Source: Chitinilyticum aquatile DSM 21506 (GTDB lineage: Bacteria > Pseudomonadota > Gammaproteobacteria > Burkholderiales > Chitinibacteraceae). Taken from it: a stretch of DNA of 64,000 nt. The notes under the pieces are model-generated. The model was not told the DNA's origin and ran no database searches. It saw only the letters and a program-made list of their open reading frames with translations. The DNA lies in the NCBI RefSeq assembly GCF_000430805.1, contig NZ_KE387260.1, positions 236,460 to 300,459 of the forward strand, written 5' to 3'. Shown one piece after another: positions 1-64,000 of this stretch; the stretch's first letter is position 1, and each line of letters starts with the position of its first letter. The translations under genes and the position numbers were made by a program.

Positions 1-54
1 AAGGCTCAAGCCAAGAAGGCTTCCGCTGCTTCCGTAGCTTCCGCTGCCAAGTAA
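1..54 (+). CDS. C-terminal end of a Lys/Ala-rich protein (partial)
   Basis: The window opens inside an open frame that reads 17 residues, almost only Ala, Ser, Lys, Val and Gln, and stops at TAA 52-54. Such basic, low-complexity tails occur on some ribosomal and histone-like proteins of betaproteobacteria, but too little is present to name it. A strong intrinsic terminator follows at 84-109, which supports this being a real gene end. Confidence 0.6.
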   Translation, partial: KAQAKKASAASVASAAK

Positions 55-83
55 TCAGCGCCTGCTCTGAAAGTTGTATGATC

Positions 84-109
84 AAAAACGGGACTTCGGT
101 CCCGTTTTT
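84..109 (+). terminator. Intrinsic terminator after the partial gene
   Basis: AAAAACGGGAC, a TTCG tetraloop and GTCCCGTTTTT form an 11-bp perfect stem with a T-run; the A-run on the other side could make it bidirectional. It separates the partial gene from the protease gene at 127. Confidence 0.9.
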
Positions 110-126
110 GCGTTTCAAGGATTGCC

Positions 127-1014
127 ATGCTGCGACGCCTTCCCTACCTCATTCCGCCACTTGCCACCGCGGCTTTGTTCTACGGCCTGATCCTCTGTCG
201 TACACCGCATGCCATTCAGCCGAAAATGGCCAGTGCGCCCGCCGCCACGCCGGCCACGCCCGAAGGTCGGGAACCAAGCCCGGCAGAGCGCGAAATCCAG
301 CGCCAGCGGCTGGCACTGTTTTTTGGCAAGGATGACCGCAGCTTCGTCCAGCAACCCTACCCTGCGCCCTATGCGGCGATTGGCCGCCTGGAAACGGCGG
401 CCGGCAGCACCTGCACGGCAACGCTGGTCAGCGACACGCTGGCGGTGACCGCTGCGCACTGTTTTCTGATGGAACCTCGCCGGATCGACCCCGGCAAGTG
501 GTTCTATACGGCATATCACGCCGGTGCTTTCGGCGCGAAATACGCGGTGATCGGCCAGACTTTCCATCCGCGATTCCGCAAGGGCCTGCGCTACAAGGGC
601 GATGATGTCTACATTGACCCGGCGGCCGCCGCCTATGACATCGCATGGCTCCGGCTTGAAAAAATCGAGGGTATTGCCCCACAGCCCTTACCCATCCTCG
701 ATAAAAACCTTGATACCCTGAAAAAAACCCTGGGGGCCACGAACTATCGTGCCAGCCAGGCTGGTTACGCCGAGGATCATGACGACCGGCTGACCACGCA
801 TCGCGGCTGCCTGATTACCGAGCTGCGCAGCAACAATACCTTCTATCACCAGTGCGATACGCTATCGGGCGACTCCGGCTCGCCACTGTTTGCCGACACG
901 CCGGCCGGCCCGCGCCTGATCGCGGTGCAAAGCTCGGCCCCGGACTGGTTCAACCGCGGCATCGCCGACAATGTCGCCGTCAGCATCCTGCAGCTGCCGC
1001 CCGCGCCGAACTGA
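127..1014 (+). CDS. Trypsin-like (S1/V8 type) serine protease, exported
   Basis: A 295-residue protein with a hydrophobic N-terminal segment (about residues 8-24), so probably exported or membrane-anchored. The chymotrypsin-fold triad is visible: TAAHC gives His111, the AYDIAWLRL segment gives Asp171, and GDSGSP gives Ser250. Substrate specificity cannot be read from the sequence; glutamyl-endopeptidase-like or trypsin-like are both possible. The ATG at 127 has AAGGA 5 nt upstream. The gene lies alone between a terminator and proA. Bases 669-718, coding for roughly residues 181-198 just after the catalytic Asp, match the palindromic element found in intergenic regions of this window, so this loop may derive from an insertion. 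Confidence 0.85.
   Translation: MLRRLPYLIPPLATAALFYGLILCRTPHAIQPKMASAPAATPATPEGREPSPAEREIQRQRLALFFGKDDRSFVQQPYPAPYAAIGRLETAAGSTCTATLVSDTLAVTAAHCFLMEPRRIDPGKWFYTAYHAGAFGAKYAVIGQTFHPRFRKGLRYKGDDVYIDPAAAAYDIAWLRLEKIEGIAPQPLPILDKNLDTLKKTLGATNYRASQAGYAEDHDDRLTTHRGCLITELRSNNTFYHQCDTLSGDSGSPLFADTPAGPRLIAVQSSAPDWFNRGIADNVAVSILQLPPAPN
669..718 (+). repeat. Candidate PR53 copy inside a coding region
   Basis: The left 18 nt (GGGTATTGCCCCACAGCC) nearly equal the left half of the intergenic PR53 copies, and ATACCC closes the segment at 713-718. The right inner arm is degenerate and the copy is 50 rather than 49 nt. It lies in frame inside the serine protease gene. Confidence 0.4.
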
Positions 1015-1138
1015 GCGGGAAAAGCTGAAGGCAGCAAGGCCGCCGACCGTTTCTGTGACACTGTGTGTTCGCGGCACATGATCTGCCGCAGTTCGGATTA
1101 CAATGACCGATTCTGATTGATTGCCCGGAATCACCGTC

Positions 1139-2395
1139 ATGGATATCCAAGCCTACATGCAGACCGTCGGGCGTCAGGCCCGCGCCGCCAGCCGCGCCAT
1201 GGCCCGCGCCTCGACCGGTGCCAAGAATGCCGCACTGAATGCCATCGCCGACGCCATCGAACGAGATGCCGCCAGGCTGCTCGCCGCCAACCAGCAGGAT
1301 ATGGAGCAGGCCCGCGCCGACGGGCTCGAGCCAGCCATGCTGGATCGCCTGCAACTGACGGAAAAAACCATCGCCACCATGGCGCAGGGGCTGCGCGAGA
1401 TGGTGGCCCTGCCCGATCCGATCGGCAATATGGGCGATTTCAAATACCGTCCGTCCGGCATCCAGGTCGGCAAGATGCGCGTACCACTGGGCGTGATCGG
1501 CATCATCTACGAAGCCCGCCCGAATGTGACGGCCGACGCCGCCGGCCTGTGCATCAAGTCCGGCAACGCCACCATCCTGCGCGGCGGCCGTGAAGCCTTC
1601 CACTGCAACCAGGCCATTGCCGCCTGCGTGAAGGAAGGCCTGAGCCGCGCCGGCTTGCCGGAAGCCGCCGTGCAGATCATCGAAACGCCCGACCGCGCCG
1701 CGGTGGGCGAACTGATCACCATGAGCGAATTTGTCGACGTCATCGTGCCGCGCGGCGGCAAGGGCCTGATCGAACGCATCAGCCGCGATGCACGCGTACC
1801 GGTGATCAAGCACCTCGACGGCATCTGTCACGTGTACATCGATGACGAAGCCGATCCGGAGAAAGCCATCCGCATCTCCGACAACGCCAAGACGCATCGC
1901 TACGGCACCTGCAACACCATGGAAACGCTGCTGGTGAACGACAACGTCGCCGAGCTGATCCTGCCGGAGCTGGCGAAAGTCTACGCCACTAAAGCGGTAG
2001 AGCTGCGCGGCTGCGACAAGACCCGTGCGATTCTGCCGGGCATTGTCGCCGCAACGGATGAAGACTGGGCAACCGAATACCTGGCACCGATTCTGGCGGT
2101 GAAGGTCGTCGCCGATCTGGACGAGGCCATTGCGCACATCAACCAGTGGGGCAGCCATCACACCGATGCCATCATTACTGAGAACTACAGCAAGGCGCGC
2201 CAGTTCCTGCGCGAAGTGGATTCAGCCTCGGTGATGGTCAATGCCTCGACGCGCTTTGCCGACGGCTTTGAATATGGCCTGGGCGCGGAAATCGGCATTT
2301 CCACCGACAAGATCCACGCCCGCGGCCCGGTTGGGCTCGAAGGGCTGACCTCGGAAAAATGGATCGTGCTGGGCGACGGCGAAATCCGCGCCTGA
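1139..2395 (+). CDS. proA: Gamma-glutamyl phosphate reductase
   Basis: ProA (418 residues) reduces L-glutamate 5-phosphate to glutamate 5-semialdehyde with NADPH, the second step of proline synthesis, in the cytosol. The protein is full length and ALDH-like. YGTCNTME contains the catalytic Cys258, and [10 protein letters not shown] and [10 protein letters not shown] are typical ProA segments. The ATG at 1139 is preferred over an upstream in-frame TTG at 1121 because it gives the usual MDIQAYM start with a GGAAT-type ribosome site. No proB lies beside it; an intrinsic terminator follows directly. Confidence 0.97.
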
Positions 2396-2413
2396 GCTCA
2401 CTAAGCATGACAC

Positions 2414-2441
2414 AGCCACCGGCATGCCGGTGGCTTTTTTT
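2414..2441 (+). terminator. Intrinsic terminator after proA
   Basis: AGCCACCGG and CCGGTGGCT pair around a CATG loop and are followed by seven T residues. Confidence 0.9.
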
Positions 2442-2449
2442 CGCCCGAA

Positions 2450-2554
2450 GTGTATGAACTCACAGTGCTTGTTTCAGAAGGGCTATCGATCAATAGGTAC
2501 ACAGGTATTGTCAAACAGCGCCCCCCCTGCCCGGCTCCAAACCTTACGTTACCC
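2450..2554 (+). repeat. Two degenerate PR53 units in tandem
   Basis: The first unit starts at 2450 (GTGTATGAAC, then AGAAGGGCTAT) and closely resembles the clean copy at 10108-10156. A second left end, AGGTATTG then ACAGCG, starts at 2503, exactly 53 nt later, and runs to TTACCC ending at 2554. Both are decayed, but the spacing equals the 53-nt register of single copies elsewhere. The pair fills the gap between the proA terminator and the Sel1 gene. Confidence 0.55.
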
Positions 2555-2599
2555 TGCTTTTTTTGACAAATCACAGCAGAAAAAAGTAAGGTTTACGGC

Positions 2600-3742
2600 A
2601 TGAAAATCCGCATCGCCATTTATCTCATCATCGTTGTGATTCTTGCCTGCCTGTTCACAGTCAGGGACGGCGCTATCCTGAGACAGATTGTCCCGGGGGC
2701 CGATGCACCAATGCATCCAAAGACGCTTCCTCTGCCCGAGCTGCTCAAGCAGGCCGAGCAAGGCAATCACGATGCCCAGCGTGAACTGGCCTATCGGTAT
2801 GAAGATGGCCGGGGCGTTGCCAAAGACATGAAGCAGGCCCTGCGCTGGCAGGAAGCAGCGGCCGGGGGTGGCGCTGCCGACGATCAGGCACGAACCGGCT
2901 GGTTTTATGACACTGGCGAAGGAACCGAGCGCCACCCGCAGAAGGCGGTAATGTGGTACAAGCGCTCGGCCGCGCAGGGCAACCCCCATGCCCAGAATGC
3001 GCTCGCTGTCATGATGGTCAACGGCGATGGCACACCACTCGACACCGAACAGGGCTGCGCACTACTGGAAAAAGCGGCAGCACAGAAATTGCTCGTCGCC
3101 GAGTCCAATCTGGGGCTATATCTGCTCAAGGACGGCCCCTGCAAGGAAGACATGCCAAGAGCAATCACCTTGCTGGAAACAGCGGCAAAAAAAGGCGATC
3201 CATTCGCGGCATCCCGTCTGGGGCGTGTTTTTCTGACCGGGCACGGCATCGCACCGGACCGGGAGCGCGGCATGCTCTGGCTGGAAAAAGCCATCCAGCA
3301 GGGCAACAGCAATGCCGCGGGATTGCTTGGCTGGGCATTCATGACCGGAAACTACGGCGTTCCGCAAAACCCGGAGCGCGCCCGCGAACTGCTTGAGGTG
3401 GCGGCCAGGGATAATGACGCCTATGCGCTCACCGGGCTTGGCTGGATGTATCAGCGTGGACGCGGCGTAGATGTGGACATCCGTCGCGCCGAACAATATT
3501 ACGCACAGGCGGCCCGTCAGGGGCATGGCGAGGCACAGTTCCTGCTCGGTGTACTTCTCAGCAGGGGCGAAGGTCGCCCGCTTGATCAGGTTGGTGGCTA
3601 TGCATGGCTGGCTCTCGCGCGGCAAAGCGGCAATGCCAGGGCCATTCGTTACCTGATTGAGCACCCGGTCAGCGCAGAAATCGAACAACAGGGCAATGCC
3701 CTCGCCAGCAACTGGCTGCCGGGGCGTTTGCTGTATGACTGA
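2600..3742 (+). CDS. Sel1-repeat (TPR-like) protein with N-terminal membrane anchor
   Basis: A 380-residue protein with an N-terminal hydrophobic helix (about residues 4-21) followed by a chain of roughly seven Sel1-like repeats, visible as recurring A-x-x-G-x-x-x-A blocks such as AEQGNHDAQRELAYRYEDGRG and AAQGNPHAQNALAVM. Sel1 repeats are short tetratricopeptide-like helical hairpins that mediate protein contacts; in bacteria they occur in envelope and signalling scaffolds. The partner is not evident from the context. The ATG at 2600 has an AAGG site 8-9 nt upstream. The next gene, nadD, starts 157 nt downstream and is unrelated in function. Confidence 0.85.
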   Translation: MKIRIAIYLIIVVILACLFTVRDGAILRQIVPGADAPMHPKTLPLPELLKQAEQGNHDAQRELAYRYEDGRGVAKDMKQALRWQEAAAGGGAADDQARTGWFYDTGEGTERHPQKAVMWYKRSAAQGNPHAQNALAVMMVNGDGTPLDTEQGCALLEKAAAQKLLVAESNLGLYLLKDGPCKEDMPRAITLLETAAKKGDPFAASRLGRVFLTGHGIAPDRERGMLWLEKAIQQGNSNAAGLLGWAFMTGNYGVPQNPERARELLEVAARDNDAYALTGLGWMYQRGRGVDVDIRRAEQYYAQAARQGHGEAQFLLGVLLSRGEGRPLDQVGGYAWLALARQSGNARAIRYLIEHPVSAEIEQQGNALASNWLPGRLLYD

Positions 3743-3899
3743 GTCGCCGGTCGTCTATGAATACAGAAACACGAAAACGGGTCATTGGACTCCCCGACAA
3801 AGAAGCGTTCATCCCGCTGGGCAAACCGCGAGCGCCCCATTAAGCTGCGGATAGCAGGCCTATTAGCAGCGGGCCTTTTCCTGGCAAAACGGTTTGAAC

Positions 3900-4553
3900 A
3901 TGCAGGCAATCGGCATTTTCGGCGGCACCTTCGACCCCATTCATTATGGTCACATTACACTGGCCGGTATCTTCATGGACACCTTCAAACTCGAAGGTGT
4001 CCGGCTTATACCCACTGGATTACCCCCCCATCGTCCACCGCCACCGGTTTCGCCGCTGCAACGCGCCGACTGGGTGCGGCTGGCGATAGCCGGCCGGCCC
4101 GGACTGAGCCTTGACGAGCGCGAAGTCAGGCGGAATGGCTACTGCTATACCTTCGACACGCTGCAGGAATTGCAGCAGGAGTTGCCGGACCATCTGCTGG
4201 TATGGCTGATCGGAGCGGATTCGCTGGCAAATCTGCCGCAATGGCATCGCTGGCAAGCGTTGCTGGATCTTGGCCATCTGGTAGTGGCATGCCGCCCGGG
4301 CAGTGATCTGGATGCACTACCGCCGCCCATCGCCCGTGAATTGCAGAAAAGACTGGTAATTGCTTCGCCAGATGGCTTAAGTCACGGTAAAATCAGCGTT
4401 TTGCCTGCTCCGCTGCTTTCCGTCTCCAGCACGGAACTGCGCCAGCGACTGGCCCGGGGCGAAGACGTCAGCGCGCTGACCCCTGTTGCCGCAGCCATTA
4501 CGGCCAGTGGCCTTTATCTCGGTACCTCGGCCAGTGGCCTTTACAAGGATTGA
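3900..4553 (+). CDS. nadD: Nicotinate-nucleotide adenylyltransferase
   Basis: NadD (217 residues) transfers AMP from ATP to nicotinate mononucleotide in NAD synthesis. The nucleotidyltransferase signature GGTFDPIHYGH, with its H-x-G-H pair, lies at the N-terminus, and SSTELRQRL near the C-terminus is the matching ISSTxIR-type motif. The ATG at 3900 gives the standard MQAIGIFGGTF start; a TTG two codons upstream is less likely. The stop at 4551-4553 lies 2 nt before the rsfS ATG, so the two genes are co-transcribed, as usual in betaproteobacteria. An unusual perfect palindrome lies within the coding region at 3977-4002. Confidence 0.96.
   Translation: MQAIGIFGGTFDPIHYGHITLAGIFMDTFKLEGVRLIPTGLPPHRPPPPVSPLQRADWVRLAIAGRPGLSLDEREVRRNGYCYTFDTLQELQQELPDHLLVWLIGADSLANLPQWHRWQALLDLGHLVVACRPGSDLDALPPPIARELQKRLVIASPDGLSHGKISVLPAPLLSVSSTELRQRLARGEDVSALTPVAAAITASGLYLGTSASGLYKD
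3965..4013 (+). repeat. PR53-like nested palindrome inside nadD (weak)
   Basis: CGGTAT at 3965 and ATACCC ending at 4013 enclose a perfect 10-bp inverted repeat (GGACACCTTC / GAAGGTGTCC, 3977-4002). The 49-nt length and the centre match the intergenic elements, but the inner arm sequence is unrelated, so this may be chance. Confidence 0.25.
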
Positions 4554-4555
4554 AC

Positions 4556-4927
4556 ATGAATGAAATCACCCTCGCCATGCGCGACGTTGCCGTGGCGGCC
4601 CTGGAAGACATCAAGGGCAAGGATATTCTGGCCCTGGATACCACCAAGCTCTCCGAGCTGTTCGAATGCATGATCGTCGCCACCGGCGACTCCAACCGCC
4701 AGGTACGCGCGCTGGCCAATAATGTGGCCGTCGAGCTGAAAGCCAAGGGCTACGAGATCATTTCAACCGAAGGTGAAGAATCTGGTGAATGGGTGCTGGT
4801 CGATGCCGGTGAACTGGTCGTGCACGTGATGCTGCCGGCAGTCCGCGATTACTACGATCTGGAACAGCTGTGGGGCGGCCAGAAGCCGACCTTCAACCCG
4901 CTGGGCAAGGCCTGGTCAGCGGTCTGA
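4556..4927 (+). CDS. rsfS: Ribosomal silencing factor RsfS (RsfA/DUF143)
   Basis: A 123-residue member of the RsfS/Iojap family, which binds ribosomal protein uL14 and blocks subunit joining when nutrients are scarce. Family hallmarks are the DILALDTTKLSELFECMIVATGDSNRQ-type core and the GEESGEWVLVDAGELVVHVM segment. The ATG at 4556 is chosen, with AAGGA at 4545-4549; the TTG at 4550 is inside the nadD stop region. In many genomes rlmH follows rsfS, but here an intrinsic terminator follows and rlmH is absent from the locus. Confidence 0.95.
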   Translation: MNEITLAMRDVAVAALEDIKGKDILALDTTKLSELFECMIVATGDSNRQVRALANNVAVELKAKGYEIISTEGEESGEWVLVDAGELVVHVMLPAVRDYYDLEQLWGGQKPTFNPLGKAWSAV

Positions 4928-4940
4928 TCGGGCGGATAGC

Positions 4941-4973
4941 AAAAAAAGCTGATGGGAAACCATCGGCTTTTTT
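4941..4973 (+). terminator. Intrinsic terminator after rsfS
   Basis: An A-run, AGCTGATGG, a GAAA loop, CCATCGGCT (one G-U pair) and a T-run form a clear terminator hairpin. Confidence 0.85.
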
Positions 4974-5097
4974 ATTGCCGCTTGATCTATATGCTTAGCA
5001 CGACTGGTTATTTTTAAAATATAACTTATTCCGGTACATTCTTGCTGGCGCAGCCTGCGCCCACGTTATAACGACAATCCGAGCCGAAGCACGCCCC

Positions 5098-6024
5098 ATG
5101 AATACCATCAGTGAAGCGAGACTGACTCACCTCAAGCAGCTGGAAGCCGAGTCCATCCACATCATCCGTGAAGTTGCCGCCGAGTTCGAAAACCCGGTGA
5201 TGCTCTATTCCATCGGCAAGGATTCCGCCGTGATGCTGCATCTGGCCAGGAAGGCCTTTGCTCCCGGCATTCCGCCCTTCCCGCTGATGCACGTCGACAC
5301 CACCTGGAAATTCCAGGACATGTACAAGCTGCGTGACAAGCAGAAAGCCGAAGGCTGGAAGCTGATCACCCACGTGAACGAGGAAGGTGTTGCGGCCGGC
5401 ATCAACCCCTTCACCGCTGGTAGCGCCAAGCACACCGACGTGATGAAGACCGAAGGCCTGAAGCAGGCACTGAACAAGTACGGCTTCGACGCCGCGTTCG
5501 GTGGCGCCCGCCGCGACGAGGAAAAGAGCCGCGCCAAGGAGCGCGTGTACTCCTTCCGCGACAAGAATCACCGCTGGGATCCGAAAAACCAGCGACCGGA
5601 ACTCTGGAACATCTACAACAGCCGCATCGACAAGGGTGAATCCATCCGCGTCTTCCCGATTTCCAACTGGACCGAGCTGGATATCTGGCAATACATCTAT
5701 CTGGAAAACATCGAAATCGTGCCGCTGTACTACTCGGCCGAGCGCGATGTCGTGGACTACAACGGCACCACCATCATGATCGACGATGAGCGCTGCCTCG
5801 CTTACCTGACCCCGGAACAGCTCGCGACCCGCCGCAAGGAATGGGTGCGCTTCCGTACGCTGGGCTGCTACCCGCTGACCGGTGCCGTGCAGTCCAAAGC
5901 GCAGACCCTGCCGGAAATCATCCAGGAAATGCTGCTGACCACCACCAGCGAACGCCAGGGCCGCGCCATCGACCATGACAGCGCAGGGTCGATGGAAAAG
6001 AAAAAGATGGAAGGTTATTTCTAA
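5098..6024 (+). CDS. cysD: Sulfate adenylyltransferase subunit 2
   Basis: CysD (308 residues) is the catalytic ATP sulfurylase subunit that makes adenosine 5'-phosphosulfate from sulfate and ATP, driven by GTP hydrolysis in CysN. It shows the PP-loop-type segment [18 protein letters not shown] (about residues 38-55) and [16 protein letters not shown], both typical of CysD. The length is normal. An AT-rich stretch at about 5010-5030 upstream is where a CysB-type promoter would be expected, but no site can be assigned by eye. cysN follows, separated by an 82-nt dispersed palindrome. Confidence 0.97.
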
Positions 6025-6051
6025 ACACCTTCACCACAGAAATTGAGAGAT

Positions 6052-6133
6052 GTAGGGTGGGTTAGGTCGCAGACCGTAACCCACCGCAGCGACGCCATTA
6101 TTGATTGCCCGGTGGGTTACGCACCCACCCTAC
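6052..6133 (+). repeat. Dispersed GTAGGGTGGGTTA-type palindromic repeat between cysD and cysN
   Basis: GTAGGGTGGGTTA at the left and ACCCACCCTAC at the right are inverted ends, with an inner CCGTAACCCACC / GGTGGGTTACG pair. Repeats of this sequence type are widespread in proteobacterial genomes. It occupies the cysD-cysN gap and ends 12 nt before the cysN start. Confidence 0.85.
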
Positions 6134-6145
6134 GCGAGACCCACT

Positions 6146-7582
6146 ATGTCCCACCAATCCGACCTGATCGCCAGCGACATCCTGGCGTACCTGAAACAGC
6201 ACGAAAACAAGGATCTGCTGCGCTTCATCACCTGCGGCAACGTCGATGACGGCAAGTCCACGCTGATCGGCCGCCTGCTGCATGATTCCAAGCTGATCTT
6301 CGAAGACCATCTGGCCGCGATCCAGAAAGACAGCCAGAAGTACAACACCACCGACCAGGAAATCGATCTGGCATTGCTGGTGGACGGCCTGCAGGCCGAG
6401 CGCGAACAGGGCATCACCATCGACGTGGCCTACCGCTACTTCTCGACTGAGAAGCGCAAATTCATCATCGCCGACTGCCCGGGGCACGAGCAGTACACCC
6501 GCAACATGGCCACCGGTGCCTCCACCTGCGACCTGGCCATCATCCTGATCGACGCCCGCTACGGCGTGCAGACGCAGACTCGTCGCCACAGCTACATCGT
6601 TTCGCTGCTGGGCATCAAGCACGTGCTCGTCGCGGTCAACAAGATGGATCTGGTCGAATTCAGCGAAGCGCGCTTCAACGAAATCAAGCAGCAATACCTC
6701 GAATTCGCCAAGCAGCTCGACATTGCCGACATCCGCTTCGTGCCGATTTCCGCGCTGCGCGGCGACAATGTGGTGAACGAATCCACGCAAACCCCGTGGT
6801 ACGAGGGCGACACGCTGATGGGGCTGCTGGAATCCGTGCAGATCAGCAAGGATGCCAAGCTCGATGCCTTCCGCCTGCCGGTGCAGTACGTCAACCGCCC
6901 GAATCTGGATTTCCGCGGCTTCTGCGGCACCATCGCCGCCGGCCACATCCTGCCGGGCGATGAAATCGTCGCACTGCCGTCCGGGCGTCGCTCGAAAGTG
7001 AAGGACATCGTTACCTTCGACGGCAACCTGCAGGCCGCCTTTTCCGGTCAGGCCATCACGCTGACGCTGGAAGACGAAATCGACATCAGCCGCGGCGACA
7101 TGATCGTGCGTGCGCAGGATGCCCAGCCGCAAGTCAGTCAGGCCTTTGCCGCGCACGTGGTCTGGATGAACGACAGCACGCTGACCGTCGGCAAGGAGTA
7201 CGCATTCAAGCTGGCCGGCAAGCAAGTGTATGGCCGTGTAGCCCAGATCCAGCATCGCATTGACGTGAATACCCTCGAGCACGCCCCGGCTGCCGAGCTG
7301 AAGCTGAACGAAATCGCCCGCGTCACCATCGAAGTCAACGCCCCGGTGGTGTTCGACCCCTACACCGAGTGTCGCGGCACCGGCAGCTTCATCATCATCG
7401 ACCGTCTCAGCAATGCCACCGCTGGCGCCGGCATGGTCATCGAAGCCGCCACCAGCAGCGCGAACGCCAGCGATCTGGACGAACTCAGCCGCCTGCGCGC
7501 CTTTGAAGTCGAGCTGAACGCCCTGGTGCGCAAACACTTCCCGCACTGGGAGGCCAAGGACGTCAGCCAGTTGCTGAAGTAA
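6146..7582 (+). CDS. cysN: Sulfate adenylyltransferase subunit 1 (GTPase)
   Basis: CysN (478 residues) is the EF-Tu-like GTPase partner of CysD. GTPase motifs are GNVDDGKST (about residues 31-39), DCPGHEQYT (about 110) and NKMDLV (about 165), followed by two beta-barrel domains. There is no C-terminal APS kinase (CysC) fusion. The ATG at 6146 ([10 protein letters not shown]) is used; the longer frame from a TTG at 6101 would read through the dispersed repeat and is unlikely. The ribosome site is weak (GAGA), so translation may depend on co-transcription with cysD. A terminator follows. Confidence 0.96.
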
Positions 7583-7600
7583 TCCCGTATCGCGACTCTG

Positions 7601-7628
7601 AAAACCCGGCCAGCCAGCCGGGTTTTTT
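7601..7628 (+). terminator. Intrinsic terminator after cysN
   Basis: AACCCGGC and GCCGGGTT pair around CAGCCA, followed by a run of T residues. Confidence 0.9.
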
Positions 7629-7745
7629 TGCGAACTGCCTCACAAAATTCCGCCAAATTCATTCAGGAAGCTGACCTGTCATTGACTGCGCAACATGATA
7701 AATGCATGCTGCGCCTCCATTCCGCATTCAGACAGCACACTCCCA

Positions 7746-9188
7746 ATGCCTCTGCCAGCATCGCTTTCCACCTGCAAAGTTTCTACCCGCAAGCTACTTA
7801 TGGTCGCCGGCATCGCGGCACTGATCTCGCCGTTTGCGCTGTATGCCTGGGTGCTGCTAAGCGCCAAACTGGCGCTGGGAGGGGATAGCCCTGCCAGCAC
7901 CACCTTGGCCGTATTGCCCGGCTACCAGACCCCGGCTACCAGCCTGTGTGATGGCGTGCTGCAGACAACGCAGGGGCTCTGGTTCTTCACCGAGGGTAGC
8001 GATTACCAGAATAAAGAGGCGCTGAATGCCAAGCCGCCAGCGCTGGATTTCCTGACGCTGATTGGCGAGCAGCCCGAACCGGGTGCGTTCAGCAGCATGC
8101 TGGGCAAGCAGAACGGCACCATCGTGCTGACAGCCGACACGAAAGGGAGCGTGCGCTACAGCGCCATTCTGCCGGATACGCCCTGTGCGGACGTCAGCCA
8201 CGACGGGCGCACCCTCTGGCTGCGCACGACACTGCAGCTGCCCGGCGAACCCGGCGATCGCCAGCAGGCCAATGCCCGCAGCAGCGATCATGGGCAAAGC
8301 TGGCAACTGGAGAAGCAAAAACTCAGTCCGGTTGCAGACAAATATCCGCATGATTACCGGCTGATCTTCCCTTCCGCGAATGAGCGCTGGGCGCTCTATG
8401 AGGATGATCGCGTAACGCCTGCGCCTCTCGCAGATGGGGAGACACCGACTCAGTTGCTGGCGTACTCCGCCGATCAGGGCAGCACATGGCAATACCTGCT
8501 CAATAGCGCATCACTGCCAATCTCCGAGCAATACATTGCCCCGCTGCGCCCGCACGGTGAGGTGGTCTTCAAAAAAAATGAACTCACCCTCACCCCGCTA
8601 TCACCCGACCAGATCCTGCTGTGGCAAAGCGTGGAACTGACCACGCAAACCGGTGACCAACTCGGCGATCAGCACACCGCCTTCACCCGGCTTGTCACCC
8701 TGAACCGCAAGGGACAAGCCTGGCAGGCTGCACCGGCCGTAATCAGCGCGCCAATGGCCTTCGAAACCATTCGGCAAGGCAGCGACGGCCAGATCTTCGC
8801 CGTCAAATCCGGCCCGGGCAAGCAACCGGATGAAATCTGGCAATTCGACCCTGTACAGCAGCGCTGGGATAAGCGCGGTGACGCGCCCAATCTGTTCGCC
8901 CCCTTCCCGGGAAGTAGCAGCATTACGAGTCTGCGCGCCGGCAAAGGCGTGCTGCTGATCGAGGTGTACGCCCGGCACAGGCCGGGCAGCATCCTGCCGA
9001 GCGGGCGCGAAGCCAGCATTTCGGCGACAGCGTATTACTACTCGGCCGATCAGGGTCGCAGCTGGCGCAAATTCGACACGCGGCAGTACGAAACCATCAC
9101 CGGCTTCGACGCGCAGACCAACCGTGTTTTCCGCTTTGATGATCGCGGACAGGATACGGTAGTGACGGCGCAGACACTGGGGCAATAA
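7746..9188 (+). CDS. Membrane-anchored Asp-box (BNR-like) protein of unknown function
   Basis: A 480-residue protein with one N-terminal transmembrane helix or uncleaved signal (about residues 17-38). At least three Asp-box motifs are visible: SSDHGQSWQ, SADQGSTWQ and SADQGRSWR. These occur in beta-propellers such as sialidases and photosystem-assembly-type proteins. Catalytic sialidase residues (Arg triad, Tyr) cannot be assigned, so a propeller fold without named enzymatic activity is the safest call. The ATG at 7746 is chosen because it places basic residues directly before the helix; an in-frame ATG at 7695 would add 17 residues. Neither has a good ribosome site. Confidence 0.75.
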   Translation: MPLPASLSTCKVSTRKLLMVAGIAALISPFALYAWVLLSAKLALGGDSPASTTLAVLPGYQTPATSLCDGVLQTTQGLWFFTEGSDYQNKEALNAKPPALDFLTLIGEQPEPGAFSSMLGKQNGTIVLTADTKGSVRYSAILPDTPCADVSHDGRTLWLRTTLQLPGEPGDRQQANARSSDHGQSWQLEKQKLSPVADKYPHDYRLIFPSANERWALYEDDRVTPAPLADGETPTQLLAYSADQGSTWQYLLNSASLPISEQYIAPLRPHGEVVFKKNELTLTPLSPDQILLWQSVELTTQTGDQLGDQHTAFTRLVTLNRKGQAWQAAPAVISAPMAFETIRQGSDGQIFAVKSGPGKQPDEIWQFDPVQQRWDKRGDAPNLFAPFPGSSSITSLRAGKGVLLIEVYARHRPGSILPSGREASISATAYYYSADQGRSWRKFDTRQYETITGFDAQTNRVFRFDDRGQDTVVTAQTLGQ

Positions 9189-9193
9189 GCGCA

Positions 9194-9252
9194 ATACCTG
9201 GCAATGTAATTCGCCGCAGCCTTTAATTTAAAAAGGGCAAAGCCACATACCC
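9194..9252 (+). repeat. PR53 palindromic element
   Basis: The inner pair is AGCCTTT / AAAGGGC, the right end is ATACCC (9247-9252), and ATACCT sits at 9194-9199, exactly 53 nt before the right hexamer. It lies between two convergent genes. Confidence 0.8.
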
Positions 9253-9282
9253 AAGAAAAATGAAATCCGGCCGTAGCAGCAG

Positions 9283-10026
9283 TCACACCGCGCGGGCGTA
9301 GATGAAAAATTCGCGGTTGCCGTCGCCACCCTGGATCGGGCTTTCGAAGTAATCGAGCACGGAATATCCGGCGACTGTCGCTGCGGCGCAGACCTTGGCG
9401 GCGACCTGCGGATACAGTGCCTCATCGCGCACGATGCCGCCCTTGCCCAGCCCTTCGGGCCCGACTTCAAACTGCGGCTTGACCAGGAACAGCAGCAAGC
9501 CACCTTCAGGCAGCACGCTGCGCAAGGCCGGCAGCACCAGCGTCAGCGAAATGAAGGACACGTCACCAACCACCAGATCGAGCGGTCCATCTTGCGCACC
9601 GGTAATCAGCTCCGGCGCCAGATGGCGCGCATTGACGCCTTCGAATTGCGTGATACGGGGATCGGCCAGCAGGCGCGGATGCAGCTGGCCGTGGCCGACC
9701 TCGATGCCGATCACCTTGCGCGCGCCTTCCTGCAGCAGGCAATCTGAAAAACCCCCAGTCGAAATGCCGACATCGAGCGCCTGCATGCCGGCCACATTCA
9801 GCGCCGCCTGCTGCAGCGCACCGGCGAGCTTCAGGCCGCCACGCGACACGTAGCGGTCCAGCTCGTCGGGTGCAATCGTGATGTCGGCTGCCGCATTCAG
9901 GTTCTGGCTGGCCTTCGTCACTGCCTTGCCATCCACGCTGACGCGTCCGGCAGCGATCATCGTCTGCGCAGCCGTGCGCGAGGCGGCGAGGCCGAGTTCA
10001 ACGAGGAGCAGATCAGCGCGGGCCAT
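9283..10026 (-). CDS. TlyA-family rRNA 2'-O-methyltransferase (S4 + FtsJ-like)
   Basis: A 247-residue protein with an N-terminal S4 RNA-binding domain (about residues 2-60, RADLLLVELGLAASRTAAQT), then an FtsJ/RrmJ-like methyltransferase domain with the SAM motif ALDVGISTGGFSDCLLQ and the VVGDVSFISL segment. TlyA proteins (often annotated as hemolysin A) 2'-O-methylate cytidines in 16S and/or 23S rRNA; the exact targets are not inferable here. The ATG at 10026 is standard. It lies downstream of another RNA-modification gene on the same strand, separated by a PR53 element. Confidence 0.92.
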   Translation of the reverse strand: MARADLLLVELGLAASRTAAQTMIAAGRVSVDGKAVTKASQNLNAAADITIAPDELDRYVSRGGLKLAGALQQAALNVAGMQALDVGISTGGFSDCLLQEGARKVIGIEVGHGQLHPRLLADPRITQFEGVNARHLAPELITGAQDGPLDLVVGDVSFISLTLVLPALRSVLPEGGLLLFLVKPQFEVGPEGLGKGGIVRDEALYPQVAAKVCAAATVAGYSVLDYFESPIQGGDGNREFFIYARAV

Positions 10027-10107
10027 GCCGGGAATCCCTTTTCGGCTGCGCCGCGAAGCCAGGATGGGCGGGCATGCGATTTTCGAGGAAAGTCATTTTT
10101 GATCGAA

Positions 10108-10156
10108 GGGTATATGAACACAGCCATTATTTAGAAAGGGCTATAGCCATATACCC
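10108..10156 (+). repeat. PR53 palindromic element (best-preserved outer stem)
   Basis: GGGTATATG (10108-10116) pairs perfectly with CATATACCC (10148-10156). Inside, AGCCATT pairs with AAGGGCT with one mismatch around ATTTAGA. It lies 3' of the RluF-like gene on the minus strand and upstream of the TlyA gene. Confidence 0.95.
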
Positions 10157-10168
10157 ATGGCAACATCA

Positions 10169-10906
10169 TCAATCGAAACGTTCGGTCGGGCCGAGGTAGC
10201 GGTATTGCCCGGTGGGGATATTGCCGAGCATGATCTTGCCGATGCGCACACGCTTGAGGCCGGTAACCTTCAGGCCGACCAGCTCGCACATGCGGCGGAT
10301 CTGGCGCTTCTTGCCCTCGGTGAGCACAAAGCGCAGCTGGTCTTCGTTTTGCCATTCGACGCGCGCGGGCTTGAGCTTCTCGCCATCGAGCGACAGACCA
10401 TAGTTCAGCAGGCGCAGATCGGGCGCGGAGAGCGTGCCCTCGACGCGAACCAGGTATTCCTTCTCGATCACCGAGTTTTCGCCGATCAGCTGCTTGGCGA
10501 TGCGGCCGTCCTGCGTGAGCACCAGCAGCCCCACCGAATCGATATCCAGCCGCCCGGCCGGTGCCAGCCCGCGCAAGTGGCCGGGCGAGAAGCGGATGCC
10601 GGACGGATCATCCACCCAGTGGTTTTCCGGCAGCACCAGCACTGACGCTGGCTTGTAGCCATCCTCGGCTTGACCGGAGACGTAGCCCACCGGCTTGTTG
10701 ATCAGCACCGTGACGCGGTTGGCCTGCGCGGCGTGCCCCTGGCGGTCGAGCGTGATGCGCTGCTCGGGCAGCACCTTGCTGCCCAGCACATCCACCACCA
10801 CGCCATCGACCTTGACCCAGCCCTTGGCAATGTATTCATCGGCTTCGCGGCGGCTGCACAGGCCCAGTTCGGCCATGCGTTTGGACAGGCGCAGTGGTTC
10901 ACTCAT
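10169..10906 (-). CDS. 23S rRNA pseudouridine synthase, RluF-like (RsuA/RluB/E/F family)
   Basis: A 245-residue protein. The S4 domain (about residues 5-55, [20 protein letters not shown]) is followed by the RsuA-type catalytic domain, whose motif [17 protein letters not shown] carries the nucleophilic Asp. [16 protein letters not shown] is a further family signature. The closest resemblance by eye is RluF (U2604 of 23S rRNA), but RluB/E cannot be excluded. The ATG at 10906 ([10 protein letters not shown]) is preferred to an upstream alternative at 11008. The gene is followed by a PR53 element. Confidence 0.85.
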
Positions 10907-11060
10907 TTTGCTACTCGCTCGTTCGGTTTGATTCTGCCGGACTGTTTGACCGGAAAGGCGGGATGGTAACGCAATGCGCGCCGGCCCGCATCGTGGACTT
11001 CCCGCCACGGGTCGGGCGGCAGTGTAAACTGCCGCTTTCCCCCCTGACCGTCAGTTCATC

Positions 11061-11450
11061 ATGCTCAGTTATCTGGCCCTGCGCCACCTGCATATCACCT
11101 GCGTGGTCATCACGGCCACTCTCTTCATCGCGCGCGGCGTGCTCACACTGCGCGGCTGCGACTGGAAATCGCGCTGGCCGGTGCTGCGCTGGCTGCCGCA
11201 TGCCAATGATACGCTGCTGCTGGCGGCGGCCATCGGACTGGCGCTGACGACCGGGCAGTATCCGCTGGCGCAGGGCTGGCTGACAGTCAAGGTCCTCGGC
11301 CTGATTGCCTACATCGTGCTGGGCACGCTGGCGCTGAAGCGGGCGCGGACCCCGCGCGGCCGGCTGGCGGCCTTTATCGCCGCGCTGGCCGTGCTGGCTT
11401 ATGTGGTACTCGTTGCCATCATGCGCTCGGCAACGCTGGGCCTGCTCTGA
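11061..11450 (+). CDS. SirB2-family membrane protein
   Basis: A 129-residue, almost entirely hydrophobic protein with about four transmembrane helices. The N-terminal LRHLHITCVVITATLFIARG, an RWLPHANDTLLL segment in the middle and a late VLGTLALKR are characteristic of the SirB/SirB2 family (invasion gene expression up-regulator). The biochemical role of the family is poorly defined. The gene faces the MobA-like gene convergently, with only 14 nt between their ends. Confidence 0.88.
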   Translation: MLSYLALRHLHITCVVITATLFIARGVLTLRGCDWKSRWPVLRWLPHANDTLLLAAAIGLALTTGQYPLAQGWLTVKVLGLIAYIVLGTLALKRARTPRGRLAAFIAALAVLAYVVLVAIMRSATLGLL

Positions 11451-11464
11451 CAGGCCTGTGCCGG

Positions 11465-12499
11465 TCAGAGAATGGCCGGCAGAACACCCGGTGCAGGGCT
11501 GGCCGCATCCTGCAGGCGAACCTCGGCGATGGTGAGGCTGCGATCGTGCTCGCGGCAGCTTTCCATCAACGTGACGAGCGCCAGGTTCACTGCCAGCAAG
11601 GCCTCGGTTTCGGCCTGCCCTTCACGGCATTCGACAGTCACATGGCAGTGCAGCGTATTGCGCAGACGGTCGGTCATGAAGTCGACCTTCACGGCGGTCA
11701 CGGTGTGCGGATTGCGCTGCGGCACCAGATCGGCCGCACGTTTGGCGGCCAGCATGGCAGCAGCACGTGCAATGCCCTGCAACTCCGACAGACTGCCGCT
11801 TTCGAACTGCTGCAGCGTATCAGCCTGCATGCGCAACTCGCCGCTGGCCCGCGTGGCGTGCTTCTGCGCAGCCACGCTGCCCAGCGACTGACCGGCAAGG
11901 CTGATGGTTTCAACCCCTGCCAGCCGCGCAGCCAGCATGGCCAGATCGTCAAAACTGTTGATATTAGCAATGCTGCCGGCGGGCACCTCGACCGTTGCCG
12001 CTTTCAGCTCGGACAGCCACTCGGCCAGGCCGAACTCGCCTCGCGCCATGCGCTCGATCAGTTGCGGCAGCACACTGCGATGCAGCAGGCACAGATGCGG
12101 CTGCATCGTTCCGCCGCAGCGCACGGTGACGGCATTGGCACCTTTTTCCAGCTCGGTCAGCATGCTGGCGAGCAGGTTTTCCGGCAGGAAAGGCGCGTCG
12201 CACGGCAATACCAGCAATGCGTCGGAAGGCGATGCCAGTGCAGCGGCATGCACGCCGGCCAGCGGCCCCGGAAAACCGGGATACACATCGCGCAGTACCG
12301 GATAACCGAAGCGCGAATAGTCGGGCAGGTTGCGGTTGGCCGAGATGAGGATATGCCCCATGCGTACGGACTGCTGCTGCAGAGCTTCGATCACCCAGCC
12401 GACCAGCGGCCGGCCGGACAGCTCGACCAGCCCCTTGTCCCGCCCGTTCATACGTCGCCCCGCACCGCCTGCGAGGATGACGGCATCAACCATCATCAT
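11465..12499 (-). CDS. MobA-type molybdenum cofactor guanylyltransferase with degenerate MoaC-like C-terminal domain
   Basis: A 344-residue protein. The N-terminal ~200 residues are MobA-like: AVILAGGAGRRM and DKGLVELSGRPL form the nucleotide-binding signature, VYPGFPGPLAG and LPCDAPFLP follow, so GTP plus molybdopterin to molybdopterin guanine dinucleotide is expected. The C-terminal ~145 residues resemble MoaC (AAKRAADLVP, VKVDF, QAETEALLAVNLALVTL), but the conserved MoaC Leu-Cys-His-Pro segment reads QRNP here and the Asp-Met-x-Lys helix reads ESCR. Cyclase-subunit activity therefore looks lost. The ATG at 12499 with GGGAG 7 nt upstream is chosen; a GTG at 12532 would extend it by 11 residues. 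No other molybdopterin genes are nearby. Confidence 0.8.
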   Translation of the reverse strand: MMMVDAVILAGGAGRRMNGRDKGLVELSGRPLVGWVIEALQQQSVRMGHILISANRNLPDYSRFGYPVLRDVYPGFPGPLAGVHAAALASPSDALLVLPCDAPFLPENLLASMLTELEKGANAVTVRCGGTMQPHLCLLHRSVLPQLIERMARGEFGLAEWLSELKAATVEVPAGSIANINSFDDLAMLAARLAGVETISLAGQSLGSVAAQKHATRASGELRMQADTLQQFESGSLSELQGIARAAAMLAAKRAADLVPQRNPHTVTAVKVDFMTDRLRNTLHCHVTVECREGQAETEALLAVNLALVTLMESCREHDRSLTIAEVRLQDAASPAPGVLPAIL

Positions 12500-12648
12500 G
12501 CCCTGCTCCCGTCCTGCTTCGTGAATATTCACGCGATCCCCAAACTATGGCGCAGCCTGCCTGCGCCGGCAAGCCGCTGCCGCCGACAAACGGCACAAAC
12601 AACAAAAGGAGCCGCGGCTCCCTTTGTCTGGCGGTCGTAACCGCAGCC

Positions 12649-13380
12649 TTACTGCTGTGCTGCCGGCTGATAGCCCTGGATGTCGGCCTTGGCAAACAGG
12701 CCGCTGATGTACTCGTGCACGGCACGTTGCGAGGCCATGCTGTTGAGGAACTGGCCGATGCGTTCCTTGGCTTCATCGAAGCTCACGGCTTCGCCAGTGG
12801 ATTTCTTGCCCGAACGGATGATGTGCAGGCCGAACTGGGTTTCCACCAGCCCGTCATACAGCTCGTTGTCGCCCAGGCTGAACGCGGCCTGTTCGAACTC
12901 CGGCACCATCTGGCCACGGCCGAATGCACCCAGATCGCCGCCCTGGCGGCCGGACGGGCAGGCGGAATGTTCACGCGCCAGCTCACCAAAGCGGTGCGGA
13001 TTGAGCTTGAGCTCTTCCAGCACGCCTTCAGCCTTGGCACGAACCAGCGAGCCGGCCAAGCCTTCTTCCGGCGTAAACAGGATGTGGCTGGCCTCGACCT
13101 GCTCGCCACGCTTGAAGCTTTCCGGATTGTGATCGTAGAACTCGCGGCAGGCTGCTTCGTCGGCCGGAGTGATGCTCAGCTCCTGATCGAACAGCTGGCC
13201 GATGCGCTGGTCATCTTCACCGGCGGGCACACCCAGTTCGTTGGCACGCTGCAGCAGCAGTTCGCGCACGATCAGGTTCTGGGTGGCCGCATCGCGCGGA
13301 TCGGCAGCGTCCTGATGGTGGGCGATTTCTTCTTCGATCATTGCAGCGGTAATGGCCGTGCCATTGACGGTAATGCTCAT
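12649..13380 (-). CDS. Parvulin-type peptidyl-prolyl isomerase (PpiC/NifM-like)
   Basis: A 243-residue protein with an N-terminal helical region and a parvulin rotamase domain at about residues 95-195. ASHILFTPEE and the later GGDLGAFGRGQMVPEFEQAAFSL motif are hallmarks, as is FGLHIIR near the end. No signal peptide is present, unlike SurA or PpiD, so it probably acts in the cytosol or is NifM-like. The start codon lies 2 nt after the end of the ArsN2-like acetyltransferase gene, so the two are likely co-translated. Confidence 0.9.
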   Translation of the reverse strand: MSITVNGTAITAAMIEEEIAHHQDAADPRDAATQNLIVRELLLQRANELGVPAGEDDQRIGQLFDQELSITPADEAACREFYDHNPESFKRGEQVEASHILFTPEEGLAGSLVRAKAEGVLEELKLNPHRFGELAREHSACPSGRQGGDLGAFGRGQMVPEFEQAAFSLGDNELYDGLVETQFGLHIIRSGKKSTGEAVSFDEAKERIGQFLNSMASQRAVHEYISGLFAKADIQGYQPAAQQ

Positions 13381-13382
13381 AT

Positions 13383-13835
13383 CTATTCCTTGTTGGTGGT
13401 TTCAGTCAGCGCCTTGCGCATGCAGAACGCTGAAGCGGGGCACAGGCTTTTGAACTGGCGGGAGCCGGCAATGGTGGCAACGACATTCTGGCGGTCGACC
13501 ACCTCGTAACCCCGGCGCCGGAAATAATCCACGGGGCCGGTTGTCAGCAGCCAGGCGGTAGCGACTCCGCGCTGCTTCGCTGCGGCTTCCATTGCGGCCA
13601 GCAGCATGACACCAATTCCGCGTCCGCGCCAGCCGTCGCGGACGACCAGCGAGCGCAGCAGCACATCCGGCCCCATGATCTCCAGCCCGCCGCAGGCAAC
13701 GACACTGATGCCGTCGCGCAGCACCATCAGCTCCACGTCGTCCTCATCCAGATCGCTGCTGACCAGTCCTTCGGCCTCGACCATGGCTTTTACCACGGCC
13801 TGCGTTTCCATGTCCTCCACGTGCTCCAGTCGCAT
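13383..13835 (-). CDS. GNAT N-acetyltransferase, ArsN2-like
   Basis: A 150-residue GNAT-fold protein. LRSLVVRDGWRGRGIG is the acetyl-CoA pyrophosphate-binding motif (R/Q-x-x-G-x-G/A), and the C-terminal LCPASAFCMRK resembles the end of proteins annotated as arsenic-resistance acetyltransferase ArsN2. No ars genes lie nearby, so an arsenic role is only suggested by similarity. The gene is first in a two-gene unit with the parvulin gene and is divergent from the flavoprotein gene at 13996. Confidence 0.8.
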   Translation of the reverse strand: MRLEHVEDMETQAVVKAMVEAEGLVSSDLDEDDVELMVLRDGISVVACGGLEIMGPDVLLRSLVVRDGWRGRGIGVMLLAAMEAAAKQRGVATAWLLTTGPVDYFRRRGYEVVDRQNVVATIAGSRQFKSLCPASAFCMRKALTETTNKE

Positions 13836-13995
13836 TGCCCGCTCCCTGCCCAGTCCGGAACTAGCAATGTATGCGCTTGCGCACGAAGTTGCACAGGATT
13901 TTCACCTGCGGCTGACGCAAGGCAAACTCGCCGGACACGGCACGCGCCAGCGCCGTGGGCTAGGATGAAAACAGGCACCCTGCGGAGCATCCATC

Positions 13996-14562
13996 ATGAA
14001 AACGCTGGTCATTTTTTCGCATCCCCACCTCGCCACATCGCGGGTGCACCGCACACTGATCGATACTATCGACGACCTGCCCGACGTGCATATCCACCAT
14101 CTGGAGGCGATGTATCCGCAGGGCGATATCGATGTCGAAGCGGAACAATCCGCCTGCGAACACGCCAGCCGGCTGGTGTTCCAGTTCCCCTTCTATTCCT
14201 ACAGCACGCCGCCCATGCTCAAGCGCTGGCTTGATGACGTGCTGAGCTACGGCTGGGCGTACGGCAGCAAGGGGCAGCGCCTGCGCAACAAGCCGCTGCA
14301 GCTCGTCATCAGCAGTGGCGCGCCGGCCAGCGCCTACGCGGCGACGGGCTACAACCGCTTCACGATGGCGGAGCTGCTGCGCCCGCTCGAAGCCACCGCC
14401 CACCTCACCGGCATGGTGCTGCAGCCGCCGCTGATCCTGCATGGTGTGCCAAACATTCCGGGGCTGGATGTCACCGATCTGCAGATGGAGAAGGTAATGA
14501 CCTTTGCCGCCAGCTACCGCAAAACCCTGCAGAGCGGGCATAGCTGCATCCGGGGTATCTAG
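13996..14562 (+). CDS. NAD(P)H:quinone oxidoreductase-like flavoprotein (flavodoxin fold)
   Basis: A 188-residue protein of the NQO1/KefF/MdaB family. MKTLVIFSHPHLATSRVH is the flavin phosphate-binding start, VFQFPFYSYSTPPMLKRWLDDVL the typical middle motif, and GAPASAYAATGYNRFT the later FMN/FAD-contact segment. Such enzymes carry out two-electron reduction of quinones, or act as KefF-type potassium-efflux ancillary proteins; no kefC is adjacent. The last codons and the TAG stop (14560-14562) lie inside a PR53-like element. Confidence 0.88.
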   Translation: MKTLVIFSHPHLATSRVHRTLIDTIDDLPDVHIHHLEAMYPQGDIDVEAEQSACEHASRLVFQFPFYSYSTPPMLKRWLDDVLSYGWAYGSKGQRLRNKPLQLVISSGAPASAYAATGYNRFTMAELLRPLEATAHLTGMVLQPPLILHGVPNIPGLDVTDLQMEKVMTFAASYRKTLQSGHSCIRGI

Positions 14563-14601
14563 CCACAGCCCTTGTCCTGCGAAGGCCAGCGAGCAATACA
14601 C
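14553..14601 (-). repeat. PR53 palindromic element, inverted orientation, overlapping a stop codon
   Basis: Read on the minus strand it begins GTGTATTGC and ends AAGGGCTGTGG then GATACCC, matching other copies well. On the plus strand GGGTATCTAG provides the final Ile codon and the stop of the flavoprotein gene. It is the only copy that fits better on the minus strand. Confidence 0.7.
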
Positions 14602-14700
14602 TCGTGCGTTAATACCACCATTGCTGCAGTGCACGCCCCTGCTTGCCCAATCCGGCCCGAGCGCGTAAGGTCGCGCCAGTACAGAACCCGGGGCTACCGC

Positions 14701-15747
14701 ATGCATTTCCTTGACCTGAAAAGCGCCGACGCCGCGCGCGCGCGCCAGAGCCAGCTGACCAAACCTGCCGGCAGCCTTGGCCGGCTGGAAGAGCTGGCTA
14801 TCTGGTTTGCCGAACGCCTAGGCAACAGCACGCCGGGCCGCCTCAAGCCGGCCATCGTCATCTTCGCCGCCGACCACGGTGTGGCTGCCGAGGGGGTATC
14901 GGCGTATCCGCCCAGTGTCACCAGCCAGATGGTGCTCAATTTCATCGCCGGCGGGGCCGCGATCAATGTGATTGCGCGCGAACATCAGGCCGGACTCGTC
15001 GTCATTGACGTGGGCGTCGCTACGCCCTACCCGCTGCCTAGCGGCGAACTCAGCCCCGGCATGCGCTATTTCCGCCTGCCGGTGCGCGCCGGCAGCGGCA
15101 ATCTGCGCATCGAAGCGGCCATGAGCAGCGAGGATTGCAGCAAGGCCTGGCAGATCGGCGTACAGGTTGCACGCCAGGCGCAGGAACGCAGCAAGAATCT
15201 GCTGATCGGCGGCGAAATGGGCATCGGCAACACCACGGCGGCCGCAGCACTGATCTGCGCGCTCACCGATACCGACCCGGCGGACATTGTCGGCAGCGGC
15301 ACCGGCATCGATGCCGCCGCGCGCGAGCACAAGATTGCGGTCGTCCGCGAAGCGCTGGCACGCGCGCGCGCTGCCGGCGCCACGACCCCGCAGGACTGGC
15401 TGGCGCAGGTAGGCGGGCTGGAAATCGCCGCACTGGCCGGTTTTTATACCGAAGCCGCGGCGCTGGGCATTCCGGTCGTACTGGATGGCTTCATCAGCAC
15501 GGCCGCCGCACTCGTCGCAGTGCGCTGCGACAGCTCGGTTGGCGACTGGCTGCTGGCGAGCCATGCCTCACAGGAACTCGGCCATCGCCGGGCACTGGCT
15601 GAACTCGGCCTCACGCCGCTCTTCGACCTTGGCCTGCGGCTTGGCGAAGGCAGCGGCGCCGCGCTGGCGATTCCGCTGCTGCAAACCGCGCTGGCGCTGC
15701 ATCGCGACATGGCGACCTTCGCCCAGGCCGGCGTGGATCACATCTGA
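14701..15747 (+). CDS. cobT: Nicotinate-nucleotide:dimethylbenzimidazole phosphoribosyltransferase
   Basis: CobT (348 residues) makes alpha-ribazole phosphate from nicotinate mononucleotide and dimethylbenzimidazole for the cobalamin lower ligand. TKPAGSLGRLEELA at the N-terminus, VIFAADHGVAAEGVSAYP, GGEMGIGNTTAAAA and GSGTGIDAA are strong family signatures. The ATG at 14701 is taken; an in-frame TTG at 14572 would only add unrelated sequence. Its stop overlaps the start of the phosphatase gene (TGATG), indicating a cobT-cobC-cobS operon. No cobalamin riboswitch was recognised upstream. Confidence 0.96.
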   Translation: MHFLDLKSADAARARQSQLTKPAGSLGRLEELAIWFAERLGNSTPGRLKPAIVIFAADHGVAAEGVSAYPPSVTSQMVLNFIAGGAAINVIAREHQAGLVVIDVGVATPYPLPSGELSPGMRYFRLPVRAGSGNLRIEAAMSSEDCSKAWQIGVQVARQAQERSKNLLIGGEMGIGNTTAAAALICALTDTDPADIVGSGTGIDAAAREHKIAVVREALARARAAGATTPQDWLAQVGGLEIAALAGFYTEAAALGIPVVLDGFISTAAALVAVRCDSSVGDWLLASHASQELGHRRALAELGLTPLFDLGLRLGEGSGAALAIPLLQTALALHRDMATFAQAGVDHI

Positions 15748-16379
15748 TGGCGGCCTTCCGGCTCACCCTCGTTCGTCACGGCACCGCCCAGGGCAGCCAG
15801 GCTGCGGTTTTCGGCCAGACCAATGCCGCGCTTTCAGCACAGGGCCGCGAGCAGCTGCTGGCCCGCTGGCAGGCGCTGAGCGCGCAGCCGATTGATGCCA
15901 TGGCCTCATCGACACTGGCCCGTTGCGCCGACTTCGCCCTGGACGCAGCCGCCAGCCTCAACTTGTCGCTGCACCTGGATCGCGGCTTTTCCGAACAGCA
16001 TCTCGGTACGCTCGACGGCAAGCCGAAGGCAGACTGGCTGGAAAGCGAACAGCAGGCCTGGGATGCCTGGCAGCGTGACCCACAACAGAACCCACTGCCC
16101 GAGGGTGAAGACTGGGATACCTTCAGCGCACGCACGCTGGCGGCCTTCCGGCAGTGGCTGGCGCAAACGCCGGATGCCGAACATCGCCTGCTGTTTGCCC
16201 ATCAGGGCACGATCAAGGTGCTGCTGCTGCACGCCTTCGGCCTGCCTGCCACCCGCCACAGCCAGTTCTGGCTGGCGCCAGCAGGCGTCGTCAGCCTGTG
16301 GTGGGACGATGACAGCGAAGCCGGCTGGCCGCCGCTCCTGCTGGGGCTCGACAACACCCAGCCGGCCGCAGCGGACTGA
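15747..16379 (+). CDS. cobC: Histidine phosphatase, probable alpha-ribazole phosphatase
   Basis: A 210-residue phosphoglycerate-mutase-fold phosphatase with LVRHGTA at residues 7-13 containing the phospho-accepting His, and the second catalytic His in FAHQGTIK. Its place between cobT and cobS implies it dephosphorylates alpha-ribazole phosphate (CobC). The family is broad, so the substrate rests on context. The ATG overlaps the cobT stop codon; cobS begins 6 nt after its end. Confidence 0.88.
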   Translation: MAAFRLTLVRHGTAQGSQAAVFGQTNAALSAQGREQLLARWQALSAQPIDAMASSTLARCADFALDAAASLNLSLHLDRGFSEQHLGTLDGKPKADWLESEQQAWDAWQRDPQQNPLPEGEDWDTFSARTLAAFRQWLAQTPDAEHRLLFAHQGTIKVLLLHAFGLPATRHSQFWLAPAGVVSLWWDDDSEAGWPPLLLGLDNTQPAAAD

Positions 16380-16385
16380 TCCGGC

Positions 16386-17123
16386 ATGCCCGACCTGCGC
16401 CCTGCCATTCTCGCCGTGCAGTTTCTCACGCGCTTGCCGACCCCGGCGGTGCGTGATTTCGAGCCAGCCCTGCTGGCACGCTCGGTGAGCTGGTTTCCGC
16501 TGGTCGGCCTGCTGCTGGGAGCCCTGCTGGGCGCACTGGTCAGTGCCGGGCAACTCGTCGACCCCTGGCTGGCCGCGCTGCTGGGCCTGCTCGGCTGGAT
16601 GGCGCTCACCGGCGGCCTGCATCTCGATGGTCTCGCCGACATGGCCGATGGGCTGGGCGCATCACATCGCGACCCGCAACGCTTTCTGGCGGTACTGAAA
16701 GACCCGCACCTTGGCAGCTTCGGTGTGCTGACGCTGATCGGGCAGTGCGGTGCCAAGCTGGTTCTGCTGATGCTGCTCGCCAGAAACCAGCAATGTATTG
16801 CCTTATATCCATTGCTATTACTTGTTCCGGCATGGGCACGCTGGGGGGTGTATCTCTGGCAGGGTTTGCCGCCACTGGCCAGCGGCATGGCAGAGCAATT
16901 CGGCTGGCAGCGCTCGCGCCTCGCGCCCTGGCTGAACCTGATCATTCTCGCCGCGCTGAGCGCCTGGCTCGCACCACTGTTGCTGCTGGCACCGCTGCTG
17001 TGCCTCGCTTACCGTTTCTGGCTGCAGCGTCGCCTCGGCGGCGTCACCGGCGACTGCCTCGGTGCCGGCATCGAACTGGTGGAAAGCGGATTGCTGCTCC
17101 TGCTGGTCGCCGGGGCGGCGTAA
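16386..17123 (+). CDS. cobS: Adenosylcobinamide-GDP ribazoletransferase (cobalamin synthase)
   Basis: CobS (245 residues) joins adenosylcobinamide-GDP and alpha-ribazole, the last assembly step of cobalamin, in the inner membrane. It is a multi-pass protein. LQFLTRLPTP at the start, GLHLDGLADMADGLGASHRDPQRFLAVLKDPHLGSFG-type CDP-alcohol transferase-like region (about residues 78-115) and GVTGDCLGA near the end are diagnostic. A short AT-rich patch at about 16785-16825 stands out from the surrounding GC-rich codons. Confidence 0.95.
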   Translation: MPDLRPAILAVQFLTRLPTPAVRDFEPALLARSVSWFPLVGLLLGALLGALVSAGQLVDPWLAALLGLLGWMALTGGLHLDGLADMADGLGASHRDPQRFLAVLKDPHLGSFGVLTLIGQCGAKLVLLMLLARNQQCIALYPLLLLVPAWARWGVYLWQGLPPLASGMAEQFGWQRSRLAPWLNLIILAALSAWLAPLLLLAPLLCLAYRFWLQRRLGGVTGDCLGAGIELVESGLLLLLVAGAA

Positions 17124-17183
17124 AAACCAATCAAACCTCAACAGAGCCTATAATCGCGGCCTGACCGATTGGGGAGATTCCCG

Positions 17184-17462
17184 ATGCAACTCAAGCGCAT
17201 CCTTGAAGTCTGGGAAAAAGGCATGGATGGCGCGCCGCTGGGCACGCTGCCACTCGCCGACGACATTCCGACCGCACTGCTCTACGCGCTATTCTGCAAC
17301 GAGCAGGACCAGCCCGACCCCGAAATGAAACTGGCCTACCTGCTGGACGCCCCCCGCCTGCTGCAGCTGCAGCCATGGGCTCCCGAGCCGCTCGACCCGG
17401 ATCGTTTTGATTACATTCTGAGCGCCTACGGCCTGCCCGATCTGCCGCAGTCACCGCAGTGA
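17184..17462 (+). CDS. Small conserved-looking protein of unknown function
   Basis: A 92-residue acidic protein (MQLKRILEVWEKGMDG...) without membrane helices or recognised motifs. A strong GGGGAGA ribosome site lies 7 nt before the ATG at 17184, which favours that start over the TTG at 17169. Its stop overlaps the GTG start of the TfoX-C gene (GTGA), so the pair is translationally coupled. Function is unknown. Confidence 0.75.
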   Translation: MQLKRILEVWEKGMDGAPLGTLPLADDIPTALLYALFCNEQDQPDPEMKLAYLLDAPRLLQLQPWAPEPLDPDRFDYILSAYGLPDLPQSPQ

Positions 17463-17740
17463 CAAGCCTGGCCAGCCTGCCCGGCCTCGGGCCGAAATCG
17501 CAAGCCCTGCTCGAAAATGCCGGCATCCGCGACCGTGCGGCACTGGAAAAACTGGGCGCCGTCAGCGCCTGGCGACAGATACGCCGCCATGCCGGCAGTG
17601 CGGTCAGCCTCAACCTGCTCTGGGCACTGGAGGGCGCGCTGAGCGGGCGGCACTGGCAGGACATTGCCCGCAAGGAACGCAGCCGTCTGCTGGCCGAACT
17701 GGCGGCGCAGGAAGAGCTGGACTTACCTAACACCCTATAA
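17459..17740 (+). CDS. Stand-alone TfoX/Sxy C-terminal domain protein
   Basis: A 93-residue protein matching only the C-terminal domain of TfoX/Sxy competence regulators: LPGLGPKSQALLENAGI is a helix-hairpin-helix-like start, and SLNLLWALEGALSGRHWQDI the usual second half. The N-terminal TfoX domain is missing; such single-domain proteins are common and their role in competence is unproven. A GTG start at 17459 overlaps the preceding stop. The TAA stop (17738-17740) lies within a PR53 element. Confidence 0.85.
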   Translation: MTSLASLPGLGPKSQALLENAGIRDRAALEKLGAVSAWRQIRRHAGSAVSLNLLWALEGALSGRHWQDIARKERSRLLAELAAQEELDLPNTL

Positions 17741-17781
17741 GCCCAAAGCCATCAGATTGAAAGGGGTACAGGCAGATACCC
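17723..17781 (+). repeat. PR53 palindromic element overlapping a gene end
   Basis: ATACCC ends at 17781, AGCCAT and AAAGGGG are the inner arms, the left end is CCCTAT, and TTACCT at 17723 stands 53 nt before the right hexamer. The TAA of CCCTATAAG is the stop codon of the TfoX-C gene. Confidence 0.8.
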
Positions 17782-17880
17782 ACCAGAAATCAGCCTTCAC
17801 CTGTGTTCCCGGCCGGTTTCATGCAGCCGTGACATGCCGGGCTTTCCACTGCAGAAGCAGCACAGCCTTCCGATTGAAAA

Positions 17881-17912
17881 ACAAACAGGCCCGCTTGCGC
17901 GGGCCTGTTTGT
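17881..17912. terminator. Bidirectional terminator between convergent genes
   Basis: A 14-bp perfect stem (ACAAACAGGCCCGC / GCGGGCCTGTTTGT) around TTGC, with A-rich and T-rich flanks. It lies between the TfoX-C gene and chpA, whose ends face each other. Confidence 0.9.
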
Positions 17913-17931
17913 TTGAGCACCATGTTCCGGC

Positions 17932-20900
17932 TTACTGGCCGGCAAAGTGCCGGATGTGCCCCAGCAGCTCGTCTTCCTGATACGGCTTGCCGAGGAAAAC
18001 ATTTACTCCCAGCTCGAAAGCATAGTTCTTGTGCTTGTCGGCGGTACGCGAGGTAATCATGATGATCGGAATCGCGCGGGTGCCCTCATCGGCGCGGATA
18101 TTCCGCGTCAGTTCGAAGCCATCCATGCGCGGCATTTCGATATCCACCAGCATCACCGCCGGCTTCACATCATGCAGCTGCTGCAGGGCATCGACGCCAT
18201 CCTTGGCGGTGACGACCTGATAACCTTCTCGGGCCAGCAGACGACTGGTGATCTTGCGTACCGTCAGCGAATCGTCCACCACCATCACCACCGGTGCCAC
18301 GGTAAGCTGCTCGGCGGCGCTCGCCACTGCCTTGCCACCTTCCTGCACGTGTACCTGCTGCTGGCTGGCGGCATGGCTGAGCTGCGTTGCCATGGCCTGC
18401 AGCACCAGCGGGTTCATGATCAGCACGATCTCGCCAGTACCCAGTACCGTCGCGCCAACCACACCCGGCACACGTGCCAGCTGCGGGCCGATCGGCTTCA
18501 CCACGACTTCCTGGTTCTTCACCAGTTCATCCAGATGCAGCGCGATGCGGTCAGAGCCGGAGCGCAGCAACAATACTGTGTTGTAACGCTTCTGGTCCGG
18601 TAGTGTCGTGCTGTCGCCCAGGAGGCGCGGCAGATAGGCAAAGCGGTAACGGTGACCCAGCCATTCCTGCTCGCGGGTGTCGTACAGGCGCTGCAGTGCT
18701 TCCTGCTTCACTTCCTGTACCTGCTCGACCATCACCGACGGAATGGCGATCAGGCGCTCGCCGGCTTTCACCAGCAGGACCTGCGTCACGGCCAGCGTCA
18801 GCGGCAGATGGATGGTGAAGGTCGAGCCCGCACCAGCCTCGGTACTCACATCGACCTTGCCGCCGAGGTTGGAAATTTCGTTCTTCACCACGTCCATGCC
18901 GATGCCGCGGCCGGACAGCTGCGTCACCTGGCTGGCCGTCGAGAAGCCCGGCTCGAAAATCAGCTGGCAGAGATCCTGCTGCGACAACTGCTGATCAGCC
19001 GTGATCAGCCCCTTCTCGATCGCCTTGGCGCGGATGCGCTCCAGATTCAGGCCCTGGCCATCATCTCTGAGTTGCAGTACCAGTTCGTTACCTTCCTGGC
19101 GCACTTCGATCTGGATTTCACCGAACTCGGGCTTGCCGGCCGCCAGCCGCGCCTCGGGCGCTTCCAGTCCGTGATCGACTGCGTTGCGGAGCATGTGCTC
19201 GAAGGGCGGAATCATTTTTTCCAGCACGCCGCGGTCAATGTCGACACGGGCGCCTTTCAGCTCCAAGTTGACCTTCTTGCCGGTTTCCTTGCCGGCCTGG
19301 CGCGTCAGGCGGTACAGACGGTCGGAGACACTGCCGAAGGGCACCATGCGCACGCGCATCAGGCTCTGCTGCAGCTCCTTGGTCATGCGCGACTGCGCAA
19401 GCAGCGCGGCACTGGATTCATCCAGGTTCTTCAACAGGTTGTGCTGCACGGTCGCCACGTCGTTCACGCTTTCGGCCATGAAACGGGTGATTTCCTGCAG
19501 GCGGGTGAAACGGTCGAACTCCAGCGGATCGAAATCGCTGTCGGTGTCCTGCAGCTCGCGGTTACGCGCCTGCATCTGCGATTCGGCCTGGATTTCCAGC
19601 TCGCGCAGCTGATTGCGCAGACGCGAGACGTTTTCGGTCAGATCCATCAGCGAGGCTTTCAGCGCCAGCATTTCTGCTTCGATACGCGAACGCGAAATCG
19701 CAACTTCACCAGCCTGGTTGACCAGCTGGTCAACCAGCTCGGACTTCACGCGGATCGACGTCTTGCTGTCGGTTTCGGCGGCGGCAAGCAGCTGGCGCGG
19801 TACATCGCGGGCTGGCGCTGCGGTGATCTCCGGTGCGGCGACGGCGGCAGAACCAGCCTGTTCCGCAGCAGCGGCAGGCGCGCTGTCGGAACGACCACTC
19901 AGCTCATCGTACAGCGATTGCATCAGATCGTATTCGGCATCCAGCCCCGCCAGAAGTGTCGGGCTGATGGCAGAGCCAGCGTCGATGATGCGGGATTCCA
20001 TGTGGTGGGCGACTTCGCCCATGCGCATGGCACCCGACATCCGCGCGCTGCCCTTGATCGTGTGCAGCGTGCGCTTCATTCCCTTGAAGAGCTCGACCGC
20101 ATCGGCGTCATCGCTGGCCAGCTCGCGCAACTGGCGAGACAGCTGCGGCAGCAGTTCGTCGGCTTCTTCGATGAAAATCGGCAGGAGCTGATCGTCGATA
20201 TCATCAGCCAGCGCCGGATCGATTTCGACATGAACGTCATGCCGCGGCGCGTCCTGCGCCAGCAATTCGGGCACCGCCGCACCAGCGACAACCGCATATT
20301 CGACATCCGGCAAGCCGGCAAGCAGTTGCTCGGGGCTAACGGAATCCGCTTCCTGCGCAACGTGGCTAGCCACGCTGATCTGCTCATCGGCCGGCTCGAA
20401 CATGCCCGGCATCGGCAATTCGGCTTCGGCTTCGGCTTCGGCAACAGTGTCCTGCCCGGTAAGCAACTCGGGCAAGTCTTCCGCAACAGTCAGCGTCAAC
20501 TCGTCCTGCAGGTCGCTCATCAGCGGCAAGTCTGGCAATACACTTTCATGGATATCGCTAGAGCCCAATTCCTGCAAGGGTTGCAACTCAATACCCTGCA
20601 ACAGCGCCTCATCGGCCAGATCGAGCGTCACCCCGGAATCGGCAGGAATATCCAGCGTAACCAGATCATCAAGATCCAGAGATGGCAGGGCCTCGAGATC
20701 GGGCAGTTCAAGCTCTGGAGCGGCATGGGTGGCGATGTCATCCCCCAGATCCAGTACCAGATCCAGCGGTTCAGCGAAGAGTTCTTCGGGAGCAGCCTGC
20801 TGGGGCGGCTCATCTTCCTGCGGGATGGCTGGTGCGAGCAGCTCCACTGCGGAATCGTCAGCGGTTGCCGTCAGTTCGATTGCGGCTGGCGCGGCAACGG

Positions 20901-23652
20901 CGAGCTCGACCTGAGCGGTCACAACTTCCTCCGGAAGGGCTGGCTGCTCTTCTTCGAGCAGGACAGGAATATCGAGCTCGATGGTCTCTGCAGCAGCTTC
21001 CTCTTCGCGGGGGCGCATCGCTTCAAGGCGGGCGACCCATTGCGGCGCCCCCTGCGGTTCGCGCAGTGCGAAAATGTCATCCAGCATGCCACTCAGCAGG
21101 GCAACGGCATCGACAAAGACCGGCACATGATCAGCGGCCTCGCGCCCCAGTTGCTGCAGCGCATGCTCAAGGGCATACGCGAGTTCGCCCTGGGCGCGGA
21201 ATCCGGTAGTCGAAACGATGCCACCCAGCGTGTGCGCGGAAAGGACGAAATCCTCTTCGACAATACCGCGCTCGGCCAGAACCGAGACGCCATGCTGCAG
21301 CGTAGCCAGGCGGCCGGCTGCTTCATCACGGAATATGTCAAACAGCGTACTAGATACGGTCACGTTGCCAATATGCAGCTCATCAGCAATGCTGACGCTC
21401 AGCTCGGCAGGCTCGGGCGCGACTTCGTCGATTTCGTCCGATTCGGCGGGAGCCTCAAGGCTGCGTCTGACCTGCTCGGCTTTTTCGTCAATCGCGCTGG
21501 CTTCGACTGCTGCCACGCCCGACGCCTGCAGCTGCGCCACCCATTCGCCAAACGCGGCATGGGACATGGCAATCAGTTCGAACAGGCCGCGCGATGCCGG
21601 ACGCTCGGCCTGCAGCCATTTGTTGAGAACCTGCTCGATCACCCAGGCCACTTCACCCAGCTGATTGAGACCAACCATGCGCCCGCTGCCCTTGAGGGTA
21701 TGGTAGCCACGGCGGATGACGGTCAGCGCTTCACGGTCATGCGGAGCGGCACGACATTGCTCAAGATGGCTGTCGATGGTGGCCAGCACCTCGACGGCTT
21801 CTTCCAGATAGACCTCCAGAAGCTCGGCATCGACCGCCACTTCGGAGACCGGCAATGGACGAGCTGGTGCCGGAACCTCAGGCTCGGCAACGGGGACCGC
21901 TGGCGCCGCCGGCACTGCGCCGGCAGGCATCAGATGCTCGGGAACCTGCTCCTGTTCCAGCGCGGTGGCCAGCTCATCGGTAGCCGGCGCGGCGACATCA
22001 TTCTGCCCCTTGAGCTTGGCAAGCAAAGGCTGCAGCAGTGCCTCCTGATCGCGGCTTTGCTCGAGGTCGTCCACAAAAAATCCCAGCGCGGACAAGGCTT
22101 CCGCCAACTGCTCCAGCTCGCCTTGCTCGCTCGGCAGTCTGCCATGCGCATAGTCATTGATACGCAGACGGCATTCTTCCAGCAGGCTCACCGCGAGCGG
22201 GCGCTCCAGCATCAGTAGTGCCCCCTGCACCTGCCGCAGCATGGGTTCGGCCTTGTGCAGGTCCTCGGTCTGCTCGGGACTGCGGAAGAATGCATCCAGC
22301 ACTTCTTCCAGATCATGCAGGTTCGTGCGCATTTCATGCGCCAGTTGCGCCAGCAGCAATCGTTCCTGGGCGGCCTGGCTGATGGCATCCAGATGCGGCA
22401 CATCGCCAGCATGTCCCGGATTGACCAGACGGCCCAGCAAGGTATCCACCTGAAGTTCGAAATCTTCGGCCTGTTGCGGGAAGGCGGCCAGCGCATGATC
22501 GGCCAGCAGCAGGCCGGTCGCGAATTCCAGCGCAAAGGCCTCGGTCAGACCGTCACCAACCTGCGCCAGGGATTCGGCCATGCCGGAACAGAGGCGGTCA
22601 AGCTCGGCAACGCCCAAGCCAGCAACACGGCCGGAAATATCCGACATCTGCTGGGTCAGCGCCGGCAGACGCTCGCGCTGGCCTGCGGCCAGCCTGGACC
22701 AGCCATCCTTCAGGTGAGCCAGCTCTTCCCGCAGGCGGCGTGCATCACGCAAAGCCAGCTGTGCGGCCTCGGACATGTCGCTATCCGCGCCCGGCAACAG
22801 GCTGGCAAGCTCGAAAGCGGCCACAAGACGACGGGCCAGTGTGCTATCGGTCTCCAGATGCGCCAGCACATACAGCATGTCGCGGAAAAGCCGTTCGGCA
22901 ACACGGTTTGAGCCGTCAGCCAGACGGCGAAGTTGCAGATTCAAGCGCAGCAGCAACTGCCGTGGCGGCAGGTCAATCGCAGCAATGTTTCTGCTGTTTT
23001 CCAGCGCGTCCAGCAACGCGGTCGCCGTCCACCAGAAAGCACGGGGGACCGCCGATGTTTGCGCCTTGGCCAGATCAGCCAGGGCGCCCGCCATCAGGGG
23101 AGCGACACGGGGCTGGCCCTTCAGCAGACGCAGCAAACCGCTCTCGAATAGAGCCCGGCGCTGACGCACGAAACCGGCCCATTCGGCCTCACTTACCGGT
23201 CGCTTGGGCAAACCTTCCGGCAGTTCGAGCATCAGCTGGGGATGGAACAGCTCGGCACCGGTTGCAGCTCCGCCACGCGCCGCAGCCAGTTGCACGAAGG
23301 TCGGGAGCAAAGCCAGGGGCACATTCGGCATTCCTGCCGCAATACGCTCCAGATACTGAGCCATTTCATGCAAGGCTTGCTCGAGAACGGCCGGCACATC
23401 AACTTCAGGCTGAGCCTCGAGGAACTGGATCAGTTGCTCCGCTTCCTCGCAGAAACGGGCAAGGCCGGTCAGTTCGACCAGTTCAAGGGCGCCATACGCC
23501 TGGTGCAGATGCGTGCGGGCATGCCGCAGGGAGGCCGTGTCGCCACTGGTGGCAGCCTGAGCCAGAGCCTCGCGGGTGCGCTGCAGGGCACTGTCGATTT
23601 CGCCCTTTACCCAGATCAGCGAGCCTTTATCAAATTCGGTATGAATGCTCAT
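17932..23652 (-). CDS. chpA: ChpA/PilL-type hybrid chemotaxis histidine kinase for twitching motility
   Basis: A 1906-residue CheA-like sensor kinase of the type IV pilus Chp system. Several histidine phosphotransfer domains are visible, with phospho-accepting sites in YHTLKGSGRMVG (about residue 649) and LHTIKGSARMSG (about 1197), and a degenerate one in AHTLGGIVSTTG (about 807). Long acidic Pro/Glu-rich linkers separate them. The CheA core has the ATPase boxes HMLRNAVDHGLE (about 1490), DDGQGLNLERI and SGRGIGMDVVKNE, then a CheW-like domain and a C-terminal receiver (VVDDSLTVRK, LVDIEMPRMDG). The gene is last in the pilG-H-I-J-chpA unit. No cheB/cheR homologues follow; a bidirectional terminator does. 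Confidence 0.95.
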   Translation of the reverse strand: MSIHTEFDKGSLIWVKGEIDSALQRTREALAQAATSGDTASLRHARTHLHQAYGALELVELTGLARFCEEAEQLIQFLEAQPEVDVPAVLEQALHEMAQYLERIAAGMPNVPLALLPTFVQLAAARGGAATGAELFHPQLMLELPEGLPKRPVSEAEWAGFVRQRRALFESGLLRLLKGQPRVAPLMAGALADLAKAQTSAVPRAFWWTATALLDALENSRNIAAIDLPPRQLLLRLNLQLRRLADGSNRVAERLFRDMLYVLAHLETDSTLARRLVAAFELASLLPGADSDMSEAAQLALRDARRLREELAHLKDGWSRLAAGQRERLPALTQQMSDISGRVAGLGVAELDRLCSGMAESLAQVGDGLTEAFALEFATGLLLADHALAAFPQQAEDFELQVDTLLGRLVNPGHAGDVPHLDAISQAAQERLLLAQLAHEMRTNLHDLEEVLDAFFRSPEQTEDLHKAEPMLRQVQGALLMLERPLAVSLLEECRLRINDYAHGRLPSEQGELEQLAEALSALGFFVDDLEQSRDQEALLQPLLAKLKGQNDVAAPATDELATALEQEQVPEHLMPAGAVPAAPAVPVAEPEVPAPARPLPVSEVAVDAELLEVYLEEAVEVLATIDSHLEQCRAAPHDREALTVIRRGYHTLKGSGRMVGLNQLGEVAWVIEQVLNKWLQAERPASRGLFELIAMSHAAFGEWVAQLQASGVAAVEASAIDEKAEQVRRSLEAPAESDEIDEVAPEPAELSVSIADELHIGNVTVSSTLFDIFRDEAAGRLATLQHGVSVLAERGIVEEDFVLSAHTLGGIVSTTGFRAQGELAYALEHALQQLGREAADHVPVFVDAVALLSGMLDDIFALREPQGAPQWVARLEAMRPREEEAAAETIELDIPVLLEEEQPALPEEVVTAQVELAVAAPAAIELTATADDSAVELLAPAIPQEDEPPQQAAPEELFAEPLDLVLDLGDDIATHAAPELELPDLEALPSLDLDDLVTLDIPADSGVTLDLADEALLQGIELQPLQELGSSDIHESVLPDLPLMSDLQDELTLTVAEDLPELLTGQDTVAEAEAEAELPMPGMFEPADEQISVASHVAQEADSVSPEQLLAGLPDVEYAVVAGAAVPELLAQDAPRHDVHVEIDPALADDIDDQLLPIFIEEADELLPQLSRQLRELASDDADAVELFKGMKRTLHTIKGSARMSGAMRMGEVAHHMESRIIDAGSAISPTLLAGLDAEYDLMQSLYDELSGRSDSAPAAAAEQAGSAAVAAPEITAAPARDVPRQLLAAAETDSKTSIRVKSELVDQLVNQAGEVAISRSRIEAEMLALKASLMDLTENVSRLRNQLRELEIQAESQMQARNRELQDTDSDFDPLEFDRFTRLQEITRFMAESVNDVATVQHNLLKNLDESSAALLAQSRMTKELQQSLMRVRMVPFGSVSDRLYRLTRQAGKETGKKVNLELKGARVDIDRGVLEKMIPPFEHMLRNAVDHGLEAPEARLAAGKPEFGEIQIEVRQEGNELVLQLRDDGQGLNLERIRAKAIEKGLITADQQLSQQDLCQLIFEPGFSTASQVTQLSGRGIGMDVVKNEISNLGGKVDVSTEAGAGSTFTIHLPLTLAVTQVLLVKAGERLIAIPSVMVEQVQEVKQEALQRLYDTREQEWLGHRYRFAYLPRLLGDSTTLPDQKRYNTVLLLRSGSDRIALHLDELVKNQEVVVKPIGPQLARVPGVVGATVLGTGEIVLIMNPLVLQAMATQLSHAASQQQVHVQEGGKAVASAAEQLTVAPVVMVVDDSLTVRKITSRLLAREGYQVVTAKDGVDALQQLHDVKPAVMLVDIEMPRMDGFELTRNIRADEGTRAIPIIMITSRTADKHKNYAFELGVNVFLGKPYQEDELLGHIRHFAGQ

Positions 23653-23728
23653 GGGAGAAACCCGTAGCAGAGGCAGCCCCGGTCAGAAAACCCGGGCCTG
23701 CACAGTGATAACAGCGACCAGCCGGCGA

Positions 23729-25915
23729 TCAGGACAGCTTGAAGCCCGATACCGAAGACTTCAATTCGGCAGCCAGAGTCGAAATACGGCCAACCGAATC
23801 CGCAGATTGCTTGGTACCCGTTGTGGTTTGCTGAGTAATGGCAAGAATGTCGCGCATCGCTTCGGTCACGCGTCCGGCCAGAGTAGTCTGCGCCTCGGTT
23901 TCCTTCGCGATGGTTTCAATCAGACGGGCCAGTTCTTGCGATACGCGACCGATTTCGGTCAGCGCGGTACCAGCTGCATCAGACAGTTTGGCGCCTTCCA
24001 CTACACCCTGTGTGGAGAGCTCCATCGCCGCAACCGCATCATGCGTATCGGTCTGAATCGTCTTCACAATCGCGCCGATCTGCTTGGTCGCTTCGGCCGA
24101 GCGTTCGGCCAGTCGCTGCACTTCTTCAGCAACCACCGAGAAGCCACGGCCGGCCTCACCCGCTGCTGCAGCCTGGATCGCCGCGTTCAGCGCCAGAACG
24201 TTGGTCTGTTCGGTAATGTCGGAGATCAGCTCTACGATTTCACCAATTTCCTGCGAGGATTCACCCAGACGCTTGATGCGCTTCGCGGTTTCCTGAATCT
24301 GCTCGCGAATTTCGCCCATGCCCTTGATCTGGTTATTTACCGCATCGGCACCTTGCCCTGCGGCCTCCAGCGAGGATTGCGCCACCTTGGCAGATTGTGC
24401 GGCGTTCACCGATACGCCCTGGATGGAGCGCGCCATCCGGTCAACGTTGCTGGAAGTCTGCTCGATTTCATGAGATTGGCGCTCCGCAGCAGCAATCAGC
24501 TCGTCGGAAATCGCCTGGGCCTGGGCGGCAGTAGTGTTTACCTGTTCGGTGGCGCGGTTAATCCCGCCAATCAGCGTTCGCAGCTCTTCAATGGTGTAGT
24601 TGATCGAGTCGGCAATCGCGCCAGTCAGGTCTTCAGTTACCGATGCGCGCACAGTCAGGTCACCATCAGCCAGATCGGACATTTCGTTCAGCAGCCGCAA
24701 AATCGCGTCCTGATTCTTGCGGTTTTCCGCTTCCGAGTTCATGCGGCGGCGAACCGACTCCTGGTTGAACACGCGGATCAGCAGGTAGAGCGAGCCGATG
24801 GCCAGCACGGCAAATACAACCTCAAGCACCGAAGTAACCAGATTGCCGGTCTTGTTCTCGTATCCTTCTGCGAGTGACTTGGTATCGGTCAGCAGCACTT
24901 CGGAATTCTGCACGATGCTCTGGTTGGCCTTGCGGGTATCAACCAGCGGCTGCATGTTTTTCGAGAACGAGGTTACAACCTGTTCGAAATCGGCAAAGGA
25001 AGTCTTGATCGCGTTCAGATCGGCAACCAGACCGGAGGATGGCACCGGGCGCAGACCGAGTTCGGCACTACCCTGCAGGAAGCCTTCGACGATGTCCTTG
25101 AAGGTCGCTACATCCTTGCCCAGCAGGAATACGACGTCAGGGTTGATCAGTTCGCTGGCCAGCGTCGCATTGGCGTTTTTCGCCATGCGTTGCGACAGCG
25201 TAGCCAGCTGGCTGGCCGCTTCGAGTTCGCGCGGAGTAGCGCCGTTCTCGGCCAGCGAGCCACTGAATTGCTGGATTTGTTCCAAAAGGTTCGAGTCATT
25301 GGCGTTAATGCCCGATACGGCCTTGCCCACGGCCTCCAGCGATTTCTGCTGCTTCAGGATCGTTTCGACGTTCGGACGGGGCGGCTGGGCATCGGGGCGG
25401 AAATAAGTGGACCAAGTCTTGTTGATCTTGTCCAGGTCATCGCTGACGCCCATGCTCATTGAGAAGAAGCCGCGGCTGTCCTGCAGCTCGGTCAGGTTCT
25501 GGTTGAACTTTTCGTACGAATCCTTGAGAACGGGGAAGGCCGCCGGAAGCCCCTGCACGGATTGTGTTGATGCACGCGCAATCCGCTGCGAAAGCATCTG
25601 CATTTCGGTGGCAATCGAGCGGCGCTCGGCATTACGGTTGGAGGCCTGGAAGGACAGCAAGGCCAGAATGACGAATGCCAGACCCGCAACCAGCATCACC
25701 AGCAGCAGCAAGGCCATCTGCTGACGGGCAGTCCAGTGGCCGATAAATGGCAAAGGTTTCAGCAGCTTTGTTTCATCGGCATCGGGAACGCGGATGCGAT
25801 CCAGAATCCATGTGGTTTTCAGCGGGTCAAACCCTTTTTTCTCTGCCGCCGGTTTTTCGGGACTGTCCTTGCCAGCCCCGGAAAACAGGCTGCGGATGCG
25901 CTCCATCATTGCCAT
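23729..25915 (-). CDS. pilJ: Twitching motility methyl-accepting chemotaxis protein
   Basis: A 728-residue MCP. Two transmembrane helices (about residues 67-88 and 362-382) bracket a long periplasmic helical domain with two PilJ-type repeats, followed by a HAMP region and a cytoplasmic signalling domain whose tip contains the conserved [20 protein letters not shown] segment. In Pseudomonas PilJ relays signals, including pilin contact, to ChpA. A GGAGGAGAAGG ribosome site precedes the ATG at 25915. It sits between pilI and chpA with short gaps. Confidence 0.96.
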
Positions 25916-25960
25916 GCTACCTTCTCCTCCCGTCGCCAGTGCGCGCGGTACATTGCTTTG

Positions 25961-26476
25961 TTATGCGATACCAACCTGTAAGAAAGCCGGTGAACTTGCC
26001 AGTTGCTCAACCTTGAGCGTACGCCAGACCGCTCCTGCTGCATCCCGATACAGCTCCCCCTGCCAGGCAGCAGCAGGCTCTTCAACTGGCTCCACCGTCA
26101 AATCTGCCAAGTGCTTCAGGCCCAGCATTCTGCTGACCAGAATTGCCGCATGCGGCAAGAGCCTGGGCTGAATGAGCAGCAGCCGGCTGGCCGGAGTCTG
26201 GTTAAGCGGGGACTCGCCAAAAAAAGCCGCCGCATCGGTCACGCTGACCAGATTGCCGCGAATATTGGCCACGCCACGAAACCAGCCATGCGCCAGCGGA
26301 ACGCCAGCGATAGCAGGCACCGGCATCACTTCGGCAACGTCGGCCAGATCTACCAGCCAGTTGTTTCCGCCAATCTGGACGCCAAGCCTGGCATCGACCT
26401 GTGCAACGGCGGCCGCACTTTGCAGACGGGCGACCACGCCCTCCTGGTACTCCCGCAAGCTAACCCGCTTTGCCAT
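25961..26476 (-). CDS. pilI: CheW-like coupling protein of the Chp system
   Basis: PilI (171 residues) links PilJ to the ChpA kinase. CheW-domain traits include VPLAHGWFRGVANIRGNLVSVTDAAAFFG and ILVSRMLGLKHLADLT. The ATG at 26476 is chosen because GGAGG lies 6 nt upstream; a TTG two codons earlier is less likely. Position between pilH and pilJ is canonical. Confidence 0.94.
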   Translation of the reverse strand: MAKRVSLREYQEGVVARLQSAAAVAQVDARLGVQIGGNNWLVDLADVAEVMPVPAIAGVPLAHGWFRGVANIRGNLVSVTDAAAFFGESPLNQTPASRLLLIQPRLLPHAAILVSRMLGLKHLADLTVEPVEEPAAAWQGELYRDAAGAVWRTLKVEQLASSPAFLQVGIA

Positions 26477-26510
26477 GCTCAACCTCCGGTCAGGAAAGTG
26501 ACGTAAATGG

Positions 26511-26873
26511 TCACAGCTTGCCGATCTTGGTCAGCAATTCCTGTGGGTCAACCGGTTTGACCACGTACTCGGTAGCTCCCTGCCGGCGCGCCCAGACCAT
26601 ATCGGTTTCCTGGTTCTTGGATGTACACATGATGATCGGGATATGCTTGGTTGCTTCATCCTTGCTGATCGTGCGGGTTGCCTGGAAGCCATTCATGCCC
26701 GGCATGACAACATCCATGAGGATCAGGTCCGGCAGCAATTCCTTGGTTTTGGCCACAGCTTCCTCACCCGACTCCAGCGCAATGACCTGAAAGCCGTTCT
26801 TGGTCAGCAATTCGCCAAGGAAATGGCGCTCGGTCGGGGAATCATCGACGATCAGGATTTTTTTGATTGGCAT
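26511..26873 (-). CDS. pilH: CheY-like response regulator
   Basis: A 120-residue single-domain receiver: ILIVDDSPTE (acidic pocket), LILMDVVMPGMNG (phospho-accepting Asp) and the late VVKPVDPQEL (conserved Lys-Pro). The order pilG-pilH and the sequence favour PilH, which in Pseudomonas promotes retraction-related output or acts as a phosphate sink. Confidence 0.95.
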   Translation of the reverse strand: MPIKKILIVDDSPTERHFLGELLTKNGFQVIALESGEEAVAKTKELLPDLILMDVVMPGMNGFQATRTISKDEATKHIPIIMCTSKNQETDMVWARRQGATEYVVKPVDPQELLTKIGKL

Positions 26874-26900
26874 GATTGATTACTTTCTGGAAATTGAAAA

Positions 26901-27284
26901 TTAGCGTTGCTGCACGTGGGCACCCACGGCAGCCAGTAAACTGTCTTTGGTAAAGGGCTTGGTCAGATACTCGTCCGAGCCGACCATGCGTCCGCGCGCA
27001 CGATCAAACAGCCCGTCCTTGCTGGACAGCATGATGACCGGAGTCGCCTTGAAACGGGGATTTTTCTTGATGAGTGAACAGGTCTGGTAACCATCCAGCC
27101 TCGGCATCATCACATCGACGAAGATCAGGTCAGGATGATGATCGGCGATTTTTGCAAGCGCATCAAAACCGTCCTCGGCCAGAATCACATCGCATCCGGC
27201 TTGCCCCAGAAAAATCTCGGCGCTGCGGCGTATGGTATTACTGTCGTCGATGACCATGACTTTGACACCAGCAAGTTCGGACAT
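26901..27284 (-). CDS. pilG: CheY-like response regulator
   Basis: A 127-residue single-domain receiver. VMVIDDSNTIRRSAEIFL, LIFVDVMMPRLDGYQTCSLIK and YLTKPFTKDSL fit PilG, which drives pilus extension in Pseudomonas. The ATG at 27284 has GGAG upstream and removes a Cys-rich N-terminal extension that would begin at 27335. It is the first gene of the chemosensory operon. Confidence 0.95.
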   Translation of the reverse strand: MSELAGVKVMVIDDSNTIRRSAEIFLGQAGCDVILAEDGFDALAKIADHHPDLIFVDVMMPRLDGYQTCSLIKKNPRFKATPVIMLSSKDGLFDRARGRMVGSDEYLTKPFTKDSLLAAVGAHVQQR

Positions 27285-27554
27285 CCGGCTAACTCCATCT
27301 ATTAAAAGGTCGTCACACAGCGAACAGCTAGTCAAAAAACACCGTTGAAATGGATCGATCGCATGCGCTTGCTGATCATAGCCGCTTCAAAAGCCCCCCC
27401 ACAAGCACCCAGCGCGTTTTAAGATCTTACTTTTATGCGGACGCAACACATTCGCACATCAGCACAGCAGTGGCAATTTGCGACATCCGGTACATCACTT
27501 GATTAGCAGTAAGCCGCGTCATGATTAGACAGCCACTTCATCAAAGAACAATTT

Positions 27555-27636
27555 GTCATTCCCGCGCAAGTGGGAATCTATCTGCGATGGCCTGTTCGAG
27601 TAGCGTTCTGGACGCTGGCCTTCGCCGGCATGACGA
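27555..27636 (-). repeat. ATTCCCGC-type dispersed palindromic repeat
   Basis: GTCATTCCCGCGCAAG with TGGGAAT at the left, GCCTTCGCCGGCATGACGAC at the right. The same class of element, in the opposite orientation, occurs at 61194-61275. Repeats with these ends are common in proteobacterial genomes. Confidence 0.8.
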
Positions 27637-27822
27637 CTTGTTGCGCCGGCCACCCAATCAGGAGCCGCATTGCGGCAACCGACATGACCAAAAACGTCAC
27701 ACCAGCCAGAAATAAACAGCTTGGCCGGTAAACCCCATCCATGCAACGCATGCATAATATCCATCCCGAAGAACCACCAAGGGATTGAACTAAACCAAAA
27801 TCAGCACTAGGCGGACATGACT

Positions 27823-27838
27823 TGGCACGCCATTTGCT
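27823..27838 (+). promoter_or_regulatory. Sigma-54 (RpoN) promoter of the pilin gene
   Basis: TGGCACGCCATTTGCT matches the -24/-12 consensus (TGGCACG, 4 nt, TTGCW) completely; GG at 27824 and GC at 27836 are 12 nt apart. It sits about 55 nt before the pilin ATG, implying a start near 27848. Type IV pilin genes are classically controlled by RpoN with PilS-PilR; those regulators are not in the window. Confidence 0.93.
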
Positions 27839-27891
27839 TCCCAGTTCACCAAGCAAGATCACTTGCCTGATCACCCTCAAGGAGAATCACC

Positions 27892-28431
27892 ATGAAAAAG
27901 ATGCAACAAGGTTTTACACTGATCGAACTGATGATCGTTGTCGCGATTATCGGTATTCTGGCTGCTGTCGCACTGCCGGCCTATCAGGACTACACCATCC
28001 GGACCCGTATTACTGAAGGCTTGAACCTCGCTGGCGGCGCAAAGGCCATGATCAATGAAGTAGCGACTCAAAATGACTTGGATGTTGCGGCTGCCACATG
28101 GAATGCACAGCAGAATAATCTTGGAGCCACATCCAAATATGTCGCTTCTACACTGATTACTGACACTACAGGCGTAATCACCATTACTTATGACAGAACT
28201 ACTGTTGGTGCGGGTGGCGCAGCCAACCCCACGCTGACTTTGAAGCCGTTTGTAAAAACTAACGCAACCACATTCCAAGCCTTGGAGGCAGCAATCGCCG
28301 CAGGTAACACCGGACCTATTGATTGGGCATGCGCTTCTGCCACTAACGCCACAGCAACTGCACGCGGCATGGATGCAGGAATTGTTCCAGGGACATTGGC
28401 AGCCAAATATGCGCCGGCCGAATGCCGCTAA
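27892..28431 (+). CDS. pilA: Type IV major pilin
   Basis: A 179-residue prepilin. The leader MKKMQQG is cut before Phe by PilD; the mature protein starts [18 protein letters not shown] with Glu5 and a hydrophobic assembly helix. Two C-terminal cysteines (in DWACAS and AECR) would form the disulfide loop. It is preceded by a perfect sigma-54 promoter and AAGGAGA ribosome site and followed by a strong terminator, so it should be the highly expressed pilin. GC content is lower than in neighbouring genes. Confidence 0.95.
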
Positions 28432-28470
28432 GCAGTACCGTCTGACCAACGTCTGATACATAAGTACTAT

Positions 28471-28506
28471 AAAAATAGGGAAGGCTTATGCCTTCCCTAT
28501 TTTTTT
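28471..28506 (+). terminator. Strong terminator between the two pilin genes
   Basis: A 15-bp perfect stem (AAAAATAGGGAAGGC / GCCTTCCCTATTTTT), TTAT loop and a T-tract to 28506, lying only 11 nt before the second pilin's ATG. The second gene's GGAG ribosome site follows the T-tract immediately. Confidence 0.92.
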
Positions 28507-28517
28507 CGGAGAACGCC

Positions 28518-29060
28518 ATGCTTATCTCCCGCACATTGCAGCAAGGCTTCACCCTGATCGAGTTGATGATGGTGGTTGCCATCATTGGCATCCTCGCCAG
28601 CGCAGCTCTACCCGCCTATCAGGATTACATCGTGCGCGCAAGAATCAGTGAGGGACTCATACAGGCCACCGAAGCCCGTTTGGCAGTCAATGAAGCTGCG
28701 TCACTGATGGATCTGCTGACCATCGCCAACACATGGAACGCCCGGCAGACCAATACGGGGAGCACATCAAAATATGTGGATACCGTGCTCATCCACACAG
28801 GAAATGGTGAAATCCTCATCACTTATCACGCAGCCACTGTCGGCCTGCCTGGAACTTCAAATACATTGCGGCTGAAACCCTATATCCGCACCGCTGCCGG
28901 TTTTATACCGCTGGATACCGCCATGAACAACGGGCAGACCGGCAGCATTGACTGGGCCTGCGCGTCAGCCAGTCACCTGCTTGCCAGCGCGCGCGGCATG
29001 GCGACCAGCCTTACCCCCGCCACACTACCCGCCCGTTACACTCCGGCCGAATGCCGCTGA
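28518..29060 (+). CDS. Second type IV pilin, tandem paralogue
   Basis: A 180-residue prepilin with its own 10-residue leader ([10 protein letters not shown]) before [18 protein letters not shown]. It resembles the first pilin along its length: both contain [25 protein letters not shown] and end YAPAECR or YTPAECR. It differs strongly in the middle (exposed) region. The ATG at 28518 has GGAG 7 nt upstream; a longer frame from 28488 would start inside the terminator stem and is rejected. Expression must come from read-through of that terminator or an unrecognised promoter. Confidence 0.93.
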
Positions 29061-29253
29061 CCATACGCACCGCAAAGCTGCGTAACTAGAGTGGATCGCT
29101 TCGCTTGTCTGCACCGCAGATCTGTCAATTACTTATACGAAGCGCACCGTTCGTACTAACGTCGCAGTCCAAACCTACATATCTGCGAAGGTCTTATCAG
29201 TGCAATAATTCCATGCGTTACAATTGATCCGCCATTTTCCTCGTCACGGCATC

Positions 29254-29991
29254 ATGAAAAAACGTCTGTACTTTGCCGCCCGCTATGCAGCCGGGCATCT
29301 GCTAGTTTCCCTGCTGATCGCGGGTCTTGCCGCAGCGCTGGTTTTTCTGCTGTGGTATCCATCTCCAATGGCCGCATTGCTCAATGTCGCTCATATTTAC
29401 AGCATCCTGCTGGTGGTGGATGCCTGTTGCGGCCCATTGCTTACACTGATTCTGGCTGCGCCTGGCAAGCCGCGCCGAGAATTGATTTCGGACTTGAGCT
29501 TGGTCGGGCTGATCCAACTGGCGGCACTTGGCTATGGCCTCTATACCCTGGAAACCGCCCGACCGGTGGCCTTGGTCTTCGAACAGGATCGCCTCGTCAT
29601 CGTCGCCAAAAATGAGCTCTACACCGGCGACTGCAAAGACATGTGCCCGCCAGCACCCGGGCTTTGGGGTACAAGCTGGCATATTGCCAACACAAAAACC
29701 AGCCTCGATAGCATTGATTTGTCACTGCAGGGCGTATCACCGGCCATGCGTCCGGTGACATGGCAGAAGTGGGACTGGAAATCTCCGGCGATTCAAATCC
29801 GCCTGCAAGGTCTGTCGGCACTATCCAAGCCAAGTCATGACAAATTGCTCGCCTTGAAAGGCGCCACTTATGCCAGCCGGCAAGACCTCTATTATCTCCC
29901 TTTAGTCTCTTCAAAAACGCTGGACTGGATTGCCGTTTTTGATAAACAAGGTCGCTGGCTGGATTCTCTGCCGGTTGACGGCTTTCATTAA
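29254..29991 (+). CDS. tfpZ: TfpX/TfpZ-family type IV pilin accessory protein
   Basis: A 245-residue inner-membrane protein with about four N-terminal helices (residues 18-110) and a periplasmic C-terminal domain containing Cys residues (GDCKDMCPP). FLLWYPSPMAALLNVAHIYSILLVVDACCGPLLTLI is characteristic of TfpX/TfpZ/FimB-type accessory proteins, which lie next to pilin genes and aid surface expression of particular pilin types. The ATG at 29254 is chosen; a TTG at 29224 would add 10 residues. Its position after two pilins fits. Confidence 0.85.
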   Translation: MKKRLYFAARYAAGHLLVSLLIAGLAAALVFLLWYPSPMAALLNVAHIYSILLVVDACCGPLLTLILAAPGKPRRELISDLSLVGLIQLAALGYGLYTLETARPVALVFEQDRLVIVAKNELYTGDCKDMCPPAPGLWGTSWHIANTKTSLDSIDLSLQGVSPAMRPVTWQKWDWKSPAIQIRLQGLSALSKPSHDKLLALKGATYASRQDLYYLPLVSSKTLDWIAVFDKQGRWLDSLPVDGFH

Positions 29992-30013
29992 TCTAATCTC
30001 ACCGAGAGTAAAA

Positions 30014-31696
30014 TCAAGATCCCACGCCGTATTTCTTCCTGGTTTTCCGGCAAATTTCCGCCAGCTGCAACCCTCGCCCATGCGCAGGGTTCAGCTGACG
30101 CACCTTCTCCAGCAACTGCTCGGCCCGCTCCATATAACTGACATGCCAGCCATTCTGGTTCACATAGGCCAGCAGCGCGTTAATGGCGTTGAATAGCACT
30201 TGGAGGTTGGCCGGCATATCGCTCACCGCACGCAGGAACAACTCAGCGGCAGCGGCCAGGTCGCCAGCCTGGGCAAGCTGGACAGCTTCATTATTCAGAC
30301 CGACGATATTGGACGTAACGGCTTCGATCAGGTCATCCGCTTCGTTTTCGCGCCCTGCCGCCTGATACAGCGCCTTCACCTGTCCGGCTAGCCCCAGATC
30401 ATCATGATGGTTGCGTAGCAATTGCTGCATCAGCACTGTAGCGGCACCTTCTTGCTTCATGGCAAAGCAGCTGCGGGCAATACACATCCCCAGCGCGGCT
30501 GCAGGCGGTTCATCCAAGGCATTCAGAGCGGCAAGCGCTGCGGAAATTTTCTTTTCTGCTGCGGCATGATCGCCCTGCCGGCGCAGGATATCGGCCTCCT
30601 GCAGTTCTGCCATGATGCCCACCTGCGGTTGACGGAACTGCTTGCGAACCTCCGCCAGAATTTTCCTCGCCTCGCCGATTTCACCCTGCCCAATCAGCAC
30701 CTCGGCCAGCCGCCCGTGATCAGCGGGGTCGCGCCAGAACGAATAGCGCGACAAGGCAACAGTCTCCTGCAGCGCCACTTGTGCCGTCGCCAGATCACCA
30801 CTGCGCCATGCCACATCGCCCAGCTCGCGTTGACGCGCCACGACATAGGGCGAGCGCTGCACGGCCTGATCAAGGGTTCCACGCGCACCAGCGAGGTCAC
30901 CCTGCGCCTGCTTCACCCTGGCCAGCCAGTCGTAGGCATCCAGAACCAGTTCATGCTCGCTAATCACGCCCTGGAACAATTGTCCGGCCTCATCCAGCTT
31001 GCGCAGCTCGAATAATGACTTGCCTAGCGCCATCTTCGCCCAGGGAACATCCTGCCGGGTCAGCAGGGTGCGGCACAAATCCCGTACACCGGCCCAGTCG
31101 GAAATCCGCAGCATCAGGTGCGTCTTCATGCGCACGAATTCCAGCATGTCCGGGCCGCCAAGCTTGATTTCCTGGTTGCACAGGCGGATTGCATATAGAA
31201 AGTCATGCCTGAGGATGGCACTGTCGATCGGCTGGAAACGGCGCTTGCGGTGCAAGGCACGCTGCAGGCGGGCGAAGAGCGCATCGCCAGTAAAGGGCTT
31301 GAGCACGATGGCGTCAGGCACCAGCTCTGCGGCCCCCAGTACTTTCTGGGCGCGCCGCTCGCCGGTAATGATCAGAAACGCACACGACGCTTTCAGCATT
31401 TCGTGCCGGCGCAGTTCATCGAACAGGAATAAGCCATCAAAGCCGTGCCCGAGATCATATTCGCACAGAATCACGTCATATTCGGTGCGCTTGATCAGCG
31501 CCAGTGCATCGCTGGAACGGCTGGCATGCTCGAGCTGGCGCACGCCGAACTGCCCCAGCGTCATCCCCATGGTGGTGCGCATGTCGGCAACCGGGTCGAT
31601 CACCAGAAATTTCAGCGCAGCCAGATCATCCGGATCACCGACTGCGGCATCCAGATAGGGTGGCGAGGAAAACGAATAGGGGCGCACGGTATTCAT
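30014..31696 (-). CDS. Response regulator receiver-TPR protein
   Basis: A 560-residue protein. The N-terminal receiver domain (about residues 28-145) has FLVIDPVADMR, the likely phospho-Asp in VILCEYDLGHGFDG, and VLKPFTGDALF with the conserved Lys. The rest is a helical repeat array with at least two clear tetratricopeptide-like segments (LDAYDWLARVKQAQGDLAGARGTL, ADILRRQGDHAAAEKKI). There is no output DNA-binding or enzymatic domain, so the TPR region probably mediates protein output. Its location beside the pilus cluster may be meaningful but is not proof. A response regulator with similar N-terminal wording begins at 63762. Confidence 0.88.
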   Translation of the reverse strand: MNTVRPYSFSSPPYLDAAVGDPDDLAALKFLVIDPVADMRTTMGMTLGQFGVRQLEHASRSSDALALIKRTEYDVILCEYDLGHGFDGLFLFDELRRHEMLKASCAFLIITGERRAQKVLGAAELVPDAIVLKPFTGDALFARLQRALHRKRRFQPIDSAILRHDFLYAIRLCNQEIKLGGPDMLEFVRMKTHLMLRISDWAGVRDLCRTLLTRQDVPWAKMALGKSLFELRKLDEAGQLFQGVISEHELVLDAYDWLARVKQAQGDLAGARGTLDQAVQRSPYVVARQRELGDVAWRSGDLATAQVALQETVALSRYSFWRDPADHGRLAEVLIGQGEIGEARKILAEVRKQFRQPQVGIMAELQEADILRRQGDHAAAEKKISAALAALNALDEPPAAALGMCIARSCFAMKQEGAATVLMQQLLRNHHDDLGLAGQVKALYQAAGRENEADDLIEAVTSNIVGLNNEAVQLAQAGDLAAAAELFLRAVSDMPANLQVLFNAINALLAYVNQNGWHVSYMERAEQLLEKVRQLNPAHGRGLQLAEICRKTRKKYGVGS

Positions 31697-31781
31697 GACT
31701 GCAGTGTAGCGTGCGCTCCCATGCAGGCAAACCGTTACGCCGGTCGCAGTGGCAAAGCGCCACAGGCGCCGGGCCTCGGGA

Positions 31782-32606
31782 TCAGATGCTCCAGTTCACA
31801 AGACCGGAATAAGCGGTGACCAGTACGATCAGGCCGAAAGCGATCCGGTACCAGGCAAACGCGATGAAGGTATGCGTGGACACAAAGCGGATCAGCGCCC
31901 GGATGGCCAGAAAAGCAAATACGAAGGAGGCAACAAAGCCAACGGCAAAAACCGGAACGTCGCCGGCATCCAGCACATGACGGTGCTTGTAGAGGCTATA
32001 GAGCGAGGCCGCGCCCAGTGTCGGCACGCCCAGGAAGAAGGAAAACTCGGTTGCGGCCTTGCGCGACAAGCCGAGGAACAAGCCACCGATGATGGTCGCC
32101 CCCGAGCGGCTGGTGCCCGGAATCAGCGCCAGACACTGGGCAAGGCCAACCTTGAGCGCGTCCATGAGACTCAAGTCATCGACCGTCTCCACTTTCACCT
32201 GATGCTGCCGCTTCTCGGCCCACAGAATGACCAGCCCGCCCACGATGAAGGCCAGTGCCACCGGCACCGGCTTGAAGAGGTGCATCTTGATCGCCTCGGA
32301 AAACAGCTTGCCGAGAATTGCCGCCGGGATAAAGGCAATCAGCACGCCCAAAAGCAGATTGCGTTCGCTGCCCGCGTGACGGGCGCCGCTCAGCGTTGTA
32401 GCGATCTTGCGGCGGTATTCCCAGACCACCGCCAGCATGGCGCCGAGCTGGATGAAAATCTCGAATACATCGCGTTTTTCCTTGCTCAAGAAACCCAGCA
32501 GATCACCGGTAAGAATCAGGTGGCCGGTACTCGAAATCGGAAGGAATTCGGTAATCCCTTCGACAATCCCCATGACCAGGGCCTTGAACAGCAGTACGAA
32601 TTCCAT
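31782..32606 (-). CDS. uppP: Undecaprenyl-diphosphatase
   Basis: UppP/BacA (274 residues) dephosphorylates undecaprenyl pyrophosphate at the inner membrane to recycle the lipid carrier of peptidoglycan synthesis; excess confers bacitracin resistance. The two signature motifs are [20 protein letters not shown] near the N-terminus and [10 protein letters not shown] in the middle, within a multi-pass protein. The ATG at 32606 ([10 protein letters not shown]) gives the standard start; the GTG at 32615 is less likely. Confidence 0.96.
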
Positions 32607-32699
32607 GAACGACACTCGCTTAGGCAGTTTAGCGCGCGATTATACGCAGCCCATCCCGTTTGGGGGCAAGCAGCCTGGCAAGGAGCCATGAACGATAAT

Positions 32700-32843
32700 T
32701 AAGCATGGCGTGGGAACCATCGGCGGTGAGGCCTGTCATACGGGAGGTATGGAGCAGCGTGCTGCTTCATCAGGCAATTGCAAAGTGCATATTGCTCATC
32801 TCCTCCCTGATTGACGGGCACCTGATTCGGGTGCCCGCTTTTT
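32700..32843 (+). ncRNA. Candidate small RNA with orphan terminator and anti-Shine-Dalgarno tract
   Basis: No ORF occupies this gap between uppP and cutC, whose upstream and downstream ends respectively flank it on the other strand, yet a plus-strand intrinsic terminator closes it at 32815-32843. Upstream, AGCAGC/GCTGCT forms a small hairpin (about 32753-32766), GGGAGG (32742-32747) can pair with CCTCCC (about 32802-32807), and ATCAGG can pair with CCTGAT. The pyrimidine tract CATCTCCTCCCT would be an anti-Shine-Dalgarno sequence. GATAAT at 32694-32699 is a possible -10 box, but no good -35 is seen. Start and existence are inferred. Confidence 0.45.
32815..32843 (+). terminator. Orphan intrinsic terminator (plus strand)
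   Basis: CGGGCACC and GGTGCCCG form an 8-bp stem around TGATTCG, followed by CTTTTTTA. No plus-strand gene ends here. Confidence 0.85.
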
Positions 32844-32867
32844 TATACTCAAACAGTGTGCGTCGCA

Positions 32868-32926
32868 ATACATTAGCCGGTATTGCCATACAGCCATTCA
32901 AGCAAAATGCTTGCGATCACATACCC
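32868..32926 (+). repeat. PR53 palindromic element overlapping the end of cutC
   Basis: Left end CGGTATTGCC, inner AGCCATT / AATGCTT, right end ATACCC (32921-32926), and ATACAT at 32868, exactly 53 nt before the right hexamer. On the minus strand the right end supplies the last Gly and Met codons' bases and the TGA stop of cutC. Confidence 0.9.
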
Positions 32927-33687
32927 ATCAAGCTCGCATAGCCTTCCTGCGCCTGCTGCACCAGCTCACGCACCAGATCGACCTGCGTTTCAACCAGCGC
33001 ATATTCATCCTGCCCCGGAATACCCATGTGCACGGCCGGATTGTGGTACCGCATGCCACTGGGAAACGGAGCCCGGGCCGAGCTGTGAAATTCGCGGCAA
33101 CCGGTCTGGCGCGCCAGTTCGGCAATATTCCCGCCCCGTACCCCGGCGCCAGGCATCACGACCAGACGCTCGCCCGCCTGCTGCTGGAGTGCTCGCAGCA
33201 AGCCGGCACCTTCCAGCGCCGTTGCCGCCTGACCGCTGGAGAGCAGGCGATTGCAGCCACAGGCAATCACATCCTCCAGCGCCTGCTCCGGCAAGCGCGC
33301 CACATCAAAGGCGCGGTGAAACGTGACCTGCATCGGCGCAGCCAGCTCGACCAGCCGCTTGCACCGCGCCACATCGACATCACCATCGGCAGTCAGAATG
33401 CCGATCACCACCCCATCAACCCCCAGTTTCCTGCAGGCGAGCACGTCGCGCTCCATCACCTCGAATTCCAGATCGGTGTAGAGAAAATCGCCACCACGCG
33501 GGCGAATGATGACATTGAAACCGATCCAGAGGCGATCACGGGCCACGGCGATCTGGCCATGACTCGGGGTGGTGCCACCTTCCAGCAGGTTGTCGCAGAA
33601 TTCGACACGGCCTGCGCCACCTTCCTGCGCAGCAAGGCAGGACGCCACCGAGCCGGCACAGATTTCCAGCAATACTCCATCAGTCAT
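32917..33687 (-). CDS. cutC: CutC-family protein (copper homeostasis CutC/PF03932)
   Basis: A 256-residue TIM-barrel protein. LEICAGSVASCLAAQEGGAGRVEFCDNL at the N-terminus, PRGGDFLYTDLE, ADGDVDVARCKRLVELA and HSSARAP are typical CutC segments. The protein was linked to copper homeostasis, but that role has been questioned and its reaction is unknown. It seems complete; the final residues and stop codon overlap a PR53 element, so the natural C-terminus may have been altered by it. Confidence 0.92.
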   Translation of the reverse strand: MTDGVLLEICAGSVASCLAAQEGGAGRVEFCDNLLEGGTTPSHGQIAVARDRLWIGFNVIIRPRGGDFLYTDLEFEVMERDVLACRKLGVDGVVIGILTADGDVDVARCKRLVELAAPMQVTFHRAFDVARLPEQALEDVIACGCNRLLSSGQAATALEGAGLLRALQQQAGERLVVMPGAGVRGGNIAELARQTGCREFHSSARAPFPSGMRYHNPAVHMGIPGQDEYALVETQVDLVRELVQQAQEGYASLMGM

Positions 33688-33753
33688 GTTGTTCTCCGGA
33701 TTGAATCACAGCGGTTGTAGCGCATGCGGCGCACGGATGCACGGTAGAAATGC

Positions 33754-33781
33754 ACAACGCCGCGCGACTGCGCGGCGTTGT
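33754..33781. terminator. Hairpin between dynamin-like gene and cutC
   Basis: A 12-bp perfect stem, ACAACGCCGCGC / GCGCGGCGTTGT, around GACT. It lies downstream of the minus-strand dynamin-like gene. The T-tract on the minus strand is poor, so termination is likely but not certain. Confidence 0.6.
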
Positions 33782-33800
33782 CGGCTGGCTTCACAGCATC

Positions 33801-35807
33801 TCAGGCAGCTTTTGACTGCGAGAAGTCGCGAATTTCTGCATTCAGCGTGCTGTAGATGCCGCGCAACTGCGCATCGATGCTGTGCAGTTGTTCGTCGAGC
33901 TGGGCGCTGAATTCGTTGAGTTCCTTGATGCGATCTTCCAGCGTATCGGTGGCCTTGTGGATGCGCTTGATGCTTTCCAGACGGCGGCGCAGTTGCAGCT
34001 GATGCTCGCGCACCTGTGTTTCCATCGGTGCCATCACGGCCTTCAGCCAGTTTTCCACGTCGCGATTGGCCACATCGAACACATAGATCACACGGCTGGC
34101 GATGGTTTCGAAGAACTTGCGCGTCAGACGCCCCTGGCTGGTGGTCAGGATGTTGCCGACGGTATTGAAATGCTCACGGAAGGAGCGCTCAAGCCGCGCC
34201 AGTTCCTTGTGGTATTTCAGCGTGGAAAACGGCGGCGGCGTCACCTGGCCAAGGCCGTGTTCTTCGCTGAACTTCTTGTACATCGCAGCCATCATCGCCT
34301 GGATTTCGGCCACCTGTTCGGCCGACTTGGCGATCGAGGCATTCACATCAAGGAAGAAACGGTCCATCGTATTGCGCAGGCCGCCTTCGCCAAAGGAGAA
34401 GATGCTGCGCTCCATCTGCGTGCGGATGCGGGTAATTTCGTTCTTCAGCGCATCCTTGCCCAGCAGCGAATACAGCTTGTTGGTCTGCTGGCTGAACACG
34501 CTGCGCAAGGCCTGGAAGCGCACGAGGCCCTGTTCGAAGTGCTTCTTGTCTTCCTGCACCTTGTCCATCATCTGCAGGATGACATCCTGGTTCTTGCCCC
34601 TGAGGCCGGTCAGCTCGGTGAGTTGCTCGTTCACGCCCTCCTGGCGGGTGTTGAGAATCGAGCGGATCGCCAGCACGATGTCCTCGACCTCGCCTTGCGT
34701 GGCATCGCGGACAATGTCCTGCTTGCCCGGCAGCAGATCATCCGACAGGGCGCGCTCAAGGTGGGCAAGCTGGCTCTTCGCCAGCAGTGCGTCATCCTGC
34801 TGCACCTTGGCCACCAGCGCTTTCTGCGCCGATACCGGGAACACCTGCTGCGGCGTGACGTTCAGCAATTCGGAGGTGGTGCGGATCTGCTTGTCGAGTT
34901 CGGCCTGGACTTCGGCCTCGGTTTTCAGCGGATCCCACAGGCCATCGATCTTGTTGAGCACCACGAGGCGGCCATGACGATTACCCTGTCCGCGGGCGAT
35001 GTGATTGCGCCAGACGTCGATGTCGCTCTTGGTCACACCAGTGTCGGCGGCAAGAATGAAAAGGATCGCGTGAGCATTCGGCAGCAGATTCAGCGTCAGC
35101 TCCGGCTCTGTACCGATGGCATTCAAGCCCGGGGTGTCTAGGATGACGAGCCCCTGTTCGAGCAGGGGATGCGGGAAATTGATCACGGCATGGCGCCAGC
35201 ACGGGATTTCGACCTTGCCTTCCGCGTCGACCGTGATGACCTGATCAGGGTCATTTTCATCAAAGAGGCCGTACTGCTTGGCGGTATCGACACTGACTCG
35301 GCAGGTGGCACCAATCTCCCGGAACGCCTCCAGCAAGGCTTCCGGGCTGTCCAGATCCAGCTCGATGGTGTGCCACTCATCGCGGTAGCGGCGATATTCC
35401 TGCGTCGTGACATTGCCGGCGCGGGTTTCGATCGGCAGCAGCTGGATGGACGGGGTCTTGTCGGCGTCGTACAGCAGTTCGGTCGGACACATCGTCGTGC
35501 GACCTGCAGACGACGGCAGAATGCGCTGACCATAATGCGCGAAGAAAATGGCGTTGATCAGCTCGGACTTGCCACGCGAGAACTCGGCGACAAAGGCAAT
35601 ATTCAGCTTGTCTTCGCGCAGCTTCTCGGTCAGCGCCCTGATGCGCAGATCGGTCTGCGCATCGTTGAGATCCTGCTCGGCCAGCCAGCGTTGCAGTTGT
35701 GCAATTTGCTGGGTGAGATGAGCGCGCCAGGCGCTGTAGGCCTGGAAATCGGCCACCATGTAATCATTGGCGGCAATACTGTCCTGATGCAGATAATCGG
35801 TGCTCAT
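33801..35807 (-). CDS. Bacterial dynamin-like GTPase
   Basis: A 668-residue large GTPase. The P-loop EFSRGKSELINA (Gly-Lys-Ser at 79-81), a switch Thr in SSAGRTTMCPTE, DTPGLNAIG (about 223) and NKIDGLWD (about 284) are the G1-G4 motifs; the rest is long helical sequence consistent with the stalk and coiled-coil neck of dynamin-family proteins. No obvious transmembrane paddle is present. Proposed roles of bacterial dynamin-like proteins include membrane remodelling and resistance to envelope damage or phage; none can be chosen from context. It is a single gene between mutM and cutC. The ATG at 35807 is plausible. Confidence 0.85.
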   Translation of the reverse strand: MSTDYLHQDSIAANDYMVADFQAYSAWRAHLTQQIAQLQRWLAEQDLNDAQTDLRIRALTEKLREDKLNIAFVAEFSRGKSELINAIFFAHYGQRILPSSAGRTTMCPTELLYDADKTPSIQLLPIETRAGNVTTQEYRRYRDEWHTIELDLDSPEALLEAFREIGATCRVSVDTAKQYGLFDENDPDQVITVDAEGKVEIPCWRHAVINFPHPLLEQGLVILDTPGLNAIGTEPELTLNLLPNAHAILFILAADTGVTKSDIDVWRNHIARGQGNRHGRLVVLNKIDGLWDPLKTEAEVQAELDKQIRTTSELLNVTPQQVFPVSAQKALVAKVQQDDALLAKSQLAHLERALSDDLLPGKQDIVRDATQGEVEDIVLAIRSILNTRQEGVNEQLTELTGLRGKNQDVILQMMDKVQEDKKHFEQGLVRFQALRSVFSQQTNKLYSLLGKDALKNEITRIRTQMERSIFSFGEGGLRNTMDRFFLDVNASIAKSAEQVAEIQAMMAAMYKKFSEEHGLGQVTPPPFSTLKYHKELARLERSFREHFNTVGNILTTSQGRLTRKFFETIASRVIYVFDVANRDVENWLKAVMAPMETQVREHQLQLRRRLESIKRIHKATDTLEDRIKELNEFSAQLDEQLHSIDAQLRGIYSTLNAEIRDFSQSKAA

Positions 35808-35918
35808 GTCACCCCCGGTCCCGGAATATGTTCTTGATTGTTCTATCTGATTTTGCGTGCTAAATCGCGCAGCGGCAACTTTGTCCGCCCGATCGCCATA
35901 CGTACTGTATTTTACACA

Positions 35919-36737
35919 TCAATTCGGCTGGCATTTCGGGCAAAAGCAGCTCGCCCGCTGCCCCAGCCGGATCTGCTGCATGGGCGTGCCGCAAACGCGG
36001 CAAGGCAGTCCCTCCCGGCCATACGCAAAGCAATTGAGCATGAAATAACCAGCCTTGCCATCTGTATCCACATAATCGCGCAAGGTGCTGCCACCCGCAG
36101 TGATGGCCTCCGTCAGCACGGCCTTGATTGCTTCGACCAGTACGGCGATTTCCCTGGCCGCAAGTAATCCGGCCGGACGCAGGGGATGAATTCCGGCGCG
36201 GAACAGACTCTCGGCCGCATAGATATTACCGACACCAACCACATGGTGATTGTCCATGATCAGCGATTTGATCGCGGTCTTGCGCCCAGCACAGCATTTA
36301 GCCAGCCAGTCCGGCGAAAACTGGCCGGAAAGCGGCTCGGGGCCTAGCTCTGCCAGCAGCGGATGCGCTTGCCCGTCAGCTTCGGCCCACAGCCAGGCGC
36401 CGAAGCGGCGTGGATCCCGATATCGCAGCCTCATGCCGTTATCCAGTACAAGATCAATGTGCTCATGCTTCTCCGGCGGAAAGGGCTGGCTCAAGGCCCG
36501 CAAACTGCCCGACATGCCCAGATGAACCAGCAGAACTCCGCTATCGAACTCGAACAGCAAATACTTGGCGCGCCGGCTGACACGGCGGATGACCTGTCCC
36601 GCAACCCGCTCACCCAGTTCTTCCGGCACAGGCCAGCGCAGGCGCGAATTACGGACAATCAGCTCCTTGACCGCAGCTCCGGCCACATGCCCCGCAATTC
36701 CGCGACGAGTGGTTTCAACTTCGGGTAATTCAGGCAC
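35919..36737 (-). CDS. mutM: Formamidopyrimidine-DNA glycosylase (GTG start)
   Basis: Fpg/MutM (272 residues) excises 8-oxoguanine and formamidopyrimidines by base excision repair. The catalytic nucleophile is the proline exposed after Met removal, so the chain must start Met-Pro-Glu-Leu-Pro. This fixes the start at GTG 36737, not at the in-frame ATG two codons earlier, which would begin Met-Pro-Val-Pro. GGAG also lies 9 nt before the GTG but only 3 nt before the ATG. The zinc finger is complete at the C-terminus: CRVCG, then CFCPKCQ. The gene is divergent from the TPR gene at 36845. Confidence 0.95.
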   Translation of the reverse strand: MPELPEVETTRRGIAGHVAGAAVKELIVRNSRLRWPVPEELGERVAGQVIRRVSRRAKYLLFEFDSGVLLVHLGMSGSLRALSQPFPPEKHEHIDLVLDNGMRLRYRDPRRFGAWLWAEADGQAHPLLAELGPEPLSGQFSPDWLAKCCAGRKTAIKSLIMDNHHVVGVGNIYAAESLFRAGIHPLRPAGLLAAREIAVLVEAIKAVLTEAITAGGSTLRDYVDTDGKAGYFMLNCFAYGREGLPCRVCGTPMQQIRLGQRASCFCPKCQPN

Positions 36738-36844
36738 CGGCATGCTCTCCGCAGACGTAGAATGGAAAGTAAATTGTGGCAATCACTTGGACTTTGCCGC
36801 CAGTTTACCTAATATCGCCATTCCATCCTGCCCGGACTGAATTC

Positions 36845-38575
36845 ATGCCCAGCCTGCGTATTGTTTACTCCGCCCTTGTTGCCGGGCTGTTTTCCCTGGG
36901 CAGCACCGGCTTTGCACATGCAGCGGCTCCCGACAAGGAAGAAAACACTTCCTCTCCCGATGAGGCGTTAAGCGCGCCATTGCCCAATTTGCCGCTCACA
37001 CCCGAGCTGCTGCAGCTGATGCTGGTCGGCGATATCGCGGCACAGCGCGGTGACGGAGTGCTTGCGGCCCAGCTCTGGCATGAGCTGGCAAAACGCACGA
37101 ACGACCCGCGCATTGCGCGCCGGGCAACCGAGCTGGGCATCAATAGCGGCCAACTCGGGCTGGCACTGGATGCAGCAGAGCGCTGGAACAGGACGGATCC
37201 TTACTCCAAGGATGCGCAGCAGCTCATGATAGGCTTGCTGATCCGGGCCAACCGCATCAATGATGTTGACCCCTATCTGCTCGCGCTGATGCAGAGCACC
37301 CCCAGGGAAATCGCACCATTTTTCATGCAACTCCATCTGCTGTGGGGCAAAAATGCCGACCGCAATGCGGTCCTGGCGACAACGACGCGGCTGGCAGCCC
37401 GTTACCCGCAATTGCCCGAAGCTCACTTCGCCCGTTCGGTGGCTTCAGCCAATGCCGGCAAGAATCCGGAAGCGATTGCCGACCTTGATCAGGCGCTGGC
37501 ATTACGCCCGGACTGGGAAGCCGCAGCGCTCTACAAGGCACAGCTGCTGGCCGGCAAGGATCCGCAGGCCAGTCTTGCGCTACTGAAAACGGCCAGTGCG
37601 GCCAATCCGATGTCACTCGCACTCCTGCTTGCCCAGGCAAGGCTGCAGGCCGAGCAGAACCAGATCGATGCGGCGCATGCCACTTACCAGCGCATCCTGC
37701 AGCAACATCCGGAGAATATGGAAGCCATGATCGGCAGCGCCATCACGGCGCTGGATCTGCGCCGGCTGGACGAAGCCCGCATCCTGCTGGAACAGATTAT
37801 CGAACGCAAACCGGCCGAACCAAGCCTTTTCTATCTCTATCTGGGGCAAATTGCGGAAGAACAGCGCCAGTGGCAAACCGCGCTTGACTGGTACAAGCAG
37901 GTCAATGATCCGCAGCACCTCGAAAAGCTCAACCTGCGCCTGCCCAGGGTCATGGCACGCGCAGGGCAGCGGGAGGCCGCACTGCAAGCGGTTGCGGCAC
38001 TGCCAGTTGCAACGGAAAACCAGCAAGTCAGCAAGGCACAGGCAGAAGCCATGGTATGGAAGGAGCTGGGCGACCTCAACCGCGCCCGGACAACACTCAG
38101 CGAAGCACTGCGCCGCCACCCGAAAAATGCAGACTTGTACTACGACCGCTCGATCTATGCCGACGAACTGGGCGACATCACCGGCGCCGAAGCCGACTTG
38201 CGCCAGAACCTGCTGCTGAATCCAGATAATGCCGCCGGGCAGAATGCGCTGGGCTACCTGCTGACCAACCGCAGCGAACGGTATGCCGAGGCCGAGCCCC
38301 TGATTGAAGCCGCACTGGCACAGGAACCGGACAACCCGGCCTTCCTTGACAGCATGGGCTGGCTGCGCCTCAAGCAGGGGCGCTACGCCGAAGCCGCAGA
38401 ACTTTTGCAGAAAGCATGGCACGACAGCAATGAACCCGAAATCGGCCTGCACCTCGCCGAGGCGCTCGTCAAACTCGGCAAGACCAGGGAAGCACGCGGC
38501 GTCATCGAAGCCGTGCAGAAGCTGGATGCCGGCAACCGCGAGCTGGCGGCAACACGCGAGCGACTGGGACTCTGA
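36845..38575 (+). CDS. Exported tetratricopeptide repeat protein
   Basis: A 576-residue protein with a cleavable signal peptide (MPSLRIVYSALVAGLFS...FAHAAA) and TPR repeats almost to the C-terminus, for example LPEAHFARSVASANAGKNPEAIADLDQAL and NALGYLLTNRSERYAEAEPLI. This family sits directly before lolB in many betaproteobacteria. The repeats suggest a periplasmic or outer-membrane scaffold. The ATG at 36845 gives the signal peptide; a longer frame from 36776 does not. Its stop overlaps the lolB start (TGATG). Confidence 0.9.
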   Translation: MPSLRIVYSALVAGLFSLGSTGFAHAAAPDKEENTSSPDEALSAPLPNLPLTPELLQLMLVGDIAAQRGDGVLAAQLWHELAKRTNDPRIARRATELGINSGQLGLALDAAERWNRTDPYSKDAQQLMIGLLIRANRINDVDPYLLALMQSTPREIAPFFMQLHLLWGKNADRNAVLATTTRLAARYPQLPEAHFARSVASANAGKNPEAIADLDQALALRPDWEAAALYKAQLLAGKDPQASLALLKTASAANPMSLALLLAQARLQAEQNQIDAAHATYQRILQQHPENMEAMIGSAITALDLRRLDEARILLEQIIERKPAEPSLFYLYLGQIAEEQRQWQTALDWYKQVNDPQHLEKLNLRLPRVMARAGQREAALQAVAALPVATENQQVSKAQAEAMVWKELGDLNRARTTLSEALRRHPKNADLYYDRSIYADELGDITGAEADLRQNLLLNPDNAAGQNALGYLLTNRSERYAEAEPLIEAALAQEPDNPAFLDSMGWLRLKQGRYAEAAELLQKAWHDSNEPEIGLHLAEALVKLGKTREARGVIEAVQKLDAGNRELAATRERLGL

Positions 38576-39141
38576 TGCGGCACTGGCTTCTGTTGCTGGG
38601 GCTTCTCTTGCTGACTGCCTGCGCGCAACTGCCGACTGCGCCCGCCAGCGGCTACGCACTCAGCGGGCGTCTCAGCATCCGTGACGGCAAGCAGAACCAG
38701 CAAGCCCTGTTCGGTTGGCAGACGAGCGCGGCACAGGACAGACTCAGCTTCGACAGCCCTCTCGGCCAGACACTGGCAGCCCTTACCATCCAGTACGACA
38801 GTAGCGGGTACCCCGTATCCGCCACGCTGGAACAGGGTGGCACTACACCCGTCACCGCATCTGATCCGCAGGCCCTGCTCTACCAGCTGACCGGCCTTTC
38901 ACTCCCGCTTGGCGGTCTGCGCTGGTGGCTGCGTGGTGAGGCAGCCCCATTCTCCCCCGCCGAGCGCAGCGAAACCGACGGCACGGTCACCCTCCGCCAG
39001 GATGGCTGGCAGATCGAAGCTCGCGACTTCCGTCCGCTGGGTCAGCACCAGCAGCCATACCGCATTGATGCGCGCCGTGATGACATCCAGCTCCGCATCG
39101 TGATTTCCGACGCCAGCACCGACTTGCAAACCACACCATGA
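38575..39141 (+). CDS. lolB: Outer-membrane lipoprotein receptor LolB
   Basis: LolB (188 residues) receives lipoproteins from LolA and inserts them in the outer membrane. The lipobox LLTAC lies after a hydrophobic signal; YALSGRLSIRDGKQNQQALFGWQ and SPLGQTLA are LolB-type sequence. It overlaps the preceding TPR gene by the TGATG arrangement and ispE by ATGA, so the three genes are translationally coupled. Confidence 0.92.
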   Translation: MRHWLLLLGLLLLTACAQLPTAPASGYALSGRLSIRDGKQNQQALFGWQTSAAQDRLSFDSPLGQTLAALTIQYDSSGYPVSATLEQGGTTPVTASDPQALLYQLTGLSLPLGGLRWWLRGEAAPFSPAERSETDGTVTLRQDGWQIEARDFRPLGQHQQPYRIDARRDDIQLRIVISDASTDLQTTP

Positions 39142-40001
39142 ATCTTGACGCCTTTGCCAGCACGGACGGTTTTTACGACTTTCCGGCGCCCGCCAAACTC
39201 AATCTCTTCCTGCACATCATCGGCCGCCGCCCTGACGGCTACCACCTGCTGCAGTCAACCTTCCAGCTGATCGATTACAGTGACACCATTTCCCTGCGGG
39301 TGCGCGATGACGGACAACTGTTGCACCGCAACCCCATCCCGGGCGTGGCACCGGAACATGATCTCTGCATCAGGGCCGCACGCCTCATGCAGGAAAAAAC
39401 CGGCTGCACGCAGGGAGTCGACCTTGGCATTACCAAGCGACTGCCCATGGGCGGCGGCGTCGGCGGTGGCAGCTCGGATGCAGCAACCGTCATGCTGGCG
39501 CTCAACCGGCTCTGGCAACTGCACCTGCCCAGGCAGACACTGATGGACTGGGGCGTGACGCTTGGCGCCGATGTTCCCTTCTTCCTGTTCGGGCAAACGG
39601 CCTTCGTCGAGGGCATCGGCGAGCGCATGACAGCGGTTCCGTCAGAAGATCAATGGTTTGTCGTGCTGCACCCGCAAGTGCACGTACCTACCCCTGAAAT
39701 TTTTTGCGACGAAGGCTTGACACGCAATACGCCCCCCCTTATAGTTCGCGTCCTCGACAACGCAGCAACGCAAAACGACTTGCAGGCGGTGGCGAGCAGG
39801 AAGTTCCCGCTAATACAGAAACATCTCGACTGGTTGAGCCAGTTTGGTGAAGCGAGAATGACCGGATCAGGAAGTTGTGTGTTTGCGAAATTCGCTTCAC
39901 AAACTGCGGCAAATCAAGTAATATCGCAGCTTCCCGACGAAATGAAAGGCTTTATTGCCAGATCATTGAGTCAACACCAGTTACATGAATTTGCTGATTA
40001 A
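39138..40001 (+). CDS. ispE: 4-diphosphocytidyl-2-C-methyl-D-erythritol kinase
   Basis: IspE (287 residues) phosphorylates CDP-methylerythritol in the non-mevalonate isoprenoid pathway. The GHMP kinase ATP loop PMGGGVGGGSSDAATVM lies at about residues 110-126, with APAKLNLFLHIIGRRPDGYH near the N-terminus and MTGSGSCVFA near the C-terminus. The start ATG overlaps the lolB stop. The lolB-ispE-tRNA-Gln-prs-rplY order is classic for betaproteobacteria. Confidence 0.96.
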   Translation: MNLDAFASTDGFYDFPAPAKLNLFLHIIGRRPDGYHLLQSTFQLIDYSDTISLRVRDDGQLLHRNPIPGVAPEHDLCIRAARLMQEKTGCTQGVDLGITKRLPMGGGVGGGSSDAATVMLALNRLWQLHLPRQTLMDWGVTLGADVPFFLFGQTAFVEGIGERMTAVPSEDQWFVVLHPQVHVPTPEIFCDEGLTRNTPPLIVRVLDNAATQNDLQAVASRKFPLIQKHLDWLSQFGEARMTGSGSCVFAKFASQTAANQVISQLPDEMKGFIARSLSQHQLHEFAD

Positions 40002-40025
40002 TTATGTTGATTGGCAGGTTTATAT

Positions 40026-40102
40026 AGGGGAGTCGCCAAGTTGGTTAAGGCATCGGATTTTGATTCCGACATGCGAAGGTTCGAATCCTTCTTCCCCTGC
40101 CA
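40026..40102 (+). tRNA. tRNA-Gln (anticodon TTG), CCA encoded
   Basis: A full cloverleaf is visible: acceptor AGGGGAG / TTCCCCT with one G-U, D-arm GCCAAGTTGGTTAAGGC, anticodon arm TCGGA-TTTTGAT-TCCGA with anticodon TTG, T-arm GAAGG-TTCGAAT-CCTTC, discriminator G and genomic CCA. It lies 24 nt after ispE. Confidence 0.97.
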
Positions 40103-40111
40103 CTTTTAGAA

Positions 40112-40147
40112 AGAAAAGCGTGTAATCCACAAATTACACGCTTTTCT
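40112..40147 (+). terminator. Perfect 15-bp hairpin after tRNA-Gln, in the prs leader
   Basis: AGAAAAGCGTGTAAT and ATTACACGCTTTTCT pair perfectly around CCACAA. The T-rich 3' arm suggests a terminator or processing signal for the tRNA; it ends 18 nt before the prs ATG, so it may also attenuate prs. Confidence 0.75.
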
Positions 40148-40165
40148 CGTTTCTGGGATTGGAAA

Positions 40166-41116
40166 ATGGCTTACGACAGCCTCATGGTATTCACCGGCAA
40201 CGCTAACCCGCGCCTTGCCGAACAAGTGGTCAATCACCTCGACATCTCCTTGGTACGTGCCACTGTCGGCCGTTTCTCGGATGGTGAAGTGACGGTGGAG
40301 CTGCTCGAAAACGTACGCGGCCGCGACGTCTTCGTTCTGCAGTCCACCTGTGTACCGACCAACGACAACCTGATGGAAATCATGCTGATGGTTGACGCGC
40401 TCAAGCGCGCTTCCGCCGGCCGGATTACCGCCGCCATTCCCTATTTCGGCTATGCCCGCCAAGATCGCCGCCCGCGTTCCGCCCGCGTACCGATTTCGGC
40501 CAAGGTCGTCGCCAACATGCTCACCGTCGCCGGTGTAGACCGTGTCCTGACCGTTGATGTGCATGCCGACCAGATCCAGGGCTTCTTCGACATTCCGGTC
40601 GACAACATCTATTCGACGCCCGTGCTGCTCGCCGACATCCGCGAAAAGCGCTACGAAGACCTGATGGTCGTCAGCCCGGACGTCGGTGGCGTATTGCGTG
40701 CCCGCGCGATGGCCAAGCAGCTCAATGTCGACATGGCCATCATTGACAAGCGCCGTCCGAAGGCCAACGTTGCCGAAGTCATGCACATCATCGGTGACGT
40801 CAAAGACCGCACCTGCGTGATCATCGATGACATGATCGACACCGCCAATACGCTGTGCAAGGCCGCAGAAGCGCTGAAGAAGTTCGGTGCCAAGCGCGTG
40901 ATGGCCTACGCCACCCACCCGGTGTTCTCCGGTGCCGCCATCGAGCGCATCCTGAATTCCGAGCTGGATGAAGTGGTCGTGACCGACACCATTCCGGTAC
41001 CGGAAGCGGCACAGGCCACCGGTCGCATCCGCGTGGTATCGATTGCCGGCCTGCTGGCCGAAACGATGCGCCGCATCAACAACGAAGAGTCGGTTTCCAC
41101 CCTCTTCGTCGATTAA
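40166..41116 (+). CDS. prs: Ribose-phosphate pyrophosphokinase
   Basis: PRPP synthetase (316 residues) converts ribose 5-phosphate and ATP to PRPP for nucleotide, His and Trp synthesis. [18 protein letters not shown] is the ATP/metal region, [17 protein letters not shown] and [19 protein letters not shown] (the PRPP-binding loop) are canonical. The ribosome site (GGAAA) is weak and close to a hairpin. Confidence 0.97.
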
Positions 41117-41140
41117 GCAACACCAGCCCCGTTAGCCTGC

Positions 41141-41189
41141 AGGTATACACCTGCAACCTGGCGGGGCAAATGCATTCAGGGGAATACCC
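41141..41189 (+). repeat. Divergent PR53 copy between prs and rplY
   Basis: AGGTATACACC at 41141 and ATACCC ending at 41189 give the exact 49-nt core length, with AACC where AGCC is expected. The inner arm is changed to a GC-rich stem. The left end resembles the copy at 61103. Confidence 0.45.
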
Positions 41190-41253
41190 CCGGAATCGCT
41201 GGTCGCCCTGGTCGCGGGGGACGAGCGTTTAATTACGAAACGGAGTATTTAAG

Positions 41254-41829
41254 ATGTCTTTTGAAATCAATGCACAAAGCCGTCCTGCGCAGGGCACCGG
41301 AGCGAGCCGCCGCCTGCGCAAGGCTGGCCGTCTGCCGGCAGTCGTTTACGGTGGCAGCAAGGACGCGATCGCCGTGTCCCTGGACCACAACGAAATGTAC
41401 TACACCCTGCAAGACGAAAAATTCCACACCGCGCTGATCAAGCTGAATGTGGAAGGCGCCATCGAACAGGTTCTGCTGCGCGCAGTTCAGTACCACCCGT
41501 TCAAGCAGCAAGTCCTGCACGTTGACTTCCAGCGCGTTGATGATGCCACCAAGGTTGAAATCAAGGTTCCGCTGCACTTCGTGAATGGCGACACCTGCCT
41601 GGGCGTCAAGCTGCAAGGCGGTTCCATCGCTCACGCACTGAACGAAGTTCAGATCCGTGCCGTTGCCACCAAGATCCCGGATTATGTCGAAGTGGATCTG
41701 GGCGCCCTGGCCGTTGGCAATACCGCCGTTCACCTGTCCGACCTGAAGCTGCCGGAAGGTGTCGAGCTGGTCAGCCTGCTGCGCGGCAACGATCTGGCTG
41801 TTGCCATCCTGAACGGCGCCAAGGCTTGA
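41254..41829 (+). CDS. rplY: 50S ribosomal protein L25, CTC form
   Basis: A 191-residue L25/general stress protein CTC-type protein that binds 5S rRNA. The N-terminal L25 domain contains GTGASRRLRKAGRLPAVVYGG and the C-terminal beta domain follows from about residue 95. GGAG precedes the ATG at 41254. pth, often next in this order, is absent; a terminator and a PR53 copy follow. Confidence 0.95.
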   Translation: MSFEINAQSRPAQGTGASRRLRKAGRLPAVVYGGSKDAIAVSLDHNEMYYTLQDEKFHTALIKLNVEGAIEQVLLRAVQYHPFKQQVLHVDFQRVDDATKVEIKVPLHFVNGDTCLGVKLQGGSIAHALNEVQIRAVATKIPDYVEVDLGALAVGNTAVHLSDLKLPEGVELVSLLRGNDLAVAILNGAKA

Positions 41830-41866
41830 TTGTCGCCCCCGGGATGATGCAGTAGCACGCATCGGA

Positions 41867-41894
41867 AAACCGGCCCTGCGGGGCCGGTTTTTTT
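41867..41894 (+). terminator. Intrinsic terminator after rplY
   Basis: AACCGGCCC and GGGCCGGTT pair, followed by TTTTTT. Confidence 0.92.
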
Positions 41895-41907
41895 GCGCTC
41901 CCGATTT

Positions 41908-41966
41908 ATACCCACCCCCCTTTAGTGCCAAAGCCCTCCATTCCAAAGGGCTGCATGGCAATACCC
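41908..41966 (+). repeat. PR53 palindromic element
   Basis: ATACCC occurs at both 41908 and 41961, exactly 53 nt apart. The core carries TGCCA / TGGCA and AGCCCT / AGGGCT nested pairs. It lies 3' of rplY and upstream of the phosphatase Pho-box-like site. Confidence 0.9.
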
Positions 41967-41989
41967 AGCAGATGGGGGCAGGCATCGCG

Positions 41990-42007
41990 ATGTCATACGG
42001 GCGTCAT
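41990..42007 (+). promoter_or_regulatory. Pho-box-like site upstream of phoX-type gene
   Basis: ATGTCAT, 4 nt, GCGTCAT: two 7-nt half-sites at the 11-nt spacing of PhoB boxes (consensus CTGTCAT). It lies about 50 nt before the start of a PhoX-family phosphatase, the expected kind of target. PhoB control is inference. Confidence 0.6.
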
Positions 42008-42055
42008 CGGCAAGCCCGATGATGGCGGCTTTCCATAGCCACTGACCTGCTTGCC

Positions 42056-44035
42056 ATGACCAAAAGCTATTCCGACAAAAACGTCATCTGCAACGACTCC
42101 ACCAATCCGGCGTTCAGCCAGATCGCTTCAGCCATCAACCTGAACCTGAGCCGCCGCTCCCTGCTCACCGGCAGTGGCGCCGCTGCCACCGGCCTTTTGC
42201 TGGCCGGACTGCCTGATCTGGCGTCTGCCGCTGCACAGTCCGCCGCTCGCGCCGGCAAGGCGCTGAAACCGGCTGCACTCGGCTTTGCCGGCATCCCGCT
42301 CTCGGACGCCGACACTGTGACCGTTCCCGCCGGCTATCGCGCGCAGCTCGTCAATGCCTGGGGTGATGCCGTCGGCCTGGCCGGCAATTTGCCTGCCTTC
42401 AAGCAGGATGGCAGCAACAGCTTCGTCGAGCAGATGGCGCAATCCGGCATGCACCACGACGGCATGCACTTCTTCCCGCTGCCCTACGGCTCGCAGAACA
42501 GTGCCCACGGCCTGCTGGCGATCAATCACGAATACACCGATGACGGTCTGCTGCACACCGACGGCATGAAGACCTGGACCGCCGAGAAAGTGAGAAAGGC
42601 GCAAGCCGCACACGGCGTGTCGATCATCGAAGTGAAAAAGGGCGAAGCTGGCTGGCAGCAAGTTCTGCCCTCCAGCTACGCCCGCCGTGTCAGCACCCTG
42701 ACCGCCTGTGCGATTTCCGGCCCGGCGGCCGGCCATGCGCTGATGAAAACGGTGGATGATCCGACCGGCCGCGAAGTGCTCGGCACGCTGAACAACTGCG
42801 CCAATGGCTGGACACCGTGGGGCACTTACCTGACCTGCGAAGAAAACTGGAATGGCTACTTCGTCGACTGGTCGAACAATATGAAGCCGGATGGCTTCAA
42901 CGCCAAACGCTACGGCGTGAAGGAAAAGGACGCCGGCTATCGCTGGGCCGAGCACGACCTGCGCTTCGATGCCCAGCTCAACCCGCACGAGCCCAACCGC
43001 TTCGGCTGGGTGGTCGAGATCGACCCCTACCATCCGGACAGCAAACCGGTGAAGCGCACCGCGCTCGGCCGCTTCAAGCACGAAGGCGCCGCACTGGCCA
43101 TCGCACCCGATCAGCGCTGCGTGTTCTACATGGGCGACGACGAGCGCTTCGAGTACATCTACAAATTCGTCACCAAGCGCCCGTATGACGCGAAGAACCG
43201 CCGTGCAAACGCCAACCTGCTCGACGAAGGCACGCTGTATGTGGCGAAATTCAACGCCGATGGCAGCGGCGAATGGCTGGAGCTCACGCACGGCAAGAAC
43301 GGCCTGACTGCGGCCAACGGCTTTGCCGACCAGGGCGAACTGCTGGTGAAAACCCGTCTTGCCGCCGACCATGTCGGCGCGACCAAGATGGACCGTCCGG
43401 AATGGACGACCGTCAACCCGCATAACCAGGGCGAAATCTTCTGCACGCTGACCAACAACAGCGAACGCGGCAAGGAAGGCAAGCCGGGGCCGGACGCGGC
43501 CAACCCGCGTGCCAACAATCTGTTCGGTCACATCATGCGCTGGGTGGAAGCCGGCAATAATCCGGCTGCCACCACCTTCCAGTGGAACATTCTGGTGCTG
43601 GCTGGCAATGACAAGGCCGCCAAGGATGAGCACAAGGGCAATATCAAGGGCGATGTTTTCGGCAGCCCGGATGGCCTGCACTTTGATGCCAACGGCCTGC
43701 TGTGGGTACAGACCGATGTCTCGACCACCACACTGAACAAGAAGGAATATGCCGGCATGGGCAACAACCAGATGGTCGCGATGGTGCCGGAAACCGGCGA
43801 AGCCCGTCGTTTCCTCACCGGCCCGCGCGGTTGCGAGATCACCGGCATCGCCTTCACGCCGGATCACAAGACGCTGTTCGTGAATATCCAGCACCCCGGC
43901 GAGCCGGACAGCGAACGCAATGACCCGGCCAATCCGAAAGCGATTTCCAGCTGGCCCAACGGTGCACTCGGCGGCCGCCCGCGCTCGGGCACCGTGGTCA
44001 TTACCCGTGACGATGGCGGCGTGATCGGCCTGTAA
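42056..44035 (+). CDS. phoX: PhoX-family (DUF839) alkaline phosphatase, Tat-exported
   Basis: A 659-residue protein with a twin-arginine signal (SRRSLLTGSGAAATG, about residues 32-46) and a DUF839 body. LLAINHEYTDDGLLHTDG, NNCANGWTPWGTYLTCEENWNGYF and GSPDGLHFDANGLLWVQTD are typical of PhoX enzymes, which are Ca/Fe-dependent monomeric phosphatases of the periplasm. The usual length is about 620-700 residues. A Pho-box-like site lies upstream, consistent with phosphate-starvation control. The gene ends in a PR53-type hairpin. Confidence 0.9.
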   Translation: MTKSYSDKNVICNDSTNPAFSQIASAINLNLSRRSLLTGSGAAATGLLLAGLPDLASAAAQSAARAGKALKPAALGFAGIPLSDADTVTVPAGYRAQLVNAWGDAVGLAGNLPAFKQDGSNSFVEQMAQSGMHHDGMHFFPLPYGSQNSAHGLLAINHEYTDDGLLHTDGMKTWTAEKVRKAQAAHGVSIIEVKKGEAGWQQVLPSSYARRVSTLTACAISGPAAGHALMKTVDDPTGREVLGTLNNCANGWTPWGTYLTCEENWNGYFVDWSNNMKPDGFNAKRYGVKEKDAGYRWAEHDLRFDAQLNPHEPNRFGWVVEIDPYHPDSKPVKRTALGRFKHEGAALAIAPDQRCVFYMGDDERFEYIYKFVTKRPYDAKNRRANANLLDEGTLYVAKFNADGSGEWLELTHGKNGLTAANGFADQGELLVKTRLAADHVGATKMDRPEWTTVNPHNQGEIFCTLTNNSERGKEGKPGPDAANPRANNLFGHIMRWVEAGNNPAATTFQWNILVLAGNDKAAKDEHKGNIKGDVFGSPDGLHFDANGLLWVQTDVSTTTLNKKEYAGMGNNQMVAMVPETGEARRFLTGPRGCEITGIAFTPDHKTLFVNIQHPGEPDSERNDPANPKAISSWPNGALGGRPRSGTVVITRDDGGVIGL

Positions 44036-44059
44036 CTCCCTCAGTCAGCACAACAGCCA

Positions 44060-44117
44060 TACCCGCCACCCCATAAGGCCGCAGCCATTTTCTGGAAATG
44101 GCTGCGGCCTTATACAT
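44060..44117 (+). repeat. PR53 copy with a perfect 18-bp stem, probable terminator
   Basis: An 18-nt arm (44073-44090) and its exact complement (44096-44113) flank TCTGG. The register matches other copies: AGCC at core position 15, ATACAT at position 44, ATACCC just upstream at 44060. The long stem lies 3' of phoX and could act as a terminator or mRNA-stabilising hairpin. Confidence 0.85.
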
Positions 44118-44332
44118 TGCCAATACTCAATCCAAAGCAGCGCCACTCAAAAACCGGCTGCATTAACAATATTTAAGCGCCTGCTCGAGAAGACCTGTCT
44201 AGCATGCAGACCTGCCTGCCACACCCGCCGTGATTCCGGCGCTAGGGCAGCAAGCAAAAGCAGACTTGAATCAAGGCGAGGCCGCAGTTCGCGGCGCTAT
44301 GATCGCCGCCTTCATTTCCCGGGAGGGAAGTC

Positions 44333-46222
44333 ATGACCTCGGCAGGCTCACAGCACTCCGGCTCGCGCGCACTCACCCTCGCCGCACTCGGCGTGGTCTA
44401 CGGCGACATCGGCACCAGCCCGCTCTACACGCTCAAGGAGTGTTTTGCCGGGCCGGTCGGGCTGGCGCTCACCCCCTTCAACATCCTGGGCATCCTGTCG
44501 CTGATTTTCTGGGCGCTGATGCTGGTGGTCTCGCTCAAATACGTCAGCATCATTCTGCGTGCCGACAACAAGGGCGAGGGCGGCATTCTGGCGCTGCTGG
44601 CACTCGCCCAGCGCGAAACGGCGGGTCGCCCGCGGCTGACCCGCTGCGTAGCCATACTCGGCATTTTCGGCGCCGCCCTGTTCTATGGTGACTGCATCAT
44701 TACCCCGGCGATTTCGGTACTCTCGGCAGTTGAGGGGATCAGCGTCGTATCGCACAAACTGGACCAGATGATCGTCCCCCTGTGCATCGGCATCATCATC
44801 GGCCTGTTTGCCGTGCAATCACACGGCACCGCCACCGTCGGCAAGATCTTCGGACCTGTGATGCTGCTGTGGTTCGCCATACTCGCGGTGATGGGCATCG
44901 CCAGCATCGTCCACGCACCGGAAGTTCTCGCCGCACTCAATCCGCTGCACGCAGTCCGCTTTTTCCTCGCCGCCCCCGGCTCCAGTTTCATCCTGCTGGG
45001 CGCGGTCGTGCTCTGCCTGACCGGTGGCGAGGCGCTGTATGCCGACATGGGGCATTTCGGCAAGGCTGCAATCCGCAATGCCTGGTACGGGCTGGTACTG
45101 CCGGCGCTGGTGCTCAATTACTTCGGCCAGGGCGCGCTGCTGCTGCAGAACCCGCAGGCCATCAAGAATCCGTTTTTCCTGCTGGCTCCCGGCTGGGGGC
45201 TGATCCCGCTGGTGCTGCTGGCAACATTCGCTACGGTGATCGCCTCGCAGGCGGTGATTTCCGGCGCGTATTCGATGGCCAGCCAGGCCATCCAGCTAGG
45301 CTTTACGCCGCGCATGGAGATCCGCCATACCTCGGCATCTGAAAAGGGACAGATCTTCATCAGCCAGATCAACTGGGCACTGCTGCTTGCCGTCATCATT
45401 CTCATCCTTTCCTTCCGCTCGTCCGGCGCGCTAGCGTCCGCCTACGGCTTTGCTGTGACCTGCACGATGGTCATCACCACACTGCTGGCCTTTCTGGTAC
45501 TCGGCAAATACAGCACCCCATTGCGCCGCCTGGGAATGTTTGCCGTGCTGGGTGGATTGCTGCTGGTCGATCTGGCCTTTTTCGCCGCCAATTCGCTGAA
45601 AATTGCCGACGGAGGCTGGATGCCCCTGCTGGTCGGTCTGGTGCTGTTCACGATGATGATGACGTGGAAACGCGGCCGCATGCTGCTGATGCGCAAGCTG
45701 CGTGAAGGCGAAATGCCGCTGGCAGGCTTTGTCGGCACACTGGAAAGCAGCACCATCGCACGGGTGGAAGGCACTGCCGTCTTTCTGACGGCCAGCAGCG
45801 ATACCGTACCGCACGCGCTGCTGCACAACCTGAAACACAACAAGATCCTGCACGAGCAGGTGATCCTGCTCACCGTCAGCACGGCTGATGTGCCTCTCAT
45901 CCCTCCGGCGCAGCAGCTGACGATCACGCAACTGGGCAATCAGGTTTTCCAGATTCTGATCTGCTGCGGTTTCAAGGACACACCGGACATTCCCGCCGCG
46001 CTGGCGCTGGCAGCGACCAGGGAGCCGCAGCTGCATTGCGAGCCAATGCAGCTGTCCTATTTCCTGAGCCGGGAAACCATCGTCGAGAGCAGATATCCGG
46101 AAATGGCACGCTGGCGGCGCATGCTGTTCAGCCTGATGATGCGCAACGCTGCCCGTATCACCAGCTTCTTCGGCATTCCGCCCAACCGCGTTGTGGAAAT
46201 GGGCATGCAAGTCGAGCTCTGA
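44333..46222 (+). CDS. kup: Low-affinity potassium transporter Kup
   Basis: Kup/TrkD (629 residues), a K+/H+ symporter with about 12 transmembrane helices in the first 430 residues and a hydrophilic C-terminal domain. ALGVVYGDIGTSPLYTLKE at the N-terminus and SALGSIAVVFGD-type following segments are replaced here by FGAALFYGDCIITPAISVLSAVEG, as in Kup. A GGGAGGGAAG ribosome site precedes the ATG at 44333. Upstream lies about 215 nt without a gene after the phoX hairpin. Confidence 0.95.
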   Translation: MTSAGSQHSGSRALTLAALGVVYGDIGTSPLYTLKECFAGPVGLALTPFNILGILSLIFWALMLVVSLKYVSIILRADNKGEGGILALLALAQRETAGRPRLTRCVAILGIFGAALFYGDCIITPAISVLSAVEGISVVSHKLDQMIVPLCIGIIIGLFAVQSHGTATVGKIFGPVMLLWFAILAVMGIASIVHAPEVLAALNPLHAVRFFLAAPGSSFILLGAVVLCLTGGEALYADMGHFGKAAIRNAWYGLVLPALVLNYFGQGALLLQNPQAIKNPFFLLAPGWGLIPLVLLATFATVIASQAVISGAYSMASQAIQLGFTPRMEIRHTSASEKGQIFISQINWALLLAVIILILSFRSSGALASAYGFAVTCTMVITTLLAFLVLGKYSTPLRRLGMFAVLGGLLLVDLAFFAANSLKIADGGWMPLLVGLVLFTMMMTWKRGRMLLMRKLREGEMPLAGFVGTLESSTIARVEGTAVFLTASSDTVPHALLHNLKHNKILHEQVILLTVSTADVPLIPPAQQLTITQLGNQVFQILICCGFKDTPDIPAALALAATREPQLHCEPMQLSYFLSRETIVESRYPEMARWRRMLFSLMMRNAARITSFFGIPPNRVVEMGMQVEL

Positions 46223-46230
46223 AGCTGCTT

Positions 46231-46289
46231 ATACCCGTATGGCCATATGCCTTCAGCGATCTAGCAAAAAGGGCTATAGGCAGATACCC
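46231..46289 (+). repeat. PR53 palindromic element
   Basis: ATACCC at 46231 and at 46284, 53 nt apart; the right half AAAGGGCTATAGGCAG is close to that of 10108-10156 and 17723-17781, while the left half is degenerate. It lies between the convergent kup and flavoprotein genes. Confidence 0.82.
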
Positions 46290-46295
46290 GCCAAA

Positions 46296-47915
46296 TCACA
46301 ACAGTGCTTCGGCCGCCTGATTACCCCACCAGCTGGCCTCCTCGAATACCGAAAGACCGGATAGATCGGCGTGCGCAAAGCGGATGCGGCCATCGAGCGC
46401 GCGCAGCGCGGCGAGGCCGGCATTCCCAAGAAAGCCCGGCGCGGGCGTACTCATGGCGTGGCCGCGCACGGTGATTTCGACCTGCTGCACGGCCTGCCGC
46501 CAGCGCCAGCCGTACACCGCGTGCAGATCCTGCGCGGCAACGTCGTACAGATCATCGGCACTGGCGTGTTCGAGTCGTGCGCGCACCGCTCGCGGGTCTT
46601 CATTGGCAAAGGCATGGTAGGCCGTAAATACGCTGTGCGCCGGCTTGTACTGGCGAATCAGCTGGTGCGTGCTGTTGACGAAGCCAAGGCTGTTGCTGCC
46701 GTACACGACGTTGTCCCACGCCAGCGGATGGTCTTTCGGCTCATCCGGGAAGCGGTCGATCAGGAAATTGCTGACCTGCCAGGCCGCATGAGGTAGTGCG
46801 TGCTGCGCCGGGTCGTAGCCGAAATCGCGCAAGCCGCTGACCACGTGCGCGGCAACATGCAGCGGCATGGCACAGATCACCTGCTCGGCGACCAGCCGCG
46901 TCACCTTGCGGCTGACCACATCGAGCACGTCAACATGTACTACCTTGCCGACTTCCGTCGCCTTCACCGCCATGCCGCCCATGCGCTGCGCAGGCGCGAG
47001 CACTGAGGCGAGATGGCGCACCAGCGGGTTGATGCCGTCCGGCCAGGTCAGGATGGCGCCCTCTTCAGCATTCGCCGCGTGGCCGCCACGGCTGGCGAAA
47101 TAATGCAGCCCTGCCCAGGCCGAGGTCTGAGCGCTACCGGCACCATAATCATCGCGGCAGGCGTAATCCAGATACCACAGCAGCCCCGGCGCGGTATAAC
47201 CCTCGCGCTTGAGCCATTGCGCAAAACTGAGTTGATCAAGCGCCCGCCATTGCGGGTCAGTGGAGGACAGAACCAGCGGAATGGCGAACACACGCCGACC
47301 ATCGCTGCCGGTCTTGTCGCGCAAGCCCGCGACAAAATCCAGAAAACGCTGCTGCTGTTTCAGCTCGTCGGCATCCATGCCGGTGCGGGGCATCAGCCCT
47401 TCCTGCCAGCGGCCGTCGACCCAGAGGCGTTCTTCCGGCGCATGCACCAGTACCCGCTCGTCAAAGTAAGGCTTCGCGGTGAACGCATCACGCTCGATCA
47501 CGCCCATGTCGGCCAGCAGCTCGCGCACATGGCGCGACTCCAGCGAAGGCAGCGGCAGATAATGCGCGCCACGAGGATGGGCCAGCCCGCCCAGCGCCCC
47601 CGCCGCACAATTGCCACCGAACTCGGGACCATCGACCAGCAGCACATCCTTGCGACCGCCACGCACCAGTTTCCATGCGGCAAACAGGCCAGCCGCGCCA
47701 CCGCCGAGAATGGCGACACCGACCTTGCGTTCAACCGAGGGAGCAGGAAGCTGGGTATGACCTCGCAACCAATGGCCTTCAAGCATGCCAGGCCAATACC
47801 CCTTGATGTTGAGCCCGAGCTGCAGCAGCTTGCAGCCGCCCAGCGCCATTCCCGCTCCCCCCCCTGCAAGCAGACCCAGCCCCAGCTGCAGCACCTTGCG
47901 CCGTGTCAGCTCCAT
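46296..47915 (-). CDS. Exported FAD-dependent oxidoreductase (amine-oxidase-like)
   Basis: A 539-residue flavoprotein. The N-terminus has TRRKVLQLGLGLLAGG, a Tat-like signal, ending in a possible lipobox LGGC (Cys28). The Rossmann FAD motif VAILGGGAAGLFAAWKL lies at about residues 66-82, with LLVDGPEFGGNCAAG after it. The overall plan (NAD-binding-like N-terminal segment, long substrate domain) resembles amine oxidase/protoporphyrinogen oxidase-type proteins. Its ATG overlaps the stop of the aminopropyltransferase gene (ATGA), so the two are coupled and a polyamine substrate is a reasonable inference, not shown by sequence. Confidence 0.8.
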   Translation of the reverse strand: MELTRRKVLQLGLGLLAGGGAGMALGGCKLLQLGLNIKGYWPGMLEGHWLRGHTQLPAPSVERKVGVAILGGGAAGLFAAWKLVRGGRKDVLLVDGPEFGGNCAAGALGGLAHPRGAHYLPLPSLESRHVRELLADMGVIERDAFTAKPYFDERVLVHAPEERLWVDGRWQEGLMPRTGMDADELKQQQRFLDFVAGLRDKTGSDGRRVFAIPLVLSSTDPQWRALDQLSFAQWLKREGYTAPGLLWYLDYACRDDYGAGSAQTSAWAGLHYFASRGGHAANAEEGAILTWPDGINPLVRHLASVLAPAQRMGGMAVKATEVGKVVHVDVLDVVSRKVTRLVAEQVICAMPLHVAAHVVSGLRDFGYDPAQHALPHAAWQVSNFLIDRFPDEPKDHPLAWDNVVYGSNSLGFVNSTHQLIRQYKPAHSVFTAYHAFANEDPRAVRARLEHASADDLYDVAAQDLHAVYGWRWRQAVQQVEITVRGHAMSTPAPGFLGNAGLAALRALDGRIRFAHADLSGLSVFEEASWWGNQAAEALL

Positions 47916-49426
47916 CAGCGCAGCACCCGTGACCAGTCCTGCTCGAAGTAATGCACCAGCGACTGGTTGTTGAGCCGGTTCGCTTCGACTTCGATTTTCT
48001 GCATGTCCGGCGGGAAGAAGAACATCTGCCGGGTCGACTCAGTGTCGAGGAATTTCATTGGCAAGCGGTACGCGGTGGGCGGCGTATAGCCGGCCTGTTT
48101 CGCCCCGATGATGAAACCCCATTCGCCGAACGAGGGAACATAAGCGTGGTACGGCGTAGTGACAAAACCCGCCTCTTCCAGCGTCTTGTTGATGCTCCAG
48201 TACGAGCGCGGGGCATGCATCGGCGAGGTGGACTGCACCACCATCAGGCCGTTCTGCGCCAGATGGCGGTTCACCAGCCGGAACATCGGCACCGAATACA
48301 GCTTGCCGAGCGCGAAATTGCTGGGGTCGGGGAAGTCGATGATGATGGCGTCAAACACGCCATTGTTTTTCTCCAGCCACTGACCAGCGTCTTCATTGAC
48401 CACGTGGGCGCGTTTGTCCTTCAGCGCCCCCTTGTTCAGTGCCACCAGCGGCGCGGAGGTGGAAAACAGCGTCGTCATCGCCGGGTCGAGGTCGACCAGC
48501 GTAATGTGCTCGATCTGCGGGTAGCGCAGGATTTCCCGCATTGCCAGCCCGTCGCCGCCGCCGAGCACCAGCACGCGCTTCGCCCAGGGCGTTTTTTCCA
48601 GCACCGGATGCACAAGCGCCTCGTGGTAGCGGTATTCGTCGCGGCTGGAGAACTGCAGGTTGCCATTGATGTAGAGGCGCAGATCATCCTGCCACTTGGT
48701 CAGCACCAGCCGCTGATACGGCGAAGTCTGCGCGTGGATGATTTCATCACCGTAGATGGCCTTCTCGCTCCAGGCTGTCAGCCGCTCGGCAGCAACAAAG
48801 GAGCCGGCCAGCAGCATCAGCACAATGCCGCCGCGCAGGTAGAAGTGCAGCGGATTTTTCAGCTCATGACGAAACACCCGCGCCGTCCACAGCGCAACGC
48901 CCACATTCAGGAGGCCAAACAGCAGCGCCGTGCGCGCCAACCCCAGCTTGGGTGCCAGTACCAGCGGAAACAGCAGCGATACCGCCAGCGCCCCCATGTA
49001 ATCGAAGGTCAGCACGCGGCTGACGATGTCGGCAAAGGCCGTCTTGCGCTGGTTGAGCACACGCATCACCAGCGGAATTTCCATACCGACCAGCGCGCCA
49101 CAGATCAGCACCAGCGCATACAGCACGGTGCGGAACGGTGCATTGGCCCAGGCAAATACCAGAAACAGGAACAGGGCCGACAAGCCACCGATCAGGCCGA
49201 CCAGCAGCTCGACATCAATAAAGGTCCCCAGCGCGCGCTCTTCCTTCACATACTTCGAGCAGTGGGAGCCCAGCCCCATCGCGAACAGATAGGTGCCGAT
49301 GATCGAGGAAAACTGCAGCACCGAATCGCCCAGCAGATAGCTGGCCAGCGCACCCGCAATCAATTCGTAAGCAAGACCACAGGATGCAACAATGAACACG
49401 GAAAGGATCAGCAGCCGGTCTCTCAT
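47915..49426 (-). CDS. Membrane-fused spermidine synthase-like aminopropyltransferase
   Basis: A 503-residue protein. The first ~215 residues form about seven transmembrane helices (LAYELIAGALASYLLGDSVLQ to GGIVLMLLAGSFVAA). The C-terminal domain is SpeE-like: QRLVLTKWQDDLRLYINGNLQFSSRDEYRYHEALVHP, the SAM-type loop VLVLGGGDGLAMREILRY, LVDLDPAM and IIIDFPDPSN. Soluble SpeE is about 290 residues, so this is the membrane-anchored polyamine aminopropyltransferase class. It is divergent from the DUF350 gene and coupled to the flavoprotein gene. SpeD lies 4 kb away in the opposite operon, which could supply decarboxylated SAM. Confidence 0.9.
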   Translation of the reverse strand: MRDRLLILSVFIVASCGLAYELIAGALASYLLGDSVLQFSSIIGTYLFAMGLGSHCSKYVKEERALGTFIDVELLVGLIGGLSALFLFLVFAWANAPFRTVLYALVLICGALVGMEIPLVMRVLNQRKTAFADIVSRVLTFDYMGALAVSLLFPLVLAPKLGLARTALLFGLLNVGVALWTARVFRHELKNPLHFYLRGGIVLMLLAGSFVAAERLTAWSEKAIYGDEIIHAQTSPYQRLVLTKWQDDLRLYINGNLQFSSRDEYRYHEALVHPVLEKTPWAKRVLVLGGGDGLAMREILRYPQIEHITLVDLDPAMTTLFSTSAPLVALNKGALKDKRAHVVNEDAGQWLEKNNGVFDAIIIDFPDPSNFALGKLYSVPMFRLVNRHLAQNGLMVVQSTSPMHAPRSYWSINKTLEEAGFVTTPYHAYVPSFGEWGFIIGAKQAGYTPPTAYRLPMKFLDTESTRQMFFFPPDMQKIEVEANRLNNQSLVHYFEQDWSRVLR

Positions 49427-49490
49427 GGATATTTCTTGTGATTTGGGTAAGAATGCACAGCATTATGCCTGATTGCCGCGAGGAACCCGC

Positions 49491-49892
49491 ATGCTCCAGA
49501 CTGCCCTGCCACTGCTGCTGACTTATCTGACTTACCTGGGTGCCGGCATTGCCCTGCTTGTTGTGTTCTCGGTGATCTACGCCTGGGTAACACCCATTGA
49601 TGAGCTCAAGCTCATCCGCGAAGGCTGCACGGCCGCCGCACTGTCGTATGGCGGCGCGCTGATCGGGTTTTCGCTCACCATTGCGTCGAGTGCCTGGCAT
49701 GTAAACCGGCTGGAATATTTCCTGATCTGGGGTTTGCTCGCCATGATTGCGCAGATTGCGGTGCATCTGGTGCTGGGCCGCTGCATCAAGGGTCTGCCAC
49801 AGGCGCTGATTGAAAACAATATCGCTGTCGGCAGCTTTGCCGGCGCCGTTTCTCTGGCCGTCGGCATCATCAACGCCGGCGCGCTGTCCTGA
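49491..49892 (+). CDS. DUF350 membrane protein (YjfL-like)
   Basis: A 133-residue protein with four transmembrane helices, typical of DUF350. PIDELKLIREGCTAAALSYGGALIGFSL and NIAVGSFAGAVSLAVGIINAGAL are family segments. The molecular role is unknown; in E. coli yjfL belongs to a PspA-like (YjfJ) gene group that also contains a glutathionylspermidine-synthetase homologue. The ATG at 49491 has AGGA 8 nt upstream; a TTG at 49473 is less likely. It begins 64 nt from the divergent aminopropyltransferase start. Confidence 0.92.
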   Translation: MLQTALPLLLTYLTYLGAGIALLVVFSVIYAWVTPIDELKLIREGCTAAALSYGGALIGFSLTIASSAWHVNRLEYFLIWGLLAMIAQIAVHLVLGRCIKGLPQALIENNIAVGSFAGAVSLAVGIINAGALS

Positions 49893-49923
49893 TTCCGTTC
49901 ATTCTGCGAGAGTGAGCTTCACC

Positions 49924-50328
49924 ATGCTGAAACCTGCCTGTCTGATCCTGCTGCTAATCGTTAGCCTGCCCACTGCTGCAACCGTCTACAAGTGCAAGAA
50001 CCCTCAGGGCGGCACGACCTATAGCGACCAGCCCTGCAGCACAAGCGGTGGCCAGGAGGTCAAGCAGATCAAGGCTCCTGTTTCGGGCAAACCGCAGAGC
50101 ACGGCATCGGCCCCCGCCAGCGCAGTTGCCACCGCCAGCGCCCCGCAGAATGGAAACGCCAGGGTCTGCCAGGATCTGGCCAATAACGAGGCCGATATCG
50201 ACGCCGAGCTGCAGCGACTGGCTGCCGAGAAAAAAACTGACGTCAACAATGTCATGCTCGCCGGTCAGGCCAAGCGTGCCAAGGCTGAAATCGCCAAACT
50301 GAAAGCTCAGAACAACTGCCCGCAATAA
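49924..50328 (+). CDS. Exported DUF4124-domain protein
   Basis: A 134-residue protein with a signal peptide (MLKPACLILLLIVSLPTAA). The DUF4124 motif follows: VYKCKNPQGGTTYSDQPC, a short beta unit with two cysteines found in many proteobacterial periplasmic proteins. A Ala/Ser/Pro linker and a charged helical tail complete it. The function of the domain is unknown. It is placed 31 nt after DUF350 and 40 nt before the SPFH gene, so it is likely in the same transcript. Confidence 0.85.
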   Translation: MLKPACLILLLIVSLPTAATVYKCKNPQGGTTYSDQPCSTSGGQEVKQIKAPVSGKPQSTASAPASAVATASAPQNGNARVCQDLANNEADIDAELQRLAAEKKTDVNNVMLAGQAKRAKAEIAKLKAQNNCPQ

Positions 50329-50368
50329 CACGCGACAGCGCCTCACCTTTACTGATCAGGAGTACATC

Positions 50369-51475
50369 ATGGGTCTCGGTTCATTCATCAAGAAACAGTT
50401 TATCGACATCCTGGAATGGCAGGAGGATCAGGACGGCATCCTGGCCTGGCGCTATCCGATGGCCGACAACGAAATCCAGTATGGCGGCAGCCTCACCGTG
50501 CGCGAATCGCAGGCTGCGGTGTTCGTCAATGAAGGCAAGGTGGCCGACGTGTTCCCGGCCGGCATGCACAAGCTGACCACGCAAACCCTGCCGGTACTCA
50601 CCTACCTGAAGAACTGGGACAAGCTGTTCCAGTCGCCCTTCAAGTCGGACGTGTACTTCTTCAGCACCCGCGTGCAGCTCGGCCGCAAGTGGGGCACGCC
50701 GCAGCCGATTACCATCCGCGATGCGGATTTCGGCATGGTGCGCATGCGCGCCTTCGGCATCTACTCGTACAAGATCGCCGACCCGAAACTGTTCTACACC
50801 GAAATCAGCGGCACGCGCGAGACTTACACCCGTGACGAAGTCGAGCAGCAGCTGCGCAATCTGGTGATTTCCACCATGACCAGCGCGCTGGGTTCATCCG
50901 GCGTTCCCTTCATCGACATGGCCGGCAACCAGGGCCTGATGGGCGAGAAGATCAAGGAAGCACTGGTCCCGGTATTTGCCAAGTACGGCCTCGAACTCGA
51001 CAACTTCGCCGTTGAAAATGTCTCGCTGCCGGAAGAACTGCAGAAGGCGCTCGATACCCGGATCAGCATGGGCATGATCGGCAATATGCAGACCTACACG
51101 CAGTACCAGGCTGCCAACGCGATTCCGCTCGCGGCACAGAACGAAGGCGGCATGGCCGGCATCGGTGCCAGCATGGCCGCCGGCATCGGCATGGGTCAGG
51201 TGATGGCGGGCGCGATGAACACAGCCCTGAACCCGGGCGCGGCCCAGCAGCCGGTCGCTCCGGCTGCAGCCGGTGTGGTCATGGGCGCGGATGGTGGCGT
51301 CGGTGTCGGCATGGTTGCGGGCGCGGGTGTCACCTCAGCTGCTCCGGCCGCGCCAGCGGCGGACGACCCGCAGGCCAAGCTGGCCAAACTCAAGGGCCTG
51401 CTCGACGCCGGCCTGATCAGCCAGGCCGATTACGACACGGCCAAGGCCGAGGTGCTGAAGAAGCTGCTGGGCTAA
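50369..51475 (+). CDS. SPFH (band 7)-SHOCT protein
   Basis: A 368-residue protein of the family often annotated as SPFH domain/virion core protein-like. The SPFH domain covers about residues 40-250 (ESQAAVFVNEGKVADVFPAG, FGIYSYKIADPKLFYTEISG, LPEELQKALDTRISMGMIGN). A Gly/Ala-rich linker leads to a SHOCT-like C-terminal hairpin (DPQAKLAKLKGLLDAGLIS). Such proteins assemble on membranes. CAGGAGTA precedes the ATG. It is followed by a PR53 copy and then the DUF4178 gene. Confidence 0.92.
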   Translation: MGLGSFIKKQFIDILEWQEDQDGILAWRYPMADNEIQYGGSLTVRESQAAVFVNEGKVADVFPAGMHKLTTQTLPVLTYLKNWDKLFQSPFKSDVYFFSTRVQLGRKWGTPQPITIRDADFGMVRMRAFGIYSYKIADPKLFYTEISGTRETYTRDEVEQQLRNLVISTMTSALGSSGVPFIDMAGNQGLMGEKIKEALVPVFAKYGLELDNFAVENVSLPEELQKALDTRISMGMIGNMQTYTQYQAANAIPLAAQNEGGMAGIGASMAAGIGMGQVMAGAMNTALNPGAAQQPVAPAAAGVVMGADGGVGVGMVAGAGVTSAAPAAPAADDPQAKLAKLKGLLDAGLISQADYDTAKAEVLKKLLG

Positions 51476-51481
51476 ACCAAA

Positions 51482-51530
51482 AGGTATTGCCACGCAGCCA
51501 TTTGAATCAAAGGGTTGCATGGCAATACCC
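51482..51530 (+). repeat. PR53 palindromic element inside an operon
   Basis: GGTATTGCCA and TGGCAATACC are a perfect 10-bp outer pair; AGCCATTT / AAAGGGTT is the inner pair with two mismatches. It lies in the 81-nt gap between the SPFH and DUF4178 genes. Confidence 0.95.
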
Positions 51531-51556
51531 GGCCACCTACTTACAAGAAACCCGCC

Positions 51557-53020
51557 ATGTACCGTACCGCCTGCCCCAGTTGTGGCGCCGAAGTGCTGTT
51601 CCGCTCGACGATCTCGACGATCGCCGTCTGCGAGTACTGCCAGAGCACCGTGCTGCGCGATGCCGATGAAGTAAAAGACATCGGCAAGATCGGCCGCGTG
51701 CTCGAAGATTATTCGCCGATCCAGATCGGCACCTCGGGTACCTTTGCCAAGCGCAATTTCACCGTGGTCGGCCGCATCCAGCTGCACTACGACGCAGGCC
51801 TGTGGAACGAGTGGTACGTGATGTTCGATGACGGCAGCGGCGGCTGGCTGGCCGATGCGTCAGGGCAGTACATGTTCACGCTCGATATCGGTCCGGCGAA
51901 AAATGCCACGCCTTTCGAGCAGATGCACCCGGAATTCCGCTATGAACACGCCGGGCGCAGCTTTATCGCCACCGATGTGCGCACGGCACGCTGTGTCGGC
52001 GGCCAGGGCGAGCTGCCCTTTATCGTGGGCGAAGGCTACGAGGCGAAGGTGGTTGACTGCCGCTCGGGCGACCGCTTCCTGACCATCGATTATTCGGACG
52101 GAACGCCACGCCTCTATGCCGGCTCGGCGGTGGTGCTGGACGAATTGAACTGCCAGCTGTTGCGCGATGGCGACCAGATTCTGCAAACCGCCGGCAAGCT
52201 CAAGGGCGCAAACAATGTGCTCGACTGCCCGAACTGCGGCAGCCCGCTCAATTACAAGGCCGGTGTCGCCACGCAGATCGTCTGCCCAGCCTGCACCAGC
52301 GAAGTGGATTGCTCGGGCGACCGCGCGACGGTACTCGCCAAGCACGAGGAAGCCAACCGCTACCACGCCACGCTCGACATCGGCGACAAGGCGACAATCG
52401 AGGGCGACAACTGGTGGACGGTAATCGGCCTGATCGAGCTCGAAGAAGTCGGCGACGACGATTCGGGCTGGAGCGAATACCTGCTCTACCATGCCAAGAA
52501 AGGCTTCAAATGGCTGGTGGAAACGAGTGATGGCTGGTACGAGGCAAGGGTACTCGACAAATGGCCGGATGCCTGGGGCGAGAACTCGGCGACCTTCAAC
52601 AAGGAACAATACCGCAAGCTCTACCCGGCCTACGACGGCCGCGTTACTTACGCTGCCGGTGCCTTCAACTGGCGGGTGAAAGTGGGCGACGTGACGACCT
52701 ATCGCGATTACGAGCGCAATGGCGTGCGGCTGGGCAAGGAAAGCACGCGCAGTGAAGTCAACTGGACCACGTCGAAGAAACTGACCAACGAACTGGTCGC
52801 CCAGTGGTTCGGCAAGCAGGAAATCGTCACACCCAAATACAGCAGCACCGCCGCCCCGGCCGATAATGACCTCAGCAGCATGGCAACGCTGGCCACCATC
52901 ATCCTACTGGTGATCAATGTGCCCATCATGCTGTTCGGCAACTTTTTCTCCGGCCTGATCTGGACCGGGCTGGCGTGGTGGCTGTTGCGCCTGCCGCTCA
53001 AATTCAACAAGGACAACTAA
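51557..53020 (+). CDS. DUF4178 protein with two zinc ribbons and C-terminal membrane helices
   Basis: A 487-residue protein. The first zinc ribbon is CPSC (residues 6-9) with CEYC (25-28); a second is CPNC (about 224) with CPAC (about 245). Each is associated with a DUF4178 beta-rich unit (NFTVVGRIQLHYDAGLWNEWYVMFDDG and WWTVIGLIELEEVGDDDSGWSEYLLY). Two helices near the C-terminus (about residues 440-475) anchor it in the membrane. The function is unknown; DUF4178 recurs with SPFH, DUF350 and SpeD genes. The ATG at 51557 has a weak ribosome site; a GTG-type start at 51515 lies within the repeat. Confidence 0.9.
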   Translation: MYRTACPSCGAEVLFRSTISTIAVCEYCQSTVLRDADEVKDIGKIGRVLEDYSPIQIGTSGTFAKRNFTVVGRIQLHYDAGLWNEWYVMFDDGSGGWLADASGQYMFTLDIGPAKNATPFEQMHPEFRYEHAGRSFIATDVRTARCVGGQGELPFIVGEGYEAKVVDCRSGDRFLTIDYSDGTPRLYAGSAVVLDELNCQLLRDGDQILQTAGKLKGANNVLDCPNCGSPLNYKAGVATQIVCPACTSEVDCSGDRATVLAKHEEANRYHATLDIGDKATIEGDNWWTVIGLIELEEVGDDDSGWSEYLLYHAKKGFKWLVETSDGWYEARVLDKWPDAWGENSATFNKEQYRKLYPAYDGRVTYAAGAFNWRVKVGDVTTYRDYERNGVRLGKESTRSEVNWTTSKKLTNELVAQWFGKQEIVTPKYSSTAAPADNDLSSMATLATIILLVINVPIMLFGNFFSGLIWTGLAWWLLRLPLKFNKDN

Positions 53021-53024
53021 GCGC

Positions 53025-53180
53025 ATGGGACGCGGACTCTTCAAGGCTTACTGCATCGCCATCGTGTCGCTGAGCACCCTGTTCAACATGAGCTCGTGCA
53101 GCAGTTCAGGCACATCCACCCGCGGCTGGGGCAGCGGTTTTTCCTCCGGCGGCTGGAGCTCGGGCGGAGGCCACAAGTAA
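53025..53180 (+). CDS. Small Gly/Ser-rich exported peptide (51 residues)
   Basis: ATG at 53025 to TAA at 53178-53180 reads MGRGLFKAYCIAIVSLSTLF, then NMSSCSSSGTSTRGWGSGFS and SGGWSSGGGHK. It starts 4 nt after the DUF4178 stop and its stop overlaps the speD start (TAATG), so it is clearly part of the operon. The N-terminus is signal-like with Cys25 in a weak lipobox context (MSSC). The Gly/Ser/Trp tail ending GGGHK is unusual. Function unknown. Confidence 0.8.
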   Translation: MGRGLFKAYCIAIVSLSTLFNMSSCSSSGTSTRGWGSGFSSGGWSSGGGHK

Positions 53181-53560
53181 TGGCTTCCCCGCTGGGCCGG
53201 CACCTGCTGGCCGACTTCTACGGTTGCGACGCGGCACTGCTCGCCAACCCGGAGCGTATTGCCAGCCTGCTGCTGGCCGCAGCCGGGGCCGGCCGCGCCA
53301 CCGTGCTGCAGCAGCATTTTCATCACTTCGGCCCGCAGCAGGGCGTCACCGGCGTGCTGCTGCTGATGGAATCACACATCAGCATCCACACCTGGCCGGA
53401 GCATGGCTACGCCGCGCTCGACCTGTTCATGTGCGGGCAGGCAGAAAGCGACGCGGCGCTCGCCAGCCTCTGCGACAGCCTGCAGCCCGCCAGCCGGCAG
53501 GTGCAGCGCGTGCTGCGCGGCGGCGATCCCGGCCTCTCCCTGCAGTCCGAGCGGGCATGA
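53180..53560 (+). CDS. speD: S-adenosylmethionine decarboxylase proenzyme
   Basis: SpeD (126 residues) is a pyruvoyl enzyme that makes decarboxylated SAM, the aminopropyl donor for spermidine. The self-cleavage site is Glu64-Ser65 in MESHISIHTWPEHGYAALDLFMCG, with the catalytic His and Cys in the same segment. Length and motif fit the short bacterial class. The ATG overlaps the preceding small gene's stop and its own stop overlaps the TPR gene's start (ATGA), so all three are tightly coupled. Confidence 0.95.
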   Translation: MASPLGRHLLADFYGCDAALLANPERIASLLLAAAGAGRATVLQQHFHHFGPQQGVTGVLLLMESHISIHTWPEHGYAALDLFMCGQAESDAALASLCDSLQPASRQVQRVLRGGDPGLSLQSERA

Positions 53561-54567
53561 CGCACGAGAGCGAGCTGCTGCACATCGAGCAGATCCTGTT
53601 CAATGAACCGGTCACTGCGCTGCAATTGTGCCGTGGCGTCCTCAACCACCTGCGTGACGGGCAGGACCCGCAAGGCTTCGTGCAGGCAGCCAACCTGCTC
53701 TCGCTGATCGAAGACCAGCTGGGCGAAAGCGTCGGCGCCCGCGCCGAACTGCTGCAGGCGCTGGCCTGGTGCCGCCAGCATCAGCTCACAGAGCTTGAAC
53801 CGGTCGTGCAGGAGCGCCTGGGGCGCGAAGCCTACACGGCTGGCGAATACCGGCAGGCAGCGCTGCACTGGCTCTCCTGCCTTGACCAGTGCCGCGAGCT
53901 CGGCGGCCCCGCCAGCGAATCCGGCATGGCCTGCATCGGCCTGGGGCACTGCTGCAGCGCACTGGGTGAAAACGGGCTGGCACTGGCTTACCATCGACTG
54001 GCCCAGCGCCTCATCGCACCGCTTGATGACATCTACCTCACCGCCAAACTGGGCATCAGCCTGGCCTGGGACCTGCGCGTCGCCGGGCAGCCGGATGAAG
54101 CCTGGCAATTGCTGGAAGACGCGCTGAGGCTGTGCCGGGAAAACGGATTCAATTTCTTCCAGGCCGAGCTGCTGTTGCGGCTGGCGGAAATCACGCTGGA
54201 CCGGGGGCAGATCGACCAAGCCGAGCAGTTGGCCGAAGAAGGGCTGAGCATGCTCGTGCATACTCCTTCGCACTGGTGCGAAGCCAAGCTGCTGGGCCTG
54301 CTCGCCACCATCAATGCCGGGCAGGACAATCTGTCGCTGGCCTTCAGCCTGATCCAGCACGCCTTGCGCATCGCCGAAGAAGACAAGATGACGCACGTCG
54401 AAGCCGGCCTGTGCGCGCAGGCAGCAGACTATGCCGCCGCACTCGGCCAGCTTACCGCTGCCAGCCATTATCGCGAGCGCGGCAACACCCTGGCCGCGCA
54501 GCACGCCAGCCACTGGCACGCCGACGCCGAGTTGCTGGACGAACTGCGGCGGCGCCTGCCAGCCTGA
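53557..54567 (+). CDS. Tetratricopeptide repeat protein of the SpeD operon
   Basis: A 336-residue, wholly helical cytosolic protein without signal peptide. Repeats of TPR type are seen, such as GMACIGLGHCCSALGENGLALAYHRLAQRL, AELLLRLAEITLDRGQIDQAEQLAEEGL and AAALGQLTAASHYRERG. No catalytic or DNA-binding domain is recognised. Start ATG overlaps the speD stop. It is the last gene of the operon; a PR53 copy begins at its stop codon region. Confidence 0.87.
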   Translation: MTHESELLHIEQILFNEPVTALQLCRGVLNHLRDGQDPQGFVQAANLLSLIEDQLGESVGARAELLQALAWCRQHQLTELEPVVQERLGREAYTAGEYRQAALHWLSCLDQCRELGGPASESGMACIGLGHCCSALGENGLALAYHRLAQRLIAPLDDIYLTAKLGISLAWDLRVAGQPDEAWQLLEDALRLCRENGFNFFQAELLLRLAEITLDRGQIDQAEQLAEEGLSMLVHTPSHWCEAKLLGLLATINAGQDNLSLAFSLIQHALRIAEEDKMTHVEAGLCAQAADYAAALGQLTAASHYRERGNTLAAQHASHWHADAELLDELRRRLPA

Positions 54568-54625
54568 TACAGCACAAGGTATTGCACCAAAGCCATTATT
54601 TGAAAATGGCTAGCAACATATACCC
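54567..54625 (+). repeat. PR53 palindromic element
   Basis: ATACAG at 54567 and ATACCC at 54620 are 53 nt apart. AGCCATT / AATGGCT is a perfect inner pair around ATTTGAA, and GGTAT / ATACC the outer pair. It separates the SpeD operon from the convergent S4 gene. Confidence 0.95.
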
Positions 54626-54657
54626 ATCAAATCAGCACATTCTGCCAGCCGGACCGG

Positions 54658-54891
54658 TCACTCTTCCGGCGGCATCTGCAGCACGGTGATGCGCACTTCG
54701 CCATCCACCTCGACCACCTGCCCGGGACGAATCTTACAGGTCTTGCGCAACTCCTGCTGCCCGTCCACCTGCACCACGCCGGAAGCCACCATCAGCTTGC
54801 CGGCGCCACCGGTATCAACGACGCCGGTGATCTTCAGCAGATCATTGAGGGCGATATATTCCTGATCCAGTTCCACTTCAAATGCTTGCAT
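54658..54891 (-). CDS. Small S4-domain RNA-binding protein (YbcJ-like)
   Basis: A 77-residue protein that is a single S4 RNA-binding domain: IALNDLLKITGVVDTGGAGK and VVQVDGQQELRKTCKIRPGQVV match the YbcJ/RNA-binding S4 family. The ATG at 54891 has GGAGAAA 4-9 nt upstream; longer frames upstream of it look non-coding. RNA target unknown. Confidence 0.9.
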   Translation of the reverse strand: MQAFEVELDQEYIALNDLLKITGVVDTGGAGKLMVASGVVQVDGQQELRKTCKIRPGQVVEVDGEVRITVLQMPPEE

Positions 54892-55325
54892 ACATTTCTC
54901 CATAATCCAGGCGGGCAGAATAACAGTGCCGCTGTCGCTGTGCATGGAAAACGACATCCATCTCCTGCATGCCAGCCCCTCGCCCAAGCAGGGCCGCGAC
55001 TCCCGCTTTTATTGCTGGCAGAACCATTCCGCACCTGGCAAGCCACGATCTCCGCCCGCGCACGTCACGGCCCCCATCGGCACCGGCAAGCGCATTGCCG
55101 CCAGTGTCTGCTGAAAACAACACCGGATGAAGTGTCAGCCTACGGTCATACGGGGCGCGAGAGGCATGCCAGCTGACAAGACAGCGACAGATCCAGTCAT
55201 ATCATAAAGCACTTAATTTCTTATTTTTATCAATAGCTTGTCATGCTCCGTCATGCGTTGAACAATGCCCTGCGGGCAGCAGACCCGCAATGACAATGAC
55301 CGTTTGATGGAATGGAGGAGTACGC
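54892..55325. other. 434-nt region upstream of the chitinase gene
   Basis: No convincing gene. A 56-codon ORF (54944-55114) lacks recognisable features. The 3' half becomes AT-rich (about 55195-55236), suitable for the chitinase promoter, and includes a TTGTCATGCTCCGTCATG direct repeat (about 55238-55255) and a GCGGG/CCCGC hairpin close to 55270-55290. A GGAGG ribosome site precedes the chitinase ATG. Confidence 0.6.
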
Positions 55326-57350
55326 ATGACTGCACGTTCATCGCGCGGGCGCTCGCGCCTGTCGCTCACCCTCGCCGCGCTGCTGATTTCAGCACTGGCG
55401 CATGCCGCGCCGCAATGGCAGGAAGGCAACACGTACACGGCGGGCACCGTCGTCAGCTTCAATGGCCACGACTACAAGGCCCTCGTCACTCACACCGCCT
55501 ATGTCGGCGCCGGCTGGACACCATCCGGTACACCGACGCTGTGGCAGGACATGGGCAGCTCGGGCACGGTTTCGCCCACTCCCACTCCGACGCCAGTGGT
55601 AACGGTGACCCCGACGCAGCTGCCGACATTCACACCGACGCCGACCATCCCGCCCACGGTGACCCCGAGCCAGCCCGCCGGCAATTGCGCCGCGGCCTGG
55701 AATGCCACAACGGCCTATAACGGCGGTGCCTCGGTCAGCTACAACGGCCGCAACTACAGCGCGAAGTGGTGGACGCAGGGCGATGATCCGAGCAAATCGA
55801 CCGAATGGGGCGTCTGGAAAGACCTCGGCCTCTGCGGCGGTACCACCGGCACACCGACGCCACCGGTGACGCCGACACCGACACCCCCGATCTGTCCGAT
55901 GCCGACGCCGATTCCTGGCTTTGTCAGCGCCTACGACCCGACACTGCAATGCCCGAACATCACCATGCCGGCTGGCAGCACGGTCACCTTCCAGCAGGTC
56001 ATTCTCAGCGGCAACACCCTGAGCTGGAAGCTGGACCGCAGTGCGTATTCCGGCACGCCGGCAGTCTGGCGCATCATCATCGGCAAGAATGGCTGGAGCG
56101 GCGACAGCCGTGTCATCAGCGTGGTCGATGATGCCGGGAAGAGCTACTGGACGGGCACCGGCTCGACCAGCGACCGCAGCGTACGCATCCAGGTTTGTGC
56201 TGAAAACTACACGGGCTGCGTCCTGAGCCAGCCGGCCGTACTGGTCGACCCGACTCCGCCCGTCACACCGACACCAACAGTCACGCCGACCGTGACCCCC
56301 ACCGTGACACCGACCGGCACGCCAACTGATCTGCCCAAGCACGTGCTCGTCGGCTATCTGCACGCCAGCTTTGCCAACGGCTCGGGTTACATCCGCATGA
56401 GCGATGTGTCGGACAAGTGGGACATCATCAACCTGTCGTTTGCCGAGCCGACCTCGTCGACCTCCGGCCAAGTCGCCTTCAAGATGTGCCCGGTATCCGA
56501 ATGCCCGAATGTGGAATCGGAAGCCGAATTCATCGCGGCGATCAAGGCCAAGCAGGCACAGGGCAAGAAGGTGCAGATCTCCATCGGTGGCGCCAACGGC
56601 CAGGTTCGTCTGGAAAATGCCGCAGCGGTGACCAGCTTCGTCAATTCGGTTTCCGCCATCATCGACAAATATGGTCTGGATGGTCTGGACGTCGATTTCG
56701 AGGGCCACTCGCTGCAGCTCAATCCCGGTGACAATGATCTGGCCAAGCCGACCACGCCGGTCGTGGTGAACCTGATCAGCGCGCTGAAACAACTGAAGGC
56801 GAAATACGGCAGCAAGTTCACGCTGACCATGGCGCCGGAAACCTTCTTCGTGCAACTGGGCTACAGCTTCTACGGTGGCAATTGCGCGGGTTGCGATACG
56901 CGCGCCGGTGCCTATCTGCCGGTGATCTACGCGATGCGTGACGATCTGACGCTGTTGCACGTGCAGGACTACAACTCCGGGCCGATCACCGGGCTGGACA
57001 ACAGCTATCACACCATGGGCAACGCGGACTTCCACGTCGCCATGACCGACATGCTGCTGACCGGCTTCAAGGTGGCTGGCACGAACTTCCAGTTCCCGGC
57101 ACTGCGTCAGGAGCAGATTGCCATCGGCCTGCCGGCCAACGGCAATGCCGGCGGCGGCTTCACCAGCGTCGCCGACGTGCAAACGGCGCTGGATTGCCTG
57201 ATGAAGGGCACCGGCTGCGGCAACTACAAGCCGCATGCCGTCTACCCGAACCTGCGCGGACTGATGACCTGGTCGGTGAACTGGGACAAGTTCAACAGCT
57301 TTGAATTCAGCACCCAGCACCGCGCCTACTTCGACAAGCTGGCCAAGTAA
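55326..57350 (+). CDS. Secreted multi-modular GH18 chitinase
   Basis: A 674-residue enzyme. A signal peptide (about residues 1-35, ending AHA) is followed by a chitin-binding CBM5/12-like module (QWQEGNTYTAGTVVSFNGHDYKA), a Pro/Thr linker, a second such module (YNGGASVSYNGRNYSAKWWTQ), another linker, a ~110-residue beta-rich module (about 195-305) of unclear type, a linker, and the GH18 domain from about 335. The catalytic DGLDVDFE spans residues 452-459, with Glu459 as acid/base. GGAGG precedes the start. A terminator follows. The enzyme hydrolyses chitin outside the cell. Confidence 0.95.
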   Translation: MTARSSRGRSRLSLTLAALLISALAHAAPQWQEGNTYTAGTVVSFNGHDYKALVTHTAYVGAGWTPSGTPTLWQDMGSSGTVSPTPTPTPVVTVTPTQLPTFTPTPTIPPTVTPSQPAGNCAAAWNATTAYNGGASVSYNGRNYSAKWWTQGDDPSKSTEWGVWKDLGLCGGTTGTPTPPVTPTPTPPICPMPTPIPGFVSAYDPTLQCPNITMPAGSTVTFQQVILSGNTLSWKLDRSAYSGTPAVWRIIIGKNGWSGDSRVISVVDDAGKSYWTGTGSTSDRSVRIQVCAENYTGCVLSQPAVLVDPTPPVTPTPTVTPTVTPTVTPTGTPTDLPKHVLVGYLHASFANGSGYIRMSDVSDKWDIINLSFAEPTSSTSGQVAFKMCPVSECPNVESEAEFIAAIKAKQAQGKKVQISIGGANGQVRLENAAAVTSFVNSVSAIIDKYGLDGLDVDFEGHSLQLNPGDNDLAKPTTPVVVNLISALKQLKAKYGSKFTLTMAPETFFVQLGYSFYGGNCAGCDTRAGAYLPVIYAMRDDLTLLHVQDYNSGPITGLDNSYHTMGNADFHVAMTDMLLTGFKVAGTNFQFPALRQEQIAIGLPANGNAGGGFTSVADVQTALDCLMKGTGCGNYKPHAVYPNLRGLMTWSVNWDKFNSFEFSTQHRAYFDKLAK

Positions 57351-57387
57351 GCCGGCAGTGCCGTAAATAGACCAGAAGTAAAATACA

Positions 57388-57415
57388 CGGGCAGCCTTGC
57401 GGGCTGCCCGTTCTG
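57388..57415 (+). terminator. Intrinsic terminator after the chitinase gene
   Basis: CGGGCAGCC and GGCTGCCCG pair around TTGCG, followed by TTCTGT. It may also serve the convergent methyltransferase gene. Confidence 0.8.
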
Positions 57416-57432
57416 TATTGCGAGGTTGCGAT

Positions 57433-58386
57433 TTACTGTTTGCGCTCGAACACCCAGACGCCCGCCTGCAATTCGGGGGGCAGCACCAGCCGGCTCAGCT
57501 CGGGGGCTTCGCGCCAGACAAATGCGGTCTGCGCCTCGTATTCGCGCCAGTTACCCGTGATAAAGCGCGAGCGGCTACCGATCACGATATAAGTCTCGAC
57601 ACAGCGCTGACGGAACAGCTGTTTTTCGAACACGTTGCCCGAAGGCGGCCAGCAGCAGATCACCACCTGCGGCTGGAAGCGCTGCACGGCGGCAAGCGCA
57701 TCCAGTTTCTGCACCGACTCGGGGTAATTCACCGCGCCCTGCCAGCTGTAATCATCGCTCGCGGTGACGTCCGTGCCGGCGGCAGCCAGAAAGCGGCTCA
57801 GCATGCCATCGCCTGCGGCGATTTCCAGCGTGCGGCGCCCGGCAATCAGCGCGGCCAGTCCGGCGATCAGCTCGCGGCTGTAGAAACACCAGATCCCGCG
57901 CTTTTCCACCAGCGGCATCAGCAGCCGCTTCTGCCCGATAAGCGGCCAGATCAGCCGGAACGTCCGCAGCGAAACGGGCTTGCGCACCAGATCGCGCTCG
58001 AAGAACAGCTTTTGTGCCAGCAGGCCGCTCCACAGATTGAAACGCGCCTTGCCTTTGCTCACGCCCGTCGCTGCGCTGAACGCATGCTGGCGCAGCGCCA
58101 GCTCGGTCAGCCGCAAGCGCACCTGCTGGCTGACAAACAGCGCAAACGCCCGGCCGTCGCGCTCGCCACTCAGAAAACGCGCATCGGGCCGGTGGCGCTG
58201 CGCGGCGCGCGTGATCAGCGCTTTCAGCTCGGCCGGATCGCGGCGCGCAAATACCGCAGCCAGTTCATCCCGCACCGCCAGCCAGTCGTCCGGGCAAGCT
58301 TCAGCCAGTGCGGTGAGGCCGGGATTACGCTGCAGCAAGGCCCAGCGGGCGGCGGTATCCAGCGAAACCGGCATGTCGACGCTCAT
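57433..58386 (-). CDS. SAM-dependent methyltransferase of unknown substrate
   Basis: A 317-residue protein. The C-terminal half carries a Rossmann methyltransferase start, RRTLEIAAGDGMLSRFLAAAG (about residues 184-204), followed by VTASDDYSW and VVICCWPPSGNVFE, which resembles a catalytic Pro-Pro motif of class I enzymes. The N-terminal ~170 residues are helical and not recognised. No neighbour suggests the substrate. The ATG at 58386 is separated from the DUF1289 gene by a PR53 element. Confidence 0.75.
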   Translation of the reverse strand: MSVDMPVSLDTAARWALLQRNPGLTALAEACPDDWLAVRDELAAVFARRDPAELKALITRAAQRHRPDARFLSGERDGRAFALFVSQQVRLRLTELALRQHAFSAATGVSKGKARFNLWSGLLAQKLFFERDLVRKPVSLRTFRLIWPLIGQKRLLMPLVEKRGIWCFYSRELIAGLAALIAGRRTLEIAAGDGMLSRFLAAAGTDVTASDDYSWQGAVNYPESVQKLDALAAVQRFQPQVVICCWPPSGNVFEKQLFRQRCVETYIVIGSRSRFITGNWREYEAQTAFVWREAPELSRLVLPPELQAGVWVFERKQ

Positions 58387-58388
58387 GA

Positions 58389-58447
58389 ATACTCCATCAT
58401 GTATGTGCTCGAAGCCATCGTATTGAAATGGCTACAAGCAGATACCC
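58389..58447 (+). repeat. PR53 palindromic element next to a gene start
   Basis: ATACTC at 58389 and ATACCC at 58442 are 53 nt apart; AGCCAT / ATGGCT is the inner pair. It begins 3 nt upstream of the methyltransferase start, so it forms much of that gene's leader while lying 3' of the DUF1289 gene. Confidence 0.88.
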
Positions 58448-58475
58448 ATAATACAACCCGAAAATCCGGTCGCAA

Positions 58476-58814
58476 CTATCCGTCAATGCGCGCCCGCAGG
58501 CACTGCGGACACAAACAATCTGCGCCGCCACCCAGCGGCAGCGTTGCCGGCAGATCGGCACACCAGCAGCCACCCTCCCTGCCGCCGCTGCCACAGACAA
58601 ACCATTGCCCGCAGGCGCTGCACCGCTTCCCGCCCGGGCGTGGCGGCAGGGCCAGCAGGCGCTGCCAGACGGCCTGCTTTTCCGCATCGCCCATCGCCTG
58701 CCAGCGGGTGATTTCGTCAATCGTGCGGCGGCAGCCGGTGCACACCCCTGCAGCATCAAGTTCACAGCGCTTGATGCAGGGCGATGGCGGCGTGGATAAC
58801 GAGAGGCTTGTCAT
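58476..58814 (-). CDS. DUF1289 and cysteine-rich CWC domain fusion
   Basis: A 112-residue protein with 12 cysteines. The N-terminal DUF1289 motif is SPCIKRCELDAAGVCTGC with RTIDEITRWQ; the second half, KRCSACGQWFVCGSG to CWCADLP and CLCPQCL, matches the cysteine-rich CWC family. Both are probable metal-binding modules of unknown function that more often exist as separate small proteins. Divergent from the binding-protein gene. Confidence 0.85.
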   Translation of the reverse strand: MTSLSLSTPPSPCIKRCELDAAGVCTGCRRTIDEITRWQAMGDAEKQAVWQRLLALPPRPGGKRCSACGQWFVCGSGGREGGCWCADLPATLPLGGGADCLCPQCLRARIDG

Positions 58815-58899
58815 GCCGTCAGTCTAGCAGCACTGCGCAGCCGTCAGATCATGCCTAGACTGGAAATCCGTATACTGCAACGCAATCCGGGAGGCGGCC

Positions 58900-59652
58900 A
58901 TGCGTCACCTGCTCATCCTGCTGCTGCTCGTGCTGGGCCTGGCCGTCACCGGCACGGCACAGGCCGAAGACAAGGAAATCCTCATCTTCGGCGACATTGA
59001 TTACAAGCCAGTATCCTGGCAGGAAAACGGTGAAATGCACGGTCTGGCGGTGGCGGCGGTCGCACATATCCGCCGCAGCACCGGCCTGCCGGTGCGCCTG
59101 GTACTGCAACCGTGGAACCGCAGCTACAAGGCGGCGCTGGCCGGCGAGGGCGGCGTGATCGGTCTGTCGCATACCCGTGAGCGCGCGCAGCTTTTTGACT
59201 ACTCCCCCTTGATCTATGAATCGCAAATCCGCCTGACCATGCTGCAGAACCGAGCCTTCCCCTTTGACGGCGTCCATTCGCTGCGGGGACGGAAAGTCGG
59301 CGGACAACTCGGTGCCAGCTATGGCGAAGAGATCGATAACGCGGTCAAGACCGGCAGCATCACCATGATCCGCGACACCAGCATTGAAGTCCGCCTGCGC
59401 AATCTGCTCGCCGGCAATATCGACTGCATTCTGATGTCGTCCAACGTGAAAGCGCTGGAAGACGCCGTGCGCGAAGTGCAGCGCACCGACCCCGAACTGA
59501 TGGCGCGCGCGGGCAAGCTGGTGACGCTGGATAAACCAGTACAAAGCGACCCCGTCTACCTCGCCTTCCGCAAGGACAGCCTGCCGCCGGAAATCCGCCA
59601 GCGTATTTTCGACGCGCTGAGCCGATGGAAAGTCCCTGCGCAATATCAGTAA
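58900..59652 (+). CDS. Periplasmic substrate-binding protein (SBP_bac_3-like)
   Basis: A 250-residue protein with a signal peptide (MRHLLILLLLVLGLAVTGTAQA). The fold of family 3 solute-binding proteins is suggested by FGDIDYKPVSWQENGEMHGLAVAAVAHI, QPWNRSYKAALAGEGGVIGLSHTRERAQLFDYSPLIYE and the final FDALSRWK. No transporter permease or ATPase lies nearby, so it may be an orphan sensor-type or amino-acid-binding protein. GGGAGGCGG precedes the start. Confidence 0.82.
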   Translation: MRHLLILLLLVLGLAVTGTAQAEDKEILIFGDIDYKPVSWQENGEMHGLAVAAVAHIRRSTGLPVRLVLQPWNRSYKAALAGEGGVIGLSHTRERAQLFDYSPLIYESQIRLTMLQNRAFPFDGVHSLRGRKVGGQLGASYGEEIDNAVKTGSITMIRDTSIEVRLRNLLAGNIDCILMSSNVKALEDAVREVQRTDPELMARAGKLVTLDKPVQSDPVYLAFRKDSLPPEIRQRIFDALSRWKVPAQYQ

Positions 59653-59733
59653 GCACGCGCCCGCCGGCTGCCAAATCGGCGGCCAGCTGCTAGACTGCGC
59701 CCTTCTCTGCGGTTCAAGACGAAGGACGACGAT

Positions 59734-61032
59734 ATGACTACGCGCGTGCTGACCGGCGTTACCACGACCGGCACTCCCCACCTTGGCAACTACGTCGGCG
59801 CGATCCGCCCGGCCATCGAAGCCAGCCGCAAGGCCGATGTGGATGCGTTTTTCTTTCTGGCCGACTATCACGCGCTGATCAAGTGCGATGATCCGGCACG
59901 CATCGAACGCTCGCGCATCGAAATCGCCGCCACCTGGCTGGCCGCCGGCCTCGACCCGGAACGCGTGACCTTCTACCGCCAGAGCGACGTGCCGGAGATC
60001 ACCGAACTCAACTGGCTTTTGACCTGCGTCACCGCCAAGGGCCAGATGAACCGCGCGCATGCCTACAAGGCCAGCACCGACATCAACGAAGCGGCCGGCG
60101 AAGACCCCGATCACGGCGTGACCATGGGCCTGTTCTGCTACCCGATCCTGATGGCGGCGGACATCCTGATGTTCAACGCGCACAAGATTCCGGTCGGCCG
60201 CGACCAGATCCAGCACATCGAAATGGCGCGCGATGTCGCTGCCCGCTTCAATCACACCTTCGGGCAGGGGCGCGAACTCTTCGTGCTGCCGGAAGCGCAC
60301 ATCGAGGAACACGTGGCCACGCTGCCAGGGCTCGATGGCCGCAAGATGAGCAAGTCCTACGACAATACCATTCCGCTGTTCGAAGGCGGCGCGAAGGCCA
60401 TCAAGGATGCCATCGCCCGCATCGTCACCGATTCGAAACTGCCGGGCGAGCCGAAAGACCCGGACAATTCGCACCTCGTGACCATCTATGAAGCCTTCGC
60501 CAGTGCCGGTGAAGTGGCGGCCTTCCGCGCCGCGCTGATGGCTGGCCTCGGCTGGGGCGAAGCCAAGCAGCAGCTGGTGCAGCTGATCGAGCGAGAAATC
60601 GCGCCGATGCGCGCCCGCTATGAAGCGCTGATGGCCAATCCGGAACAGATTGAAGAATTGCTGCAGATCGGCGCACAGAAGGCGCGGGCAATTGCCACGC
60701 CTTTCCTCACCGAACTGCGTCATGCTGTTGGCCTGCGCCGCTTCAATGCCATCGCCAAACCGGCTGACCACGCCGAGAAAGCAAAGGCGGCGCTGCCGCT
60801 CTTCAAGCAGTACCGCGAGGCCGATGGCCGCTTCTACTTCAAGCTCACCAGCCACGATGGCCGCGTACTGCTGCAAAGCGCAGCCTTCGACGCCGGCCGT
60901 GATGCCGGACAGTGGGTAGGCAAGCTGAAGAAGGAAGGCGCAGCGGCGCTGAATGATGCACCGGTCAGCCTGGGTGACGGCATTGCACATGCCGATGTCG
61001 CCGCAGCGCTGGCGCTGCTGGCCGCCGAGTAA
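59734..61032 (+). CDS. trpS: Tryptophanyl-tRNA synthetase
   Basis: TrpRS (432 residues), class I. The HIGH-like motif is [10 protein letters not shown] (about residues 14-23), and KMSKS is in [10 protein letters not shown] (about 204-208). A C-terminal extension of about 90 residues ([30 protein letters not shown]) beyond the ~340-residue enzyme is common in betaproteobacterial TrpS. The ATG at 59734 is clear. Terminator and PR53 copy follow. Confidence 0.96.
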
Positions 61033-61051
61033 GCGCGCCACGCCCGCTCAG

Positions 61052-61073
61052 GCCGCCCTACGGGGCGGCTTTT
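61052..61073 (+). terminator. Intrinsic terminator after trpS
   Basis: GCCGCCC and GGGCGGC pair around TACG, followed by TTTTA. Confidence 0.8.
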
Positions 61074-61102
61074 AAATGTGCCTTATGCCGCAACAAAATG
61101 GC

Positions 61103-61151
61103 GGGTATACACCCTTGACCATTTCATTGAAATAGCCTCAGGCGCATACCC
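61103..61151 (+). repeat. PR53 palindromic element
   Basis: GGGTAT and ATACCC are exact 49-nt ends; the inner pair ACCATTT / AAATAG around CATTG is partly decayed. It lies 3' of trpS, after the terminator. Confidence 0.85.
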
Positions 61152-61193
61152 ATAAATGTATCTGATTATACTTCTCTTTCAGAAAGCCTTTTT

Positions 61194-61275
61194 CGTCATG
61201 CGCGCGTAGGCGGGCATCCAGAGCAAAGCTTGGCTTCACGCCGCTATCTGGATTCCCGCTTTCGCGGGAATGACG
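61194..61275 (+). repeat. ATTCCCGC-type dispersed palindromic repeat
   Basis: CGTCATGCGCGCG at the left; CTGGATTCCCGCTTTCGCGG and ATGACG at the right. It has the same 82-nt length and ends as the copy at 27555-27636 but is inverted relative to it. Confidence 0.85.
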
Positions 61276-61308
61276 CTTCTGAAACAGGGACATAATCAGG
61301 TAAATGTA

Positions 61309-62943
61309 TCAGGCCAGCGTATCCATTTCGGCATCCAGCAGACCATCTGGGGCCAGCCGAATGCAGTTGCGTCCGTCTGCCTTCGCCTTGTAGAGCGCAC
61401 GATCCGCCGCGCGCAGCAGGCTTTTTTCATCGGCACCGTGGAGTGGACAGCAGGCAATGCCGGCCGAGAAGGTCAGGCCGGTCAGATCGCCGCCAACACC
61501 ACGGATGTGCTGGCTGGCATAACAGCGCTGCAGTTGCTCGACACACTGCTGCGCCATCACGAGATCGATGTCGGCAAGAACCAGGCAGAATTCCTCGCCA
61601 CCATAGCGCGCCGAAAAATCCACCGCCCGCAGGCCCGTGCGCAGCACGCCGGCCAGCGTCACGAGCACCGCATCGCCCACGGCATGGCCGTGCCGGTCGT
61701 TGACCGCCTTGAAAAAATCCAGATCGATCATGACCACGCAAACCGAATACTGCTGGCGTTGCGCCCGCTGCAATTCGATCGGCAGGGTTTCGTGCAGATA
61801 ACGGCGGTTGTACAGATAGGTCAGCGGGTCGCGGGTGGCCTGCTCCTGCAGCTGGAACTGCAGGCTTTCCACCTCGACCATCCGGATTGCCAGTTCCTGG
61901 TTGAGCAGTTCCATGTCCGCGCGCGCGGCTTCGGCCTCGGCCTGCCGGCGCAGCGCAATATCACGCTCGGCCGCCGTCTTGGCCGCGGCACGCTCCAGTT
62001 CGTGCGTCCAGTGCAGAAAAAAGCGATAGCCAAGAAAGACCATCGCCAGAAACAGCACCGTCATCACCCAGTACACGGCAATCGTCGACTCCCGCGTAAC
62101 CAGCGCCAGGTGCTGCCAATCGGCCAGCGAGTTGGGCTGGCTGATGCGCAGGCTGCCGGTGCTGAAAAACAGCGACAGCCACAGGAAACCCAGCACGCCC
62201 AGCACGCCCAGCGCCGAGGTGAGCAGCAAGCGCCATTTTTCCATCAGCCGGATCTGCGGCTGCGGAAAATGCTGCATTCGCCAGCGCAACACGGCCGGGC
62301 TGGCCAGCGCCATGATCGGGCCATTGATCAGGCTTGCCTGCAGAAAGCCCCCCAGCCACCAGCCCTGCCAGATTCCAAACAAGCCCGCATCGCCCAGCTG
62401 GCTGGTATGGCTCCACACGAACGAGCCTGTGGCACTGAACACGCTGGCAATGAAACAGATGGCCATGAAGAAGAGCCACTGGCTCGCGGTATTGAGCACC
62501 ACCGGCATCTGGATTGCGCGATACACCGTACCGATGACCAGCAGGCCCAGCGGATCGGCCAGCCCGAACAGAAGCGCCCACTGCAGCGGCATGCCGGAAT
62601 AGAGCGCCAGAACGAAGGTCGACAAATAGGCGGGAATGGCCCCCCAGATCACACCGAACCACATCACCCACAACAGGCAGAGAATCATGGGGGGATAGAC
62701 CGTGACATGCAGGTCGGTGCCGCCGAAATGCATGGAGATGGCAAACCATTGCCATTGCACGACCAGCAGGCCGAAAACGATGCACACCAGCAGATTCAGA
62801 ATCCACAGCAGCGCCAAACGCTGGACGGCGGGCTGCTGCCAGTGCCGCAGGATGCGCAGCGGCAAACCCTGGCTGGCACGCGGCTGGCCTGGCACGGACG
62901 CAAACAGCGGTACGGATTCCAGAAGGCCATCACGCACGGGCAC
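61309..62943 (-). CDS. MASE1-like membrane diguanylate cyclase
   Basis: A 544-residue protein. About eight to ten transmembrane helices (residues 40-325) form a MASE1-like sensor; SMHFGGTDLHVTVYPPMILCLLWVMWFGVIWGAIPAYL fits that domain. A coiled-coil of about 40 residues leads to the GGDEF domain. The active-site loop is RYGGEEF (about 447-451), so c-di-GMP synthesis is expected, and RAVD five residues before it is an intact inhibitory I-site. GTG at 62943 with AGGGA upstream is a likely start. It may feed c-di-GMP control of pili or motility. Confidence 0.88.
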   Translation of the reverse strand: MPVRDGLLESVPLFASVPGQPRASQGLPLRILRHWQQPAVQRLALLWILNLLVCIVFGLLVVQWQWFAISMHFGGTDLHVTVYPPMILCLLWVMWFGVIWGAIPAYLSTFVLALYSGMPLQWALLFGLADPLGLLVIGTVYRAIQMPVVLNTASQWLFFMAICFIASVFSATGSFVWSHTSQLGDAGLFGIWQGWWLGGFLQASLINGPIMALASPAVLRWRMQHFPQPQIRLMEKWRLLLTSALGVLGVLGFLWLSLFFSTGSLRISQPNSLADWQHLALVTRESTIAVYWVMTVLFLAMVFLGYRFFLHWTHELERAAAKTAAERDIALRRQAEAEAARADMELLNQELAIRMVEVESLQFQLQEQATRDPLTYLYNRRYLHETLPIELQRAQRQQYSVCVVMIDLDFFKAVNDRHGHAVGDAVLVTLAGVLRTGLRAVDFSARYGGEEFCLVLADIDLVMAQQCVEQLQRCYASQHIRGVGGDLTGLTFSAGIACCPLHGADEKSLLRAADRALYKAKADGRNCIRLAPDGLLDAEMDTLA

Positions 62944-63038
62944 GGCAATTCCCTGATTTTATTTGGATATTCAGGTATAGCCAGTTCCGGCATGGCTTGG
63001 CAAGCAATTTTTTACATTAGCAGTAATAATTTGGCAAA

Positions 63039-63055
63039 CGCTTGCGACGCAAGCG
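63039..63055 (-). terminator. Possible terminator hairpin after the MqnB-like gene
   Basis: CGCTTGCG and CGCAAGCG are perfect complements one nucleotide apart, followed on the minus strand by TTTGCC. The T-tract is short. Confidence 0.4.
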
Positions 63056-63056
63056 A

Positions 63057-63656
63057 TCAACCAGCTTGCAGCAGCCAGTCGATGAATTCATGCAGACCGC
63101 CGGCCAGATTGCGGATCGAGGCATCGAAATCCCAGGCCTCCTCGTCCAGTGTCACGCGATTGGAAATCGAGCGTACTTCGTAGAAGCGCTGGTTTTCCTG
63201 CAGGCAGACGTGGAAAAAGGCGGCCCCTTCCATGTTTTCCAGATCGATGCCGGCAGTCGGAGCAAACGGTGCCATGGCTGCATTCAGCGAATTGCCGTGC
63301 GCATGCGGCAACGGTTCCTGCCCGGTAAGCCAGGGGCAGGGGCGCACCTTGCTCACATCAAATTCCATATCGATATCGACATCCGCCAGATGCCGGAAGC
63401 CGTCCTTGCCGAAAAAGCCCAGGTCGGCCTCCTGCTCGCTGGCCACCAGTACGGTATCACCGACCTGCAGCCTTGAGCCGGGATAGACGCCGGCGATGCC
63501 GGCCAGAATCAGCACATCGGGGCGGGAATCCGCCAGCAGCCTGGTCGTCGCATGGGCCGCGCGTGTCAGCCCGACTCCGCAATAGGCCACGCTGGCGGCA
63601 GGATGCGAAAAATGGCGCGCCTCGGTCGAGGTCGGAAACAGCACGGTGATGTTCAT
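63057..63656 (-). CDS. Nucleosidase of the futalosine hydrolase (MqnB)/PNP family
   Basis: A 199-residue member of the PNP/MTA-SAH nucleosidase superfamily. VLILAGIAGVYPGSRLQVGDTVLVASEQEADLGFFGKDGF and IDLENMEGAAFFHVC with RSISNRV are typical of futalosine hydrolases, which release hypoxanthine from futalosine in the alternative menaquinone pathway. Other mqn genes are not in the window, and most relatives are ubiquinone users, so another 6-aminopurine-nucleoside substrate is possible. Confidence 0.75.
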   Translation of the reverse strand: MNITVLFPTSTEARHFSHPAASVAYCGVGLTRAAHATTRLLADSRPDVLILAGIAGVYPGSRLQVGDTVLVASEQEADLGFFGKDGFRHLADVDIDMEFDVSKVRPCPWLTGQEPLPHAHGNSLNAAMAPFAPTAGIDLENMEGAAFFHVCLQENQRFYEVRSISNRVTLDEEAWDFDASIRNLAGGLHEFIDWLLQAG

Positions 63657-63761
63657 CGTGAAAGTCCGGTGGATGAAAGCACCAGTTTACGCCAGGTTGG
63701 GGTTTCCTTTCTTTCCTGACAGGGCGTTCTACGATAAGAAGCTGGCAACAAGGAATCCGCA

Positions 63762-64000
63762 ATGGCCAGACACTACTCCACCACACAACTGCGCATCCTG
63801 CTGATCGAGCCGTCCGGCGTGCAGGCCAGCGTCATCACCAGCTATCTGCAGAAACTCGGCGCCTCGCACATCGAGCATGTCACTACAGCACAGCAGGCGA
63901 TGACCCACTTGCAGAAAAACGAGTACGAGCTGGTGCTTTCCGCCATGTATCTGGCAGACATGACCGGCGTCGAGCTGCTGACGCTGATGCGCAGCCTGCC
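63762..64000 (+). CDS. Response regulator, N-terminal part (runs off the window)
   Basis: ATG at 63762 opens a receiver domain: LRILLIEPSGVQASVITSYL, then LVLSAMYLADMTGVELLTLM. The usual Asp at the phosphorylation position is replaced (LSAMYLAD), so phosphorylation is uncertain. The frame is open to the end of the window at 64000; domains beyond the receiver are unknown. Confidence 0.8.
   Translation, partial: MARHYSTTQLRILLIEPSGVQASVITSYLQKLGASHIEHVTTAQQAMTHLQKNEYELVLSAMYLADMTGVELLTLMRSL

Follow-up and report, generated by a model that had tools for sequence, protein, structure and literature searches.

The nine-gene locus analysed here pairs two polyamine enzymes, SpeD and a membrane-fused aminopropyltransferase (APT), with a 51-amino-acid membrane peptide that ends in lysine, an ending that recurs in the corresponding position of related loci. 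We propose that this unit is a protein-tail modification system in which APT aminopropylates the C-terminal lysine of a membrane-anchored tail, a reading to which we give a probability of roughly 0.55. The sequence data suggest that the terminal lysine of the 51-amino-acid peptide is the best candidate for the acceptor.

Gene content and conservation of the locus

The window is the whole stretch of 64,000 nucleotides of Chitinilyticum aquatile DNA that was analysed. The sequence-only reading had described two divergent coupled units, and we confirmed all nine of the genes that it named, with genes tightly packed in both units and with Pfam or NCBIfam support for eight of the nine:

46296-47915, minus strand: FAD oxidoreductase (Pfam/NCBIfam; Tat-type signal and amine-oxidase fold)
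47915-49426, minus strand: membrane-fused aminopropyltransferase, APT (PRK03612, 685 bits)
49491-49892, plus strand: DUF350 (YjfL-like) small membrane protein (Pfam/NCBIfam)
49924-50328, plus strand: DUF4124 protein (Pfam/NCBIfam)
50369-51475, plus strand: SPFH/Band_7_1 protein with C-terminal SHOCT (Pfam/NCBIfam)
51557-53020, plus strand: DUF4178 protein (Pfam/NCBIfam)
53025-53180, plus strand: 51-amino-acid peptide (no family; read directly)
53180-53560, plus strand: SpeD (TIGR03330; class 1b type AdoMet decarboxylase)
53557-54567, plus strand: TPR protein, the last gene (Pfam/NCBIfam)

The DUF4178 gene, whose product has Cys pairs and a C-terminal hydrophobic segment, stops 4 nt before the start of the peptide, and the stop of the peptide overlaps the start of SpeD. 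A promoter scan was uninformative (3 found versus 1.8 expected). Neither a CesT/Tir-PspA dyad nor an ATP-grasp ligase gene is among the nine genes; the genome holds one PspA_IM30 match, on another contig, and no match to DUF1190.

In a set of 111 APT loci, made up of the window and 110 fetched loci, the fetched stretches contained DUF350 (87 loci), DUF4178 (77), SpeD (72), the FAD protein (70), and SPFH (63), with gene order preserved across about six phyla, as judged by record titles. Among 299 genomes, all 20 with DUF4178 fall within the 31 that have APT, and AdoMet decarboxylase was present in 28 of these 31 (class 2 in 3 of the 28); in a second phylum sample, 10 of 11 DUF4178 genomes also have APT. 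Since the loci share descent, the locus counts are not independent events. The association of these genes in APT loci is not chance. The DUF4124 and TPR genes, which the sequence-only reading had included among eight co-functioning families, had no relatives outside the window in the 111 loci (TPR at E 1e-4), which leaves a conserved unit smaller than the eight families. The idea that SpeD and APT serve a polyamine-modified envelope component is partly supported: its direction holds, without these two parts, and it becomes specific in pointing to the terminal lysine of the peptide, which the sequence-only reading had described just as Gly/Ser-rich.

The C-terminal lysine rule

The 51-amino-acid peptide has a single transmembrane (TM) segment, a Gly/Ser-rich tail and the C-terminus GGGHK, and its HMM family has 27 members, the window included. 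We chose small TM open reading frames (ORFs) in the gap after DUF4178 by a TM and position rule that took no account of how they end, and lysine was the last residue in 64 of 69; a ribosome-site filter had been dropped in favor of this rule as too strict, many peptides being lost with it. In the controls, a lysine ending was found in 55 of 1329 small TM ORFs elsewhere in the loci and in 0 of 19 ORFs on the reverse strand of the same gap. Further reading placed a Lys-ended tail in all 77 DUF4178 loci (69 separate and 8 fused to DUF4178), with 13 of the 77 (the 8 fused and 5 of the separate tails) found with the rule already in mind. The terminal lysine codons were 33 AAG and 31 AAA, and in 43 tails less than 50% alike, picked from Lys-ended tails so that the lysine itself is there by construction, positions -3 to -15 had an entropy of 2.0 to 3.2 bits.

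Loci checked after the rule had been stated also follow it: all 5 of the plasmid loci fetched in which DUF4178 adjoins the peptide gap, 8 of 8 type C loci, and all 8 genomes newly fetched from the second phylum sample, where the tail reading covered 10 of the 13 APT genomes, the other 3 being without DUF4178. In other operon types, the lysine ending sits on lipoproteins or longer membrane peptides; the type B lipoprotein carries it in all 7 loci that have this lipoprotein, as do larger proteins in loci L054 and L179. We found no convincing Lys tail in 18 of the 111 APT loci, all without DUF4178 in the fetched stretch, or in 3 of the 31 Pseudomonadota APT genomes (G052, G057, and G164). The searches brought up no Actinobacteria locus of the DUF4247 variant.

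Read by eye, the copies from the window and from Deefgea have a lipobox-like Cys after the TM segment, which the 25 other HMM members lack, so the peptide is not a lipoprotein in general. Nor do we equate it with the "Ctha_1186 lipoprotein" of Ravi et al., which is more likely to be the type B lipoprotein of 311 to 367 amino acids.

A different ending occurs beside another polyamine enzyme. The DUF1190 proteins adjoining a YgiC-like gene (n = 19) have G (14) or S (5), and never K, as their last residue, and YgiC and YjfC, named peptide--spermidine ligases in RefSeq, are reportedly the subject of work by Pederick et al. in 2023. The sole DUF4178 genome of the second phylum sample without an APT match (G486) has a tail that ends in S and carries a gene that reads like YgiC.

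A terminal lysine can serve other ends. Braun lipoprotein (Lpp), like the window peptide, is a small, anchored envelope protein with a C-terminal lysine, which is essential in Lpp and is joined to peptidoglycan by L,D-transpeptidases, without polyamine genes. If the tail were a wall anchor of this kind, an L,D-transpeptidase would join its lysine to peptidoglycan and the polyamine enzymes would act elsewhere. We consider this improbable, since the lysine rule tracks APT, the Gly/Ser-ended counterparts go with another polyamine enzyme, and reading the recurrent neighbour families by eye revealed no L,D-transpeptidase. In the open-licence literature searched (a set without Li et al. 2019 and Pederick et al. 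2023), we did not find the C-terminal lysine rule.

The enzymes and a proposed route to a modified tail

APT has seven predicted TM helices (residues 2 to 225) and a spermidine-synthase-fold domain from residue 228; its AF model (pLDDT of 91) also has seven helices, and its fold matches 1uir. The predicted topology is N-in/C-out, placing the C-terminal domain outside. Canonical SpeE is a soluble cytosolic enzyme, in contrast to the predicted arrangement of APT, and the two share catalytic motifs: across 67 sequences, Q238, G289, G291, D292, G293, D314, D346, D364, and D367 are invariant and G290 is nearly so, residues that we take to be the catalytic Asp, the GGGDG motif, and the acidic residues of the decarboxylated S-adenosylmethionine (SAM) site of SpeE. 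The loop S-F-G-x-W-G, also invariant in the APT family, presumably sets it apart from canonical enzymes on the side of the acceptor.

SpeD is the only PF02675 match in the C. aquatile genome. In the alignment columns of its family, the pyruvoyl Ser (ESH) is kept in 72 of 72 members, the catalytic His in 67, and the Cys in 69. SpeD and APT form the only clear aminopropyl pathway found in this genome, where we rejected a carboxyspermidine route (best nspC match of 18 bits versus a cut-off of 409). That both enzymes retain their catalytic motifs and are the only such clear pair would also fit ordinary spermidine synthesis, with the membrane genes nearby through chance or co-regulation. This explanation is already disfavoured, and we think it quite improbable, given the gene order preserved over about six phyla, the fusion to seven TM helices, and the invariant loop presumed to differ at the acceptor side; moreover, Li et al. 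reportedly found in 2019 that such a fusion enzyme failed to complement a speE mutant and made no spermidine.

The FAD protein is probably exported, as suggested by an RR motif in 66 of 70 usable family members. It had no match in a PDB sequence search and was placed by fold search only, using an AF model with a pLDDT of 91.8; the best folds were those of monoamine and putrescine oxidases. Protoporphyrinogen oxidase was also within the top ten, an example of the oxidases of other substrates that share this fold. No FAD gene turned up in the stretches fetched for type B and C loci, so the FAD protein cannot be essential. The probable export and the nearest folds would suit a role in which the FAD protein itself modifies the terminal lysine, to an aldehyde for cross-linking, while APT acts elsewhere. 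However, the Lys tail and APT persist in type B and C loci, whose fetched stretches showed no FAD gene, and we regard this role as very improbable.

The main rival to our proposal is another acceptor: APT may act on a small molecule or membrane lipid or make an unusual polyamine, the Lys-ended peptide being a subunit or anchor that uses its lysine for binding. The solved relatives among the matches listed are named spermidine or polyamine synthases, enzymes that act on free amines, and a subunit would likewise be conserved and fused to DUF4178. In the part of their text available, Ravi et al. propose polyamine sensing or aminopropylation of "other substrates" (PMC11237479). We hold this rival to be somewhat unlikely, since it explains neither why the last residue persists on lipoproteins and in tails that otherwise differ nor why the endings beside a peptide-spermidine ligase are Gly/Ser.

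In the tail-modification route that we infer from the gene set, intact catalytic motifs, lysine rule, export signals, and predicted topology, SpeD would decarboxylate SAM, and APT would move the aminopropyl group onto the last lysine of the tail (the 51-amino-acid peptide in the window; the DUF4178 C-terminus or a lipoprotein elsewhere), at its side-chain amine. The lysine side chain and putrescine offer the same aminobutyl group, and the product would be N-epsilon-(3-aminopropyl)lysine or a longer chain. The reaction site is probably outside the inner membrane; the RR motif of the FAD proteins, the lipoprotein tails, and the N-in/C-out topology of the seven helices all count for this placement. 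The Tat-exported FAD protein may then trim or convert the secondary amine, with DUF350, DUF4178, and SPFH-SHOCT, the last a probable scaffold, forming a membrane platform. The main weakness is that a periplasmic synthase domain would need decarboxylated SAM outside the cytoplasm; we know of no route by which it leaves, and DUF350 or the seven-TM half of APT may carry it across the membrane.

More tentatively, many phyla may have an extracytoplasmic, protein-modifying polyamine pathway in which decarboxylated SAM is delivered across the membrane, APT marks a C-terminal lysine, an exported oxidase edits the mark, and a sister branch joins spermidine to tails that end in Gly or Ser; the last residue of a tail would in general tell which polyamine enzyme its operon holds. 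If true, the tail modification proposed here would be an added lysine modification on bacterial envelope proteins and a use of decarboxylated SAM other than free polyamines, would place DUF350, DUF4178, and many unnamed small ORFs in a context, and would connect a chemical mark with envelope systems of the PSP type. The proposal names its acceptor, predicts a defined mass shift, and calls for a mutant of one residue, so that a single experiment could test it.

Comparison with known systems

Li et al. reportedly described in 2019 clusters of AdoMetDC, an MFS-spermidine-synthase fusion, and DUF350, and are said to have proposed that the fusion aminopropylates an acceptor other than putrescine, naming none; the sequence-only reading had not mentioned this proposal. 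The window shares SpeD, the fusion enzyme, and DUF350 with these clusters, and our proposal of a protein C-terminus would give this widespread pair of AdoMetDC and membrane spermidine-synthase-like enzyme a named acceptor.

Most of the neighbourhood is already in print. In the available part of their 2024 paper, which cites the work of Li et al., Ravi et al. describe a seven-TM-fused spermine/spermidine synthase with DUF350 and DUF4178 in a PSP-linked operon, and a variant with band-7/SHOCT, AdoMetDC, and a polyamine oxidase (PMC11237479). The link of PspA/YjfJ-type genes with DUF350, band-7, and polyamine enzymes that the sequence-only reading had pointed to is correct. The operons as described there and the window share the membrane-fused synthase, DUF350, DUF4178, band-7/SHOCT, AdoMetDC, and an FAD protein of amine-oxidase fold, the last a putative counterpart of the polyamine oxidase. 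In contrast, the nine-gene locus is without the CesT/Tir-PspA dyad and the large lipoprotein, while neither the short peptide with its lysine ending nor a rule on the terminal residue was found in the available part of that paper.

Diatom silaffins are Ser-phosphorylated peptides with lysines that bear aminopropyl units, for which a bacterially derived AdoMetDC and aminopropyltransferase are the probable machinery, according to the accessible part of PMC3820600. We liken them to the window without a claim of homology; silaffins have many internal lysines and are eukaryotic and silica-forming.

The YgiC/YjfC ligases, termed "bacterial peptidylpolyamine synthetases" in the available portion of PMC12568646, resemble the window in combining a polyamine-using enzyme with a Gly/Ser-rich tail, carried in their case by DUF1190 lipoproteins (YgiB/YjfM), and YjfC also shares DUF350 (YjfL) and PspA-type neighbours. 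The likeness is drawn without claiming a sequence relation between these ligases and the APT enzymes: the YgiC/YjfC systems have an ATP-grasp ligase with Gly/Ser-ended tails, whereas the window has APT with a Lys-ended tail.

Gene cluster and its relatives

The window sequence and family profiles reveal two divergent, closely packed units at 46296-54567.

Features of the cluster, from a family scan (the 51-residue peptide from direct reading)
46296-47915, minus strand: FAD oxidoreductase (Tat-type, amine-oxidase fold)
47915-49426, minus strand: aminopropyltransferase fused to an N-terminal membrane domain (APT)
from 49491, plus strand: DUF350 protein
from 49924, plus strand: DUF4124 protein
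from 50369, plus strand: SPFH-SHOCT protein
from 51557, plus strand: DUF4178 protein
53025-53180, plus strand: 51-residue peptide
from 53180, plus strand: SpeD
53557-54567, plus strand: TPR protein

The C. aquatile genome has a single SpeD match and two matches to PF01564, namely, APT and a 267-amino-acid (aa) protein from which, read by eye, the DxTDP motif is absent. The latter is encoded at 1333-2136 of fetched stretch L002, beside a 313-aa open reading frame (ORF) resembling, by eye, a tRNA-thiolation (TtcA-type) protein. No nspC match above the cut-off was found in this genome, and its PspA-family match is on another contig than the cluster. After the cluster, at 55326-57350, is a large ORF with Thr/Pro-rich linkers and, by eye, carbohydrate-binding/chitinase-like sequence.

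The cluster belongs to an already described neighborhood (Ravi et al. 2024, PMC11237479). By APT similarity, we gathered 110 further loci, comprising 30 Pseudomonadota genome neighborhoods and 80 named loci (the 80 top-ranking matches out of a larger number, among which that of Deefgea chitinilytica is the nearest relative, with 75% APT identity). In the fetched stretches of the resulting 111 loci, we found DUF350 in 87, DUF4178 in 77, SpeD in 72, the FAD protein in 70, and SPFH in 63, while DUF4124 and TPR were confined to the window. The conserved unit is therefore smaller than the sequence-only reading had it, being without these two.

Three types of gene order were seen. Type A typically contains SPFH, SpeD, one or two DUF4178 genes, DUF350, APT, and FAD, and occurs in records named as Beta- and Gammaproteobacteria, Acidobacteria, Gemmatimonadetes, Verrucomicrobia, Bacteroidota, and Fibrobacteres, as well as on plasmids of Alphaproteobacteria. 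In type B, a lipoprotein gene accompanies DUF350 and APT, and genes that by eye resemble YjfI (CesT/Tir), PspA, and others often come next. Type C combines DUF350 and APT with a gene that resembles DUF4178 by eye, and most have SpeD as well. Three Psychrobacter-type loci (L090, L091, and L048) have the rearranged order APT, SpeD, DUF350, SPFH, and a DUF4178-tail fusion, and FAD was not matched in the stretches fetched for them.

Among 299 Pseudomonadota genomes, APT is present in 31 and DUF4178 in 20, all within those 31. SpeD (PF02675) is found in 71 of the 299, including 25 of the APT genomes, and the class 2 enzyme (PF01536) in 3 of the remaining 6, so an AdoMet decarboxylase is present in 28 of 31.

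A terminal lysine on membrane tails

A hidden Markov model of the 51-aa peptide had 27 members, including that of the window, all ending in HK. In other type A loci, DUF4178 is usually followed by a gap of about 150 to 250 nt. We applied an ORF rule blind to the C terminus (same strand, 35 to 85 aa, hydrophobic segment within the first 40 residues, start -60 to +300 nt from the DUF4178 stop, known genes excluded). This rule yielded 69 ORFs in 66 of the 77 DUF4178 loci, 64 of them Lys ended. Elsewhere in the loci, the same length and hydrophobicity rule gave 55 Lys-ended ORFs out of 1329 (4.1%), and the opposite strand of the gap gave 0 of 19. Thirteen remaining loci were read with the ending already expected: in eight, DUF4178 itself is extended by a hydrophobic segment and then by a Gly/Ser tail with SGGSHK, SGGGHK, or SGGAHK at its end, and in five (L118, L127, L128, L131, and L133) a Lys-ended peptide lies beyond the limits of the rule. 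Blind rule and informed reading together place a Lys tail in 77 of 77 DUF4178 loci.

The lysine codons of the 64 blind-rule ORFs are divided between AAG (33) and AAA (31), and each of the three stop codons is used, so selection acts on the protein. In 43 of 80 tails, chosen as Lys ended and less than 50% alike, the residue preceding Lys is most often His (34) and otherwise Gly (7) or Ile (2), and entropy at positions -3 to -15 is 2.0 to 3.2 bits. A Lys ending is not common to other operon proteins (SPFH, 2/63; DUF350, 0/88; SpeD, 1/72; APT, 1/113; FAD, 7/72); DUF4178 matches have 14/97, 8 of them the fused tails. Eight peptides from Acidobacteria and Gemmatimonadetes (L114, L117, L120, L121, L131, L133, L136, and L139) carry an internal K/R-S/T-V/I-R-x-NPG-x-x-R-like stretch before a terminal GK; none was seen in proteobacterial peptides.

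We also found Lys endings on other scaffolds. A secreted lipoprotein of 311 to 367 aa with a Ser/Arg-rich tail is present in seven loci, six recognized by clustering and one (L061) by a search for the ending, and its last two residues are always GK. A GK ending is also found on a 576-aa protein (L054) and on a 536-aa ORF (annotated as 510 aa) of an Alteromonas plasmid (L179). The latter locus, at 8944-15602, encodes a membrane aminopropyltransferase, SpeD, a "toxic anion resistance" protein, DUF4178, the Lys-ended lipoprotein-like protein, and DUF350. Type C loci have a 78- to 100-aa transmembrane (TM) peptide directly before APT; 16 TM ORFs pass the rule in eight such gaps. Eight of these ORFs, each from a different gap, terminate in GGK or SGK, and the remainder are overlapping frames or neighbors. 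Overall, we found a Lys tail for 93 of the 111 loci, in one case (L152) in another stretch from the same genome. In the other 18, whose fetched stretches lack DUF4178, a scan for TM proteins with a GK or HK ending produced just two ORFs, both unlikely (L057 and L100). By genome, 28 of the 31 Pseudomonadota with APT have a Lys tail, and none was found in G052, G057, and G164.

Two samples were examined after the rule was formed. Of 27 plasmid records with APT or its domain, 8 were fetched; L178 and L179 had already been counted, and L180, a weak match, was left out. The L180 protein (5932-7662) is a Haloarcula plasmid "spermidine synthase" matching 82% of the membrane-fused enzyme. The other five have type A order and a peptide after DUF4178, ending in PSHK (L177, annotated by NCBI as hypothetical only), GSHK (L181), RHGK (L182), NRVK (L183), and PTHK (L184); further ORFs in these gaps are DUF350 or overlapping frames. 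In a sample of 288 genomes centered on a Verrucomicrobia locus, DUF4178 was found in 11 and APT in 13, with APT in 10 of the 11. Of these ten genomes, eight had not been sampled before, and each of the eight has a tail ending in Lys, which in one case is fused to DUF4178; this check covered genomes with DUF4178, leaving out three with APT alone.

Enzymes, topology, and a proposed modification

The catalytic-motif residues of APT are invariant in 67 sequences. Its synthase domain matches solved aminopropyltransferases by sequence (1uir, 3.6e-31) and by fold, and its AlphaFold model (mean pLDDT, 91) has seven long helices before this domain. Lys/Arg-rich loops at 53-70, 121-140, and 181-199 alternate such that the N terminus is predicted to be inside and the synthase domain outside. 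In 32 of 64 peptides, Lys/Arg residues are more numerous before than after the TM segment; the reverse holds for 5, and 27 have the same number on both sides. This bias leans towards a tail outside. The pyruvoyl Ser is kept in 72 of 72 SpeD relatives, and 66 of 70 FAD proteins have an RR (Tat) motif. The closest folds to the FAD model (pLDDT, 91.8) are bacterial monoamine oxidase and putrescine oxidase. Protoporphyrinogen oxidase follows at rank 7 and spermidine dehydrogenase at rank 18, so the fold alone leaves the substrate unfixed.

We propose, at slightly better than even odds (about 0.55), that APT aminopropylates the terminal Lys of the tail. The sequences show the gene set, intact catalytic motifs, terminal Lys, and export signals; we infer the acceptor, product, periplasmic location, FAD role, and purpose. 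The weakest step would be the passage of decarboxylated SAM to the outside, with the 7-TM half of APT or DUF350 as putative carriers. Were the synthase domain inside instead, modification of the tail could precede export, at least in the case of lipoproteins.

Li et al. reportedly found in 2019 that the membrane fusion does not make spermidine. In diatom silaffins, lysines bear aminopropyl units (PMC3820600). The accessible portions of PMC10407285, PMC11107197, PMC11999265, and PMC12730115 do not discuss an acceptor for the fusion, and those of PMC12506659, PMC12270671, and PMC10948618 do not mention the tails. Among the matches listed from the open-licence literature, which mostly excludes subscription journals, there was no statement of a terminal-residue rule or an aminopropylated bacterial protein; two papers in this literature name DUF4178 or DUF350. 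The Lys-tail rule and the acceptor hypothesis that follows from it appear new and directly testable.

Parallel with peptide-spermidine ligases

The E. coli DUF1190 proteins YgiB and YjfM end in SRSMGG and GHWGG and adjoin YgiC and YjfC, which are annotated as peptide-spermidine ligases. This naming is said to follow a 2023 paper. Both enzymes are also termed peptidylpolyamine synthetases (PMC12568646). We found DUF1190 in 22 genomes from a draw of 200 Pseudomonadota. These do not overlap with the 31 APT genomes, although this draw may not include all 31. By sequence pattern, a YgiC-like gene adjoins 19 of 25 DUF1190 matches. The final residue of these 19 is Gly in 14 cases and Ser in 5, and the remaining six comprise two with G and one each with S, R, E, and D.

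The eleventh DUF4178 genome of the second sample, G486, has no APT match at E 1e-30. Here (L237), DUF4178 adjoins DUF350, a small lipoprotein-like ORF (127 aa; tail ..RGGFGSTSSGRSTYIHS, ending in RSTYIHS), and a gene whose C-terminal residues resemble YgiC by eye. This locus may form a bridge from one kind of operon to the other.

Since Lys tails occur with APT and Gly/Ser tails with YgiC-like genes, the last residue tracks the kind of polyamine enzyme. A terminal Lys presents a side-chain amine that would suit an aminopropyltransferase, and Gly or Ser a free carboxylate that would suit an amide ligase. The YgiC/YjfC systems combine an amide ligase with Gly/Ser-ended DUF1190 tails, whereas the APT loci combine an aminopropyltransferase with Lys-ended tails.
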